Of a DNA stretch of 64,000 nucleotides, positions 1 to 64,000 are shown one piece after another. This DNA is from Eutreptiella sp. 'Long Island Sound 2002'. Lineage: Eukaryota; Euglenozoa; Euglenophyceae; Eutreptiales; Eutreptiaceae. How positions within the stretch are numbered: the first letter of the stretch is position 1; each line of letters opens with the position of its first letter. The notes below the pieces were generated by a model, which had not been told where the DNA came from, did not search any database, and was given only the letters and a program-made list of their open reading frames with translations. Both the position numbers and the translations under genes were made by a program. The stretch lies in assembly GCA_964036045.1 (NCBI GenBank), contig OZ038386.1:13985433-14049432 (forward strand), in the 5' to 3' direction.

Positions 1-814
1 TTGCGCGTTTCTGCAAATCTTTTCATGGGACTCCGTAATTCTTCACACCACACATGTTTCAAAGTATGTGTTCATGCCACAGCCCCAAATTTGACCTTGG
101 TTCATTTGCAAGCAGGCGATGATGTAATGGCCACACGAGATGTGAACACAACTCTCATGTGTCCACAAGTGATTCATGAGACTCTGCAGTGATCGTCACG
201 CAAGCGCTTGCGCCCAAAAGACGTGCGCCGAGGGCAAAATGTGGACAATTGCAATGAGCAGCTCCAAGAAGGGAGATGTCTTAGAAGCCATGTAATTACG
301 CCCAACCGTCACAGTGCAAAGCTTAAAGACGAGCTGCGATAGGCGCCGGGAGTCTTCAAAGAAGATTAAAAAATGAAGTCATGAGATGAAAGATGCTCAC
401 CCTTTTGTATTCAATGAGTTAGAGGCATTCTCGAAACCTACATACAAGTGATTTAGCAACCCTGTCCAAAGTCATATGAGAATATCATTTGGGGGTGAGA
501 AAAATCAAAACGTCCTGCCTGGTACATCCCTTTGCGTATTCCTTTCTTTCCTTTTGCTTCCTCTCCTTTCATTGTGTTTCTACGGCCTTTTCATCATAAA
601 AGGACCTAGCTCAATGCAAATAACTCTATGTTGCCATCACCCATGTATCAAAACAAAAATGCGTCTCAATCAAACACTTTCTTCTCCACACACACACACG
701 CACACGCACACACACATGGAATCATAATGCCACGTTGCTCCACCCCACCCGTGCAGCAGCAGTACTTACTTTCAATGCAAGCAGTACTTTCGATGCAACA
801 TAGATTTTGTCTCC
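1..814. other. Upstream region of the membrane-protein gene; no gene recognised
   Basis: I see no convincing coding region here. A short CA/CG dinucleotide stretch lies at about 690-716, roughly 100 bp before the start codon of the following gene. The promoter of that gene is presumably in this interval, but no TATA box or other core element stands out. Confidence 0.4.
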
Positions 815-1639
815 ATGGAGGCCCCTGATGAAAGGACGCCGCTGATATCCCACAATGAGAAGACACCGCCGATTCCCTTTGAGGATGTGGCCCCGGTCAA
901 TGACAGCCGCAATGTGTTGCTTCTGTACCGATTGCAACAGTTCAACACCAAATCCTACGTCAACTTCCTCTTGGCCATTCTGTGTTTGGTATACATAGGC
1001 ATTAACGTGGCTTGTTTGGTGCTCAACTCTATGCCGCTAGAGTATCGTGAGGCACATGATGTTGTGTTCCATCGAATGGAGTTCTGGGGCACGTTCATGT
1101 TTAGTGTGGTCGATGTGATTTCTTTAATGTACTCGCCCAAGCCGTTGGGCCGGATTTGCGACAACCCGTTTGCGCTGAAGCTGTTTATCTTTCTCAACGT
1201 GACTGCCTCTTTGATTCCAGCTATCTTGGTCACTGTCGATTTGGAGCACTTCGAGGTGGTGTCGCATGAAATCGAGTACGCAAACGAATTGACGATGGTA
1301 CTGATTGATTTGGTGATATTGTTCTCGCTCGTCAACGAAAGCGAGCCACAGTCCCCGACGGGCGGCATAAGTTCTGGAATGATCGTGGTGTCGGCGATGG
1401 TGTGCATCCTTCAACTGGGGTTGTATAATCTCCTCCCAATGCCGGCCGCAGAGCAAATATCCCACTACTTTGAGTTTGTATTCGAGTTGTTTAGTGCGGG
1501 CACTTTCTTCTGGTTTTGCATTGACAACAAGGTCTTGGCAGACATGAGAATTAGCAACATTCTAATCCACGGCGTCTGCTTCTCCAATCACTATTGCCAT
1601 CATAGGTGCGCATGCTTTGCTATTTCTTGGACGCGTTGA
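815..1639 (+). CDS. Multi-pass membrane protein, probable 5' exon (function unknown)
   Basis: The frame opens with ATG at 815 and encodes about 274 codons. The N-terminus is hydrophilic and carries ERTPLI near residue 6, which fits the acidic dileucine pattern [DE]xxxL[LI] used for sorting to lysosomes or vacuoles. Six hydrophobic stretches follow, at roughly residues 48-70, 90-107, 122-146, 160-178, 188-207 and 215-238, so an integral membrane protein is likely. I do not recognise the family. The frame probably does not end at the TGA at 1637. The last codons are poorly hydrophobic, a GT donor (CATCATAG then GTGCGC, about 1605) precedes a long GT microsatellite typical of an intron, and another possible donor follows GACAACAAG near 1531. 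The true protein therefore probably continues in a downstream exon that I could not identify. Confidence 0.55.
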   Translation: MEAPDERTPLISHNEKTPPIPFEDVAPVNDSRNVLLLYRLQQFNTKSYVNFLLAILCLVYIGINVACLVLNSMPLEYREAHDVVFHRMEFWGTFMFSVVDVISLMYSPKPLGRICDNPFALKLFIFLNVTASLIPAILVTVDLEHFEVVSHEIEYANELTMVLIDLVILFSLVNESEPQSPTGGISSGMIVVSAMVCILQLGLYNLLPMPAAEQISHYFEFVFELFSAGTFFWFCIDNKVLADMRISNILIHGVCFSNHYCHHRCACFAISWTR

Positions 1640-1640
1640 T

Positions 1641-1656
1641 GCGTGTTTGTGTGTGT

Positions 1657-1697
<41 letters not shown>
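1641..1697. repeat. (GT)n microsatellite in putative intron
   Basis: An almost uninterrupted GT dinucleotide run lies directly after the possible splice donor of the membrane-protein exon. Confidence 0.9.
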
Positions 1698-1699
<2 letters not shown>

Positions 1700-3692
1700 C
1701 ATGTGGATGTGAGTGTGTTCCATTCACACATTCCGCACTATTTTTGCTTCTACCCTGCCTGTGGTGCAATGTGTGACACGCCATTGGCAGGTTCGTATGA
1801 CCATGTGGGTGGGTACAAGTCATCCCCTCAGATTTCTCGGGCGTGATCTCCATAAGCTCACCACTTGCCCTCCAATTTACTACCCTTTGTACGACTGCAT
1901 TGTCCCACTCACCCTATTCCATCCACTGAGTTGCCATTACTGTGAAGCCCATGGGAAGCACTGGACACGGCTTTGTTGTGTTTTTCGTTATGTACTTTTG
2001 AGAGTCAATTCCGGTTAGCACGGGGATGGGTGTGTTAAACAAGGGAAGTGTGCCGGAGGTTCCTGCCCATTGTAAAATATGCACAGTGTGGTAGAAACAT
2101 GATGCTTGAAGTTGTGGACAACAAAAGCGTTTTGGGTGACAAAGGCAACCCATGAGGGGGTTTAACGTATCTTGACAAATCTTGACATGTCTCTCCGACC
2201 ACTCCAAGCAGGCAGGGGCTAAGCTGCCAGAACATGAATGAATGAATGCACATTGGGGCGTCTGAAAATTTTTCTCGAGGTAGGCATCCCATCTCGGATG
2301 TTTACAATGTGGGGAGTTATCCCCTTTCCCGGTTATGGGGGTCCAATGCGCTAAGGTGCAGTACCCTTGTCCCCCCTACCCGTACCGCAAGCCAGAGACG
2401 GCCTCGCGTCGCGCATGCTTGAACCCGGCGCGACCCGGAATTCATTTCCGCAGCTCCGCAACCCCGTCTATGAACAATTGTTTTTGTAGGGGGTGGGGAG
2501 CTCCGGGTGGGTTCCACAAGGGGCCGCTTGTTCGTTTTTGTCTGGTACTCCCCTTGGAGCAAAGCTTGTAAACAGCATGGTTGCCTCCTGTGGAAATGCC
2601 CACTTCCCCGCAATGGAACGCCCCCTTGTCCAGTACCCCACGATCACTGCCGCAGTGTCTTCACATCTACCCCTCCCCCCCTCCTTTGCACATCCCCCCC
2701 TGGGGGAAGGGCGGGGGGAGGTGCCTCTGGTACTAGTGATGAGGATTTTGTTGTGCTTAGCTTGTGCGCTTGCTTGTCAATGCACGCAACCCACAAGACT
2801 CCATACGGGGGGGGGGCATTTGCCCCGAAGGCACCACAGATCAATTTTCTTCTGGTTACAATGTACTCGCAGTGGAAACCTGCAGCTGCAATAGTTGCAG
2901 GTTTGGCTCCGAGCACAAAAATCCCCCGCGGGCGGGGGCAAGGGCCGTTGACATTTCTGCCAGGGAGTGCGGGACACCGTCGTACCTTCTAGGACGACTG
3001 TGCAGCGGGGGGGGGGGGGGCGGGGGCGTGCACATCTATACATCTATGCACCGCCACACTTCTCATGCCCCGGGTTTCGGAGCCCCACCCTGGCCAACCC
3101 CATCCGCTCCCCTGCAGGCATCCAGACTCTTGTGGTGACGAAGCTGTGTGCGTGGATGAACGCCATCACAAGGAGGCCATGCACCAGGCCTTCTGTGAGG
3201 AACCGGGCCACAGCCATGGCGTGTCGTGCTCCATTGTGCGGGATGCGACATCATAGATTCGTGCTGTTCACAGGCCCTGGCAGTGACTTCTCTCTTTTGA
3301 TGGCGTAGCCTGCAAAGAAAAAGCTAAGGCCAACGGCTGCTGGACGGCCAGCGATGGCGATTCAGCGGTGGATGCAGCAGGTAAACAAGCTAAAACGACT
3401 GCTTCAGCGTCCTTAACCTTTTTGGAAACCGCTGCACAACCGCCCGGTTGTACACTGACTACGCTGGAAAGCACTGGAAAGCACCTCCTTCGAAGGGGCA
3501 TCACAAACAAGACATGTCTGTGCTCTTGCTCATCTGCCCTTGACAACAACAAAGCAGAACGATCCTTTCCCCAGAGCTCCATCAGCTGATCAACTTTGGA
3601 CTGCGCCGACTCCCCTGGAAAATGACTGCTCACCGCCACCCAGCCCCAATATGCATATTCACGCGATCCCAGCAAAATAGATTTGTTGAGAG
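1698..3692. other. No recognisable gene; G/C homopolymer-rich
   Basis: Several short open frames exist but none shows a recognisable domain or consistent coding signal. C and G homopolymers occur at about 2675-2720, 2808-2818 and 3006-3024. A later exon of the gene starting at 815 could lie here, for example around 3110-3290, but I cannot support a specific splice acceptor. Confidence 0.4.
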
Positions 3693-3810
3693 CATACACA
3701 AACACTAGAGCACGTTTCAAAATGCATGACACACAATAATGGCAACGGAGGGAACGGAAAGCCTGACGGGTCTGGAGAGCTCGTCATAGGGACAGAAAGA
3801 GTCGGAGGTG
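3693..3810. repeat. Dispersed repeat, copy 1 (pairs with 8095-8206)
   Basis: About 115 bp here align with 8095-8206 in the same orientation, including the shared stretches gcatgacacacaata and aaagcctgacgggtctgga. Divergence is perhaps 15-20 percent by eye. Read on the minus strand, one frame of both copies stays open and many amino acids agree, so this may be a duplicated exon rather than a transposon. I do not recognise a product. Confidence 0.6.
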
Positions 3811-3928
3811 ACAATGCAAATTGGGATGTCCTGAAATTGTTTGATTTGATGGCGATGCTTCTTCTTTGCCCTGCTGAGGTTCTGACTGGGTCCTCGTGAG
3901 ATTAAATGGTTGGGCTTAAGAGCTTGGG

Positions 3929-4030
3929 TTATATCACAAAACAGACCAGCACATCTGCACATAAGGTTCTCCGAATGCAGAGGGACAAAGGATAACAGCA
4001 CCTGGTGAATTCCCAGTGGCTTTCCGCCTT

Positions 4031-4076
<46 letters not shown>

Positions 4077-4440
4077 GCACCCACCCACCCACCCACGCAC
4101 CCACCCACGCACGCACCCACGCACAGACGCACCCACGCACCCACCCACGCACCCACGCACACACGCAGACACGCACGCGCGCGCGCGCACACACACACAC
4201 ACACAACCTTGCCTGCAAAGGCCAGCACGGCACTCATCAGGTCTGCTGAGGTCCCCACACCAACCGCCCACGCCACCGGCGCCCAAGCGCAGAAGGCCGA
4301 AAACACCACCGCCCCCATCCCCCCCAGCACCTGTTCCACAGGGAGTGGAAGGTGACGAAGCCGAGGATGCAGTAGCCCGACCACTCTTTTTGTCGAGGCA
4401 TGGGAGAGCCAGTACTTCGGTCACATAACCAACCAAACAC
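3929..4440 (-). CDS. Possible membrane-protein exon (weak candidate)
   Basis: On the minus strand, between about 4400 and 4210, two hydrophobic stretches can be read: one near 4380-4340 in one frame and one near 4330-4220 in another. They are separated by a run of seven G (plus-strand C at about 4317-4323). A one-base error or mutation in that run would join them. The second stretch ends at AAG/GT followed by a long GT microsatellite, which looks like a splice donor and intron. This pattern resembles the gene at 815-1639, where the exon also runs into a GT repeat. No family is recognised and the call is tentative. Confidence 0.2.
4033..4204. repeat. Compound CA / CCCACC / CGCACC microsatellite
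   Basis: A (CA)n run is followed by interspersed CACCCACC and CACGCACC units and then another CG/CA run. The reverse strand reads as (GT)n and GGGTGG-type repeats. It sits where an intron of the weak minus-strand candidate would begin. Confidence 0.9.
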
Positions 4441-4560
4441 AGAGGTTCTGATTCCGCAGAAGGGGGGGAAACAACGTCACACAGAGGCCTCAGCAGACCT
4501 GAGCTGAATGGGACGTCCAACCCAATGCTGCACAAGGATCTACCTCATCAAAGTACAGAG

Positions 4561-4586
4561 CACACACACACACACACACACACACG
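4561..4586. repeat. (CA)n microsatellite
   Basis: A pure CA dinucleotide run of about 25 bp. The sequence on either side (4384-4560 and 4900-5030) looks like a diverged duplication, sharing gttctga and gagagccag-type segments. Confidence 0.85.
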
Positions 4587-5174
4587 TGCACGTCAGTCAC
4601 GTGCCACCAGCATGGACTGCCGGCCTGCGCCAGATGCACCAGAATGCAAAGGGGGGTCCGAAACTGCTGTGCCAGAGGGCACCACAAAGTACACACGCCG
4701 GTGCGCAAGCGGCCAGCCGCGCCGGACACGCGACCAGCTAAACGGCTGCACACTGCCCGCAGCCCCGCACGCACACACATGGAACATGCGCGCTCCCCGC
4801 ACATACCGGCCACTGCGCCCGCCCCAAAACGACGGAGACCCAAGTCACCATGCCTCCCCTCCCCCCCCCCCGCCCCGCAGCCCTGCGAGATGATGGGAGA
4901 GGGAGAGCCAGAGCACGTCAGCCGACTTCTGTTTGGTGCAGAGCACGGGAGAGCTTCCACGGAAATCACATAAGTATGACGGCGCAGAGGTTCTGACTTT
5001 TTGACCGCAGAGATGAGGTAGACCAATAAGGTACACACTCAGGTGTACACTTCGGCAAGCCTATCTCAGCACGCAGTCATACATGGGTCTCCCTCGTTAA
5101 TAGCACACGTCCTTCCGCCGCGTGGCGACATACCGGGGGGCCGGGGGTGGGATAGGGCAGGCTTCAGGCAGGCT

Positions 5175-5206
5175 CTAACCCGCTAACCCCTAACCCTCCC
5201 GTCGCA
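5175..5206. repeat. Short imperfect telomere-like CTAACCC units
   Basis: Three degenerate units (ctaacccg, ctaacccc, taaccct) occur in a row. This is far too short and irregular to be a telomere. It may be an interstitial remnant or chance. Confidence 0.25.
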
Positions 5207-5252
5207 AGAGCGGCCAGGACATTAAAAGCCATCAACCCTCGTTAATAGCACA

Positions 5253-5253
5253 G

Positions 5254-5291
<38 letters not shown>

Positions 5292-5330
5292 ACCACCACC
5301 AACACCACCACCATCACCTCCTCCTCCTCC
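5253..5330. repeat. (CA)n followed by CAC/CTC trinucleotide repeats
   Basis: A CA run of about 38 bp grades into CAC, AAC and CTC triplets. Confidence 0.85.
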
Positions 5331-6867
5331 CACTTTTACAAACCAGCACACCGTTACCCTTGGGTACACAGAAGGACAACCAACACAAGGGTTCGTGGGC
5401 ATGAACATGGGTCAAAGATCATGGAACCACAAGGTTAGAGTTTGCTGCAAGCAAGTATCAAGGCCCCAGTGCCCTACCTACACTGGGACTATATGATCCC
5501 TGCCATGTAATGGTGAGCGTACATGGCACTGAATAGAATTGTGTGCTGCTTCCTGTTGCATCTAACCTTGATTGCCATCAAAGTTGGATTCATCATTCTA
5601 TGTGGAGATACGGTAAACGGTGCTGCAAACCCTTTTTGATGCCGCAATCTACACAATAACCATGTATGCATAGATCCGATCTCACCACCTCCACCAGCCA
5701 CCCCACTGTGCACATGCCCACCATGAGACAGCACGTTACAAGCAATCAAAGGGAATCAGACCAGCACTACCCCGTCACCAAATTAGGGAAGTAAGCTCAC
5801 CACTCCTCGGCGAGGCAAAGTCATTGATTTCTGAGTCATTATTGCAAGCTCGATGATTTCTCACCAGTTTTCTGCGACGTGTAATGGCGCGTCAGTGAGT
5901 AGCCTTTTTTTTGCATTTGGCACCGTTGGTCTGTACCGTGTTGTTATTATCTTCTCGAAGTTGAGATCAGCTTTTGGTATTGAGAAGACACAATTATCAT
6001 TGTCCCACATCCCAGACCGAATTGTCTTGACACTCTTATGTGTTATCGCATTGTCGCAGCTTGCGTATCTACCAAAAAGTGCATGATGAAGATGTAGCCC
6101 TTCCCTGATGATTATGCAGTTGCTCCGGTTTGCCAGTGCAGCCATTTTAGGGGGGGACTTGACATGCAGAAGCACATTCCCAACTAATTGACATTGCATG
6201 ATGGCTAACGATGAGTGCTGATGGATGTGAAGGGTTGACCAAGGGTACACTGCCCTCACTCCTTGTATATCACACAAAATCACCACCACTGGCAACCCAA
6301 GATCCACATGGCACCTGATCAGGGACCATGTGGAAAGTACACCTGCACATAAGGGTTGGATACAAAATAATGAACGCTCAGGGCGAATTGTTCCCCACCC
6401 ATGAGGTTGCAACAAACGACAAGCAGCACCCATAGGTAAGGACTGGGGACCCTTCTGGCCGAACCCACGCCCCCGCGGCGGCCAGATCGGCTTCCCCATC
6501 AGCCCTTGACCCCCCGCCCTGCGTCGCTTGTGGGCAGGCACCCTTGTACCTTCCCGTTCCCTACCTCCTCCGGCTTCCAACTGGTACAGCTCCTCTTCTT
6601 GAGCGAAGGGGGGGGGGCAGGCGGTGGTGCGGCATTTGTGTACAGTAACAGCAGGATGATTGATGGTGGCGGTTCTGCACACCATACGTTCCCAGCGGGG
6701 ACCGGACCGAATAAAACACAAGCTAGGGGTACGGCCCTTTTCTGCTGTGCTGCGCGCAGGCACTGCCCTCAACGATGATGCTGCCCTCTTCTCTATCCCT
6801 TGTAAGCCTCGTAAGCCTCGTCAGTCAGCGAGAGAAGATTTTTGCCTATCCCACACTACTGGTCATG
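5331..6867. other. No recognisable gene
   Basis: A minus-strand frame of about 300 codons spans 5861-6772, but its composition changes abruptly along its length and I recognise no domain, so I do not call it a gene. A 77-codon plus-strand frame (5853-6086) is weakly hydrophobic. Nothing else is supported. Confidence 0.35.
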
Positions 6868-7175
6868 GGTATAAAACCACCCCCAAATGGGGGATAAAAC
6901 CACCCCCAACCCCCTTTTTCGCCATTTTTGACCCCTGGGGTGGTTTTATGCCACCTGGGGGTGGTTGTATCCCCCGTTATGGGGGGGTGGGTTTATCCCC
7001 TCAAAGGTTTTATACCCGCAAAGGGGTGGTTTTATCGCCCCAAGGGGGTGGTTTTATCCCCCCCATTGGGTCATGGGGGGGGGGGGTTATCACCCCTTTG
7101 GGGTGCTTTTATCCCCCATTTTCGGTGATTTTATCCCCCCATTGGGCGGGAGGTGGGGTTGTCACCCTTTTAGGG
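6868..7175. repeat. GGTGGTTTTATCCCC-type repeat array, first block
   Basis: At least ten degenerate units of roughly 20-30 bp share the core ggtggttttatcccc. The first two or three units are inverted (ggggataaaaccaccccc), the rest direct, so the block starts with an inverted repeat. Short spacers such as aaagg or ccattg separate the units. Every unit combines a G-run and a C-run, giving strong hairpin and G-quadruplex potential. No coding role is apparent. Confidence 0.8.
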
Positions 7176-7568
7176 GCAGAGGGGTATGGCCCATCTCTAT
7201 GTTCACCTAGAAACACAGTACCGTAAGACAAGTTGCCTTAGGTCTATATGTTGTGCTGTAATGAAAACACCCTTGGGGATGTGGGCGGGGGCTTGCCCCA
7301 TTTCCATTTCGGGTATGGAGGTAGGAGAAGTGATGGAGGGTCGGGGAACGACATATGGTTTTACACTCAGTGTTTTGTTTCAAATTGCCCTTTGTATATG
7401 TGTTATAGGATGTCTGACCTGGCTGGGGACAATTTTGCAAATGGGGTACGAGATGGGATTTCAGACATGGTTGGGGTTTGCTATTCATCAAGTTCGACAT
7501 GCATTGCTTTTGTGGCAGCAGTGCTTAGACTGCTTTTGTTTGCCATGTTGTGTCATTTGTTGCTTTGG
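7176..7568. other. Central segment between two G/C-run arrays
   Basis: This roughly 390-bp segment separates the arrays at 6868-7175 and 7569-7776. A part at about 7285-7335, containing cttgccccatttccatt and ggtaggagaagtgatgga, is shared in diverged form with 9377-9432. That makes the whole 0.9-kb unit look like one copy of a dispersed repeat family with array-like ends. No gene is visible. Confidence 0.5.
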
Positions 7569-7776
7569 TGGCATAAAACCACCCTGGGGTAGTTTTATCA
7601 CCCCAAAAGGGGGTGGTTTTAACAAGGGGGGTGGTTTTATTCCCCAAAAGGGGTGGTTGTATCCCCCCAAAGGGGTGGTTTTATCCCCACCAAAAGTGGG
7701 CATAAAACCACCCAGGGTGGTTTTAAGGGTGGTTTTATCCCCCATTTGGGGATGGTTTTATGCCTGGGACCACCCA
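7569..7776. repeat. GGTGGTTTTATCCCC-type repeat array, second block
   Basis: About eight units with the core ggtggttttatcccc, with inverted units (cataaaaccaccc) at about 7570 and 7700. It closes the 0.9-kb structure that starts at 6868. Confidence 0.8.
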
Positions 7777-8894
7777 CACTACAAGATGCAGCCCCTATAA
7801 ACCGGATCGGATGGCGACCAGAGCCGTCATGGGGGCCATCGTCGGGGTTTTTCAGCACAATATGACAACATTTCCACTGATTTTTTGGCCCTTCAATTTC
7901 CAGTGATGTTTGGTCCCAGTGATAGTTCCAGTTACTGGTGCCATGCCAGCGGAAGGGCCATTCGAGGGCTCAGGGGCCCACGAGTTCTGGGATCTGTCTC
8001 TCCAATCAGAGTCTCATTGACCGAACCTCACCCCTGAAGCATGCACACAATGCACGCACGTCCTGCTTGGCACCGATTGGGTACTGAGAGGACACAAAAA
8101 CACCCGAGCACGGTTCAAGGTGCATGACACACAATAAGAGCAAGGGAGGGAATCGAAAGCCTGACGGGTCTGGACAGCTCGCCATAGGGACAGACAGAGC
8201 GGAACTACATGATTTGTACCATGCTATTGGTGAGTGTACAATATGGCTCTAATCCATGTGATGGATGGGCACTGTGCCAACGCTTGAGGATCACCCAGGT
8301 GGTATGGCTTATCACAAATTTCCAGATTGGCGGCGACAAGAGCCCTTGTGCCGTGCCCTAGAACACCCCAACAACATGCAGACCATTATGGAGTCAGTAT
8401 AGTCAAACGTCAAAAAAGGAGACATGATCATTTTTGGGTATAAAACCCCAATTGAAAATTATGATGATTCTGCTCCATGCATATATTGCCTCTGCCAACA
8501 TGGTGTTTGTTTCAGGAGAAAATGTGCTTGATCATGTCAACCAATTTCGTTGTTTGTAAGTGGTCGTCACTTTTGTTTCGATGAACCACCCCATTGTTCA
8601 TATTGGTGTTGCACATTCCCATTCAAATTTGCATGATCTTTGGACATGGTGACCGGGTGTGTTTTGTGTTGAACGATTGATTGACAAAGAAATTATTTGA
8701 GACCATTGTCTTCTAATAAGGATACTAGAGCAAGTGGATCCCGAGACGCAGATAAAACACAGATGGAGCTCCACTGCAATGCACATGGGTTCAAAAGCAA
8801 TGGGAGGAGCGAACATTGATCTCAACACCCGGAAACAGGTGTTGGCTAGCCCCATCATTTCTAGTTTTACGTGTGTGATCTGATCCCAATCTGC
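7777..8894. other. No gene; contains dispersed repeat copy 2 at 8095-8206
   Basis: The only structure I can support is the segment at about 8095-8206 that matches 3693-3810 in direct orientation. The remaining sequence has no long open frame and no recognised element. Confidence 0.45.
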
Positions 8895-9700
8895 TTATGA
8901 ATGGGGTTTTGGTGGAGGAGAACCCCCCCCCATTTTAGGTGAAAAAGCCCCCTGGGGGTTTTTTCTCCACGGGGGGGGGGGGGGGTTAGGGGGTTGCCCT
9001 CCCCATTTGGGTTTTTTTCACCTTTTGTTGGGGAGGGCAAGGTTTGGAGGTTTCTTCTGTCCCATTTTTTTGGGGGGGGTCACCATTTGGGGGAGGGGGG
9101 TTCACCCTTTCTGGTGGGATTTGTTCACAATTTCTGGGGGTTTTGTCACCCTTTTACCAGTGGCCCATGCTTTCCACAGGGGGCCATAGTGGGCATGTAA
9201 AACCCAGTAGTGGCTCTTTGGCAACCCTTGTTAGGGGCTGCAGGCTGCCAATTGACCATATGTTGTGTTGCAAGGTGTGAAGTTGGAATGACAGTGCATG
9301 TGGGCTGCAATGGTGGTCAATCGTGGTCCCCCCATTTTCATTATGCCACGGTGGGGGGGTATTTTTGTGATTCGGGGTGGGGCTTGCCCCATTTCCATTG
9401 CAGGGATGGAGGTAGAAGAGGTGATAGTGATAAAACACCTGCAGTATGGAAGGGCAGCACAGAAGACATGGAGGGGACAGAAAAGGGGGATGCATTGCCA
9501 AGAAGGAGCAGATTCAGAGGAGGGGGCAGGAAAAAGATAGATTGTGTTCCACTTGTGATTTGAATGCTCGTTTTCGAGTGGCATTGTGCTGTTTGCTTTG
9601 TTGCTGGGGAGTGGTGTTTGAGTCAAAGTGCAAAACTCAGCTTTTGATCAGCTTGGGGGTGGGGGGGGGGGGGGGTAGCAACAGGGGAGTTGCAAAGAAA
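8895..9700. repeat. Second copy of the G/C-run repeat family
   Basis: Long C, T and G runs (8928-8936, 8969-8984, 9067-9078, 9657-9674) alternate with ggtttttt and tcaccattt segments. The part at 9377-9432 matches 7285-7335 of the first copy. The core hexanucleotides differ from the 6.9-kb arrays (ttttttcacc rather than ttttatcccc), so this is a diverged relative. Confidence 0.5.
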
Positions 9701-9773
9701 TATGTGTTGGTGAGAAGAAGGTTGAAAGTGAGTTGTGACAATGGCATGAAAGGTTGGTGGTGGGGTTGGGGCT

Positions 9774-10297
9774 TTAAGTGCAGCCAACCCCCATCAGCCC
9801 AGATCTCCACAGATGTACCCGCCATTAGCCAAATTTCCGCCATTTTTCATACATCTCTGCTATCGTCGCCCCCCGGAATTCAACCGAGGACTGGCCTATG
9901 TATTGTTGAGGTGCCGGATTCATTTTCACTATCCATCCATGCCGAATTCGCCGTGTTTCGATGATTTGCCTGGAATCGCCATTTGCTGCCGATGCGCGTT
10001 TGCGCGCCAAATCAGCCAAATATTTTTTCACAATCGAATTTTTATACATCTTTTCAGACAGACTCAGACACTCAAATGTATTTAGTTTCATCCGCCATAA
10101 TTTTCGTGTAGACTAGGATTTTTCTGTGGGTCGTGTGAGCATGGATTTGTCTTTAGTGTTCTTGCGGCCTTTGCCTCTTCTGTGGTCCCATTGGTCCCCG
10201 GAAGCAACACCCAGGTTGCATCCCCGCAAGGTTGTCCACCGGGTCCAGCCGGCCCTGAGCCCTCCCGCTTTTTCATTCACCCGGGACAACAGTTACA
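9774..10297 (+). mobile_element. Degenerate LTR of family A (copy A2)
   Basis: This region is collinear with the LTR of element A (reverse complement of 34905-34374). Shared blocks include aagtgc.gcc at the start, ctggaatcgccatttgc in the middle, and cttttcagacag with cactca.atgtattta near the end. It ends just before tggtagcaaaggctacc, which matches the primer-binding site of A. As in A, an ATG (10141) reading MDL begins the gag frame inside the LTR, about 156 bp before its end. Divergence is high, so this copy is old. Confidence 0.75.
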
Positions 10298-12290
10298 TGG
10301 TAGCAAAGGCTACCTGAATGTTGTTTTTGCGGGACTCCCACCTAGGACCCCGGCCCTGGGAATGGGTTCGGCACCAATGAATGCGGTCACCATCTCCCAC
10401 CCTTTCTGCAGCGCAACCGAAGAGCTAAGGAGATTCTTTTGCAGCGGTCCACAGCGTCTTAGGAGAGCCCAAATTGCATGTCAAGGAGGGCATTATGTAT
10501 GAAATATAGACGAAATCAGCCGTTATAGCCATGGAATGAGCCAGGCCAAAGCGGCGCGAGATTTCTTTACGAGCTAGACAGCAGCTTAGCACCGTTTACA
10601 ACCGCTCCGTTGAGGACATTGACGTCGATTTCATAATATTTCCGTCGGAAGTCCAAGAGAAGTAGTAGACCCTGAGCGCCCAACAACATCGGTTTCCGTT
10701 GCGCCACGGATTTCACAGTGAGAAGCTCATGGGTTTGAGACAGGCTGCTGGTTATTCGAGGAAGGCCCCAAGCATTGGGAAGAGTCCAAGTTTGATTTTT
10801 AATTGATTGATTTTTGGTGCAAAGGGATGAAATTTGTTACCAACACAACAGGGATTGGGAGGAAAATCATGTCCGGAATGTCATCATTCAGGTTTGAAAT
10901 GTGACCTTTTTGCCCAAGGAAACGACCCGGGAGGCTGTTCTAGGACCCTCCGGTGTGTCTACTCCCTCGCTGACACGAGATGCTCAGGCTGAATAGGAAG
11001 CCGCTTTCGAAGAAGATATTGTGGCGGTGGCGAAGCAAGGTTTTGGAATTGAGGCAAAAGGGGTGTCTCATGTGGAATCTTGGCTAAGATCTACCGCTTT
11101 GTATGGTCCCACAGCGAGTGCAACTCCGTTTGGTCACGGAGTGTACTGTTATAACGATTGTTCGAGCCGATCTCAGCGAGATATCTGAGATCCAAGAACT
11201 GAGGAGGGAAGTCCAACTGATCATTCAGTCATCATGCATAAAAAACATTTTCCAAACCCATATGCGCTCCAAAGGTGTCTCATCCGTGATCAGGAAGACT
11301 AAGCCATCAGAGAAAGCGATGGGTGTTTTTTCTCTTCCTCTTTCCGTGGACTCAAAGAGCTAAGTTCAAGGAACGGGTGAACACCTCTTGTTCCAAGAGC
11401 CCAACGGAGGTTGCAAGGGTGAGGACCACCAACTAGAAGAGGACTTTGTCCCACATCACGCATGCAGCCCCCGTCACCAACACCCTAGCCCGGCTCCTTC
11501 TCGCCCACACCCTCGCCGGTGCCGGTGTTGCTAATGATGGTGTAAAGGCCTCGGCCATTACGGCCGGTGTAGGCCTTGAATCTCTCCTCAACCCTACTTC
11601 TTTGAAGCTTTGTCAAGTGGCAATACACCTGAAGTATAATGGTAACCCCCAGCGATGGTCCCACTTTGGAAGAGAGTTCAAGCTGTGGGTTAAATCCTAG
11701 AAGCTGTAGAGCGGTTCTTGACACCTCTGTTGGATTGTCTTGAAGGACCGCCTGCAAACACTTGGCTTGGCACCTGGTGCAATCGCGAGGACATCAACTC
11801 TTCCCTTACCTTCGGCGGGGTTTGAAAGCAGTTGGAGGTGTGTGGATCCGGGTTGTCTGAAAACTATTACCACCAAATGTTGAAGAAACATCCGTCTTTT
11901 TCGCCACTAATTCCCCATGAGGTCCAAGACAAAAGGCAGCACTTCTCAAACTTCGTGGAGGAGGCAGAACATGCGGGAGAAAACATCTCCAATGCTAAGC
12001 TGAAAAATGTAATTTGTGACACAATCCTCTCGGAAACCGCCACAACTTTTCGGAACAAGCCATCTAAAAAGAAACTGAAGATGTAGTGGGCGGAGGTAGA
12101 AGGCTTTCAGGCCTCCTCCAACAAATTTTTTGTCAAGGAATCCCTACAAAAAAGCACGCCAACGTCTTTCTCTAAGGTCAAACTGACCAAGGAAATGTGG
12201 AAGGTGAAATTCCACGACCACGAGGATAGGGCTTAAGTCCTCAATCGAGTGGTCACTTTTCACGGCCCCCGTGTTATGGTTGTGAGTATT
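10298..12290 (+). pseudogene. gag: Broken gag of family A (copy A2)
   Basis: Translated fragments in shifting frames match the gag of element A in order. They are GPAGPEPS and GSKGYLNVV (from the LTR across the primer-binding site), then a fragment with TIS and RRAQI, then QLIIQ..KN.FQTHMRSKG (about 11210-11280). The capsid-like segment LAGAGVAND..AITAGVGL and NPQRW..FGREFKLWV (11500-11695) follows, then YHQMLKK.PSFS and HEVQDKRQ (11870-11945). The frame is interrupted by many stops and indels, and homology fades after about 12290. No protease or pol follows, so this is an old truncated copy in the opposite orientation to element A. Confidence 0.8.
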
Positions 12291-12983
12291 TCTCGAAAGT
12301 CTTGTTACTTTCCAAAACTCGACGGCACCGTAGGATCATTTTGGCGGGCACCAAATTCGAAGCCAGCTCTACAGTCCGAAGAGAAAACCTTATTTAGTAG
12401 ACATCGAAGTATCATACATATCCTGATGACACATTCGGATTACAACATGAGTATTTCATGTAATCATCTACAAACTTGTGTAAGGTTTATAACCAATTCT
12501 GGCGATTAATAAATGAATCGATTAATCGCCAATTATCGTCGATAAGATTATAAAAATTGCATCGAATACGTTATTTATAAAGAAAAAATCGCTGTCGCAC
12601 CGATGTTTCAATCAGAAATGCCGCTGCGAAGCGTGCCGCAAACACCACACACTACCAAAGTTACCTTAAGAAAAAATTACTACGAGCAGCTTTTGAACGT
12701 ATGTTCTATGCTTGGAGAGTGGCATGCATTTCCGCTAAGCTAGCTTCTCCTTCGACACCTGATGCAAGCGAGTTGTCACATTGCACCAACAAAAAACTGC
12801 AGCATTGCGATCCATAGCAAAAAAGCAACAGATCCAAATGGTATGCTACACTTGACATATGCACTAAAGTGTTTGTAAGGTACATTGAGCGTCAGACTGT
12901 GTGCAAGAAACAGCGGCCAAAGCAGAAGCAAAACTTGTAGCATTTGCTGATCGGAATCTGATGTTGCATGAAAGAAACCGCCA
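12291..12983. other. A/T-rich spacer with a perfect hairpin
   Basis: No coding signal. A perfect inverted repeat with 11-bp arms (tggcgattaat / attaatcgcca, 12500-12510 and 12521-12531) encloses a 10-bp loop. It could be a remnant terminus of a small DNA element, but no second copy is visible. Confidence 0.5.
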
Positions 12984-14525
12984 TCAAGGTGCAACATACA
13001 TATGAGGCCTATAAGTGTATGCAGCCATCAACCGAGCTCCCAATGTGCCTTCCTTCATTGCTTGTGCTAAATTCGAGAAAGCCAACCCGGCACCACTCAA
13101 CAAGCGCTCTACCTCAACCGATGTCGCCGGACAAGCCAGGTATTGCCGGGCCATCTTGTTCAAGTAGGGAAAGCGATGAGGGTGTTGTTGCCACGAGTCA
13201 ATTACGCACGTGTGGATGTCAACAACTGGCAAGGAAAAATAATCATCCAACTCATGGCGAGGAAACCCATTGTGGCGGTCAGGTGGTGCAACACTACCAT
13301 GGAATTTTGCAGCCAACAAGGTTGTCAGACCTTTACGTGCATTTTTTTTTGCTAGTGGCTTTGGTGGGTTAACAATTGCAATCTTTCGTTGCCATTTCCC
13401 CTTCCACTCTTGTCTCACATTGTTAACTGTTCCCTCTCATCATCACTCAAGAAACGGAAGTTTTTGAACCGTGGGTCTAGCAACGTCGCAATGGAGTACA
13501 TGCGAAGAAGGTGTGCACGCGGTGAAGCAATGAAACGATCCTCAAGTGCATGAGGGAAGGACAGACGTGCCAGAAACAACTTCACGAGTTGCATGTACAG
13601 GTGTAAACATCACTACCTCATCCCATGGAGAAACAACGTTCGGGTGTCGTCCTTTTTTAATCAACATGTACGTTGGTGGTAGAAGAAGAGAGCACGTTAC
13701 ATACAATGTCCCCTCAATATCATTGACCACAATTGCAAAAGGGTACAAAACAGCCACGGAGTGTTCATCCTCACCTTGCGTTCACCTTCCGTTCACTGTA
13801 GTCCTTATGATTGTCTGCATATGGAACATCTTCATGTTGGGCCTTTGCTCCAAAGTTAATATCACAGATTTGAAAAACACCCTTTTGGTCACGGAACCAA
13901 TGCATAGAATCGTGTGCGTAATGCCAGCGAACAGCATTGCCAATTTGCGGAGGCTGATGCACAGCAACTTGCAACTCCTCTTGCGGGTCTGAAAGCCGGC
14001 TCAGACGATTGCTGGAGCAGTATCAGTACGTTGTCATGCCCTTCGTCTTTTTCACGGCTTCCGCCACACCGTCAGCTTCTAGATATTCGTTCACTGCAAG
14101 TTCAAGGGTGTGTGTAGTGGGGTAACCACCAGGCAAACCACCCCATGCCTTCTTAATGTTGCTCCCTTGACCGGATACTTTGGCATACATGCCGTCAAAT
14201 GTCAGCCGAAGAGATTCCAAGTCAAGCAAAGTTTGTCTGCGAATGCTGTAACCGCTATGACGTTCGCCTAAAAAACTAGTAGCACCAATGAGCATAGTGT
14301 GTACCCTGTCCAGTCCGTGTCAATGCAGTATAGCATTGTTCCCAACAGTGGTACGTCGCTATCGCTCCAAATGTCACAAGCCATGCTGCATTTAATGCGG
14401 TCAGCCTTCAGAATGGACACGGCCTTTTTGTTGTGAAGATTTCCGGTGGCAACCGTCTCACATGTCTGCTTGCCAATCTCCTTCTCGGAACAAGAATCAC
14501 ACTTCTGAGCAAAAATCTCCATTCA
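12984..14525 (-). pseudogene. hAT-family transposase, fragmented
   Basis: hAT transposases are DDE enzymes that cut and paste DNA transposons. Five minus-strand fragments in different frames follow the family order. CDIWSDSD and YCIDTDWTGYTL lie at about 14425-14290. GSNIKKAWGG and HTLELAVNEYLE lie at about 14175-14060. A segment with NAVRWHY lies at about 13930. LPFAIVVNDIEGTLY-type sequence lies at about 13750-13690. The C-terminal dimerisation domain, with YLNKMARQYLACPATSVEVE and RLLSGAG, lies at about 13190-13080. Stops and shifts separate the fragments, so the gene is dead. The N-terminal zinc finger is not visible; the adjoining sequence from 14565 on belongs to retroelement D2, which may have cut it off. 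I did not find terminal inverted repeats. Confidence 0.8.
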
Positions 14526-14576
14526 AAAATTGTGAAATTGCTCATCAGTCACCAAGTGGACTAGTAAAGAAGGTCC

Positions 14577-15479
14577 CTACCAGGACCGCCCCCTGCGGTA
14601 CCCCTTCCACCATTTCCCGTCACTCCTAGGGTCTTGCTTCTCACCAGGTTCTGCATGATCTTGCCCTATCCTGCACAATTTCCCACAAAAATTAGAAAAA
14701 TATGGCTCGTTCACACAGCTCCTGATCCCTTGCTCGCAGTGGCACTCAATGTGCTTCCCACCTGATCCGGCGCATTCCACGGTTCCCGGCGCCTCGGACT
14801 CCTCCGCCATGGGTGTGTCGCCCATGCTATCCCGCGTTGGCTCCGTGTGCCGGGCCACAGGCGCCGTTCTGGCTCTGGCAGGCCTCTCCAACGCCTCGGC
14901 GTCATGCTCCAGGCTGGGTTCGGGGGGGGTGTTCGCCCTTGTGGGCGGTCTGGCCATCTCCTCCGACTCCGAAGGGTAAGCGGTCCGATAGCCCTCGGGG
15001 TGCCCCTCAGATTCTGCAGCTGACCACAGCCTGACCAGGCTGGGATCCGTCTCCATCGCCCTGGCTTCCGCCGCGGGTTTTGGGGACCCGCGCTTCCGGT
15101 AACGCCGGGCTCTGCCGTTGCTGCCAGTCTCCTCCAACTCCTCCGCAGCGGAGCGGAGATTGCAAGCCTTGCGGCATTGCCTTTCACACATGGAGGGCAG
15201 GTCCTCCATGTCTAGCCCATGTCCTGCAAGGGCTCTCCGTTCTGAGCATCTTCGCTCTTCTCGGGCTTCCCAGTCCGGCGTCGACTCGACGGACTCCACG
15301 ATCTGCACCCGGGGCGTCCTTGGGCAGGGCTCATGAGGGCCCAAGTCCCCGGTGCGGCGGTAGGGGGCAGGTACTCCTCTGCTACCATAAAGAAGGTCCC
15401 TACCAGGACCGGCCCCTGCTGTACCCCTTCCACCATTTCCCGTCACTCCTAGGGTCTTGCTTCTCACCAGGTTCTGCAT
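14577..15479 (-). CDS. gag: Gag fragment of D2, starting inside the LTR
   Basis: The open frame of 300 codons starts at ATG 15479 within the LTR and runs through the LTR end and the primer-binding site, which is translated as YGSRG. It continues into an acidic, Arg/Glu/Pro-rich region and finally re-enters LTR sequence at 14737. The C-terminal 50 residues, including SDGKWWKGY, repeat the residues just downstream of the ATG region in another phase of the same LTR. Near the end of the unique part, CAGSGGKHIECHC is rich in Cys and His. No capsid or protease domain is recognised. The product, if made, is a truncated Gag. The start was chosen because family A shows the same arrangement. Confidence 0.5.
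   Translation of the reverse strand: MQNLVRSKTLGVTGNGGRGTAGAGPGRDLLYGSRGVPAPYRRTGDLGPHEPCPRTPRVQIVESVESTPDWEAREERRCSERRALAGHGLDMEDLPSMCERQCRKACNLRSAAEELEETGSNGRARRYRKRGSPKPAAEARAMETDPSLVRLWSAAESEGHPEGYRTAYPSESEEMARPPTRANTPPEPSLEHDAEALERPARARTAPVARHTEPTRDSMGDTPMAEESEAPGTVECAGSGGKHIECHCEQGIRSCVNEPYFSNFCGKLCRIGQDHAEPGEKQDPRSDGKWWKGYRRGRSW
15373..15387 (-). other. tRNA primer-binding site of D2
   Basis: Directly after the LTR the minus strand reads TGGTAGCAGAGGAGT. The first 12 bases are identical to the site used by element A and resemble the complement of an initiator tRNA-Met 3' end. Confidence 0.7.
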
Positions 15480-16688
15480 GATCTTGCCCTATCCTGCACA
15501 ATTTCCCACAAAAAATAGAAAAATATGGCTCCTTCACACAGCTCCTGATCCCTTGCAATACCCAACTCCCAAGTACAATCCAAATCCAATCCACACTGTT
15601 GGCTTCCAAGGGTGTTTGAGGTCTCGCGTTGACACTCAACAACTCCTTTCAGTACGCCGGTCGTCTCGCGGTGCACCCGGAGACACGGGCGTTGGACATG
15701 TACAAGAATTGCACCAAAAGAGAAGCCCTGATATTGGCATATGAACACATATCAAGCATAATTGGGGAAAGATGGAAACATACACAATCACAGCCATAGA
15801 CCCCTCATTCCCTGGACTCAGGACCTTCCCTTGACTCGCCCACATGATGCCCTGAACCAAGTCAAATAAGATGGCTAAATGCCATGTGTCAAAAGTCACT
15901 ACACAAACCCCAAAAATGTGTTCCCTCCCAAGCCTCTAAATCCTAGCCCAATAGGGGAGGTAGCGTGTCATGGCCTAGAGTAGCACTCAGGACCATGCCC
16001 TACCCTGACATAACCTTGGTTGGACTTGGAGTCGATTGGGCTTGGAGAACTGCCCCATGAAGATGACCTCATAACCTAGCAAAATCAGGCAAATCACACC
16101 GTAGTGCCCAAAATTCAATTATATACTCAAAAATGCATACGGCAAATATTCAAATGCTCCATGCATGTGTCAAACCAGAAAGTAATATACAAGGGCGATA
16201 TAAACCAAAGGTCCATGCCCAAGAATATTCCATCATTGGCTCCGAAACCCCTCCGGTTATGTACATGACATGCTTCACAAGTCAACTCATGAATCTGAGA
16301 CCTAATTTTGTGAGGCCTCGTGTGCCACGCCAAAGTGACCACGTGATCCGGCATATGGTGAGGTGCAACACCGAAGCATATGCCAACATATAAGCAACAT
16401 ACCATAGTTCACGGATCCCTAGGCACTTTAATGTTAGCCGACCAGTTGAGCACATAAAATACAAAAATGAGCATAAAATGAGGTCAAAAACATGCAAATA
16501 ATGCCAAATTCAAGATAATCACAGTAGTATATAACTTCGCTCACCCATGGTATCAACATATGATTCAAAACACAATTGCTTGGGACCATTTGCAAACAAT
16601 CCCCCCACTTGGATCCCCACATGGACGCATAGGGACACCTTCGAACCTCCTGCCAACATGCACCATGAAGACGGGAAAATTGATAGTG
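15388..16688 (-). repeat. LTR of family D (D2 copy)
   Basis: 15414-16688 (about 1275 bp) is repeated at 39908-41181 with roughly 99 percent identity by eye. The downstream end is fixed by the primer-binding site. The upstream end is uncertain: similarity stops at gatagtg on both copies, but no TG terminus is visible there, so one or both copies may be truncated. Confidence 0.7.
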
Positions 16689-17660
16689 GCGCACCCCTGG
16701 GGCGCGACCGCCGCCACAGCAGCGACGACACACGCCAGAGGACACAACACTATTGCACCGCCGCACCAGCTGCCCATGCCTGTGCCTGCAGTGTACGCGC
16801 ACCCCTGTTTTTCTTTTTTTTTTCCATCAAAAAAAAAACAACAAAAATTAGGGGGGGAGGAAGAGGGACACAACCACCCATGGCACACGCGCACCGCACA
16901 CAGCGCGCACACCGGTGAACAGGAGCCAAGTGGCCCAGGACACCGCACACACAACACAACACACCGAGCGAGCACACCGGTGAACAGGAGCCAAGTGGCC
17001 CAGGACACCGCAGACGCAACACAGCAAACCGCGCGGGCACACCGGTGAACAGGAGCCAAGCGGCCCAGGACACTGCACACACGTAGGGCGGCCGAGGGAC
17101 AGGAAAGAACCAACACCCCATGGGTCGGACGCACTGGGGCGACCCAGCCAACCTACCGGGCCAGTGGCAGGAGCGGTACTCCAAGGCCACTGGTCCGAGC
17201 CCGGCCAGGCTGCATCGGGGACCATGGCAAATGTCACCCGGAGCCATGGAAGCAACCGGTGACAGGCGAGCCGGTACACAGTCCAGGAGGGGGTCGCCTG
17301 CCAAGCAGAGTGGCCCCGCAACTCAAGCCACAAGGGTGAGGCGTCGTACCGTAGACTAGCGGGAGCAATACCCCTTGTGGTGAGAGATACTCCACACGGC
17401 TGGGCAGCCCCCAGAGCTGCCGCCCAAAGGAGGGGGCATGTGGCCCTACCCATGGACACATGTGGGGACACCCTCCCACCTGGGACACATGGACCGGGTG
17501 GCCGCGACAATGCCTTCCCAAGCACATGCGGGAGCGGCTCAAGAGGCACCTGACATAGGGCAGTGGGAGGGACAGGACGTCCCCTTGGTAAGACCTTCTT
17601 CCTGCAATGTCAAAGGAGGCATCCCGAGCTCCCGAAGATACCTACCTACCTACCTACCTG
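16689..17660. repeat. Repeat F, left copy (inverted relative to 41933-42885)
   Basis: From about 16907 to 17660 this is the near-exact reverse complement of 41933-42885. It holds almost three 65-bp units with the core caccggtgaacaggagcc (16907-17085), then about 570 bp of unique F sequence, ending in an ACCT tetranucleotide run at 17638-17659. The part 16689-16906 is not shared. It includes a T-run and an A-run separated by ccatc (about 16808-16840), which could fold into a simple hairpin. No credible gene is present. Confidence 0.75.
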
Positions 17661-18388
17661 CAAATAACAGTTAACCAATCGGTTACCGCAAAATTGCGAG
17701 CCAACTGACAGTCGCCGATACATTGACAATCAGAACGGAAGGCTGCAAAATTACGGAAACATTATGATAGAAAAACCCTGTTGATTCCTGATATTCTGAC
17801 ATATAAATCTCAGCCGGCGGCGCCTCGGTATTGAATATGGCCGCTCATAGCTGGAATGGCCAAACCTATCACACTATCACACCAGGTTAGGTCAGGCGGA
17901 TGGGAGAGTATGATATCAGCCAATGGCGGCTTGCCGGCGCATAGATACACACCCCAAGTGACATAAAGATGGCCACGGGGGTCTGAACCGGCTTCACCCC
18001 CCTTCTCAGAGCGTTGTATCCGCTCGGAAGTCATTGAAGAGAGGACAGGAGGACCCCAATGGGCTCCAAACCCCCCCCCATGTCCCAAGGACACATGGGG
18101 GCCCCACACACGTCGTAGGCGTCCCCCATGCCCCAAGGGAGGGGTGAGGACACTCATAATCGGTGCCCTACGCCATATCCGGTCTCCTCTTGATCTACAA
18201 CATGGACCAAGGGGATCAAAGATAGAGAAACGTCGTCGGTCGACCTAAATAAGTATACCACAATGAAATATATATGTGGAGATCGAGTGAAGGGGGTATA
18301 TCGCCAATCAAGGCCCAAAAATCCCCAGATGAACGCCCTCACCCGTCTCCCAAGCACAAAAACAAACAAAAATGCCAAGGGGGATCCA
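17661..18388. other. Sequence between the end of D pol and repeat F
   Basis: This should be the 3' untranslated part of element D (minus strand). G-runs on the minus strand at about 18072 and 18121 could be polypurine tracts, but no LTR follows them directly. No gene is seen. Confidence 0.4.
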
Positions 18389-18810
18389 TTACGGTGCTAC
18401 AGCAGCCACCAAATGGACCAACACGTCCTTGACATCCGAGGAGATGTTCTTCCTCCTGAGATACTCCATCCAGACCGTGGTATACCTCGGCACAAAGCTG
18501 CTCGGAGGCTCCCACGAATCCCTGGATGCGGCGAATCCCTTCCAACGGACTTTATAAAGCCTCCCCCCAGGCGTCCCCGGGTCCGGCTTGTCCGCCAGGA
18601 TCCTCTCGGCGGTGAAGTTGTCGTCCTCACCCTCGTCGTCCGAGTCCACATCGCCGGCCGTGCACTCGAAGGTGACGGGACGTCCGCTGGGGTCTGGTGC
18701 TCGGGGACGAAGCTGGGTGTGGTCGCGGTCCAGGATCTTGTTATCCCCCACACGAACTGCATACACATCCTGCCCGACCTTCCGCACGATTACCCCCGGC
18801 ACATACCAGG
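18389..18810 (-). pseudogene. pol: Element D pol, 3' part: integrase C-terminus and chromodomain
   Basis: Starting at the insertion point of element A, the frame reads the integrase C-terminal beta segment (VPGVIVRKVG, then DRDHTQLRP), an acidic linker, and a chromodomain with FTAERILA, YKVRWKGF and SWEPPSSF, ending at TAA 18389-18391. The aromatic residues of the methyl-lysine cage region are present. Chromodomains on integrase tether the integration complex to histone marks and are the hallmark of chromoviruses. This segment is the missing tail of the pol frame that stops at 34907. Confidence 0.8.
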
Positions 18811-19342
18811 TGAAAGTGCTGCCCTGGGTCGTTGATGGTGCCGGAGGGCTCGGGGCCGGCAAGACCAGTGGGGCAGGCACGCGAGGAGTCTCCCTGAACG
18901 CTGCTATTGGGGGTAGAACCGGATACTCGGACACCAACGGAGGCGAGAGCAGCAACAACTGAAGCAAGGTCCATGCTGATTGTTATCCGGCAGAAAATCC
19001 CAGTCTATGAAGAAAATTGACGCGGATTATTCTAAATACATCTGAGTGTCCAAAACTGTCTGAAAAGATTTAAATAATCCGATTATGTAAAAATGTTTGG
19101 CCGATCTGGCCCGCGAGCGCGCGTCAGCGGCAAATGGCGATTCCAGCTAAAATAGCGGAACGCGGCGGATTTACGGGGAATGGACCGCGGAATCAAATCC
19201 GGCATATCAGAAATATATAGCAAATATCCTGAGACTGAGCTGCGAGGCGGCGATTCCGCCGAAGCAAAGAAAATGACCAAAATGTAGCCAATCTGGACAG
19301 AATGTCTGAAAATCTGAGCAGATGGGGCTAGCCGCACTTACA
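18811..19342 (-). repeat. 3' LTR of element A
   Basis: On the minus strand it begins TGTAAGTGCGGC right after the polypurine tract and ends in CACTTTCA. It equals 34374-34905 apart from about two substitutions. It also contains the start of the gag frame (ATG at 18974), which here leads into element D sequence instead of gag. Confidence 0.9.
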
Positions 19343-19352
19343 CTCCCCCTCC
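19343..19352 (-). other. Polypurine tract of element A
   Basis: The minus strand reads GGAGGGGGAG directly before the TG of the 3' LTR. This primes plus-strand DNA synthesis. Element C has a very similar tract. Confidence 0.75.
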
Positions 19353-20309
19353 AAAAACACACTGGGGTGTGTCGCTACGTCAACGAAGAACGTAGTGCGG
19401 GTAAGTCCCAGAAAAAAATAGAAATGTAGCCTCGATGAGGCGAAATCTGCTTGATCTGACCTGATTTGGGCTGAATTGGCACTGAATCAGGATGGATGAA
19501 CCTGAAATGAGACAGAATGAGAAGTGACGAACAGTCCTCCGTGCAGTAAAACATTAGGTTAAGGGCTAAAAAGCATGTAAACTTATCGAGAATCGATACC
19601 AAACCATGCATTGGTTGAGAATGAGGTAGATTATTGGTGGATTGAGTGGGGGAATCAAGAAATGGAGTGACATCTCAGCGCTCTGGCACAGTTTTTTTGT
19701 CGCGGGCACGCTACGGTGTCCTCGCCGAACTCTACATCGTGTTATTCCCGCTTTTCTCGTTCTGAAAAGTGCAGCATGTGCTTCAGATTTGGCGCATCTG
19801 GTGGATGATCACAAGATTCAGCAAAAATGAGAGTTAATTTGAGCAAAGATGAAGGAGATTAAACAATCACAGAGAGGGAAAACAAATACAAATGAAGTCT
19901 GCAGGCCCTAAGTGAACCACAGAAGGTAAGGATGTTTTTCTGTTCACTTAGATCTAAACAGATCTTCGAGGAATCAGAGAAGATGACCAGGAAATCAATC
20001 TAAATTGTCCTAAAATCAGCAAATTCCCTGAGATGAAGGTGAAATGAAGCGGAATGTCTAGAACTGAAACTACTAACACTTTCGTTTGGACTAAAGTTAA
20101 TATATATTGTCGTTTATTCAGCTCAATTGTGCTTTCCGGCACGTTGGTTCGCGAGCATCCAACAGATTCCATGAGAATGTGGATCATGTGATGATGCATC
20201 ATGATGGGACATGCTGGCCCTGGATCCTTGGCATGTAACGCGCCGAAGGTTCGCTGAAGGCGCCTTACTGACAGTATATAACTGAGAGACACCGAATTTA
20301 CAGTGGCGG
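19353..20309. other. 3' non-coding region of element A
   Basis: A/T-rich DNA between the polypurine tract of A and element E, with no coding signal. It continues at 22774-23478 beyond E. Confidence 0.5.
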
Positions 20310-20465
20310 TGTAACCGGACCAGCCCATGGGTCGCATGTACATACATTGTATTTCTTGATATTGCTTGATCTGCAGTGATTTGTCGCATTTGTGGTACAC
20401 ATTTATTACTGTTTGCAGTGATACTATGTTTTGAGTTTCGTCTCCGTGCTCATCACTTGGTTTTA
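20310..20465 (+). repeat. 5' LTR of element E
   Basis: 156-bp repeat pairing with 22618-22773. Confidence 0.85.
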
Positions 20466-20542
20466 TGGTGCAGAGGGTACAGCAAAATTTTTTTTGCTGA
20501 CCGATCCTGCTGCGCTGCTCTGCTTTGCCGAGTGTCGAGTTC

Positions 20543-21400
20543 ATGATGTACGAAGAGTACAAATTCAATGGGCAGGTGGACTACGGAATGCCCTGCTATC
20601 CAACGGTCGTGGGCCTGATTCAGGAGTCATCAAGTTCAAGTTCCGGTGGTCCTTCAGTCCCTGGGTTGGACCAGCACGAGTACGGTGCCTTCTTTCACTG
20701 CGAGGTCAACGAGCGACGTCGCATCTATGAGCGGTGGGTTCAAGATCGAAAATTTCGAATTATCAAGCCTCATCAGCAGGCTAGGGCTGGTATTTTGCGT
20801 TCTGCATTGGCGCCGCCAGCCTGCCCAGGACGTGGAGTGTCACTGGCAGCGACATCCGTGCCTCCAACGCCGACGGCAGCGCCATCCGTGCCTCCAACGC
20901 CGACGGCAGCACCATCAGTGTCTCCAACGACACTGGCAGCAACATCCGTGCCTCAGGCGTCGCCGAGGTCAACATCAGGCACAGCGCTGCAGGGGTCCCT
21001 GAGGTCGTTGCTTTCTCCAAGTCCAGCACCTGCAGCGACGTCCACGACACAAAGGAGTTCTGCAGCGCAGCCCTCTAACTCTCCAACGCCTTGTTCGTCG
21101 ACACCATCAGCAGCGACACCGTCGTCGTCAGCGCTATCAGCAGCGTTGCCTTTCTCAGCGTCGACACCTCCAGCGACGCTGCCTGCTTCTGTCGCGGCCT
21201 CGTCTTCGGCGCCATCCTCCTGGTTGTTGGCAACGTCGCCATCTCCATCTTCGCCAGATCCGCCAGCGACGCTGCCGCCAGCATCAGCGCCACCGCCGGC
21301 GCCTGCATCGGCACCAGCAGGGATGCAGCCTGCTCTGGGGTCTGCCCAGAAGAAGACCCACAGGGGCAATCGGAGAGGGCGCAAGCCCTTGGTAACATAA
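20543..21400 (+). CDS. Element E protein of unknown function (Ala/Ser/Pro/Thr-rich)
   Basis: ATG at 20543 opens a frame of about 285 codons ending in TAA. The first 75 residues are ordinary globular-looking sequence (MMYEEYKF, FHCEVNERRRIYERW). The rest is low complexity, dominated by Ala, Ser, Pro and Thr, with two near-identical copies of a motif containing SVPPTPTAAP. The C-terminus is basic (KKTHRGNRRGRKP), which could bind nucleic acid. Position directly after the primer-binding site suggests a gag-like role, but I see no capsid motif or zinc knuckle. It may equally be a captured host segment. Confidence 0.4.
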   Translation: MMYEEYKFNGQVDYGMPCYPTVVGLIQESSSSSSGGPSVPGLDQHEYGAFFHCEVNERRRIYERWVQDRKFRIIKPHQQARAGILRSALAPPACPGRGVSLAATSVPPTPTAAPSVPPTPTAAPSVSPTTLAATSVPQASPRSTSGTALQGSLRSLLSPSPAPAATSTTQRSSAAQPSNSPTPCSSTPSAATPSSSALSAALPFSASTPPATLPASVAASSSAPSSWLLATSPSPSSPDPPATLPPASAPPPAPASAPAGMQPALGSAQKKTHRGNRRGRKPLVT

Positions 21401-21655
21401 AGTTATGTTTTAAGCTTTTGCTTGCCTGCTGGGTCACAGGGGCTGCACTTCTTGCTGCCCTGTTTTGTTGGGACCAGTCTCTGGGTGTTTTTGCATATAT
21501 TTTTTTTGTCAGAGTTGGGGCTGAGGAGCCATCTGCCTGCCCTGCCTTTGTTTGTTGCACTGTCGCTGTCCATCAGTCGTGTTGTCAGCACAGCATTGCG
21601 CATCTTTGATCCACACCACTGTCTGTCCAGTCAGCACAGTCTTTCTGGCACAGTC

Positions 21656-21658
<3 letters not shown>

Positions 21659-21703
<45 letters not shown>
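21659..21703. repeat. (GA)n microsatellite in element E
   Basis: An almost perfect GA run within the non-coding half of element E. Confidence 0.9.
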
Positions 21704-21704
<1 letters not shown>

Positions 21705-22617
21705 CAGAGAGAAAGACTTCTGATTTTCAGCCAACCCCCCTGAGTTTCAGCTTAGTGGGGGGGTTGCTGAGTGTTGTGCCTTTGCGTGGGTAGTAGAGCC
21801 ACTACTAACTCTAGGCTTCTCTTCCCATGTTATTGTGTTTTGGTGGGGAGAGAGGCCATGTGAAGCTCCTAGGCGGCCTTCACCCCTTGGTACCTCTCGC
21901 CTTGGGGAAGTAGTTAAATCTACACGGCCTAGGTTGCTGGAGTCCCCCTATCTCCCTCGTAGGTTGGGCCGGAATATGCCGTAGTGGCGTAACCCCATTC
22001 TCTTCCCCCTTGGGGTTGCTCTTAACCCACATTTGCTATTTTCTTGGCACTTTCAGGCAGTTTTGTACAGTTTTTTCTGTTTTTGGCCAGTGCTGTGCAT
22101 CATCCACTGTCCAGGATCCCAGAGACAACAGATCAGTTTTTTTTTTGCTTGCCTGGATTGTTACAAGCAGCAGTGTTGCTGCTGGAGGGTGGTGCAGCTG
22201 ATGGAGCCCCACCATCTTGGGCGGCCATCTTCCCATGTGCGTGTCACGAAAGAATTTAGATCAGGGGTCTTCAGTTGGTGTCCGCGCTCTGTGCCGCGCG
22301 TGAGTGGAGCTGGTGTGTGCGCGCCTTGCTGTGCGTGTCTGTGCGCGCCGCGTGTTGCCGGCCATCGTGCTGTTGTGCGCGCCGTCTGGTGCCGGCCTAG
22401 GGGAGCAGGTTGTGCGCGGGTGAGTGGTGCCGGGGCAGGGTGTGTGGTGCGAGCGTGTGTGGTGCCGGGGCGCACAGTGTTATGGGGTGGTGCCTGCGGG
22501 TGGCCACAGGTATGGTGGTAGCAGATCAGTTTGTACATGGGCTGCCCAGACATCTCTGCTGGAGCACTCTACCAAAGCCTGGTGTTGCACACCCAGGCTT
22601 TTATTTAAGTGGGGGGG

Positions 22618-22773
22618 TGTAACCGGACCAGCCCATGGGTCGCATGTACATACATTGTATTATTTGATATTGCTTGATCTGCAGTGATTTGTCGCATTTG
22701 TGGTACACATTTATTACTGTTTGCAGTGATACTATGTTTTGAGTTTCGTCTCCGTGCTCATCACTTGGTTTTA
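22618..22773 (+). repeat. 3' LTR of element E
   Basis: 156-bp repeat preceded by the polypurine tract. Confidence 0.85.
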
Positions 22774-23478
22774 GCGGCGGTGTCAATCGACTTGGACAAG
22801 GCCAATCTTTCGATGGAGTCCCACAAGACACTTGGATTCACCATTTTCGACAGTTTCAGGTCGGATTGAGCTCACATTGGCGTGTGCCAAAAATACAACG
22901 AAGCTTACGGACTTCAGAGGTTGCTTTTAGAAGTCCCTAGAGCTCCTATCTGAAGGTTGTCTGAACAATTGACGTCTGGGTTTCGTATTTTGGTTCCACT
23001 GTTGCACAGAATGAAGGACAAACCTGAGAAATTCAAGGTAAATTTGAGGAATCTGGATCCGAATCCCGACTTTGGCTTCAGCATCACAGCAAATGAAGGT
23101 AAGATCTGAGTTCCTGGCGTCGCATCTGGTGCAGCCAGTACTACAGGGGGTGCCTGTAGGGGTGAATGTCGCTGGCCAGCGTTTTGATTATGTACATTTG
23201 CTTCCATCTGCACGAGTAGCCAAATTCCAAAGATGCACAGACCAACAGAGACAAGATTACCCCGAATCTGCCTGAATTAAGCCTGAGTTTGGTTTTTTCT
23301 GAACACGGCAGCACACTCCGTGGCTTTCGGTTTTCGACTTTCGATACGCTACCGAACGGAAACCAAAGAAAAATTGATTGATTGACGTCAAATTATCAAA
23401 CATTCGCAGTTCTCCACATCATGACATAAACAGAAAGAATGAACAGTGGATTGAGCAGAATGTGGTGGGATGGCTTCC
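22774..23478. other. 3' non-coding region of element A, continued
   Basis: About 700 bp between element E and the end of A pol. No gene is recognised. Confidence 0.5.
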
Positions 23479-26400
23479 TCAATTCGGCCAAGCACGAATA
23501 CATGTGACCACCAACCTGTCTGGCCTGGCCCTCGTACGGCTTGGGCGCTGCAAATCAGCGGCCGAACTCGAAGCTTGGTCCTCATTTGGCTCCTGGGCTG
23601 GCCTGACCGCAGGAGGGGAGATCGACGGATCAGCCCTGGAATGTGGCTGCTGAGGGCCGTAAAAGGCTGGATCTCGATTCACCACAGGTCTTTTTCCGTC
23701 GCTCTCCACTTGTCTGTCTGGTTTCGACAGACAGTCTGTCAGGAGTACTCCAATGTCGGGGTGCTTCTTCAGGAAGTCGATGAACCCCTTGGTGTATCCA
23801 TGGACAAAAGATTGGGCTGGTTCCCAGTTGTTGTGACTGGAATTAAAGCCCCTCCACTCACACAGAAATTCCCATTCGCCCTTGGCGTCACGTCTTGCTT
23901 CAACAATCCTCTTGAGTTCGTACTTCCCCCCTTCGATGACCCGATCAGACAAATGTTTCGCAGTCCAAAAAAGGGGTTTAACCCGATCCTTGGGGGAGGG
24001 GATCTCTCTCTTGAGGCGATTGCCCGAAACGTCAATTTCCCTGCTGACATCCACACGAATCCTCCACCTGTTCTCACCAAGACGCGCTGTAACAGCGAAT
24101 GGCCCCTCCCACAAGGGAAGAAGCTTGTCATCTCCGTCCAGGGTGGTTTCGGATTTTCGAAGCCAAACTCGATCATCGACTTCAAAATTGTGGGGGTTTT
24201 TTCGGCCTTGATTCTGGACCCAAAGCCAGTCAGCTTGATGCTTCTCGATTAATTTAGAGACAGTTTTATCTGCTCGTTGGACGTCGTCCAAAAACAACGA
24301 AGCATCTTTACAGGGGCGAGGATTATTCAACGGCATGTTCCACCAACACTTCTTTCGTCCAAAGACAATTTCATTTGGAGAAAGGCCATGATACAAAGGC
24401 GTGTTGTGGTAACGGCGAAGCATGGCGAATAGAATCTCAAGCCAATGGAAATCCTTTTCACTCGCGAGCTCCTTACGAAGCATATTTATAAGTGAGCGGC
24501 CGGCTCTTTCACCAGGCAGCGCTCGATGCGAGTGGATTTCACATCGCAGGTGGTGGATTCCAAGGCGAGCACATAATTCTCTCCACCATTCGGAGGTGTA
24601 CTCTTTGCCTGAGTCCGTAACCACCTCGGATGGGACGTCCCAACCTCCCATCCAGGTCTGCGCGCACCATTTGGCGGCAGCCTTGCCAGTCATCGACTCG
24701 ATGTTGCAAGGCAACACCTGAATGTAGCCGGAATGACGGCACTGAATAAGGAGCACACCATTGACCTTTTTATTGGTCCAATGGCACTCTTCGTCGTCGA
24801 GTTCACCGAGATAGAAGAAATCACTGGTGACTCTGTTAAAGAGGCGCTCCGGAATAGGATGTGGCCTCAGATGGCCGTGCTTCTTCGCGCTGGGGGGCGT
24901 CGAGACAGCACATTGGGCACATCCGGCGGCTACTTTCATGCAATGAGTATATAGCCGTGAGCCAAACAACCTATGTTTAATCATCGACCACAGTCGACGG
25001 CCATGTGCGTGGGGGGACTCCCATTTATGCCACCAGTTTAACACTCGGGGGGCCAGGGCGTCTGGTACGCACAATTTACCCTCCATCCACAGCTTCCCCC
25101 CATCCAACGAATACTCTGAAAAAATCCCATCCTTGTGAGCATCTTTGGATTTGAGATTTCCAAAGACCTCTTTAAACATGGGATCCTGCAGATAATCGGA
25201 CGTCCAGTCACGGATGATCAGGGAATCTTTCGGCACGGGTGGAGTTTTGGCCGGATCTCGACGCTTAATGCCCTGGATCAACCGAAATCTACTTACTCGT
25301 CGGGTATAGTCAAACCGTTTCACACTCCCTGAGGAGGGATCGGTGACTTTTTCCACGACTTTCAGTGTTTTGGTGCAGATCTCATGAGCATGCGCCGGAT
25401 CTGAGATGGCCGTGATGTCATGGCACGGTAATGCGTGCTGTTTAACAGCGCATTGCATGCATGCACGTTGAATGAGCTTTTTTTCTTCCTGATCCCATTC
25501 GATGATGACATGGCGGTCCTGCTCCGTACCATGGATGTTGGTACTTTGCAGCCCCTCTGAGGCGGGGTAAGCCCATCGGCTCAGAGCATCCGCTACCGTG
25601 TTGTGTTTTCCAGGCAAATACGACACATGAAGGTCAAACAGAGAGAGAAATTCGTGCCATCTGGCCCGTCGACCAGCTGGGCTCGCGACAGTATCAATGT
25701 GTTCGGTGGCCCAATACTCCAGAGATCGATGATCCGTCAGGACCTCGACTCGATTGGTGCCAACCCACGATTGGTACTTTTTTAAAGCACAGATGATGGC
25801 ATATGTTTCTTGCTCACGCGGCGACCATTGCATTTGGCGTGGGGCTAGCTTCCGAGACCAAAATGCAAGAGGGTAATGATCGCCGGTGGCTTCATCAACC
25901 TGTTCAAGGACAGCTCCGATCGCGTACCTAGAAGCGTCGGTTCTAATGTAGAAGGGTCGGTCGAATTGGGGGACATGCAACGTGGCGACTTCACAGAGGG
26001 CCGCCTTCAAGTGATGGAAGGCCTCCTCGCACTCGTCAGTCCACTTGACACGAACCTTTGAACCTGCCTTGCCCGCATCTCTCCCTACCTTCAATAATTC
26101 AGTGAGGGGAGCAGCAAATTTGGTATAATTCGGCACAAAAGTGTGGTAAAAATTGCAACAACCCAGGAATCCTCTCAACTCCGTGATCGTCTCAGGGCGC
26201 TTCCACTTCTGAATAGCGACGAGCTTCCCTGGACTGGGTCGTCGGGTGCCATTCTCTAGGAGAGAACCACAAAATTCGACTGATTTTAAAAATAATTTTC
26301 CCTTCTTTGGCCCACAAATCAGCTGATTAGCATCAAGAATGTCCAAAACTTGGTTCAGCTGCTTTTCATGTAGGGCCACCAGCTCGGCTTCGGTTAGTCC

Positions 26401-28662
26401 CTCCCCCTCCGTCGCGATGATTATGTCATCTATGTACACACTCACGAAGGCACGAAGCTCAGGATGGGCTGTAAAAAGCACATCCTCCATCATTCTTTGA
26501 AAAAATGAGGGGGCGTTCTTCAGACCCATGGGCATGACCGTCCATTGGACTGGGCCACATGGCGTGCACATACAGGTGAGAGGTCGGCTGTCCTTCCTCA
26601 ACGGCATTTGGTGAAAGCCGTGACGGAGATCCAGCACAGAAAACAAACGACCTCTTGCCCTCTTGGCGATTTCCTCCTCAATGAGGGGCAGGGGGTGCGA
26701 ATCCGCCTTGGTTTCGGCGTTGAGATTGCGAAAATCAACAACCATTCGCCAACCATCAATAGTGTTCTGGTCTGCAGGCGGTGGCTTCGGGACTGTGAAG
26801 GGTGCACAGCACCATTCGCTGGTCATACAACCCTCAAGCCAACCAAATTCCCTGAGATTTCTCTCGATGATTTTTCTGAGGATCTCATGTTTATGTCCAT
26901 GGTTCTCATAAGGACGTTGTTTTTTCGCCCTGTAACCTTCACGAAGCTCGATGAAGGCTTCACCGAACTGTCCACGGACAGGGGGGTCTTTGATCAACTT
27001 TCCTGAAAGGGTTGTGTCCTTCCGTTCCTCAAAAATCTTTTCTCTTGACTTGGAACACAACTCAGTGTCCACCTGATCACCAGCAATTACTGTCGAAAAA
27101 ACTTTGGCAACTTCTTCGGCCTTGGCAGGAAGAATCTTCTTACGGATGTCCCTAAAGAGGTCCGTATCAACTGCCTCTTGAAGATAGGTGGGTCGAGTGT
27201 CGACATTCCAGAGATTCTCTTCGTGATCCAGCTCCTCGAAAGGATCTATGAAAGCTTCCACAGGGGGTTTTTCATAAAAAACTCTGAATTTGCGGCGCGA
27301 TTTAAGATTCTTCTTCGCCCGTGCACTGAAGATTCTTTTCGATGTCGATCGTATTGGGGAAGAGGGAGACGAGGCGGATCCATTGGACGTTGGATCACCT
27401 TGGGTATCTGACAGACAAAAATCAGAAAAAATAGATTCATCATCAGTACCACGCTCAACCTCAGATTCAGACCCAACACATGAATCAGTACCAGAATCAG
27501 CAGAATTAGAGTCAGAAAGCTTTCCATCCACCAGGAATGCAAGCGAATTCCAGGACCGCTGTGGCAGGGGACCTGTGTCGTCCCTGGCATACAGCTTAAT
27601 CTTCCTGGGAAGTTCGATGTAATCTACACAAATGTCTTGTAATTCCTGAAACCAAGGCTTGTCGTCCCACAAGGGCACAACTAAAATCGCCTGGGTTTTA
27701 TCTTGCTTGATTTTGTGGATGACCTGCTGGATTAAGTGAAACGGAGGATTAATCCACAACTTCTTGTCCCATTTATGGGTCCAAGCGTCGCTAAAGTGCT
27801 TGTCAAAGCGCTTGTTCTTACGGTTAGCAAAGGCATCATACTGTGGCCAAAAGGAATGGTGTTCATGAAAATATTCACAAATTGCATCGCGCCATTTGTC
27901 GACAACTCTGTAGGATGAAGAGTGCCAGCGCGAAGGGCGTCGTGGCTGGGAGTCCCTACGAAGACATTCTAACTCTCGGGAGTAATCGGCACTCCCATTC
28001 ACCTCTGCAATGGTGACATCTTCACCAAATTTTGGTGTAACTTTTTGCTTCAAAAATTCTTCTGCACTTTTAAACCCTGCGTGCAAAAAACGAAATTCAG
28101 GACGCTCCAAGGGACCTGACTCCAGCAAAAAACAACGCCGATGACCTACGGGCGCCACCCTGTTCTTGCGAAGCCAAGGATGGCCCAAGTAAAGGTCATA
28201 CTTTATGTCGGCACGATAGAAGTAGTCATCCTTAAGGACAACTTCCTCCAAATTACCTTCTTCCCAAAGGTCTTGAGCGACCAAATGAGTTGATATATAA
28301 CAACCGCGTTGCCCACCTGCGAGAGAATGTCCAGAAACTCCCTCGAGGGTAACAGGATGAGGCGACTCAAACACGCAGTCGTCGGGTAAGAATGAATTGG
28401 ATTGGAGATTTACCTCTGATCCATTGTCACACAAACAAGTGGCGAGGTGGAAATTTCCCTTGCAATCAGAGACCCACAGCTTTGTGACAAACTGACGGGC
28501 CCTGTGCTTGGACTGTACACCTACCTCGTCCACTACAACAGAAGGATCCGCTGCCGGATCCAGGGGAGAGGAGACAAGCGACCCTACATCAAGTAATGGT
28601 CGATCAGGAATCTGGGGATCATGCCTGAAATCGCCTGGGGAGGGGCGATTTTCGTGGCTCCC
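23479..28662 (-). CDS. pol: Element A Pro-Pol: protease, methyltransferase-like, RT, RNase H, integrase, chromodomain
   Basis: The frame follows the nucleocapsid frame after a single TAG (28663-28665) and runs 1727 codons to TGA. Positions are counted from 28662. The aspartic protease motif LCDNGSEVN is near residue 75. A Dam-like domain with DAFANR, LWINPPF and ILVVPLW spans about 270-380. Reverse transcriptase has VLDLRHGFHQ and the catalytic YIDD near 745. RNase H has RTDASRYAIGAVL near 905. The integrase zinc segment is HAH...CAQC. The integrase core has SDFFYL, VVTDSGKEY and an E in LPGERAG. The chromodomain has YELKRIVEAR, FLCEWRGF and NNWEPAQSF near 1600. All catalytic residues I can check are intact. 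There is no own ATG at the start, so expression probably depends on readthrough of the TAG. Confidence 0.92.
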   Translation of the reverse strand, partial: GSHENRPSPGDFRHDPQIPDRPLLDVGSLVSSPLDPAADPSVVVDEVGVQSKHRARQFVTKLWVSDCKGNFHLATCLCDNGSEVNLQSNSFLPDDCVFESPHPVTLEGVSGHSLAGGQRGCYISTHLVAQDLWEEGNLEEVVLKDDYFYRADIKYDLYLGHPWLRKNRVAPVGHRRCFLLESGPLERPEFRFLHAGFKSAEEFLKQKVTPKFGEDVTIAEVNGSADYSRELECLRRDSQPRRPSRWHSSSYRVVDKWRDAICEYFHEHHSFWPQYDAFANRKNKRFDKHFSDAWTHKWDKKLWINPPFHLIQQVIHKIKQDKTQAILVVPLWDDKPWFQELQDICVDYIELPRKIKLYARDDTGPLPQRSWNSLAFLVDGKLSDSNSADSGTDSCVGSESEVERGTDDESIFSDFCLSDTQGDPTSNGSASSPSSPIRSTSKRIFSARAKKNLKSRRKFRVFYEKPPVEAFIDPFEELDHEENLWNVDTRPTYLQEAVDTDLFRDIRKKILPAKAEEVAKVFSTVIAGDQVDTELCSKSREKIFEERKDTTLSGKLIKDPPVRGQFGEAFIELREGYRAKKQRPYENHGHKHEILRKIIERNLREFGWLEGCMTSEWCCAPFTVPKPPPADQNTIDGWRMVVDFRNLNAETKADSHPLPLIEEEIAKRARGRLFSVLDLRHGFHQMPLRKDSRPLTCMCTPCGPVQWTVMPMGLKNAPSFFQRMMEDVLFTAHPELRAFVSVYIDDIIIATEGEGLTEAELVALHEKQLNQVLDILDANQLICGPKKGKLFLKSVEFCGSLLENGTRRPSPGKLVAIQKWKRPETITELRGFLGCCNFYHTFVPNYTKFAAPLTELLKVGRDAGKAGSKVRVKWTDECEEAFHHLKAALCEVATLHVPQFDRPFYIRTDASRYAIGAVLEQVDEATGDHYPLAFWSRKLAPRQMQWSPREQETYAIICALKKYQSWVGTNRVEVLTDHRSLEYWATEHIDTVASPAGRRARWHEFLSLFDLHVSYLPGKHNTVADALSRWAYPASEGLQSTNIHGTEQDRHVIIEWDQEEKKLIQRACMQCAVKQHALPCHDITAISDPAHAHEICTKTLKVVEKVTDPSSGSVKRFDYTRRVSRFRLIQGIKRRDPAKTPPVPKDSLIIRDWTSDYLQDPMFKEVFGNLKSKDAHKDGIFSEYSLDGGKLWMEGKLCVPDALAPRVLNWWHKWESPHAHGRRLWSMIKHRLFGSRLYTHCMKVAAGCAQCAVSTPPSAKKHGHLRPHPIPERLFNRVTSDFFYLGELDDEECHWTNKKVNGVLLIQCRHSGYIQVLPCNIESMTGKAAAKWCAQTWMGGWDVPSEVVTDSGKEYTSEWWRELCARLGIHHLRCEIHSHRALPGERAGRSLINMLRKELASEKDFHWLEILFAMLRRYHNTPLYHGLSPNEIVFGRKKCWWNMPLNNPRPCKDASLFLDDVQRADKTVSKLIEKHQADWLWVQNQGRKNPHNFEVDDRVWLRKSETTLDGDDKLLPLWEGPFAVTARLGENRWRIRVDVSREIDVSGNRLKREIPSPKDRVKPLFWTAKHLSDRVIEGGKYELKRIVEARRDAKGEWEFLCEWRGFNSSHNNWEPAQSFVHGYTKGFIDFLKKHPDIGVLLTDCLSKPDRQVESDGKRPVVNRDPAFYGPQQPHSRADPSISPPAVRPAQEPNEDQASSSAADLQRPSRTRARPDRLVVTCIRAWPN

Positions 28663-29364
28663 CTAGGCGTTCTGACCTCCAGTGGCTGCGTTAACATTGT
28701 GAACACAGCCTGATTCGTCGATCCACTCATCTTGGAACGGATCATCTGCTGGATTCAGGGCATTTTCGACGTAATCTCGATCCGCATCGGACACCTGATC
28801 TGCACCTGAGACCTGATCCACACGATGGTTGCCCTTTCCACGTCCACGGCCACGGCCGCCGGATGATGGACCTCCACCGTCGCCACGCCCTCTGCCCTTA
28901 CCAGAGAAAGGGGTTCCCGAAGGATTTCCCTTACCTTTACCCTGGAATCCTGGAGCATTTCCTTTGTTTGTACCGGATTGAGGGGTTTGGCCTGGATTTC
29001 GATTTCCGCCTCCGGCGTTGCCATTGGGACTTTTCTGGCCGTTCGGCTGCCCACCGGAGCCGGATGGAGTCCGATTTCCTGTGCCTTGAGACCCGCCAGG
29101 ACCTCCGGGATTTTTGTTTCCACCGGAGGGGGTCGAATTCCCTTTTCCCCCCTTTCCACCATGCACCTGTCTGTCATTCCTGTCTGAATTCTGCGAATTA
29201 CTGACATTGTCACCAATCACCTTGTGATCGTAAGCAGACCATCGGTGATTACCAGTAGAATGCGTCTTAGCTCGGTTCGTAGAACCTAAAAGAAGGCAGA
29301 TGCTACAATGATCCTGAACATTCCGGGTGTCATTCACCTTTTTGTTGCCCTTTTGGGCCCCATT
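28663..29364 (-). CDS. Element A nucleocapsid-like segment
   Basis: This 233-codon segment lies in the same frame as gag and pol. It follows TAA (29365-29367) and ends at TAG (28663-28665). The N-terminal part holds CSIC followed by closely spaced His residues (THSTGNHRW), a possible zinc-binding arrangement that is not a classical CCHC knuckle. The middle is Gly/Asn/Pro/Lys/Arg-rich, with many GNP and GKG repeats ending in RGRGRGKGNHR, typical of an RNA-binding nucleocapsid tail. An acidic stretch precedes the stop. No independent ATG is present at the start, so it is probably made as a Gag extension. Confidence 0.65.
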   Translation of the reverse strand, partial: NGAQKGNKKVNDTRNVQDHCSICLLLGSTNRAKTHSTGNHRWSAYDHKVIGDNVSNSQNSDRNDRQVHGGKGGKGNSTPSGGNKNPGGPGGSQGTGNRTPSGSGGQPNGQKSPNGNAGGGNRNPGQTPQSGTNKGNAPGFQGKGKGNPSGTPFSGKGRGRGDGGGPSSGGRGRGRGKGNHRVDQVSGADQVSDADRDYVENALNPADDPFQDEWIDESGCVHNVNAATGGQNA

Positions 29365-31584
29365 TTAGGTGTTTTGCTGGGTATTCTTGTTTCCCCCAAG
29401 ACCCTCATGGAAATTGTGATTGGCGGCGTCAGCGAGCCGCTCAACCTCTTCCCACAGTTCCTGCGGGGTGAACGAAAACACCCAGTTCCTGGCCTTCAGG
29501 CGATGGCCATGGAAGCTTACTCCCCTATTGAGGACTTGGACAAACAAGTCCCGATCCTCGTGTTCATTAAACTTGATTTTCCACGTGTTTTCAGTGAATT
29601 TCACCTTGGTAAACGACGTGGGGGAACACCTTTGAAGTGATTCCCTGACGGAAAGCCTGTTGGCCGAGGCATCGAAGCCATCGACCTCCGCCCACCAGGT
29701 CTTGACCTTTTCTTCGGACTGTTTATTCCGAAGGGTGGCGGCAGTTTCGGAGGGGATCTTGTCAAAAATCAGATTTTTCAGCTCAGCACTAGAAAATTTT
29801 TGGCCTGAATGTTCAGATTCTTCCACTAAATTCCAGAAGCGCTGTCTCTTGTCTTGCACTTCGTGCAAGATTAATCGCGAGAATGAAGGAAAATTCTTCA
29901 ACATCTGGTGGTAATGGTCCTCAGGCAGCCGGGATCCACGTACCTCCAACTGTTCCCACACCTCATCAAAGGTAAGGGGGGAACTTGAATCCTCACGATC
30001 ACTCCAGGTCCTGAGCCAAGTGTTGGCCGGCGCTCCCTCAAGGCAGTCCAAGAGGGCCATCAGGAACTGATCATCTTGAAGTTTTTGAGTCTTAACCCAC
30101 AGTTTAAATTCCCGTTGGAACTGAGGCCAACGTCTGGGGTTCCCATTATACTTCGGTTGCTTGGCAACCTGACGAAGTCGCAATGAAGTCGGATTAAGAA
30201 GTGAATCCAGCCCAACACCGGCCGTAATGGCAGACACCTTGGCGGCATCATTAGCCACACCAGCTCCGGCGAGGGTCTGGGCGAGCAACATCTGGGCTAA
30301 TGCATTGGAATCAGCAGCAGGAAGGGCAGTACGGGAGGCAGTTCGCTTGGCATTCTGAGCCTCAGTCCTAGCCTTCGCCGTCCTACTCTGAGATCGAGAG
30401 ATTGTAACCCTTTCCTTTAGCTTAGTCCTGCTGATCCTTGCATCGGTGGTCTTAGAGTCCACCGAAGGAGCAATCGAAAAAATTTCTGTCGCCTCCTCCG
30501 ACGGTTCTGTTGTTTGTTCTACCGATGATGCGCCCTCAGACCGCATGTGGGTCTTGAAAAGATCTTTAATTCCCAGCGTTTGAATGATGAGTTGCATTTG
30601 ATCTTTGAGCAATTGGAGCTCAGAGTCTCGCTGTAATCTGCAGGAGCAGTCGGCAGGACAGTACATACCGTGTCCTGAAGGGCCTGAGCAGGCTGTCGGA
30701 CCGCTAATCTCAGTGGTTCGCAGCCAGGAGTCCACTTGGGGAGCTCCTTCAGCCCTAATTTCTAGGCTTGCCTGCCTGGCTGCCTCTAAAATTCCTTCCT
30801 CAACCGCGGCGGCTAGATCGTCGCGGATGGAAACAGGGGGATGAGGGGCGGAGGGCCCGGCAACAGGTGCCTTGGTCTTCTCCTTCGGGAAGGGACTTGC
30901 CTCCCAGATCTGCAAAAAAATGGCAAAAGAGTCATCTTCTTGAGAACGCCACCACATCCTGGTATTAATTTCTTCTTGAAGGAGGAAAAAATATTCGAAT
31001 AAAAAATCAGAGGCGATTCTTTCTTGTCCAATCAGCTTAGACGTGGCTAAGAGACAAAGGGCCTCAAGCGCCTCAAGGTTACAAGTCACTTCTGAAGACA
31101 AATGGTTGTCCCATTGTGCCCAAGAGGCTGGTCGATTATAGGTGGGTACCTCACCTGGACCACCCATCTCAATGTCGTCAATGTCGGCTTCGATGGTCTC
31201 GAATGTGGGACATTGGTAAGGGATGTGGGTACCTGCCAGCTCCGTAAGGTCCACCGGAGCGTTGCCATCGCCGTAGGCTGGGAGATTCCAGCTGCTTGAT
31301 GGCCAATTTCGACTGGGATCTTGATGGTAATCTGGGCCTACACAGCTGCTGATTTGTGCCCTTCTTGGGCAGCTTGGGCTTGCGCAAGGCATTCCTCTCA
31401 AGGCCTCGTTCGCACAGCACCACGGCAGCGTAATTGTTACGTCTCCAGGAGCGGCGGGGTCTACGGGGCCGTACTGGGGAGCTAGCTGTGGTTGGGTTTG
31501 AGGTTTGAGGTTTGATTTTGCGGGTACTAGACGCTTTTCGGCCCCGGGGGGCCACCTGGTCGGGCCAGGTGATATCCTCCCCAC
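29365..31584 (-). CDS. gag: Element A Gag (capsid region)
   Basis: The frame runs to a TAA immediately before the nucleocapsid segment. The first roughly 30 codons (31584-31497) belong to the GC-rich insert; true Gag starts at 31496. The central part contains DSLLNPTSLR, NPRRWPQFQREFKLWV and CLEGAPANTWLRTW, which fits the retrotransposon Gag capsid family. HEVQDKRQRFW and related helices follow. The N-terminal 386 bp are duplicated at 33950-34335. The normal start is the ATG in the LTR at 34537, and this copy has been separated from it by the insert, so the present arrangement may not make intact Gag. Confidence 0.75.
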   Translation of the reverse strand: MGRISPGPTRWPPGAEKRLVPAKSNLKPQTQPQLAPQYGPVDPAAPGDVTITLPWCCANEALRGMPCASPSCPRRAQISSCVGPDYHQDPSRNWPSSSWNLPAYGDGNAPVDLTELAGTHIPYQCPTFETIEADIDDIEMGGPGEVPTYNRPASWAQWDNHLSSEVTCNLEALEALCLLATSKLIGQERIASDFLFEYFFLLQEEINTRMWWRSQEDDSFAIFLQIWEASPFPKEKTKAPVAGPSAPHPPVSIRDDLAAAVEEGILEAARQASLEIRAEGAPQVDSWLRTTEISGPTACSGPSGHGMYCPADCSCRLQRDSELQLLKDQMQLIIQTLGIKDLFKTHMRSEGASSVEQTTEPSEEATEIFSIAPSVDSKTTDARISRTKLKERVTISRSQSRTAKARTEAQNAKRTASRTALPAADSNALAQMLLAQTLAGAGVANDAAKVSAITAGVGLDSLLNPTSLRLRQVAKQPKYNGNPRRWPQFQREFKLWVKTQKLQDDQFLMALLDCLEGAPANTWLRTWSDREDSSSPLTFDEVWEQLEVRGSRLPEDHYHQMLKNFPSFSRLILHEVQDKRQRFWNLVEESEHSGQKFSSAELKNLIFDKIPSETAATLRNKQSEEKVKTWWAEVDGFDASANRLSVRESLQRCSPTSFTKVKFTENTWKIKFNEHEDRDLFVQVLNRGVSFHGHRLKARNWVFSFTPQELWEEVERLADAANHNFHEGLGGNKNTQQNT
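31111..31496. repeat. 386-bp direct duplication in A gag, inner copy
   Basis: Appears identical to 33950-34335. The two copies bracket 2453 bp of unrelated GC-rich DNA. Confidence 0.85.
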
Positions 31585-32762
31585 CGGGTCCTAGTGGGGG
31601 GCCCTCCAAGACGCACCTCCTGCCTGGTGGCGGAGTCCCCCGGGTTCACAGAGCTCGGAGCCCCGTCCTTCCCCGGCGTCCCCGTTTCGCCACTCCCCGG
31701 TCAGTGCATCAATTCGCAGCCGTTGCCGCGGGCGCTTACCCACTGCGTCGCCCCCCTAATGCGTGGTCGCCCGGGGCACCGGCGCCGCCGGGCCCGTGCT
31801 ACTGGCTTGTCGCCAGTGGGACCCCCTTGGGCTGGCGCGGTGGCTGCCTAGCCTAGGGGTTGGGGCGTGGCGCTGTGCGCCACTACTGCCTTGGCGGGTG
31901 CAGTGTCCCGTCTGTGTGTGCGCGGCGCTCGCGGCCGGTTCGGGGGGGTTCGGGCCGGTACCTGGTGTTGTGTTTCCCCTTCTTCCCCCTTCCCGCCCCG
32001 CGTATCCCGCGTTGCGTGTGGCGGGCCGTCCCGTCCGGGTGTCCCTTATCCTCGCTCGCTGGTACGCCATTCCATGTGGTCTGTGCGTTCCGCGCGCTCG
32101 GTCCGGTTGCCCTTCTGGTGGTCCCCGCGTGTCCTTTTCGTGTGTGTGCGCTCGCGCTCTCGCGGTGTCCGCTCCCCGCTGGGTGGTGTGGCGCGCGCAT
32201 CTCGCGTGGTCCCGGCACTGGGCGCTGGTAGGGCCGTTCCATGTGGTCCGTGCCCCTCCGCGTGTCCTGCCCCGGTCCCGTGCTCCGTCTGGCGTGCTTG
32301 GGGGGGGGCGGTCCGGTCCCGGTTCCCCCCTACTTGGCTTGGGGTTGCGGGGGCGGCGGCTGGGCGTCCCCGGGGGGGTGCCTTCGTCCTTTGCGTGGGG
32401 CGTGGGGCGTTCCTCTTCCCTCATCTGCCCGTCCACTAGGTGGGCTGTCGGGGTCTGCGTTGCGGGCGTGCGGTTGTGGGGGCCCCGCTCTGTTCTCGTG
32501 GGGGGGGAGAGAGGTGTCGTCTTGGTGTCCAGGCGCCGGCCCGCCGGATTCCCATGACGAGCCTGATGCGCACGGAGCTTCGCCCTGCGGGACGCGTGGG
32601 GGGGTTGGGGTGACCGTGGCTGGAGTGGTGCTCCAATGTCCCGGTTCATGGCCCAGCTGGGCAGCCCTACCGCGGGCTTACTCTTAGTACAGGGGGAGGG
32701 GGTTGCGGGCGCGTTTGTTCTGTGACCCGGGTGCCGGTGTATCTCTGAAGGCAGCCGCCCCG

Positions 32763-32815
32763 GAGGTAGCGCGCCAGGCGCGCGCCGCGTAGGAGCTGGT
32801 TCGAACCCCGGGATC
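32763..32815 (+). other. tRNA-like segment with B-box
   Basis: ggttcgaacc (32798-32807) is a perfect Pol III B-box core. About 25-35 bp upstream, ggaggtagcgcg (32763-32774) is A-box-like. A full cloverleaf cannot be drawn. Confidence 0.3.
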
Positions 32816-33054
32816 GGTGGTCTCCCACCGATCCCTTCGAATACCGGGCGAGGCCTCCCATCGACCTGTTTGAGTACAGGTGACGGTGCGCACTGCTGCA
32901 GGGGTGGGTGATTCCCATGTCTTTTGCTTTTCTTGGGTGGGGGGTAAAACGAACGAGACCTCCACCCGATCCACCGGTATCGGTGGTGGCGCGAGTTGCT
33001 GGAGGGGGGGGTGGTTCCCACGTCGCCAACTAGAGAGCTCTACGTGCAGGGATC

Positions 33055-33128
33055 CCAGGAGCACCAACGCCCGGGATCGAACCCCCGCACTGGACGATTG
33101 AAGACCGACGCTCTCACTACTGGTCCGC
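33055..33128 (-). other. tRNA-like segment with A- and B-box
   Basis: On the minus strand AGTAGTGAGAGCG (33121-33109) matches an A-box and GGGTTCGATCCC (33084-33073) a B-box, at tRNA-like spacing. The T-arm can form three to four pairs, but the anticodon stem is not convincing. It is more likely a tRNA-derived SINE head or pseudo-tRNA than a working tRNA gene. Confidence 0.45.
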
Positions 33129-33226
33129 GGGAGTCTCTTACGCAACTGAGGGGTGTCGTCGGCTATGAATCCCGTCCTGAGGGTGGGGCTGTGCGCCGTG
33201 AAGCGTGTTGCGCGTGCCGGGAGGCC

Positions 33227-34537
33227 TCAGTCCACACGCACGGGGTCGGGACAGGGGAGGGGGCTGGGTGGGGCGCGTTGGATCGCCGACTGACGTGCAC
33301 AGGGGTAAAAGGCGGGCAGTAGCACCACCGGGTCGCCGACTGACTGTAGGGCGGGGGGTCGCTCTGCCTCTTTCCGTCCCTCTGCCTTCCCTGGGCAGGC
33401 AACAAAGCGGGCGTCACTGGCGTTGCGCTGTCCATGGGGGGCGTGGCCCCCCATACCACTCCGGTTCGTGTTCACCCAGCCTCTCCGGGTACGATCTGTG
33501 CGGCGTCCCGGTGCGCAGGCGTGGGCCCGTTTGTTCTTCGCGGCCCCCTTGTGCGGTCGGGGCTGAAGTGCCGCCCCGGGGCGGGGGGGGGTGAGGGGCG
33601 GCCCGTGGACCGCTCCCCTGGGGGCCCCGGCTGACCTGCAAACCCCCCCTCTGTCCCCTCGGAGTGGGCTGTGGTCACGGGAGGGTCTTGTGGGGCGCGG
33701 CCTCCTTCGTGTTCCGTTGTGCGCGTTGCTCCGGCACGCCGGTGTGGGTTCGTGGGGGCAGGTCCAGCCGCCGCTGCCCTTACCGTGTCGCCGTTCCTCC
33801 TGTGGGTGGGGGCGCCCCCCCGGCCCTGGGGGGGCGGAGGGCCGCGCCTGTGGCTCCTCAGCTGGGGTGGGTGCGGGGGGGGGGGGGGGGGACACCCCGC
33901 TCGCTCTCGGGCCTGTGTGGGAGGGGGGGGGGGGGGGGAGTGGGGGGGTCCATTGTGCCCAAGAGGCTGGTCGATTATAGGTGGGTACCTCACCTGGACC
34001 ACCCATCTCAATGTCGTCAATGTCGGCTTCGATGGTCTCGAATGTGGGACATTGGTAAGGGATGTGGGTACCTGCCAGCTCCGTAAGGTCCACCGGAGCG
34101 TTGCCATCGCCGTAGGCTGGGAGATTCCAGCTGCTTGATGGCCAATTTCGACTGGGATCTTGATGGTAATCTGGGCCTACACAGCTGCTGATTTGTGCCC
34201 TTCTTGGGCAGCTTGGGCTTGCGCAAGGCATTCCTCTCAAGGCCTCGTTCGCACAGCACCACGGCAGCGTAATTGTTACGTCTCCAGGAGCGGCGGGGTC
34301 TACGGGGCCGTACTGGGGAGCTAGCTGTGGTTGGGACACCAAAGGAACAACATTCAGGTAGCCTCTGCTACCATGAAAGTGCTGCCCTGGGTCGTTGATG
34401 GTGCCGGAGGGCTCGGGGCCGGCAAGACCAGTGGGGCAGGCACGCGAGGAGTCTCCCTGAACGCTGCTATTGGGGGTAGAACCGGATACTCGGACACCAA
34501 CGGAGGCGAGAGCAGCAACAACTGAAGCAAGGTCCAT
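33227..34537 (-). CDS. gag: Element A Gag N-terminus, starting in the LTR and running into the insert
   Basis: ATG 34537 lies inside the 5' LTR, 163 bp before its end. The frame crosses the LTR/internal boundary; the primer-binding site is read as HGSRG. It continues through the 386-bp segment with PGDVTITLPW and TFETIEADIDD, and at 33950 leaves Gag for a Pro-rich frame in the GC-rich insert, ending at 33227. In copy A2 the same LTR start and primer-binding-site translation are visible, so the LTR start is a family trait. In this copy the protein is truncated by the insert. Confidence 0.65.
   Translation of the reverse strand: MDLASVVAALASVGVRVSGSTPNSSVQGDSSRACPTGLAGPEPSGTINDPGQHFHGSRGYLNVVPLVSQPQLAPQYGPVDPAAPGDVTITLPWCCANEALRGMPCASPSCPRRAQISSCVGPDYHQDPSRNWPSSSWNLPAYGDGNAPVDLTELAGTHIPYQCPTFETIEADIDDIEMGGPGEVPTYNRPASWAQWTPPLPPPPPSHTGPRASGVSPPPPPAPTPAEEPQARPSAPPGPGGRPHPQEERRHGKGSGGWTCPHEPTPACRSNAHNGTRRRPRPTRPSRDHSPLRGDRGGVCRSAGAPRGAVHGPPLTPPRPGAALQPRPHKGAAKNKRAHACAPGRRTDRTRRGWVNTNRSGMGGHAPHGQRNASDARFVACPGKAEGRKEAERPPALQSVGDPVVLLPAFYPCARQSAIQRAPPSPLPCPDPVRVD
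33950..34335. repeat. 386-bp direct duplication in A gag, outer copy
   Basis: Same sequence as 31111-31496, offset 2839 bp. This copy is contiguous with the LTR and primer-binding site. Confidence 0.85.
34359..34373 (-). other. tRNA primer-binding site of element A
   Basis: The minus strand reads TGGTAGCAGAGGCTA immediately after the LTR end CACTTTCA. It matches the sites of D2 and A2, and resembles initiator tRNA-Met complements. Confidence 0.8.
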
Positions 34538-34905
34538 GCTGATTGTTATCCGGCAGAAAATCCCAGTCTATGAAGAAAATTGACGCGGATTATTCTAAAT
34601 ACATCTGAGTGTCCAAAACTGTCTGAAAAGATTTAAATAATCCGATTATGTAAAAATGTTTGGCCGATCTGGCCCGCGAGCGCGCGTCAGCGGCAAATGG
34701 CGATTCCAGCTAAAATAGCGGAACGCGGCGGATTTACGGGGAATGGACCGCGGAATCAAATCCGGCATATCAGAAATATATAGGAAATATCCTGAGACTG
34801 AGCTGCGAGGCGGCGATTCCGCCGAAGCAAAGAAAATGACCAAAATGTAGCCAATCTGGACAGAATGTCTGAAAATCTGAGCAGATGGGGCTAGCCGCAC
34901 TTACT
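34374..34905 (-). repeat. 5' LTR of element A
   Basis: 532 bp, pairing with 18811-19342. The outer end abuts TSD accagg at 34906-34911. Confidence 0.9.
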
Positions 34906-37900
34906 ACCAGGACGCCTGTCGATGCCTGGACAGGACATCCTTGTGGTGCCGCTCCACCCATAGGGTGTCTTGGAGAGCATATTTTTGGACTTTTCCCTGC
35001 TTGAAGTACTTGGCCCTCTTCTCATGCTCGTCCTGAAGTGCTTTGCACACCTTGGCCGCCGTGTCGTCCGCCTCAGCCATCATAGCGTTCGCATCCCGGG
35101 CCACTTTGCCATGGTTCAACCACGGGAGAGTGCGTGACACTCGATCCCGTAGGAACAGGATACGATGGGGCGACTGTCCAGTGGGCCCCGGAAGGTCATG
35201 GTACGCCTGGAGTACTCTCCACAGCGAATTATACCAGTTACGGCCCGGTTCGTCAATGTGCAGCTGGTGGAACTTCTCGAACATCTGCCGCCCGGCCACC
35301 TCAGCCCGGCCATTCGACCGGCTGTGGTACGCCACAGTCTTGGCTTGCCGAATCCCCATGTGCTTGCACATCATCTTGAACCACGTCCCCACGAATTGAC
35401 TGCCCCGTTCGCTGCAGATGACAGCCGGGACATCAAAAATCGTCAGCCAATGCCTGATCATGGCGTTGGCGACGGTTCTGGCCTGCAGACCCACTCCATG
35501 CTTGTCCTTCTTGTCTTTCTTCTTGGACTTCTTGCTGGGGACTGCAACAATATACCCGCTGTGCCTGTCCACTGCCAGGATGACACAATCATGGGTCTCT
35601 CCTTCCACGGTGACCTCCGGCATGGCGAACACATCCATGGCCACTGACCGCATAGGGGCCTCCAGTATGGCCGTATACACCGGGTTGCCCGCCTTGGAGT
35701 GGTTGGGGCTCTTCGTGGCCCGACACACGGCGCAGTCGCTGCAGTACTTGTCCAGGATGGCGTAGTACCCCGGTGGGAACTTGAAGCGCCACTCCAGGTC
35801 CTGCTGCATCTTGTCCCGACGGGGATGCATGAGCTGGGCGTTATGCCAGTGGTCAATGAGCTCCTCCATTCGGTTATCAGGGACCAATAGCTTGTCCTTG
35901 AGGAATAGCTTATCCCCATCCTCGGTCAAGCCCTCAGGCCATTCGTCGTCCGACGGGGCGCTCACGGCATTCCAGTACCTGCTCCAGTGGTCGGATGCCG
36001 CATAGTCATCCGACCAGTCTTCTGTGAGCACCGACCTGACTAGCTCTACGGGGGCCACCATCCATTGCTCGAGGGTTTCCTCTCGAATAGCTTGGACTCG
36101 GGCGCCCCGGAACTTGGCCAGGTCTGTACGGTTTGCCATCACCACAAAGCACTTGACCCCCTCTTGCTCCATGGCCTTCTCCATCTCGATGATGCGCTTG
36201 GCCTCCTCGGTCTCCTCGGCGTCCCCATGGCTGGATATGTCCATCCACGCTTTGCCCGCGGGGTAGGCCCATCGACTGAGGCAATCTGCCACAGTGTTGT
36301 CCTTCCCCGGGACATACACGACGCTGAGGTCGAACTTGGCGAACGTCTCGTGCCACCGGGCCCTCCTTGCCGCCGGTCTCGAGGGGGTGTCGACGTGCTC
36401 CTTGTGCCAGCTCTGTAAGGACTGATGGTCCGTACAAACCACCACCGGTTGCAATCCGATGTGGCCAGACCACTTGCTGAGCGCACAAACAATGGCGTAC
36501 GTCTCCTTCTCCCTAGCGGTCCAGGTTCGACGTTGACCCTCGGCCAGGATCCGACTCCAAAACGCCACGGGTACGTGCGACCCGTCGTCCCGGACCTGCT
36601 CGAGGACTGCCCCTACAGCATAGTCCGAGGCATCCGTCCGTAGCACGAATCCCTTGTCCGGGTCCACCAGGAATAACCCCAGCTGCCCCAGGAGTCGCTC
36701 CTTCAGGCGGCTGAACGCATCTTCGACCTCAGGGGTCCAGGCAAGCTTCTTCTTGCTCCCCTTCCGGCCATCGAGCTTGCCTACCTGCAGCATCTTGTGC
36801 AGCGGCCCCGACAGTTCTGCATACATCCGGACATAGCCCGAATAGTAATTACAGAACCCCATGAAGGATCGGAGTTCGCTGATGGTCTGGGGCTTCTCCC
36901 AGTGGTGCAGGGACGCCAGTTTCCCAGGCATGGGACGGCGTTGCCCGTGACCAACCACGTGACCCGCGAACTCCACTTCCTTCACGAAGAGCGAGGCTTT
37001 GGTGGGCTTGCACACAATGTTGTGCTTGTCCAGCTCGCTGAGCACTCGGCGCAGATCCTTCTCATGCGCTTCGATGAGCTCGTCCTCAGTCATGTCCTCC
37101 GTGCCGGACCCGATGATGATGTCATCCACAAAGGGGTCGGCACAGTCGCGGACAGGACCGAGTAGGTCCTCCATCATGCGCTGGAAAGCGGCGTTGCCAT
37201 TCTTGGCGCCCATAGGCACCACTTTCCACTGCATGGGCCCCAGCGGCGTCGACATCGCTGTGCAGGGCCTGGAGTCCGGGTGTAGCGGCATCTGGTGATA
37301 GCCGTGTTTCAGGTCTAACACCGTAAAGGTCCGCTTTTTCTGTTGCTTTGGGAGGATGGTGTCGATCAGAGGAAGCGAGTACGAGTCGTGCTCGGTTTGC
37401 TCGTTCAAACCCCTGTAATCCACCACCAACCTCCACTCGCCCTTCTCCTTCTTGGGCACGATAAAGGCCCGGCTGGCCCACTCACTGTCGGAGGGGTCGA
37501 TCCAGCCCCGCTCAATAAACTCGGCCAACAACTTCTTCATGGCCTCGGCCCGATCGCCCTGAAGTTGGTACTCCCGATGACGATAGATCTTGGGGTTCGG
37601 CTTCAGCTTGATCTTCGCTGTGCCAAACCTCCCACGATCTGGAGGGTTCTTGTTGGCGACGCCACTGAATAGCCGCGGATAGGCATTGATCAGCCTCTCC
37701 TTCAGCTCGGCGACCTTCGGGTTCTCCTGGGCCTCTTCAGCCGCTTGCTTCGGTATCAATACAACCGACCGCACTGCGGTATAGGCCTCTTCCGGGTCCG
37801 AGTCCGACTTCTCCTCGTCCGATATGCCGTCTTCATCGTCGTGGGGAACTCTTCCCACCGATAATCTTAGGAAATTTGCGGCATCGGCCTGGTTCTTGTT

Positions 37901-37912
37901 CGCTACTGGCCC
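34904..37912 (-). pseudogene. pol: Element D Pol: RT, RNase H and integrase core, cut by element A
   Basis: The frame opens after TAG at 37913-37915 and overlaps the protease frame by about 80 nt; pol is in the +1 frame relative to it. Reverse transcriptase has VLDLKHGYHQMPL and FVDDIIIG in place of YxDD. RNase H has RTDASDYAVGAVL and TDHQSLQSWH. The integrase zinc region is HNAQLMH...CSDCAVC. The core has MDVFAM, then ICSERGSQF where other families have SDxG, so the second catalytic Asp is Glu here, then NGRAE with the catalytic Glu. The last D codon is interrupted at 34906 by the insertion of element A, and the tail continues at 18810. The split and the Asp-to-Glu change make this copy inactive in its present form. 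Confidence 0.85.
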
Positions 37913-39557
37913 CTATTCTTGGAAAATCCCATGTCGGCGCGTCCGACCCAACCAGACCATCATATTGGTCCGCGATGTGATCCATGACCCTCGCCACGAA
38001 CTCATCCTTCTCGTACTTGCCGTTCACCAACATCTTGTCATCCCACCAATGCGGAGATGTGACCATGTCCCGCTTCTTCTTGGCTGCCACTCGGTCGTGC
38101 ATCCCCATCCGCATGTAGTTGACAACCTGGTCGATCTCAGAGTGGGACAGGATGTCAATGCCATCAATTGGCTGATCCGTCCCCTCCTTGGGCTCAAACA
38201 TGACCCGCATGGGCACCGCCTCAACCCTACGGATGAATGCTTCATCACCCGTGGGCTGGGCTTGCGCCCCATCCACCAGGAAAGCCTTGGTACCCCACGC
38301 TTGACCCGGGGAGGGCATTGATAAGCCCTTGGCGTCGATAAACAACACCTCCTCTGGCCCGAATGACGTCTCATTCAGGGTGATGGAATCCAGCGTCGAC
38401 TTGAGACCTTCCAGCGGACATGGGGTGGATCCTATGCCGGTTATGACCAGGATCCCCTTCGCCCTATCCGCGACGATCTTCTGCACCGTACGTCTGGTAT
38501 TTTCCAGGGAGCCATGCCAATACATGGGCCCCCACTCCTTCAAACCCCAATGCCTGTGCCAGGCTGAGTCTCCTCGATGCCAATGCCTCCTACACTTCCT
38601 CAAAAGTGGGGCATCCTGGGAAGCGAAGACGTCCGTCTCGGGCGCTTCGGCTCTGAGCGTCTGGATCATCCTGGCATACACCTGCGGCGCCATACCATAC
38701 TCCGTGAGCTGAACTCCGCGGTCTTCTCCGGACTTGGCACCCACAGCTTGCAGCGCTTGGACGATCCGATCCTCTTCCTCAGCATTCCATTGGGATGATC
38801 CGCATGCATAGTCCGTGGACAGCCATGTAAGGCATTCATCATCCTCCCGGACCAGCGTTGCACGATGGGGAAGGGCTCCAATGGCATTTCCCAACTTGAA
38901 GTCATACCCCATGATCATATCCCAATCAGTAATGTCGGCCACATAGAAGTTCCCGGATAGAGTGCTTCTCTTCGCCAAATCAGGGCAGTTCAAGCGCTCA
39001 TGCTCCCAGAATTCCATACTGATAGTGGCCTCATGGGTGCCGCCACCCATAATCTCTCCATTGGCCACCTTCAGGCGTACCGGTCTACGGCTGGGCTGCA
39101 GGGATTCCTCCTTGAACAACCCTCTCCGGACCAGGCTCACCTGGGCACCCGTACCCACCAAAACATCCACCACCAACTCCTCTTGTCCGCACCGTACACG
39201 CACCTTCAAGTGCAACTGCCGCTCGTCACCATGCGGTGTATGGACGACTCTCACGGCATGCAACTCTAGCACATCCGGGTGCATCAGGACTTCGAGGGTA
39301 TGGTCACCGATGGTGTAGATCTTGGGCTGGTCCTGCCCGTCCACGGGGCTCTCCGTGGTCGCTCCTTCTTTCTTGCCACGTCCCTTGCCCACATAAACTT
39401 CCCTTGGCAGGGCGCTCCAGGGGTTGGGAGTGGCAAAACTCAGTGGTTTTTGCTCTTCTGGAGCCTTCTTCGGCACCCGACGTGCCTTCGCTTTCTCTGG
39501 GATTCCACTGATTTTCGGAGGAGAGACCTCCGAGGTCCCACTCCCGTGGGGGCCCCT
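37833..39557 (-). CDS. Element D protease and methyltransferase-like region
   Basis: This frame follows gag after a single TAG (39558-39560) and ends at TGA 37833-37835. The retropepsin motif is present but reads VLVGTGAQVSLV. The catalytic Asp expected before TGA is Gly (codon GGT at 39155-39153), a one-base change from GAT that should abolish activity. Downstream, about 38640-38265, lies the region equivalent to the Dam-like domain of A and B. DVFAS at the start and KAFLVDG at the end are conserved, but the NPPF motif is replaced by a sequence around MYWHGS. The distal part, rich in charged residues, links to reverse transcriptase through the frameshift. Confidence 0.7.
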   Translation of the reverse strand, partial: RGPHGSGTSEVSPPKISGIPEKAKARRVPKKAPEEQKPLSFATPNPWSALPREVYVGKGRGKKEGATTESPVDGQDQPKIYTIGDHTLEVLMHPDVLELHAVRVVHTPHGDERQLHLKVRVRCGQEELVVDVLVGTGAQVSLVRRGLFKEESLQPSRRPVRLKVANGEIMGGGTHEATISMEFWEHERLNCPDLAKRSTLSGNFYVADITDWDMIMGYDFKLGNAIGALPHRATLVREDDECLTWLSTDYACGSSQWNAEEEDRIVQALQAVGAKSGEDRGVQLTEYGMAPQVYARMIQTLRAEAPETDVFASQDAPLLRKCRRHWHRGDSAWHRHWGLKEWGPMYWHGSLENTRRTVQKIVADRAKGILVITGIGSTPCPLEGLKSTLDSITLNETSFGPEEVLFIDAKGLSMPSPGQAWGTKAFLVDGAQAQPTGDEAFIRRVEAVPMRVMFEPKEGTDQPIDGIDILSHSEIDQVVNYMRMGMHDRVAAKKKRDMVTSPHWWDDKMLVNGKYEKDEFVARVMDHIADQYDGLVGSDAPTWDFPRIGASSEQEPGRCRKFPKIIGGKSSPRR

Positions 39558-40133
39558 CTAGACCTGGCCTGCCGCAGCTCCCTCCTGCTGCGATCCGCTC
39601 AGACTTTGTCCACCACGTTGCTGGGCTTTGAGTTCCTCCAACGTCCTCAACATATCCTCAGCAACCTCCTCGATCGACCTCACGCGTCGGTCAGGGCCGG
39701 GTCCCCCACCATAGCCTTTTCCTCCGCCTTTCCCTTGGCCCTTTCCTTGGCCTTTTCCACCGTCTCCGCCCTTTGCCTTCCAATCGGCAATTCGTTGCTC
39801 CTTGGGCTTCTTGTCGGGATGGGCGGCGAAGTAGGTCTTCTTGTCATCCTCATACACCTTGCAATACCGGTGGTCATGTGCATGGTTGTTCCACTTGCCG
39901 TAACAGACCCTGCTGTACCCCTTCCACCATTTCCCGTCACTCCTAGGGTCTTGTTTCTCACCAGGTTCTGCATGATCTTGCCCGATCCTGCACAATTTCC
40001 CACAAAAAATAGAAAAATATGGCTCCTTCACACAGCTCCTGATCCCTTGCAATACCCAACTCCCAAGTACAATCCAAATCCAATTCACACTGTTGGCTTC
40101 CAAGGGTGTTTGAGGTCTCGCGTTGACACTCAA
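39558..40133 (-). CDS. gag: Element D Gag C-terminus fused to LTR sequence
   Basis: Residues from 40133 to 39908 are LTR-encoded. From 39907 on, true Gag follows, with VCYGKWNNHAHDHRYCKVY, a Cys/His cluster that may bind zinc, and a Lys/Gly-rich tail (GKGQGKGQGKGGGKG) typical of nucleocapsid. It ends at TAG, after which the protease frame continues in phase. The deletion that joined LTR to Gag removed the primer-binding site and most of Gag. Confidence 0.6.
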   Translation of the reverse strand: MSVNARPQTPLEANSVNWIWIVLGSWVLQGIRSCVKEPYFSIFCGKLCRIGQDHAEPGEKQDPRSDGKWWKGYSRVCYGKWNNHAHDHRYCKVYEDDKKTYFAAHPDKKPKEQRIADWKAKGGDGGKGQGKGQGKGGGKGYGGGPGPDRRVRSIEEVAEDMLRTLEELKAQQRGGQSLSGSQQEGAAAGQV

Positions 40134-41181
40134 CAGCTCCTTTCAGTACGCCGGTCGTCTTGCGGTGCACACGGAGACACGGGCGTTGGGCATGTACAAG
40201 AATTGCACCAAAAGAGAAGCCCTGATATTGGCATATGAACACATATCAAGCATAATTGGGGAAAGATGGAAACATACACAATCACAGCCATAGACCCCTC
40301 ATTCCCTGGACTCAGGACCTTCCCTTGACTCGCCCACATGATGCCCTGAACCAAGTCAAATAAGATGGCTAAATGCCATGTGTCAAAAGTCACTACACGA
40401 ACCCCAAAAATGTGTTCCCTCCCAAGCCTCTAAATCCTAGCCCAATAGGGGAGGTGGCGTGTCATGGCCTAGAGTAGCACTCAGGACCATGCCCTACCCT
40501 GACATAACCTTGGTTGGACTTGGAGTCGATTGGGCTTGGAGAACTGCCCCATGAAGATGACCTCATAACCTGCAAAATCAGGCAAATCACACCATAGTGC
40601 CCAAAATTCAATTATATACTCAAAAATGCATACGGCAAATATTCAAATGCTCCATGCATGTGTCAAACCAGAAAGTAATATACAAGGGCGATATAAACCA
40701 AAGGTCCATGCCCAAGAATATTCCATCATTGGCTCCGAAACCCCTCCGGTTATGTACATGACATGCTTCACAAGTCAACTCATGAATCTGAGACCTAATT
40801 TTGTGAGGCCTCGTGTGCCACGCCAAAGTGACCACGTGATCCGGCATATGGTGAGGTGCAACACCGAAGCATATGCCAACATATAAGCAACATACGATAG
40901 TTCACGGATCCCTAGGCACTTTACTGTTAGCCAACCAGTTGAGCACATAAAATACAAAAATGAGCATAAAATGAGGTCAAAAACATGCAAATAATGCCAA
41001 ATTAAAGATAATCACAATAGTATATAACTTCGCTCACCCATGGTATCAACATATGATTCAAAACACAATTGCTTGGGACCATTTGCAAACAATCCCCCCA
41101 CTTGGATCCCCACATGGACGCATAGGGACACCTTTGAACCTCCTGCCAACATGCACCATGAAAATGGGAAAATTGATAGTG
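39908..41181 (-). repeat. LTR sequence of element D, 5' side
   Basis: Repeats 15414-16688 at about 99 percent identity. On the minus strand it should be the 5' LTR, but its last 25 bp and the primer-binding site are deleted at the joint with gag. Confidence 0.75.
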
Positions 41182-41932
41182 CCGCTTGTGGGTCGCTCCG
41201 TAAGCCCTCTCACATGCACCATATGTGCGGTAGACTTAGTCTAGCGCTATGGAGCTTACCATTCGGACATGGTCGAAGCCCTTGCCACGTATGACTCCAT
41301 ATATCTTCCTACAAACGGAGATATATAACTTGGGCGTGAGCATATCGAAACACATACCATGCATATAACACATACCCTCAAAAAGTGGCTCCCACCATGG
41401 TATGCCATGCCCCTCCATGGACATAACTTCACGTTACAAATACGTAGGAACCCAAGGAAAGTTTCTATGCAACACCAACACTCATGCGGTACACTCGAAA
41501 GTCGCATTAAAATATCCGGTTGCATGGTCCAAGAGTTATATATCACTTTCTACACGTTGACCATCATCCCTTGCTACACCGCGCATGTGTACACATCAGA
41601 GGCGTTTGATGCTCCCTAAATTAAGTTGAGACCAAGGCGGTTCCAACCCGATTCTCGAAATTGGTATTCCTCGCCGTGAGCCGGAGATATGACCTTTCAA
41701 AGTGGCCTCACGAATCAATTTTGTTTCGCCTATATCTCCAAGAAAAATGAAGGAGACAACAAAAGGAAGGTTGATTCGTGATCGGGGAAAAATGTAGGAC
41801 CACTCGGAATTCATCATATCAAGTGCGGCGATCTCGAAGTCCAAAATCCGATTCTGAATGTCTGAAAAAATCGGATTAATTTTGCGAGTGTATAACATGA
41901 AAATTGCGGAAGCAACGAACCCGTTACTGATG
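41182..41932. other. Unassigned spacer between D LTR and repeat F
   Basis: About 750 bp with no gene and no repeat partner in the window. It could be the outer part of the D LTR or pre-existing DNA. Confidence 0.4.
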
Positions 41933-42885
41933 AGGTAGGTAGGTAGGTATCTTCGGGAGCTCGGGATGCCTCCTTTGACATTGCAGGAAGAAGGTCTTAC
42001 CAAGGGGACATCCTGTCCCTCCCACTGCCCTATGTCAGGTGCCTCTTGAGCCGCTCCCGCATGTGCTTGGGAAGGCATTGTCGTGGCCACCCGGTCCATG
42101 TGTCCCAGAAGGGAGGGTGTCCCCACATGTGTCCATGGGTAGGGCCACATGCCCCCTCCTTTGGGCGGCAGCTCTGGGGGCTGCCCAGCCATGTGGAGTA
42201 TCTCTCACCACAAGGGGTATTGCTCCCGCTAGTCTACGGTACGACCGCCTCACCCTTGTGGCTTGAGTTGCGGGGCCGCTCTGCTTGGCAGGTGACCCCC
42301 TCCTGGACTGTGTACCGGCTTGCCTGTCACCGGTTGCTTCCATGGCTCCGGGTGACATTTGCCATGGTCCCCGATGCAGCCTGGCCGGGCTCGGACCAGT
42401 GGCCTTGGAGTACCGCTCCTGCCACTGGCCCGGTGGGTTGGCTGGGTCGCCCCAGTGCGTCCGACCCATGGGGTGTTGGTTCTTTCCTGTCCCTCGGCTG
42501 CCCTACGTGTGTGCAGTGTCCTGGGCCGCTTGGCTCCTGTTCACCGGTGTGCCCGCGCGGTTTGCTGTGTTGCGTCTGCGGTGTCCTGGGCCACTTGGCT
42601 CCTGTTCACCGGTGTGCTCGCTCGGTGTGTTGTGTTGCGTGTGCGGTGTCCTGGGCCACTTGGCTCCTGTTTACCGGTGCGCCCGCTGGGTGTGTTGTGT
42701 TGCGTGTGCGGTGTCCCGGGCCACTTGGCTCCTGTTCACCGGTGCGCCCGCTCGGTGTGTTGCTTTGCGTGTGCGGTGTCCTGGGCCACTTGGCTCCCGT
42801 TCACCGGTGTGCCCGCTCGGTGTGTTGTGTTGCGTGTGCGGTGTCCTGGGCCACTTGGCTCCTGTTCACCGGTGTGCCGTTGGCT
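41933..42885. repeat. Repeat F, right copy, with 65-bp minisatellite
   Basis: Starts with an AGGT tetranucleotide run, then about 570 bp of unique F sequence, then about 5.7 units of 65 bp (42515-42885) with the core ctcctgttcaccggtgtg. It is the reverse complement of 16907-17660, which has fewer 65-bp units. The coupling of the unique part with the minisatellite in both copies shows that they moved or duplicated together. Open frames here are by-products of a stop-free repeat. Confidence 0.8.
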
Positions 42886-43903
42886 GGGGGGGGGGGGGGG
42901 GGGCGCGTGTGTGGGCCTGCGTGTTTGCCTTCTGCTCTCCCCGCGGTCTCTTTCTCTGCCTTTCCCTTGCTGCTCTCTCTTTGCTGGCTTGTTTTGCTTT
43001 GTTTTTTTTTTCGGGGGGGGGGGGGATGGCTGGGGTGCTTTGCGTGGCTGTGGGTGTGTGCCGATGCCGGTGCTGGTGTGGGCGTGGGTGTTGTGGGGGA
43101 CGGGGGTCGGGTGGCTGTTGTGCTTTGGGCTCCCTGTGTGTGCGCCGGCCCCCAGGCTTCTGGTTTCCAGGGCGCCGGTCCGGGGGGTGCTGACGGCGGG
43201 TGGTTGGCGGCAGTGGTGGCGTGGCGCTTGCGTGGGTGGTCGCGGCTCCTGGGTAGTACCTGGGTGGCATGGCCGGGCGCGGGCGCGCGTGTGGGTGTGT
43301 TCATGGCGTGGGCTGATGGTCTGGTGGGCAGTGTGGGCGTGGCTGGTTTGTGTGGGTGTCGGGTATGTGTGCGCCGAAGGCGCGGTGGGTTGGGCTGGGG
43401 CACTGTGGGCGATGCAATGGGTGGAGGAGATGCTTTTGACGCCTACGGGGGGGGTGCTGTAGGCGTCGAAACGGGTTGGTGTTGTTGACGTGGGTGCTTC
43501 AGGTGATGCGCCGGGCGGCGACGGGGTTGGTGACGCTGATGGTGTCATAGGTGACGGGGCGGGCGCTGGGGGGGGCCTGCGGCTCCGGTGGTCGCTGTAG
43601 GTGGTGCAGTGGGTGGTGGCGTAACTGGTGATGTCGGCGGTGAGGGTGCTGCAGGTGATGTCGATGGTGAGGGCGCTGCGGGTGATGTCATGGGTGGTGG
43701 CGATGTTGATGTGGGTGTTGCAGGTGGTGTGCCGGCTGGTGGCGCCGCTGGTACTGTCCTTGCGTAGGGTGGTGTTGGGGGTGCTGTGGGCGGTGGCGTC
43801 GTTGGTGGTGCCGATGGTGAAGGTGACGCAGGCGATGCAGCGGGTGACGGTGAGGCCGGCGTGTGCCGTAGGTGACGCGTTGGGAACTGGTGGTGGGGGG
43901 CTG
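42886..43903. repeat. G/T-rich low-complexity DNA; left flank of element C
   Basis: Long G-runs (42888-42903, 43013-43023) and imperfect GGTGATG / GTGCTG-type repeats. It was continuous with 58841 onward before element C inserted, as shown by the shared ggctg at 43899-43903 and 58841-58845. No gene is supported. Confidence 0.6.
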
Positions 43904-44327
43904 TGTAATACAACCCAACTTGGTCTTGGCTGAGGTCTATTCCTTGACCCTTGTTCCCATGGACACTGAGGCACAGGCACTGATCCAAATACTCCAAAGC
44001 ATTTTAGATCACTAGACGTGATCTACAAACATGCCTGTGCAAAACACAGCAAACTGTCCTAAACATGCCGAAAAATTTACAAAACACTCAGAATATTACA
44101 AAACCTAGAAGAATTATAAAATCTGTAGATTTTATCTAAGTTTTCTTCATATCAAACATTTAAATCTTACGCACAATAATCGCGATGCGCGGCTGCCATC
44201 TGGCATTTTCCGTCCGCGAATTTCGCGGGCCATTCAGCAGCCCATATTATAATAAAAATGCATAATCTACAATGAATTTGGAAACAAAATAGTTAAGAGT
44301 ATCTTCTACATTTGTGGACCCATTACA
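43904..44327 (-). repeat. 3' LTR of element C
   Basis: 424 bp, complete, with TG...CA ends on the minus strand. The flanking bases on the left are ggctg. Confidence 0.88.
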
Positions 44328-44337
44328 CTCCCCCACC
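44328..44337 (-). other. Polypurine tract of element C
   Basis: The minus strand reads GGTGGGGGAG directly before the LTR. It is almost the same as the tract of element A. Confidence 0.7.
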
Positions 44338-46158
44338 AAGCTCAAACTGAGGGTCCAGAGCTGAGTTTGTTGCTGAAAAATATAAAGAATGGGGGCAAAT
44401 GGGTAAGATACACCCAAAGCTAATCTGAGCTTTTTCAGCATAAACCTATACTGTACCTGTGACATCGTATTTACTACAATTTTTATGTACAAAACAAAAA
44501 CTTCTGCCACACCCCAGTGCCCTGAAATGGAAACCCACCGGGTTTCAGGGGCTTTTTGTTTTAATGTACAAAAAAAATCCCTGCTCAGGGGTTGGGGAAA
44601 AGCCTGCAGCAAAAGGCTATAAAAACCCCATTCCCCTTCTGGGAGGTGTGGTAACACACTCCCACCAAAACCTGTATATAATGAAAAAAAATCCTGCACA
44701 TCTTTCTGAGCTCACCTGTAACTTGCAGTCATTTCTCATTATATAAAAACCAGCTCCAACAGCCCTAGTCAGTGCAAAAACCAAGCCGGAGTTTCGAAAT
44801 TATTTTCAAAACCCACCTGCAATTTCTGCCTAGGGAGCCCGGCCCAGAGTACCCTGCCTAGGGGAGACCCCAAAAGGACAGAGACACACAGGCGCAAGGC
44901 ACAGAGCACGGGCACAAAAATATCGTACAAACAGATTCCGTTGTGCCCACAGGGTTCGCACCATCCTGGTGCCGTGCACAGTACTTTACAGAGTGCAGGT
45001 GCAGTGCACAACGTGCAGTGCACAGTACTTGTGCGGCATTGAACAAACGAACAAAAAAGAAAAAAGAACACGTCAGAGCAAAAAATATTCAATTCCTCAC
45101 GACTCCTCCACATGTCATCCAGTATCAACCTCCTTGCAACGTCATCTCTTCACCATACCATGCACGCTTACACATACCTCGCACTCACCAAGCAAAGTGC
45201 TCACACCCAGACACCAGAACTGAGGAACACCCTGCAAATTCAAATGCCAAACCCTTTCCAAAAATAAAAAATGTAAAGTACAACTCTGCCAGCAGAGCAG
45301 AGGTTCCCACTGACCCACCTGCTCTCTGCCCTACCACTGGGCCTGACGTCTCACGCACTGGCGTACCTGCTGACCTGGAGGGGGGAGGGGGCGTAGTTGG
45401 CGTCCCATACCCCATCCCCACTTATAAAAGTATAATGAAGGCTTGCCATGCCCCCCACTAAATGTCCTCGGACCACCCAAAAATCTGCAGCAGGTAAAGA
45501 GTATAAAAAAATATCCCCAGGGGTAGTAGAAGTTTTTCAAGAAAAGGTTTTCCGGCTCTGGATCTCCCAAGGGGGCTGCTGCACTGAAGGGGGGGGGTAC
45601 CTCAAAGGCGAATTGGCCTCCCCTCAACCCATCTCCATCCCCCAACCCATCTCGTGCAGCCCCTTTCAGCAAAAAAAGCAGAGAAAATCTGGAGAAAAAT
45701 TACCTGGAAAGACCTGTGAGTGTCAAAGAGGCACGTGCAAAGCCGTGCCACAAACAGCATAAATACAGGCGCCCACACAGGGCCCAAACAAGGCCAACAG
45801 GCCCACAGCCCACAACGAAGGGCCCGCAAAGCAAAAACAAGGCATATCCAAGCCCACAGACAAAACAAAAACAAACCTGAACCTCCATACACTACCACAA
45901 ACAACTTCGCATACTTTTTTATTATCCTACGACGCGCGTTGTCATACCCAAATTTCACATTCTACTCATTTAGTCCACATTCAGCCATATCTGCAAAAAT
46001 ATCACAACAGCCACCAAAATCCAGCAAACCAACCATGAAGTTAGCAGGCCAACCAGAAGAACGCCCGCCTTACCAACAGGCAAACAAACGCCGCAGCGCC
46101 AAGAAAGCGAACATGCCCACAACGCCGCACCGCCAAACCCACACAGAATCGTTTGCCC
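44338..46158. other. Non-coding internal part of element C
   Basis: About 1.8 kb without a convincing gene. A stem of eight pairs can form between ccctgaaa and tttcaggg near 44520-44555. The rest is A-rich on the plus strand. Confidence 0.5.
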
Positions 46159-47160
46159 TCAGTCAAGCGCACAGTTGCCAAATCCACGTTCCACGTGCCC
46201 CTTGGCCTGCCTGCGCGCAACCGCAGCAGCAGACCGCTTACCGCCTTTGCCCTTCGTGCGCTTTACCACTCCAGCACCGGCGGCCACCTTCAAGGCCCCG
46301 AAGGCCTCGTCCTCCTGACACAAAAGAACAACTCGTGCGTCTTCTTCGGCCACATCCACAAACTCACTCAAACGCCCATACAGAATTCCTCGCGCTGACA
46401 GCCATTTCCAGTCTTCACGTGCGATCGCCGCGTCCACGTGTTGGTCACTGAACGCCAGCGAGCGGCTCGAACCAAGTCGATCTTTGCCAGCAAGCACCTG
46501 CACCCTTGTTTCATTCTTCAGCGCCACAAAAGAATCCACCAAGTCCATCTCCGGCAGAGGATAACCAGTCGAATAACCCAAAACCCGCAGCGCTTCCCAT
46601 GTCAGAAATTCAATATCACGGCAAAAACCCAACTTCTCGTATCAACGCTTCAAGCAGACGAACATCTCTGTAAGCAAACCTTCGAACAAGCGCTGTTCAA
46701 GCACATAGAGACCCTTCCGGTGTTCACGTTCAACAGCTTCGGTCGTCGCAAGCGTCGTGCAACCACTCTGTTCATACACCCAACAGCCATAGCAGACATT
46801 GTAGGCGCGCGGCAACGCGCTCAGACACACACTGGGGCAGACCTTCAGTGAACTCAACAAGTCCTTGAACTCTGGCATCCAGCCCACTCCACGAGCGCGA
46901 TCCGCCAGGCCCAACTGCAGCAGTTTTGCCTGTAGCCACGGAACCTCCGATGAGGGTTGGTTGTCCCCGCCTTCCTGTAGAGAGCACACCGCAGATGTCA
47001 GGTCACCACCGCGCAACGCGCAAAGGAACGTGTCCTCCTTCATGCTCAGGCGGAGTGTTCCGCTCGCTGACACTAGGACTGCTCTGCGCCGGCTTTCAGA
47101 TAGGGATAAGTCCACGCAGCCCTGTAGCCACGTAAGTCCACGTAGCCCGTTACGGTTCGG
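46159..47160 (-). CDS. Element C gag-like frame with one in-frame TGA
   Basis: Starting just after the 5' LTR, one frame of 334 codons is open except for a single TGA at 46641-46639. The N-terminal half contains EDTFLCALRGGDLTSAV and several Cys residues. The second half has FLTWEALRVLG, DWKWLSARGILYGRL and VDVAEEDARVVLL, and ends in a basic tail (KRTKGKGGKRSA) typical of an RNA-binding Gag C-terminus. I recognise no named family. Position, length and basic tail suggest a Gag-like structural protein of a non-autonomous element, or a captured host fragment. No ATG lies at the start of the open frame; the first in-frame ATG is at MKEDTF. Confidence 0.45.
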
Positions 47161-47228
47161 CTATGCCAAGATGCACGTCAGTGCCATCACTGTCCTTGGG
47201 CAGGTCGTTGCGACGCAGGTTTGTAGAT

Positions 47229-47644
47229 TGTAATACAACCCAACTTGGTCTTGGCTGAGGTCTATTCCTTGACCCTTGTTCCCATGGACACTGAAGCACA
47301 GGCACTGATCCAAATACTCCAAAGCATTTTAGATCACTAGACGTGATCTACAAACATGCCTGTGCAAAACACAGCGAACTGTCCTAAACATGCCGAAAAA
47401 TTTACAAAACACTCAGAATATTATAAAACCTAGAAAAATTATAAAATCGGTAGATTTTATCTAAGTTTTCTTCATATCAAACATTTAAATCGTACGCACA
47501 ACAATCGCGATGCGCGGCTGCCATCTGGCATTTTCCGTCCGCGAATTTCGCGGGCCATTCAGCAGCCCATATTATAATAAAAATGCATAATTTACAATAA
47601 ATTCGGAAACAAAATAGTTAAGAGTATCTTCTACATTTGTGGAC
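47229..47644 (-). repeat. 5' LTR of element C, main part (interrupted by B)
   Basis: 416 bp matching 43904-44319. The missing eight bases (ccattaca) lie at 58833-58840 beyond element B. Confidence 0.88.
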
Positions 47645-48356
47645 AGTAAGAAAAAGTCACTGCCATGTCTTTCTTGGAGGGCTTGATCCAGGCTAAGCCC
47701 CCCTTAAAACCCTTTGTTGATGCTGAGACAAACTTAAGTGTTTTTATCTCTCTTTTGTTGCCTAAAGTACACTTTCTAAAAGTAACTAGGGTTGTGACCC
47801 TAGCCCCCCCATGAAGTTCACCCCTACCACTCAACTGAGCGGAGGTACCTTCCTTCATGGAGGACATACCAAAATAAATCAGGCATTTCATGCTTGTTGG
47901 CCTTGGAGGTTAAGCCTAAGTGGTCTCCCACCCCAAGACCCCTATACTCAATTGTTTCTACCACTTATTGTGGTCCTACTTTGTAACTGTTTCTGAATTC
48001 AGTTGCTTGGCCAAGTCACTTTCTGTGTGGTCCTGACATCTATGCCCCTCAGTCCTAACCAGCACTATTTCACCCAAAAGAGTGCACATGAAGTGCCTAT
48101 TGCAACCTCTGAGGCTAGAGTCTGACCAATTTTCATATAAAACCTTTTGTATTATCCATTTGTGATTGAATCTATGTGCATATACCTGCTTTGTCTATCT
48201 GCAGCCCTTCTGTGTTACACTGGATTCCAAAACCAATCATTGATTCGATCCACATTCAGTCCTTGCTCTACTTGCTGCTTTGGTTTGGGGTTTTCAACTA
48301 CAAAACCTGCAGGAATACATCAAAAGACCTAGGGCATAATTCAAGGACATCTTTCC
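47645..48356 (+). repeat. 5' LTR of element B
   Basis: Begins agtaagaaaaag and ends at acatctttc. About seven differences from the 3' LTR were counted by eye. Confidence 0.88.
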
Positions 48357-48370
48357 GGTAGCAGAGACAG
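48356..48370 (+). other. tRNA primer-binding site of element B
   Basis: cggtagcagagacag follows the LTR. Positions 2-10 match the ggtagcaga of the A and D2 sites, so the same tRNA is probably used, with one mismatch at the first base. Confidence 0.55.
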
Positions 48371-48437
48371 TCCCTTGTGACCTTTTGAACCGACCCTGAG
48401 AAGAAGTGCAGAACAAAAGCTCAACAACAAGTCCATC

Positions 48438-50609
48438 ATGTCCACGCCAAGCGTCAGGACCTGGCCTATCCGAACTGTCCAAGTACAAATGGGCAGCGTG
48501 GTCCACCCAATGAGTGAACCACCACACCGAGCTCCACATCATCTCAGTGGCGCATCTGGGTCCCAAGGAGATCCAGAACGCAGGAGGGCGGAAGAGAATA
48601 AAGGCCTTACCACCGAGGCCTTAGCAGCACACGGTGGAGACAGCTTCAGTCACCTCCACAGACGTGTGGCTGCTTCAGTATCAAGATCCAATTGTCCAGC
48701 TTCATCCTCAACTGCCATTGAAGGACCTGAGGAATATGAGAAGCTGAAGATGAAGATGGATGAGTACATCATGCATGAGGAGTACTATAAATCCATCCGT
48801 GGGGAAGATGGAGAGGAGCCGTTGGCTGTACATGGATCCAGACCACGTACAGATCTAGGGTCCTACGCACACTCTGGTCCTCCGTCCACTGCATCCCTGC
48901 CAAGACGACTAAGACCTGAGTATCCAACCCCAAGGGCTCCCGAAGTGGGCCCAACACGAGTAGAAGAACAACAACATCCAAGGCCAACCTACGGTGCCCT
49001 GGATCAAACGGCCGAGTTGCTGGCCAAATTCCTGTCTGGATCAGAAGATCCAGATGTGACGGCCTTATCGGAGGCCATTAAGGCTAAACTGGGTATTGCA
49101 GAACCCTTACCCAAGCCTGAGTTGCTCTCTCTCTCTCCAGGGCTGAGTACCCTGGCCGAAGATCTCAAGAGATCGAGGGTCTCAAGGCTGTTGCCTAAGG
49201 TCACCTGCCCCAGCCCCTTTCACCCCCGTGCCAGGACTGTGCCTATGGCGGATCTACAGGACGTGCCTGTCACAGAGAGTGAGAGAAGAGGGCTGTCAGC
49301 CCTGGCCCCTCTTGCCGGCGTGTCGCAATCAGGCCTAACTCCGGGGGGTGGGAAGACGGGCAGACCAATTGCCCAGGCGAACATCCAGCACGAACTGCCG
49401 GAGTTCGACCCCAAAAATCTGCGTGAATGGGCAAAAGAATTTGAAGAGTTCCTTTTGTTGACTGGCCAATCCCATGTGGATGTGGCCACCAAATGTTCAC
49501 TGCTAAAACGCTCATGCAAAAAGAAATTTTTGCAAAAACAGGTCAAACAGATTGTGAAAACCTGTTCTACCTGGGCAGAGGTACTTCTGAGGTTAGAGAA
49601 AACATTTCCAGTCTATGAGACTGACCTCAGCGTACGCACACAGATCGAGGAGCTACCTATGCTCCCGGAGTTTCCATCCGCTGCGCGAATTTCTGAGTAT
49701 GTGTGCGACTTAGAGTACTTATTTTCGAAGATGAATGTGGGCTCCTACGGAGCCACTGAGCCCCACCAGTGGCTCATGAGTAAGATCCCCCAGCGTACGT
49801 GGGATGATTGCCGCTCCACCTCTGAGAGGAAGAGCAGGACCCACTCGTACGATACACTGGTGGATCTCTTGATTGAGCTCGCTCTTGAGAGAGAGAACGA
49901 CTCCCACATGGAGAAGTTCCTCAAGAAGCATTTGGGACGAGGTGGTACCCCTACCCCCGAACGTGGCGAAGGGAAGGGGCATAAAAATCCCACTAACACT
50001 AACCAGGGAGGTGGTAAAGGGAGGGGCAACCTACGTGCCATGAACGAGGTTCCAACTGATGCAGGCACACCCCCCCTGTTTTACTGCCGACCTGTCAATG
50101 ACAAGGGGGGACCTTGTCACGCCTCTGACTGCGATCTCCGCAGTGGCTGTATGCTGCAGATGAAACGTCAGCAGCATACTAAAGATGGGAAAATTGTGAC
50201 CCATCAGGACCACTTCAGGTGTACCATCACCTGTGGTTACTGTGGCAAACGTCGTCACTATGAGGACGAATGCCACATCAAGAAACGCGAGAGTGAGAAA
50301 CTCAAGCGTCAGGAGGCGGAGCGCCAGGGGACGCCCGCCAGAAATCCCCCGAATGGGGATAAAGGTAAAGGAGGTGGCAAGGGGGGTGGCAAAAATGGAC
50401 CCCCTAACCCCCAGAGGCGCTCATCAGCGCCCGTTGCTACACCTACTCCTGCTGCCACACCCGCTCCTGCCGCAGGTGTCCCCCAGAAGCGCCCCCAAGG
50501 GGATAACGCTACCCCTGAGGGGAATAATTCTAAGAAGAGGCGCTTGGCCTGGATGGCCAAGTCCCTCATGGCTGCAGGAGTGGATGTGAAATTCCCTGAT
50601 GAGGAATAG
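48438..50609 (+). CDS. gag: Element B Gag with CCHC zinc knuckle
   Basis: ATG 48438 starts a frame of 723 codons ending in TAG. Unlike A and D, an in-frame TGA separates it from the LTR, so it starts after the primer-binding site. The central capsid-like region (about residues 310-500) contains LPEFDPKNLREWAKEFEEFL and SVRTQIEELP, and ends in ALERENDSHMEKFLKKH. The C-terminal nucleocapsid has a perfect CCHC knuckle, CGYCGKRRHYEDEC (CX2CX4HX4C), followed by Lys/Gly/Pro-rich repeats. The stop is TAG followed by GGGGGC, and protease continues in the same frame. Confidence 0.88.
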   Translation: MSTPSVRTWPIRTVQVQMGSVVHPMSEPPHRAPHHLSGASGSQGDPERRRAEENKGLTTEALAAHGGDSFSHLHRRVAASVSRSNCPASSSTAIEGPEEYEKLKMKMDEYIMHEEYYKSIRGEDGEEPLAVHGSRPRTDLGSYAHSGPPSTASLPRRLRPEYPTPRAPEVGPTRVEEQQHPRPTYGALDQTAELLAKFLSGSEDPDVTALSEAIKAKLGIAEPLPKPELLSLSPGLSTLAEDLKRSRVSRLLPKVTCPSPFHPRARTVPMADLQDVPVTESERRGLSALAPLAGVSQSGLTPGGGKTGRPIAQANIQHELPEFDPKNLREWAKEFEEFLLLTGQSHVDVATKCSLLKRSCKKKFLQKQVKQIVKTCSTWAEVLLRLEKTFPVYETDLSVRTQIEELPMLPEFPSAARISEYVCDLEYLFSKMNVGSYGATEPHQWLMSKIPQRTWDDCRSTSERKSRTHSYDTLVDLLIELALERENDSHMEKFLKKHLGRGGTPTPERGEGKGHKNPTNTNQGGGKGRGNLRAMNEVPTDAGTPPLFYCRPVNDKGGPCHASDCDLRSGCMLQMKRQQHTKDGKIVTHQDHFRCTITCGYCGKRRHYEDECHIKKRESEKLKRQEAERQGTPARNPPNGDKGKGGGKGGGKNGPPNPQRRSSAPVATPTPAATPAPAAGVPQKRPQGDNATPEGNNSKKRRLAWMAKSLMAAGVDVKFPDEE

Positions 50610-50993
50610 GGGGGCGGCTCCGAAGAGGAGGACTTGGTTTTCTGGATCCTCGTGAAAATCGGGGATCAGGTTTTTCGAGCAGTGCTTGATACCGGTGCAA
50701 CACTTTCCATAGTGGCCCGGCGCCTGCTTAAAACTTTCAGGAAAACTAAGACCGTGGCCATAAGAGTAGGGGATGGGCGTACCATCCATTCCTTGAGGGG
50801 GGTCGATGTGACCATATGTCTGGGCGACGAAACCGTGACCCAACACTGCAGAGTGTTGGACACTGACGCCTTTGACATCGTCATTGGCACTGACTTTCTA
50901 AGAAGAAACCCCCAGGTTAAAATGCTGTCCCTACAGCGTCCTTACTCTTTGCACTGCGACTTTGGCAGTGGGCTATTCTCCGTTACTTTGTAG
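50610..50993 (+). CDS. Element B retropepsin protease, in frame with gag
   Basis: Directly after the gag TAG, the same frame encodes about 127 residues with AVLDTGATLSIV, the active-site DTGA of retroviral-type aspartic proteases. Further on is DIVIGTDFLRRN, the second conserved turn of the fold. It ends at TAG (50991-50993), after which pol continues in phase. No start codon lies at the beginning, so it is most likely translated by readthrough of gag. Confidence 0.85.
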   Translation, partial: GGGSEEEDLVFWILVKIGDQVFRAVLDTGATLSIVARRLLKTFRKTKTVAIRVGDGRTIHSLRGVDVTICLGDETVTQHCRVLDTDAFDIVIGTDFLRRNPQVKMLSLQRPYSLHCDFGSGLFSVTL

Positions 50994-53900
50994 CTGTCAG
51001 GACGAAAAGAGTCTGGGCTGCGCTACGCAGCCAAGACGAACTATCGTACTGAAAACTACCAACTGGCCCGTCATGTTCTCGAAAATGGACTGGCGGCCCT
51101 TCAGGTAAACCTGGATGAGATCCAGGTGGAATTGTTTGCGAGCCAACAACAGCACATCATGCAGTTGTACTGCTCGAAACAAATGAACAATGCTTTCCGT
51201 TTCTTCTGGAAAGCAATGGGCCTAGCGTATGCTAACCCTCCCTTCTCCCTGCTCGCGAAGGTTCTAACCAAGATTGCTTATGAGGGAGGAAGGGTTGTTA
51301 TGTGCACCCCTGACTGGGGCTGCTCTGGTGAACATGCTTACTGGCGCCGTATGCTTGACCGAATGACCGTGGGAAGAGTGCAACTCCCCGACGGCCCCAT
51401 CTATGTGCCTGAGGACTCAGACACAGCTATGCAGGCCCCTGAGTGGGCCAGTTTCCTGTGCATCATCGATGGATCTCTCAATCCTGTACCCCTGTGTGAC
51501 CTGGACCAGGTGCTACTAAAAGAGGTCATGGCCGAAAATCGTGGCCTGACCCTTTATGATCTCAAAAATCGATCTCCTGAGCACCTATCTGCCACACTTA
51601 CAGGGTGTGAGTCTCCTGATGACTATCTGGAACCTGCAGCTGTAAAAGAGGATGCTGACGACCAACTGTCTGAGATCGCCAGCACTATTCCCTCTGTTGA
51701 TCCCAGCTGTGTTGACCTAAAACATAGTGCTTTCCTGGCCCAGCTGTTGCTAGAGGAGGTAGATCTAGAGTCAACCTCTGAACCCGCTTCCTCTGTTGGG
51801 AAACCAGTGCTACACATGCAGCCTGTGCACACAGGTGAACCCGTGGCCCGGAGTACTGATGCTCTGGCACGGCCTGCTGCTAATAACATGCCCTTGTCTG
51901 AGCATGACACTCAAGAACTCCGACGGCTGTTGCACCTGAAGGCCGAAGGTATTGAGCGCCAAGAGCGGCTGCAATACCTCAGACAGACCTGGAAATACTC
52001 CATCTGGTCTGAGGAGGATGATGAGTCCTATACGCTGCCTGATCCTGAGATACCTCTAGTGTATTCTCTACACTATGGGCAGCAATGTCCCCCTGAGTGG
52101 GACGATGGTACTGTACCTGCCGAAACTGCTGATCGGCATAAAAAGAAAGAACATGGAAAAAGCAACCTCCATGCTGAGGAGGATTTCCTTCAGAAAGTCG
52201 AGAGTCTTAACCTTGACCCCCGCCTGAAGAAACTGCTTATAACCTATGAGGAGGTGTTCGGCGCCTTGCCGCCTCCCCTATCTTGTAAAAAACTGGTCCA
52301 GATGGACCTGAAATTGAAACCAGAATTTGAAAAGACGCGAGTGAGACGTCGTCCCTATCCCGCTCCACAGGAACAGGTTGAGAAAATCGAGCGCCAGATC
52401 CAAGAATGCATTGATGCTGGCCTCGTTGAAGAGTATAAACATGGGGACTATCCCCATCACTGCAGCCCCTGTTTCCTTGTTGCTAAACCATGGTCGACTG
52501 CTCTACGTCTTGTTGTAGACTATGGTGAGGTCAACAAGAAAGCCCAGAACCACTCAGGGAGTATTCCTAACATGGAAAACACCCTGGAGCGTATTGCCAA
52601 ATGCAGGTATAAGACCAAAATGGACAAACGCTCTGGTTTCTGGCAGGTTGACCTAACCGCCGCAGCTCAGGAGCTGCTTGCCTTTATAACCCCTAAGGGT
52701 CGTGTCTTCAAGTGGAAGGTTATGCCTTTCGGGGTGGCTAACGCCCCAGCGCTCTTCCAGGAGCTTATGAACAAAATTTTGTACATACTGAGGCGCAGGC
52801 CTCTAGTACAAGAGTTGATTTCTCGGGGTGCAGAAATGGAGGCTCACATCGACGACGTGAGTTTGGGTACTAATACCAAAGAGGACCATGTCCTTCTCCT
52901 CCGTGAATTCTTCACTGTCTGTCAAGAAAACCATCTCCGAATCAAACTCGAAAAATGTGAGTTTATGAAAGAGGAGATGGAGTATTTGGGTTTCGACGTG
53001 GGGTATGGCTGGTGGAAACCAGCCGCGTCTAAGATGCAGCCCCTACAGGACATGCAGATTCGCGATGACCCTAAGAAGGGTCTACACGATGTGAGGAGTT
53101 TTGTGGGCGCCTGTAATTTCTATCGGCGTCACATCCACAATTTTACTTACTCCTCTGCACCCCTCACTGACCTGATCAAGAAAACTACTCCCTGGAGGTG
53201 GACCTCCAGAGAGGAAGAGTGTTTCCAGGAGTTGAAGAAGAAGATTGCCTCCTCCAACTGCCTGGGAGTGCCCCGTCCTGAGGGCGAGATAGTCCTGATC
53301 ACTGATGCCAGTGATGTAGGGGGGGGAGGTACGATCTATCAATGGCAGGAGCTTAACCCCGCTGAACTAACCCACTGCCATTATCGTATTACTGGACTGA
53401 ACCGTGATGGTTCGTTGAAACATGACTATCCTACCAGTGAGTGGCGACTGGTGCCACTGGGACACTGGAATTGGAAATGGAACCAAGCGCGTTCCAACTA
53501 CAGCACCTATGACCAGGAACTCCTGGCCGGTATGTTGGTGCTATCGTCACAATCCCGACTCCTGGGTTCTAACCCTATTGTCTGGCTGTGTGACCAGGAG
53601 CCTGTGAAGTCTTTTCAGAAGGGCCCACCACCAGAAAAAGCGAAGCTAAAACGGTGGTGGACTTACCTGAGCCAGTTCAGGCTGACAGTGCATCATATCC
53701 CCGGGATTAAGAATGAACCGTCGGACTATATATCGCGCAACAACTTCGATGCGCTTATTGGGGAGAGCTCTGAGGCGCTCGCCAAAGAGGCTTTCCAGCG
53801 TATGGATGTCCAGCTTGACCTGTCCATGCGCACTGCTGGAATCCTGGAGGGTTGGAGTCTAACCGACTATCAGTCAGAGTATGAAGAAATTCTCCAAACC

Positions 53901-55412
53901 CTCAGCACTGGTCTCGAACACCGTGTCATTGACGGGCACCAGTGGTATAAAAACAATCAGTACCTCTTCTACGAGGACCGAATTGTTGTGCCTGAGGCAC
54001 GACTGGATGGGTGCCTACAGTGGTCCCATCTCAGTTCTGGTCACACTGGCGCTAATCGCTCAGTGGACTTCTTCCGTGAGTGTTTCTACTCTAGTCTAAC
54101 CCTGACTGAACTGAGGTCGCGTATGCAGACCATTGTGGATGCTTGTGGCTGTCATGCCAGCAAGCAGAGCGACAGTAGGGATAGGGGCCTGATCTCCAGC
54201 TTACCCATACCCTATTGTGCTAACTCTCTTCTCTACGTGGACTACATCCACGGCCTACCATGCTTTGGCGGCTATGATAGTTGCCTCGTGGTCACCTGTG
54301 GTCTATCTCGCTTCACCCGTGTGTTCCCTTGCAATAAGAAAATCACAGGTGAGCAGACTATAAAAATGTTGGTCGAACAATGGTTCGAACCCTATGGAGC
54401 ACCTAAGCAGGTGCACTCTGATGAAGATGTACGCATCCGCAGTGACACTGGGTGGTACAAACGAGTGCTAAATGCCCTCAACGTGGAGGTAACCACAGGT
54501 GTACCCTATACTCACACGTCTAACCCTCTCTGTGAGAGACAGAACCGTGTGGTGAAGCAAAACTTAAGAATCCTGATGAAACAGGAGCGCACCAAAGACT
54601 GGGTACGCCTAGTGCCCTGGGCAGTTCTGTCCATGAACTCACAGCGGAGCTCTTCTACGGGTTTCACCCCCCACGAATTGTTCCATGGAGGACGACCTGC
54701 TTGGTTCTTCAAAACCCCCTTCCCTGAGGACTTCAAGAGCCCTGTGGGAGATTGGCTGGAACACAAGCAGTCTCTGGCTAACCAGGCTGGTACTAACCTG
54801 AGGCACATTCGTGACCGTGAACAGAGCCGACGGAACCGCCTACGGCGACCTGCCAGCTTCAAGGTTGGTGACCTTGTTTTGGTACACCATTCACGCCTAC
54901 CCTCCTGGCCACGTAACTGCCTACAGGACCCTTACTTTGGACCCTATCGTATCATCAGGATAGATGGATCCAGGATCCATGTCAGGTGCAGTCCACGTCT
55001 AGGTGGTGAACTGCTGTGTGCACCTAAGCAGTTGAGGCACTATCACTCCCCTGACGACTTGTCTTGGGATGAGTGGCGCCTCAGCGACAGTGAGATTGAA
55101 CGTATAGACCTAGAGAACGCTGCCAGTCCAGAGGAGGCAGACAAACTCGAAGAGATGACAGCCGATGAGATGGCAGTCGATGGTTACTACGTGGTTGCAG
55201 GTATTGCTCGCCAGGAGTATAAACAGGGCTGGAAATTCCTTACCCTGTGGGATGGCTATGGGTTGTCCGAGGCGACCTGGGAACCTATCTCAGCCTTCAT
55301 ACAACCAGATGGGAGTATCAACCCCATCTTCCGCACTTACCTCGTTGAGAACAACGAAGGTCAGCTCCTAACCCGTGCTGAGACTATGTCCCAGCGTAAG
55401 AAACGAAGGTAA
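50994..55412 (+). CDS. pol: Element B Pol: methyltransferase-like, RT, RNase H, integrase, chromodomain
   Basis: In the same frame as gag and protease, 1472 codons. A Dam-like domain comes first: ELFASQ (about 51129), YANPPFSLL (about 51230), MCTPDW and FLCIIDGSL (about 51455). Reverse transcriptase has KMDKRSGFWQVDL and MEAHIDDVSLG, a HIDD variant of YxDD near 52850. RNase H has LITDASDVGGGG (about 53300) and HHIPGIKNEPSDYISR. The integrase zinc region is HLSSGHTG...CGCH. The core has LYVDYIHG, HSDEDVRIR and a catalytic E in NPLCERQNR. The C-terminus is a chromodomain-like segment with WKFLTLWDGYG and ATWEPISAF near 55240-55300. All catalytic residues I can check are present. Expression probably needs readthrough of the TAG at 50991. 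Confidence 0.92.
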   Translation: MSGRKESGLRYAAKTNYRTENYQLARHVLENGLAALQVNLDEIQVELFASQQQHIMQLYCSKQMNNAFRFFWKAMGLAYANPPFSLLAKVLTKIAYEGGRVVMCTPDWGCSGEHAYWRRMLDRMTVGRVQLPDGPIYVPEDSDTAMQAPEWASFLCIIDGSLNPVPLCDLDQVLLKEVMAENRGLTLYDLKNRSPEHLSATLTGCESPDDYLEPAAVKEDADDQLSEIASTIPSVDPSCVDLKHSAFLAQLLLEEVDLESTSEPASSVGKPVLHMQPVHTGEPVARSTDALARPAANNMPLSEHDTQELRRLLHLKAEGIERQERLQYLRQTWKYSIWSEEDDESYTLPDPEIPLVYSLHYGQQCPPEWDDGTVPAETADRHKKKEHGKSNLHAEEDFLQKVESLNLDPRLKKLLITYEEVFGALPPPLSCKKLVQMDLKLKPEFEKTRVRRRPYPAPQEQVEKIERQIQECIDAGLVEEYKHGDYPHHCSPCFLVAKPWSTALRLVVDYGEVNKKAQNHSGSIPNMENTLERIAKCRYKTKMDKRSGFWQVDLTAAAQELLAFITPKGRVFKWKVMPFGVANAPALFQELMNKILYILRRRPLVQELISRGAEMEAHIDDVSLGTNTKEDHVLLLREFFTVCQENHLRIKLEKCEFMKEEMEYLGFDVGYGWWKPAASKMQPLQDMQIRDDPKKGLHDVRSFVGACNFYRRHIHNFTYSSAPLTDLIKKTTPWRWTSREEECFQELKKKIASSNCLGVPRPEGEIVLITDASDVGGGGTIYQWQELNPAELTHCHYRITGLNRDGSLKHDYPTSEWRLVPLGHWNWKWNQARSNYSTYDQELLAGMLVLSSQSRLLGSNPIVWLCDQEPVKSFQKGPPPEKAKLKRWWTYLSQFRLTVHHIPGIKNEPSDYISRNNFDALIGESSEALAKEAFQRMDVQLDLSMRTAGILEGWSLTDYQSEYEEILQTLSTGLEHRVIDGHQWYKNNQYLFYEDRIVVPEARLDGCLQWSHLSSGHTGANRSVDFFRECFYSSLTLTELRSRMQTIVDACGCHASKQSDSRDRGLISSLPIPYCANSLLYVDYIHGLPCFGGYDSCLVVTCGLSRFTRVFPCNKKITGEQTIKMLVEQWFEPYGAPKQVHSDEDVRIRSDTGWYKRVLNALNVEVTTGVPYTHTSNPLCERQNRVVKQNLRILMKQERTKDWVRLVPWAVLSMNSQRSSSTGFTPHELFHGGRPAWFFKTPFPEDFKSPVGDWLEHKQSLANQAGTNLRHIRDREQSRRNRLRRPASFKVGDLVLVHHSRLPSWPRNCLQDPYFGPYRIIRIDGSRIHVRCSPRLGGELLCAPKQLRHYHSPDDLSWDEWRLSDSEIERIDLENAASPEEADKLEEMTADEMAVDGYYVVAGIARQEYKQGWKFLTLWDGYGLSEATWEPISAFIQPDGSINPIFRTYLVENNEGQLLTRAETMSQRKKRR

Positions 55413-58105
55413 TTTCCCTGTGTCAGTCTACTGACAGGTGCAGTGAGCACTCTTCTGCAGTCGTGCCTGAGTATGGGTGTAAGAGCAGTTGTCACAGTTG
55501 CCCCGCATTGCATCGCAGGACAGGACCGTTAGCCCCCCGTGACAACCACTCCCTGGCCGAAGGCCATTGGTTTGTCACAGACTACTGCTTACTGAGCACT
55601 GCACTGACCCTGTCTGTGCCCTGCAGACCCATGCCTATGGTTTCCAGCGTGAGCCAGGTGGCCGCTTATCAGGATTGCAGCCACCCAGCGGGTGTTTGCC
55701 TTGTTGACCATGTGTTGCATGGGTACTGCCCTAATGTAATGACCTTGGTGAGCCAACGAAGAACGGTGGCTTACTACACCAGGGGGGAATGACAAGCAAG
55801 GTGTTATGAGGCAAGGTGTGTCTTCCCTCCTTGGGGACAAGCGAGCCCACAGTTAGGACCCTTGACTGGTCCAGACCCATGGGGTTCTACCCTTCCTTAC
55901 AGGGTTTACCATACCCCTAAGTGTGCTACGTATGTCTGTATGTGTCTCACTTCTCTCCCCAGCGTGGCTCCCGGAGACCGGGCTTCGCTGACGTCGGACC
56001 GAAGGTCCTAATCAGGTACTATTACCACTCCTATGGCGCCCAATTTCTGTGCTGGCGCCTATCCTTGGGGTAAGACGGCAAAAGCCCTACCTACTAAGAG
56101 GGGAGGGGTTGCCAAGTGTGCTAAGGGCATACAAAACGCCCATTTGTGCTACAGGCCAAAAGCTAACGCACTCCCCTGCCCACGAGGAAAAGCACGCGGG
56201 ACAGGAGACACCACTACACTACACTCACTAACGCCAGCACCGGCCTTCGAAGGCAGGGTGAGCACTCATCACTTGCACTCACCTCCTGCCAGGCCTGCTG
56301 ACCCTAACCCCTACACACGCTACTGGGTGCTGCTGTCGATGTTCACGCAGGCCCTAATGGCCCTCCTGTGAAGAGGACAAGAGAACACAGCGCTCCTAAG
56401 CAGCTGTGGCCTAACAGGGGACGCCACAACGCGTTTCCCCTGCTAGGGCTTGGAGGGAAGGGGTGCTCTCGTTGCGTGCACAGCGCAGATGTCGTTGAGG
56501 TCGAACTGCCCTCGCCAGGACTGGCTGAGGCACAGTGATTTGATTTGTGATCAGCGCCCCTGTTTTGCTGGGGCAGAAAAAATGGTAGCCGCCGAAGGCA
56601 GCTGCTGCGTGCACCAATCACCCTTAACCTCTCCCACCTGTACAAAAGAGGCAGATGAAGGGGTGTTTGCGACGGAGTAACCAAGCCACACTCCAGGTAT
56701 TATACCCTTCTCAGTGTGACCTATAATACACTGTTCGCAAACACGCTGACGGATCAGCTACCCCTGTCAAGCAAGCAAGCTTTAAGAAACTCCTCGGGTT
56801 CTCTTAAAGAACGTACCGAGGAGCCTCTGAGTAACCTAAACAAGGTTTACCGTGCGCAATTCGCGTGGCCTACCCTTTAATGCATCATGTGCACGCAGGG
56901 AAGGGAGGCTGAACCACTGACTCTACCAGGAGGTGAGCTCCTCCTGGGCTAACCTACCTTACTCACCATGCATCGTGTAAGTGCCGAATTGGAACGAACA
57001 CGAAACAAACCTAAGCGTTTTAAGCAACTCAACTTTAACGCCATGGCCGCACACGAACAAACGCTTTTTGTCTTACCTGTGAAGAAGAAAACAAGGGTGA
57101 ATTTCGGATACAGGTAAAGCGTCACAGCGTGTGGATGCCTCGATTAGGCACATGCATCGCGAGCACAGCGCATATACTAACCGTACGTGCGCGCTGCGCG
57201 CTCCATTCGCATCACATACCTTTCATTCCTGCTTTTACCTGTGCAGAGCACGGGAGGAGAAAACCCGACCCCCCAACGAGCACAGCGTTGACAACCCTAA
57301 CGTTTTGACGAAACAACCAACACGAACGCAATGCGTGAGTGTGAAGTGACACAGACATACCTGAGAGACGGGTTGTTGAACTGGTCTGTGGTGCGGGCTG
57401 ATTTTGAATGCTTGACTCTGAAGTTTATAAAATTTTGATGCAACTGTGCAAAAATTTTCTTTAAAACTTTAAAAACTACGGCTCATACCTTCTTAGGTCC
57501 AAAAGCCGTTTACGCTTGCGCAACCCTTTTCTTGGCGTCCGCTTCCTTTGCGCTTGTCTGCGACTTTAAGTTATGTGTAAAAATGACGATTTCCCGCGTG
57601 GTTTCGTCGATTTTCAACGGTTTCACTTGCTAAACCGCAACCCCTTCCGCTAAACCGCAGGAATCACTCCCTGCTGGTTACATTTTCTATTTTTTCCAGC
57701 TCCTGGAGGTTTGTGTACTCCATTAGGAGTATTGCTCCGCCCTGGCCTTTGGTCAGGACGTTTACTAAAACGTTCTTTATACAGCGATAGCCGTCCGCAT
57801 TACAGCGTTCGACTGTACCCTAGTGGGCAAGCACATGTGCTCTAGGGAGGGAGTCCTGGGTTCAATTCCCACTGCCCCGAAACTTTTTCCAAAAGTTTTC
57901 GCCGCACGCCGGCGACTTTTGAGGAATGCCCCTTCGAAGGGACATCATTCACGGTACATTACACTGTTTTTCAAGGGTCCCTACAGTGTGATAGGCTTCT
58001 TTGAAGTGATGAGGATGTTTTTGGTAAGTTTAATGCATTTTTTGAGGTAATATTGGGAATATTTGAGCCTTTTTCCTTGGTCCTAGTAGCTTAGCTAACT
58101 AGTAC
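55413..58105. other. Long 3' non-coding region of element B
   Basis: About 2.7 kb between pol and the polypurine tract. Short open frames show no domain. A tRNA-like segment lies at 57808-57890. The region is unusually long for a Ty3/gypsy element, similar to the 3' region of A, and may contain captured DNA. Confidence 0.5.
57808..57890 (+). other. tRNA-like Pol III module in the 3' region of B
   Basis: An A-box-like segment ccctagtgggcaagc (57819-57833) and a perfect B-box gggttcaattccc (57858-57870) are spaced as in a tRNA. They are followed by five T (57884-57888), a Pol III terminator. The T-arm forms four pairs, but acceptor and anticodon stems are not recognisable. It looks tRNA-derived, like a SINE head. 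Confidence 0.45.
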
Positions 58106-58115
58106 TCCAGGGGGG
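58106..58115 (+). other. Polypurine tract of element B
   Basis: tccagggggg immediately precedes the 3' LTR start agtaag. Confidence 0.65.
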
Positions 58116-58827
58116 AGTAAGAAAAAGTCACTGCCATGTCTTTCTTGGAGGGCTTGATCCAGGCTAAGCTCCCCTTAAAACCCTTTGTTGATGCTGAGAC
58201 AAACTTAAGTGTTTTTATCTCTCTTTTGTTGCCTAAAGTACACTTTCTCAAAGTAACTAGGGTTGTGACCCTAGCCCCCCCATGAAGTTCACCCCTACCA
58301 CTCAACTGAGCGGAGGTACCTTCCTTCATGGAGGACATACCAAAATAAATCAGGCATTTCATGCTTGTTGGCCTTGGAGGTTAAGCCTAAGTGGTCTCCC
58401 ACCCCAAGACCCCTATACTCAATTGTTTCTACCACTTATTGTGGTCCTACTTTGTAACTGTTTCTGAACTCAGTTGCTTGGCCAAGTCATTTTCTGTGTG
58501 GTCCTGACATCTATGCCACTCAGTCCTAACCAGCACCATTTCACCCAAAAGAGTGCACATGAAGTGCCTATTGCAACCTCTGAGGCTAGAGTCTGACCAA
58601 TTTTCATATAAAACCTTTTGTATTATCCATTTGTGATTGAATCTATGTGCATATACCTGCTTTGTCTATCTGCAGCCCTTCTGTGTTACACTGGATTCCA
58701 AAACCAATCATTGATTCGATCCACATTCAGTCCTTGCTCTACTTGCTGCTTTGGTTTGGGGTTTTCAACTACAAAACCTGCAGGAATACATCAAAAGACC
58801 TAGGGCATAATTCAAGGACATCTTTCT
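58116..58827 (+). repeat. 3' LTR of element B
   Basis: Pairs with 47645-48356. Followed by TSD tggac and the last eight bases of the C LTR. Confidence 0.88.
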
Positions 58828-58840
58828 TGGACCCATTACA

Positions 58841-60276
58841 GGCTGGAGGGGGGGTTGCCGTTGGTGCAACGGGTGATGGTGGCGTTGGTGCCGCAGGTGG
58901 TGGATCGGGCGATGGTGTTGTTGGTGATGCCGACGAGGTGGTTTGTCTGCCTGTCTGCCCGTGGAGTCCGTGCCGGCGTTGGGCGGTTGCCTGTGCGTGT
59001 GGTGGTGGCGGTGGGGGTCAGTGCGCCGGGCGCTTGTTGGGCGTGGTTGGGTGCGGGTGCGCCTGTTGGTGTGTACTTGGTGCGGGTTGCGGGGGGTCTG
59101 TGGGCGGCAGGTGCGCTGTTGCCGTGCGTGTGGCGGTTTGTGTTGTCTGGTGGAGTGTGGCCGGCGTGTGCTTTGCGTGGATGGTGTGGGGTCTGGTCGG
59201 CGTGGGTGGTGTCGGTGTGGGTATTTGGGGTTGGGTGCTGGTTGTGGGCGTGTCGTCCGCGCGGTGTGGTCGGGCGTGATGGTGGTGCCGCTGGCGACGT
59301 CGATGGTGACGGTGCTGCAGGTGATAAGGGTGGGACGGCGGTGTTGGCGGTTTCTGGTGTGGGTGCTGTGGGTGGTGTTGAGCGTGGGGGTGTTGCAGGT
59401 GTGGTGCCGGGTGGATGATGGTGTGCCTGGCGATGGCATCGTGAGTGCTGTCGGGGGGGAGGGTGTTGTTGGTGATGCTTTGGGTGGCGGTGCCGCCGGT
59501 GAGAGGCTGGCGGAGAGGAGAGTGCGGTAGTGCGGCCGGGCCCGATGTTGGGTTCTTCGGTGTGGGTGGTCAGCCGGAGGTGGGTGCCGCTGGTGGTGTG
59601 GCGCTCGGTGTGTGTGGCCTGTGCCGGGTATCTTAGGTGCGCTTGTTGGTGCGGGTGTGTTGATGGCGGCGGTTTGTCCGCCTTTCTGCCCGTGGAGTTG
59701 GTGCCGGCGTTGGGTGGCTGCCTGTGTGCGGTTTGTGTCGTTGTGTGTGGCGGTGGTGGTGGGGGTCGGTGCGCTGGGCGCTTGGTGGGCGTGGTTGGGT
59801 GCGGGTGTGCGCGTGGACGTGTACTTGGTGGGCAGCTTGTGTTGTCTGATGGTGCGTGGCTGGTGTATGCTCTGCGTCGATGGTGCCGGTGGAGGTGCTT
59901 GGGGTTGGGTGCTGGATGTGGGTGTGTCGCCTGCGCGGTGTGGTCGGTCGTGATGGTGGGTTCTCTGACGTGTGTGGCCGGCTGGTGGCGGGTGTGGTCG
60001 GGCCGGTGTGGGCTCGGTGGTGGTGGTGGTTGTGGCTGGCCTGCTTTGTGGTTGTGGTGTCGGTGGGCGGCCCTGATGATGGGCCTTGGGTCTGTGGTGG
60101 CGGGTGGGCGTGTATGGTGGTGGTGATGGTGTGTCATTGCGGGCGGTGTTGGGTGTGGTACTGTTGGGCGTGTGGTTTGCGATAACTGAGCACTCACCCC
60201 TCCGGGTAGCGCGGGCCCGGTGGTCCGGTAGCCCGTCCGGCAGGCAGTGCGTGCCCGCCGGGTGCTCACGCATCCC
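58841..60276. repeat. G/T-rich low-complexity region with an internal duplication
   Basis: Continuation of the 42.9-43.9 kb region beyond element C. GGTGGTG, GTGATGG and related words dominate. A segment starting at about 58940 is repeated in diverged form at about 59670, sharing gtgccggcgttggg and ggcgtggttgggtgcggg. Long open frames on the minus strand (Pro, Thr, His-rich) are compositional artefacts. No gene is supported. Confidence 0.65.
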
Positions 60277-60612
60277 TCCGGACGGCGGCTGTTCCGTAGC
60301 CGGCAGGGGCTGGGTTCACTGCCGGGCGCACACACGTCCCTCCGGACGGCGGCTGTTTCGTAGCCGGCAGGGGCTGGGTTCACTGCCGGGCGCACACACG
60401 TCCATCCGGACGGCGGCTGTTTCGTAGCCGGCAGGGGCTGGGTTCACTGCCGGGCGCACACACGTCCATCCGGACGGCGGCTGGTTCGTAGCCGGCAGGG
60501 GCTGGGTTCACTGCCGGGCGCACACACGTCCGTCCGGACGGCGGCTGTTTTGTAGCCGGCAGGGGTTGGGTACCCTGCCGGGCGCACACACGTCCATCCG
60601 GACGGCGGCTGT
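60277..60612. repeat. 64-bp minisatellite, about 5 units
   Basis: tccggacggcggctg recurs at 60277, 60341, 60405, 60469, 60533 and 60597, exactly every 64 bp. Between these, gtagccggcaggggctggg and the stretch ccgggcgcacacacgtcc are conserved. Units differ at only a few positions. Confidence 0.92.
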
Positions 60613-61099
60613 TGCGCTGTGGGGACTGCGGGGCTTGGACTTGTTCTTGGCGGCTCGTTCGTCGTCGGGCGTGGGTGTTTGCCGTGCTGGTGTCGTGTTT
60701 TGTGCCGTGGTGCGTGCTGGCGTGGGGTGCTGCGCGTGTGCCCTGCTTGGCCTGCGTGTGGCGCGCGCTCCTTGCCGGGGCGTGCTGTTGCGCAGGCGCG
60801 GGGACACACCCTCTCTCTGGCGGGCCCGTTTGGCTCCATGGCGGGCCCTGTTGGCGCATGGCTGCGGCCCGGTGCGCGGCAGTGGGGTGTGTGTACGTTG
60901 GGGGGGGGGGGGGTTGGTTCTTCTCCCCTCCCCTTCCCCACCTTGTCCCTCTGTCCCTCTTCGCCAGCCTGCCTTGCCTGCCTACCCTGGCCTTGGCTGG
61001 ACGGTTGGTCTTGGTGGTCTGACATGTTGTTTCTTTCCTGCAGGGCGGCGTGGGCTGGGTTCGTTTTGGGGGCGGGTTGCTCGTGTGGTGAGCCGTGCC
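60613..61099. other. GC-rich spacer between two minisatellites
   Basis: No gene is recognised. A G-run lies at about 60900-60913. Open frames on the plus strand continue into the 65-bp array and are not evidence of coding. Confidence 0.45.
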
Positions 61100-64000
61100 G
61101 CGTGTACGGTGTCCTGGGCCTCCTGGCTCCTGTTCACCAGCGTGCATGCCCTGTGTGTGGTGTTGCCTTTGCGGTGTCCTGGGCCGCTTGGCTCCTGTTC
61201 ACCGGTGTGCACACTCTGTGTGTGGTGTTGCGTGTACGGTGTCCTGGGCCCCCTGGCTCCTGTTCACCGGTGTGCACGCTCTGTGTGTGGTGTTGCGTGT
61301 ACGGTGTCCTGGGCCCCCTGGTTCCTGTTCACCGGTGTGCACGCTCTGTGTGTGGTGGTGCGTGTACGGTGTCCTGGGCCTCCTGGCTCCTGTTCACCGG
61401 TGTGCACGCTCTGCGTGTGGTGTTGTGTGTACGGTGTCCTTGGCCTCCTGGCTCCTGTTCACCGGTGTGCACGCTCTGTGCGTGGTGTTGCGTGTACGGT
61501 GTCCTGGGCCTCCTGACTCCTGTTCACCGGTGTGCACGCTCTGTGTGTGGTGTTGCGTGTCGGGCGTCCTGGGCCTCCTGGCTCCTGTTCACCGGTGTGC
61601 ACGCTCTGTGTGTGGTGTTGCGTGTACGGTGTCCTGGGCCCCCTGGCTCCTGTTCACCGGTGTGCACGCTCTGTGTGTGGTGTTGCGTGTACGGTGTCCT
61701 GGGCCCCCTGGCTCCTGTTCACCGGTGTGCACGCTCTGTGTGTGGTGGTGCGTGTACGGTGTCCTGGGCCTCCTGGCTCCTGTTCACCGGTGTGCACGCT
61801 CTGCGTGTGGTGTTGTGTGTACGGTGTCCTTGGCCTCCTGGCTCCTGTTCACCGGTGTGCACGCTCTGTGCGTGGTGGTGCGTGTACGTTGTCCTGGGCC
61901 TCCTGACTCCTGTTCACCGGTCTGCACGCTCTGTGTGTGGTGTTGCGTGTCGGGCGTCCCTGGCCTCCTGGCTCCTGTTCACCGGTGTGCACGCTCTGTG
62001 TGTGGTGTTGCGTGTACGGTGTCCTGGGCCTCCTGGCTCCTGTTCACCGGTGTGCACGCTCTGTGTGTGGTGGTGCGTGTACGGTGTCCTGGGCCTCCTG
62101 GCTCCTGTTCACTGGTGTGCACGCTCTGTGTGTGGTGTTGCGTGTACGGTGTCCTGGGCCTCCTGGCTCCTGTTCACCGGTGTGCACGCTCTGTGTGTGG
62201 TGTTGCGTGTACGGCGTCCTGGGCCTTCTGGCTCCTGTTCACCGGTGTGCACGCTCTGTGCGTGGTGTTGCGTGTACGGTGTCCTGGGCCTCCTGGCTCC
62301 TGTTCACCGGTGTGCACGCTCTGTGTGTGGTGTTGCGTGTGTGGTGTCCTGGGCCTCCTGGCTCCTGTTCACCGGTGTGCACGCTCTGTGCGTGGTGTTG
62401 CGTGTACGGCGTCTTGGGGCTTCTGGCTCCTGTTCACTGGTGTGCACGCTCTGTGTGTGGTGTTGCGTGTACGGCGTCCTGGGCCTCCTGGCTCCTGTTC
62501 ACCTGTGTGCACGCTCTGTGTGAAGTGTCGCGTGTACGGTGTCCTGGGCCTCCTGGCTCCTGTTCACCGGTGTGCACGCTCAGTGTGTGGTGCTGCGTGT
62601 ACGGCGTCCCGGGCCTCCTGGCTCCTGTTCACCAGTGTGCATGCCCTGTGTGTGGTGTTGTGTGCACGGTGCCCCGGTCCTCCTGGCTCCTGTTCACCGG
62701 TGTGCACGCTCTGTGTGTGGTGTTGCGTGTACGGCGTCCTGGGCCTCCTGGCTCCTGTTCACCGATGTGCACCCTCTGTGTGTGGTGTTGCGTGTACGGC
62801 GTCCTGGGCCTCCTGGCTCCTGTTCACCGGTGTGCACGCTCTGTGTGTGGTGTTGCGTGTACGGTGTTCTGTGCCTCCTGGCTCCTGTTCACCGGTGTGC
62901 ACGCTCTGTGTGTGGTGGTGCGTGTACGGTGTCCTGGGCCTCCTGGCTCCTGTTCACCGGTGTGCACGCTCTGTGTGTGGTGTTGCGTGTACGGTGTCCT
63001 GGGCCTCCTGGCTCCTGTTCACCGGTGTGCACGCTCTGTGTGTGGTGTTGCGTGTACGGCGCCCTGGGCCTCCTGGCTCCTTTTCACCGGTGTGCACGCT
63101 CTGTGTGTGGTGTTGCGTGTACGGTGTCCTGGGCCTCCTGGCTCCTGTTCACCGTTGTGAACGCTCTATGTGTGGTGTTGCGTGTGCGGTGTCCTGGGCC
63201 CCTTGGCTCCTGTTCACCGGTGTGCACGCTCTGTGCGTGGTGTTGTGTGTACGGTGTCCTGGGCCTCCTGGCTCCTGTTCACCGGTGTGCACGCTCTGTG
63301 TGTGCTGTTGCGTGTACGGCGTCCTGGGCCTCCTGGCTCCTGTTCACCGGTGTGCATGCTCTGTGTGTGGTGTCGCGTGTACGGTGTCCTAGGCCTCCTG
63401 GCTCCTGTTCACCGGTGTGCACGCTCTCTGTGTGGTGTTGCGTGTACGGCGTCCCGGGCCTCCTGGTTCTGTTCACCGGTGTGCACGCTCTGTGTGCGGT
63501 GTTGTGTGCACGGTGCCCCGGTCCTCCTGGCTCCTGTTCACCGGTGTGCACGCTCTGTGTGTGGTGTTGCGTGTACGGCGCCCTGGGCCTCCTGGCTCCT
63601 GTTCACCGGTGTGCACGCTCTGTGTGTGGTGTTGCGTGTACGGCGTCCTGGGCCTCCTGGCTCCTGTTCACCGGTGTGCACGCTCTGTGTGTGCTGTTGC
63701 GTGTACGGTGTCCTTGGCCTCCTGGCTCCTGTTCACCGGTGTGCACGCTCTGTTTGTGGTGTTGCGTGTACGGTGTCCTGGGCCTCCTGGCTCCTGTGCA
63801 CCGGTGTGCACGCTCTTTGTGTGGTGTTGCGTGTACGGTGTCCTGGCTCTCCTGGCTCCTGTTCACCGGTGTGCACGCTCTTTGTGTGGTGGTGCGTGTA
63901 CGGTGTCCTGGGCCTCCTGGCTCCTGTTCACCGGTGTGCACGCTCTGTGTGTGCTGTTGCGTGTACGGCGTCCTGGGCCTCCTGGTTCCTGTTCACCGGT
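61100..64000. repeat. 65-bp minisatellite, about 44 units, continues past the window
   Basis: The core caccggtgtgcacgctctg recurs every 65 bp to the last base of the window. The consensus has no TAA, TAG or TGA on the plus strand, so all three forward frames are open and produce long Cys-rich pseudo-proteins. Because 65 is not a multiple of three, each frame cycles through all phases every 195 bp. Variant units show higher-order duplication (390 bp and about 845 bp). The same unit occurs at 16907-17085 (inverted) and 42515-42885. Confidence 0.95.

Follow-up and report, generated by a model that had tools for sequence, protein, structure and literature searches.

Why would a Ty3/gypsy retrotransposon carry, between its protease and its reverse transcriptase (RT), a stretch that resembles an adenine DNA methyltransferase? 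The question is raised by a 64,000-nucleotide stretch of contig OZ038386.1 of Eutreptiella sp. 'Long Island Sound 2002' (the window), in which a preliminary description, made from the letters alone, had pointed to four short motifs at this place in one element, here called A, and to equivalents in two others, B and D. The boldest reading, to which we give a probability of about 0.4, is that one line of Ty3/gypsy chromoviruses acquired a phage-type Dam enzyme, placed ahead of RT, and may still use it to put N6-methyladenine on its cDNA as reverse transcription proceeds; A would then be a self-marking LTR element that brings an adenine mark along with its new copy, with the domain kept across deeply split families.

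Element A is a young LTR retrotransposon with a chromodomain. It occupies positions 18811-34904 on the minus strand, where it is inserted into element B, and carries an internal 386-bp duplication and an insert near its 5' end. The LTR pair aligned by BLAST (18804-19341 and 34369-34904) is 99.4% identical over 538 nt, placing the 5' LTR at 34369-34904 (inner border approximate) and the 3' LTR at 18811-19341, both on the minus strand; the sequence TACCAGG, which flanks the element at 18804-18810 and 34905-34911, is likely its target duplication. An ORF called gag-type from its position (29365-31590, minus) has a weak Pfam match to DUF1759 and nothing stronger. The pol ORF (23479-28662, minus, 1727 aa) encodes, in this order, a protease-like part, a domain of about 145 residues, RT (RVT_1, 26266-26790, minus, Pfam E 2.3e-25), RNase H (25639-26043, minus, E 2.5e-29 and 2.4e-25), an integrase core (rve, 24529-24741, minus, E 9.1e-7, below the curated cut-off) and, at its C-terminal end, a chromodomain (23809-23922, minus), which at 27.2 bits exceeds the PF00385 cut-off of 25.1. 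The protease-like part (28153-28455, minus, borders approximate), with an active site that would read DNG, has no Pfam protease match in A pol itself and is called from its alignment to B (residues 56-380 of A, tblastn E 4.6e-9), where PF13975 matches at E 1.1e-3, below its cut-off. The arrangement is that of Ty3/gypsy elements, with RT, RNase H and DDE integrase 3' of a protease that in A is assigned by the alignment to B alone; RT and RNase H of A, B and D score above or near the Pfam cut-offs and rve scores below. We also considered that the three elements might be of the DIRS type and rejected this, since their ORFs match the rve integrase and contain no Phage_integrase match, and since the Dam-like domain stands before RT.

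The ORF of B for RT, RNase H and integrase (34904-37912, minus, from ORF and Pfam evidence) is interrupted by the insertion of A, and the likely remainder of B lies on the far side of A (18452-18808, minus), where an integrase end with a chromodomain is recognized by A pol (tblastn E 5.4e-9) and by PF00385 (29.4 bits, above the cut-off). Element D (47645-58826, plus) has, like A, direct LTRs and a short target duplication: the LTRs (47645-48355 and 58116-58826) are 99.2% identical over 711 nt and TGGAC is found at 47640-47644 and 58828-58832. Its protease part, with the active site DTG (50610-50993, plus), ends, in the present copy, at a stop codon; its relatives P0004 and P0010 have Pfam protease domains and a frame that is open where D has the stop. 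RT follows at 52527-52997 (plus, Pfam E 2.2e-28), and the chromodomain score of D (15.2 bits) stays below the cut-off. The LTR identities indicate that A and D, both of which carry the NPPF motif discussed below, moved recently, and the sizes of the clusters of near-identical relatives in the protein database (4843 members for P0002, 5370 for P0004) make the element families look abundant. Together with minisatellites and megabase-long contigs, these numbers hint at a large protist or algal genome.

The four motifs of the preliminary description, DAFANR (27820-27837), LWINPPF (27739-27759), ILVVPLW (27667-27687) and AFLVDG (27523-27540), do occur in the order given, within a single open frame of the minus strand, between the protease-like part and RT. 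The span first assigned to them, 27530-27845, proved too narrow: the alignment to phage Dam begins upstream of DAFANR, at VVDKW (near SSSYRVVDKW), so that 27511-27945 (minus) is the better span for what Pfam, the phage alignment, profile-profile comparison and the predicted structure together mark as a Dam-type (PF05869-like) N6-adenine methyltransferase domain. Catalytic motif IV, [DNS]PP[YFW], is present as NPPF in A (27739-27750, minus, by motif scan and alignment) and in D, and absent from B. At the first strand, DAFAN (27823-27837, minus) conforms to D-x-[ACF]-A and aligns as the counterpart of phage Dam D-x-[AC]-A, a putative cofactor-side motif.

How far does the resemblance to Dam extend beyond these motifs? 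Scanned as single segments against Pfam Dam, A (22.0 bits, E 1.4e-4) and D (E 1.7e-3) both match below the curated cut-off of 28.1 bits and B does not match; on whole ORFs the values are 0.045 for A and 0.026 for D, and five of the seven whole proteins scanned (P0029, P0050, P0087, P0096 and B) have no Dam match. P0044, a relative in the A family, exceeds the cut-off with 30.4 bits. Within alignment A3, 20 of the 53 members match Pfam Dam at E <= 1 (best 3.8e-7), as do six of the eight members of the domain-trimmed alignment A10 at E <= 10 (best 1.3e-5), and the A10 scan lists no methyltransferase family besides Dam. A tblastn search with the A domain matched 578 of 50,697 phage records at E <= 10 (best E 0.05); the 20 matches listed of the 578 each cover 86-91% of the domain; 13 carry the annotation DNA (adenine) methyltransferase and the other 7 are called hypothetical. 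One phage enzyme from these matches is 27% identical to A over residues 14-138 (BLASTP, pairwise E 9e-8). By hhalign, A3 matched a set of nine phage Dam sequences at E 2.3e-7 (probability 93.5), and A8, from which the D members had been left out, did so at E 3.1e-7 (probability 93.2); the D family alone gave a weaker match (E 4e-4, probability 35). We therefore hold with high confidence that the A domain is of Dam type and, judged from these alignments, it is a near full-length homologue of the phage Dam N6-adenine methyltransferases.

The domain also appears to have been under selection. Among 88 profile hits, 51 A-family domains cover at least 125 of the 145 positions once B and D members are left out, and 30 remain after removal of those at least 90% identical; the search used A-like queries, so that the following counts lean towards conserved copies, and many of the domains come from decaying fragments. 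The residues of motif IV are kept as N in 46, P in 43, P in 49 and F in 46 of the 51; the D and the N of DAFAN are found in 49 and 48, the W that precedes motif IV in 49, and several further sites are equally conserved. Compared with a distant subfamily (P0043, P0053, P0054 and P0056), A is 49-52% identical in the domain, 24-32% in both linkers and 42-51% in the protease part; for P0053 and P0054 the values are 51-52%, 24-30% and 47-48%, with 64-67% in RT. Identities to the nearer P0023 and P0029 are 55-61% in the domain, 54-55% in the upstream linker and 31-43% in the downstream linker, so that here the contrast is limited to the downstream linker, and comparisons of A with B, P0004 and P0096 show no clear difference between domain and linkers. 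On the whole, conservation of the domain seems closer to what an enzyme would show than to what a linker would. The kept motifs, together with conservation above that of the flanking linkers in the distant subfamily, agree with the early suggestion of an old, selected part of this Ty3/gypsy lineage, and evidently point to a Dam-type domain of that kind.

Equivalents of the domain had been claimed at the same place in B and D. The claim stands for D, where the domain (50994-51473, plus) is recognized by PF05869 and by the A-only profile and contains NPPF (51234-51245, plus, by motif scan); in B, the place and the homology are supported through the A profile and by alignment (38268-38747, minus), and the segment is degenerate, with neither motif IV nor a Pfam Dam match. 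A profile of the 51 A-family copies, which includes no B or D member, scores 41.5 bits on P0096, 31.0 on D and 22.2 on B, compared with a maximum of 11.8 on 4000 shuffled domains; a D-only profile scores 22.0 on A and 2.6 on B, with a shuffled maximum of 11.2. A and D thus detect each other in both directions, and the homology of B is seen only by way of A. RT identities (A-B 46%, A-D 28%, D-P0096 63%) and domain identities (A-B 19%, A-D 22%, D-P0096 38%) sort the elements alike, into {A, P0053, P0054} and {D, P0010, P0096}, which fits a single old acquisition followed by descent. The exception is B, with an RT near that of A and a far diverged domain that reads YWHGSLE where A has WINPPFH: this domain looks catalytically dead in this copy. 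Judging by B, a branch may give up motif IV and allow its domain to diverge.

Such losses raise the alternative that the domain is a derived methyltransferase fold without catalysis, kept for binding nucleic acids or for the architecture of Pol. It would account for B, in which the segment keeps its position and the C-terminal strand AFLVDG with NPPF gone and the domain has diverged so much further than RT, and for D, which has no counterpart of the D-x-W found upstream in phage Dam; moreover the first motif reads ELFAS in D and KFFAN in P0096, so that its Asp is gone from both. However, NPPF is retained in both of these, whose domains are just 22-27% identical to that of A, a constancy that a binding fold need not show, and motif IV and D-x-F rank among the most conserved sites of the 51 A-family copies. 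We consider the non-catalytic alternative rather unlikely.

If the domain is an enzyme, what is its substrate? The A domain was modelled with confidence (pLDDT 87.7, pTM 0.84) from an alignment that included phage Dam rows, the retroelement rows alone giving a poor model. Against a viral structure library the model has 29 matches at E <= 0.001, of which 17 are named: nine DNA N6-adenine methyltransferases (TM by query 0.46-0.73), two other methyltransferases, four proteins of the WW/PCIF1 type and two uncharacterized ones. The predicted fold is methyltransferase-like and resembles N6-adenine methyltransferases, its best neighbours; together with the Pfam and profile-profile matches to Dam, it goes against the refuting outcome named in the preliminary description, a lack of both a profile match and a Rossmann-like fold. 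The closest solved fold to the model is that of PCIF1/CAPAM, and the nearest solved folds act on RNA; PCIF1 itself has an NPPF motif. An active N6-adenine methyltransferase might have RNA as its substrate, either the packaged genomic RNA or a cap-adjacent adenosine. A T1-like phage Dam enzyme has no match among PDB sequences at E <= 1, so that the PDB ranking is biased towards what has been solved; the A domain has no PCIF1/WW sequence match in Pfam (up to E 10) or among PDB sequences, and it is the phage DNA enzymes that match it both by sequence and by predicted structure. We regard a role on RNA as unlikely.

For an enzyme that methylates adenines in cDNA freshly made by the element itself, the odds seem to us just short of even. 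We picture the Dam-type domain as a segment of Pol that would enter the particle along with RT and might be cut free by the protease; it would bind S-adenosylmethionine and methylate adenines while RT makes the cDNA. The likely gain would be that host nucleases or silencing leave marked cDNA alone for longer, or alternatively that cDNA might reach its insertion site already marked. The lack of the first-motif Asp in D and P0096 lowers our confidence in such an active cDNA methyltransferase, and no 4-mer footprint was seen, which counts against cDNA methylation. The same holds for the changed first motif in D and for the nearest solved folds, which act on RNA.

The enzyme might also act on host DNA, marking target chromatin or invading viral DNA and not its own cDNA. 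Chromodomain elements target chromatin, which would suit this proposal. Methylases of retrotransposons have been proposed, in general terms in excerpts of one source, as antiviral tools (PMC6338049). But a domain inside Pol adjoining RT is expected in the particle with the cDNA, and host-side evidence is absent here, so that we judge this quite improbable. That the motifs resemble Dam by chance, as might be argued from the A Pfam score under the curated cut-off, has next to no probability and is refuted by the independent matches of A and D, the control with 4000 shuffles, the colinearity across most of the domain and a profile-profile E of 2e-7.

We return to the reading of a captured, cDNA-marking Dam enzyme. 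Among the matches listed in the open-access literature, none concerns an LTR element with a domain of Dam type placed between protease and RT; Dam-type domains in DIRS elements were already known, and for what we take from sequence to be such a domain before RT in LTR elements we found no earlier description. One general sentence in excerpts of PMC6338049 is ambiguous on Dam-type domains in LTR elements. DNA methyltransferases carried by retrotransposons are rare, and the Dam type is found in the literature, among the matches listed, only for DIRS. An intact-looking and constrained Dam-type domain at another place in Pol, in young and apparently high-copy LTR elements, whose particles and cDNA are well understood, would be a second test system to address why a retroelement carries an adenine methyltransferase. 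The function of the domain in DIRS is called unknown in excerpts of PMC3266345. If active, the domain would give a eukaryotic genome a source of 6mA independent of host AMT1, which, according to excerpts of PMC12695648, has so far been the hallmark of species with robust 6mA.

How does the A domain compare with known systems? It is colinear with phage Dam (PF05869; T1-like and lambdoid) over most of its length, from D-x-[ACF]-A through NPP[YF] to a later W, whereas it is shorter, lies within a polyprotein and has the phage GR..F and GNNKGS segments replaced. PCIF1/CAPAM, the nearest solved fold, is likewise an N6-adenosine methyltransferase, but it is a cellular enzyme that acts on mRNA caps and shows no detectable sequence match to the A domain. 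Captured nucleic-acid-related domains are found elsewhere, two of them in Ty3/gypsy elements: excerpts of PMC12477816 describe in Ectocarpus a NADAR domain in a Gypsy Pol and, in a Sola transposon, a protein with ParB and a predicted N4C/N6A DNA methyltransferase, and excerpts of PMC9289625 an AlkB-type demethylase ORF in an orchid Gypsy element. These differ in being other enzymes or belonging to a DNA transposon, and the AlkB type removes a methyl group. SymbioDIRS-Dnmt3 and KnitGypsy-Dnmt3 are likewise retrotransposons, one of them a Gypsy element, with a captured DNA methyltransferase, and for SymbioDIRS-Dnmt3 cDNA methylation, of cytosine, has been proposed (excerpts of PMC5890265); their cytosine enzymes are structurally unrelated to the Dam-type domain of A. 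The DIRS-type tyrosine-recombinase retrotransposons share with A a phage/bacterial Dam-type domain (PF05869, also termed MT) within Pol and, in agreement with the preliminary description, the excerpts of PMC3783388 and PMC3266345 place it after RT and RNase H. DIRS elements have no protease or DDE integrase, whereas A carries its domain between protease and RT, in a Pol that continues into a DDE integrase and a chromodomain.

Element B, the relative of element A into which A is inserted, is 46% identical to A in the reverse transcriptase (open reading frame 34904-37912, minus strand), but only 19% identical in its Dam-like segment (38268-38747, minus strand). To judge from the sequence, the loss of the catalytic motif, the NPPF of motif IV, went along with rapid divergence of this segment in element B.

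Both elements also appear to depart from the D[ST]G pattern at the protease active site. The likely site of element A (28414-28431, minus strand) reads DNG, a form also present in the database relatives P0001-P0003 and P0043. The corresponding site of element B (39141-39155) reads GTG, and the catalytic aspartate is therefore missing in this copy. In this copy of element D, the LTR retrotransposon on the plus strand, a stop codon (50991-50993) parts the protease from the Dam-type domain; the frame is open at that place in the related copies P0004, P0007 and P0010.

The 5' coding part of element A contains a 386-bp stretch twice (31111-31496 and 33950-34335, 100% identity), and roughly 2.4 kb of inserted sequence separates the two copies. 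Another relative of element A lies at 9895-12275 on the plus strand. Gag-like matches there have 37-64% identity, and one LTR-like match has 70%; tblastn searches with the pol of A, B and D gave no match in this interval.

Other repeats are also present in the window. A 65-nt minisatellite forms long arrays at 42.4-43.0 kb and 60.96-64 kb, which several long open frames traverse. A 1.28-kb direct repeat (15414-16692 and 39908-41185, 98%) and a 0.78-kb inverted repeat (16883-17655 and 41933-42709, 97%) may be LTRs or pieces of a different element.
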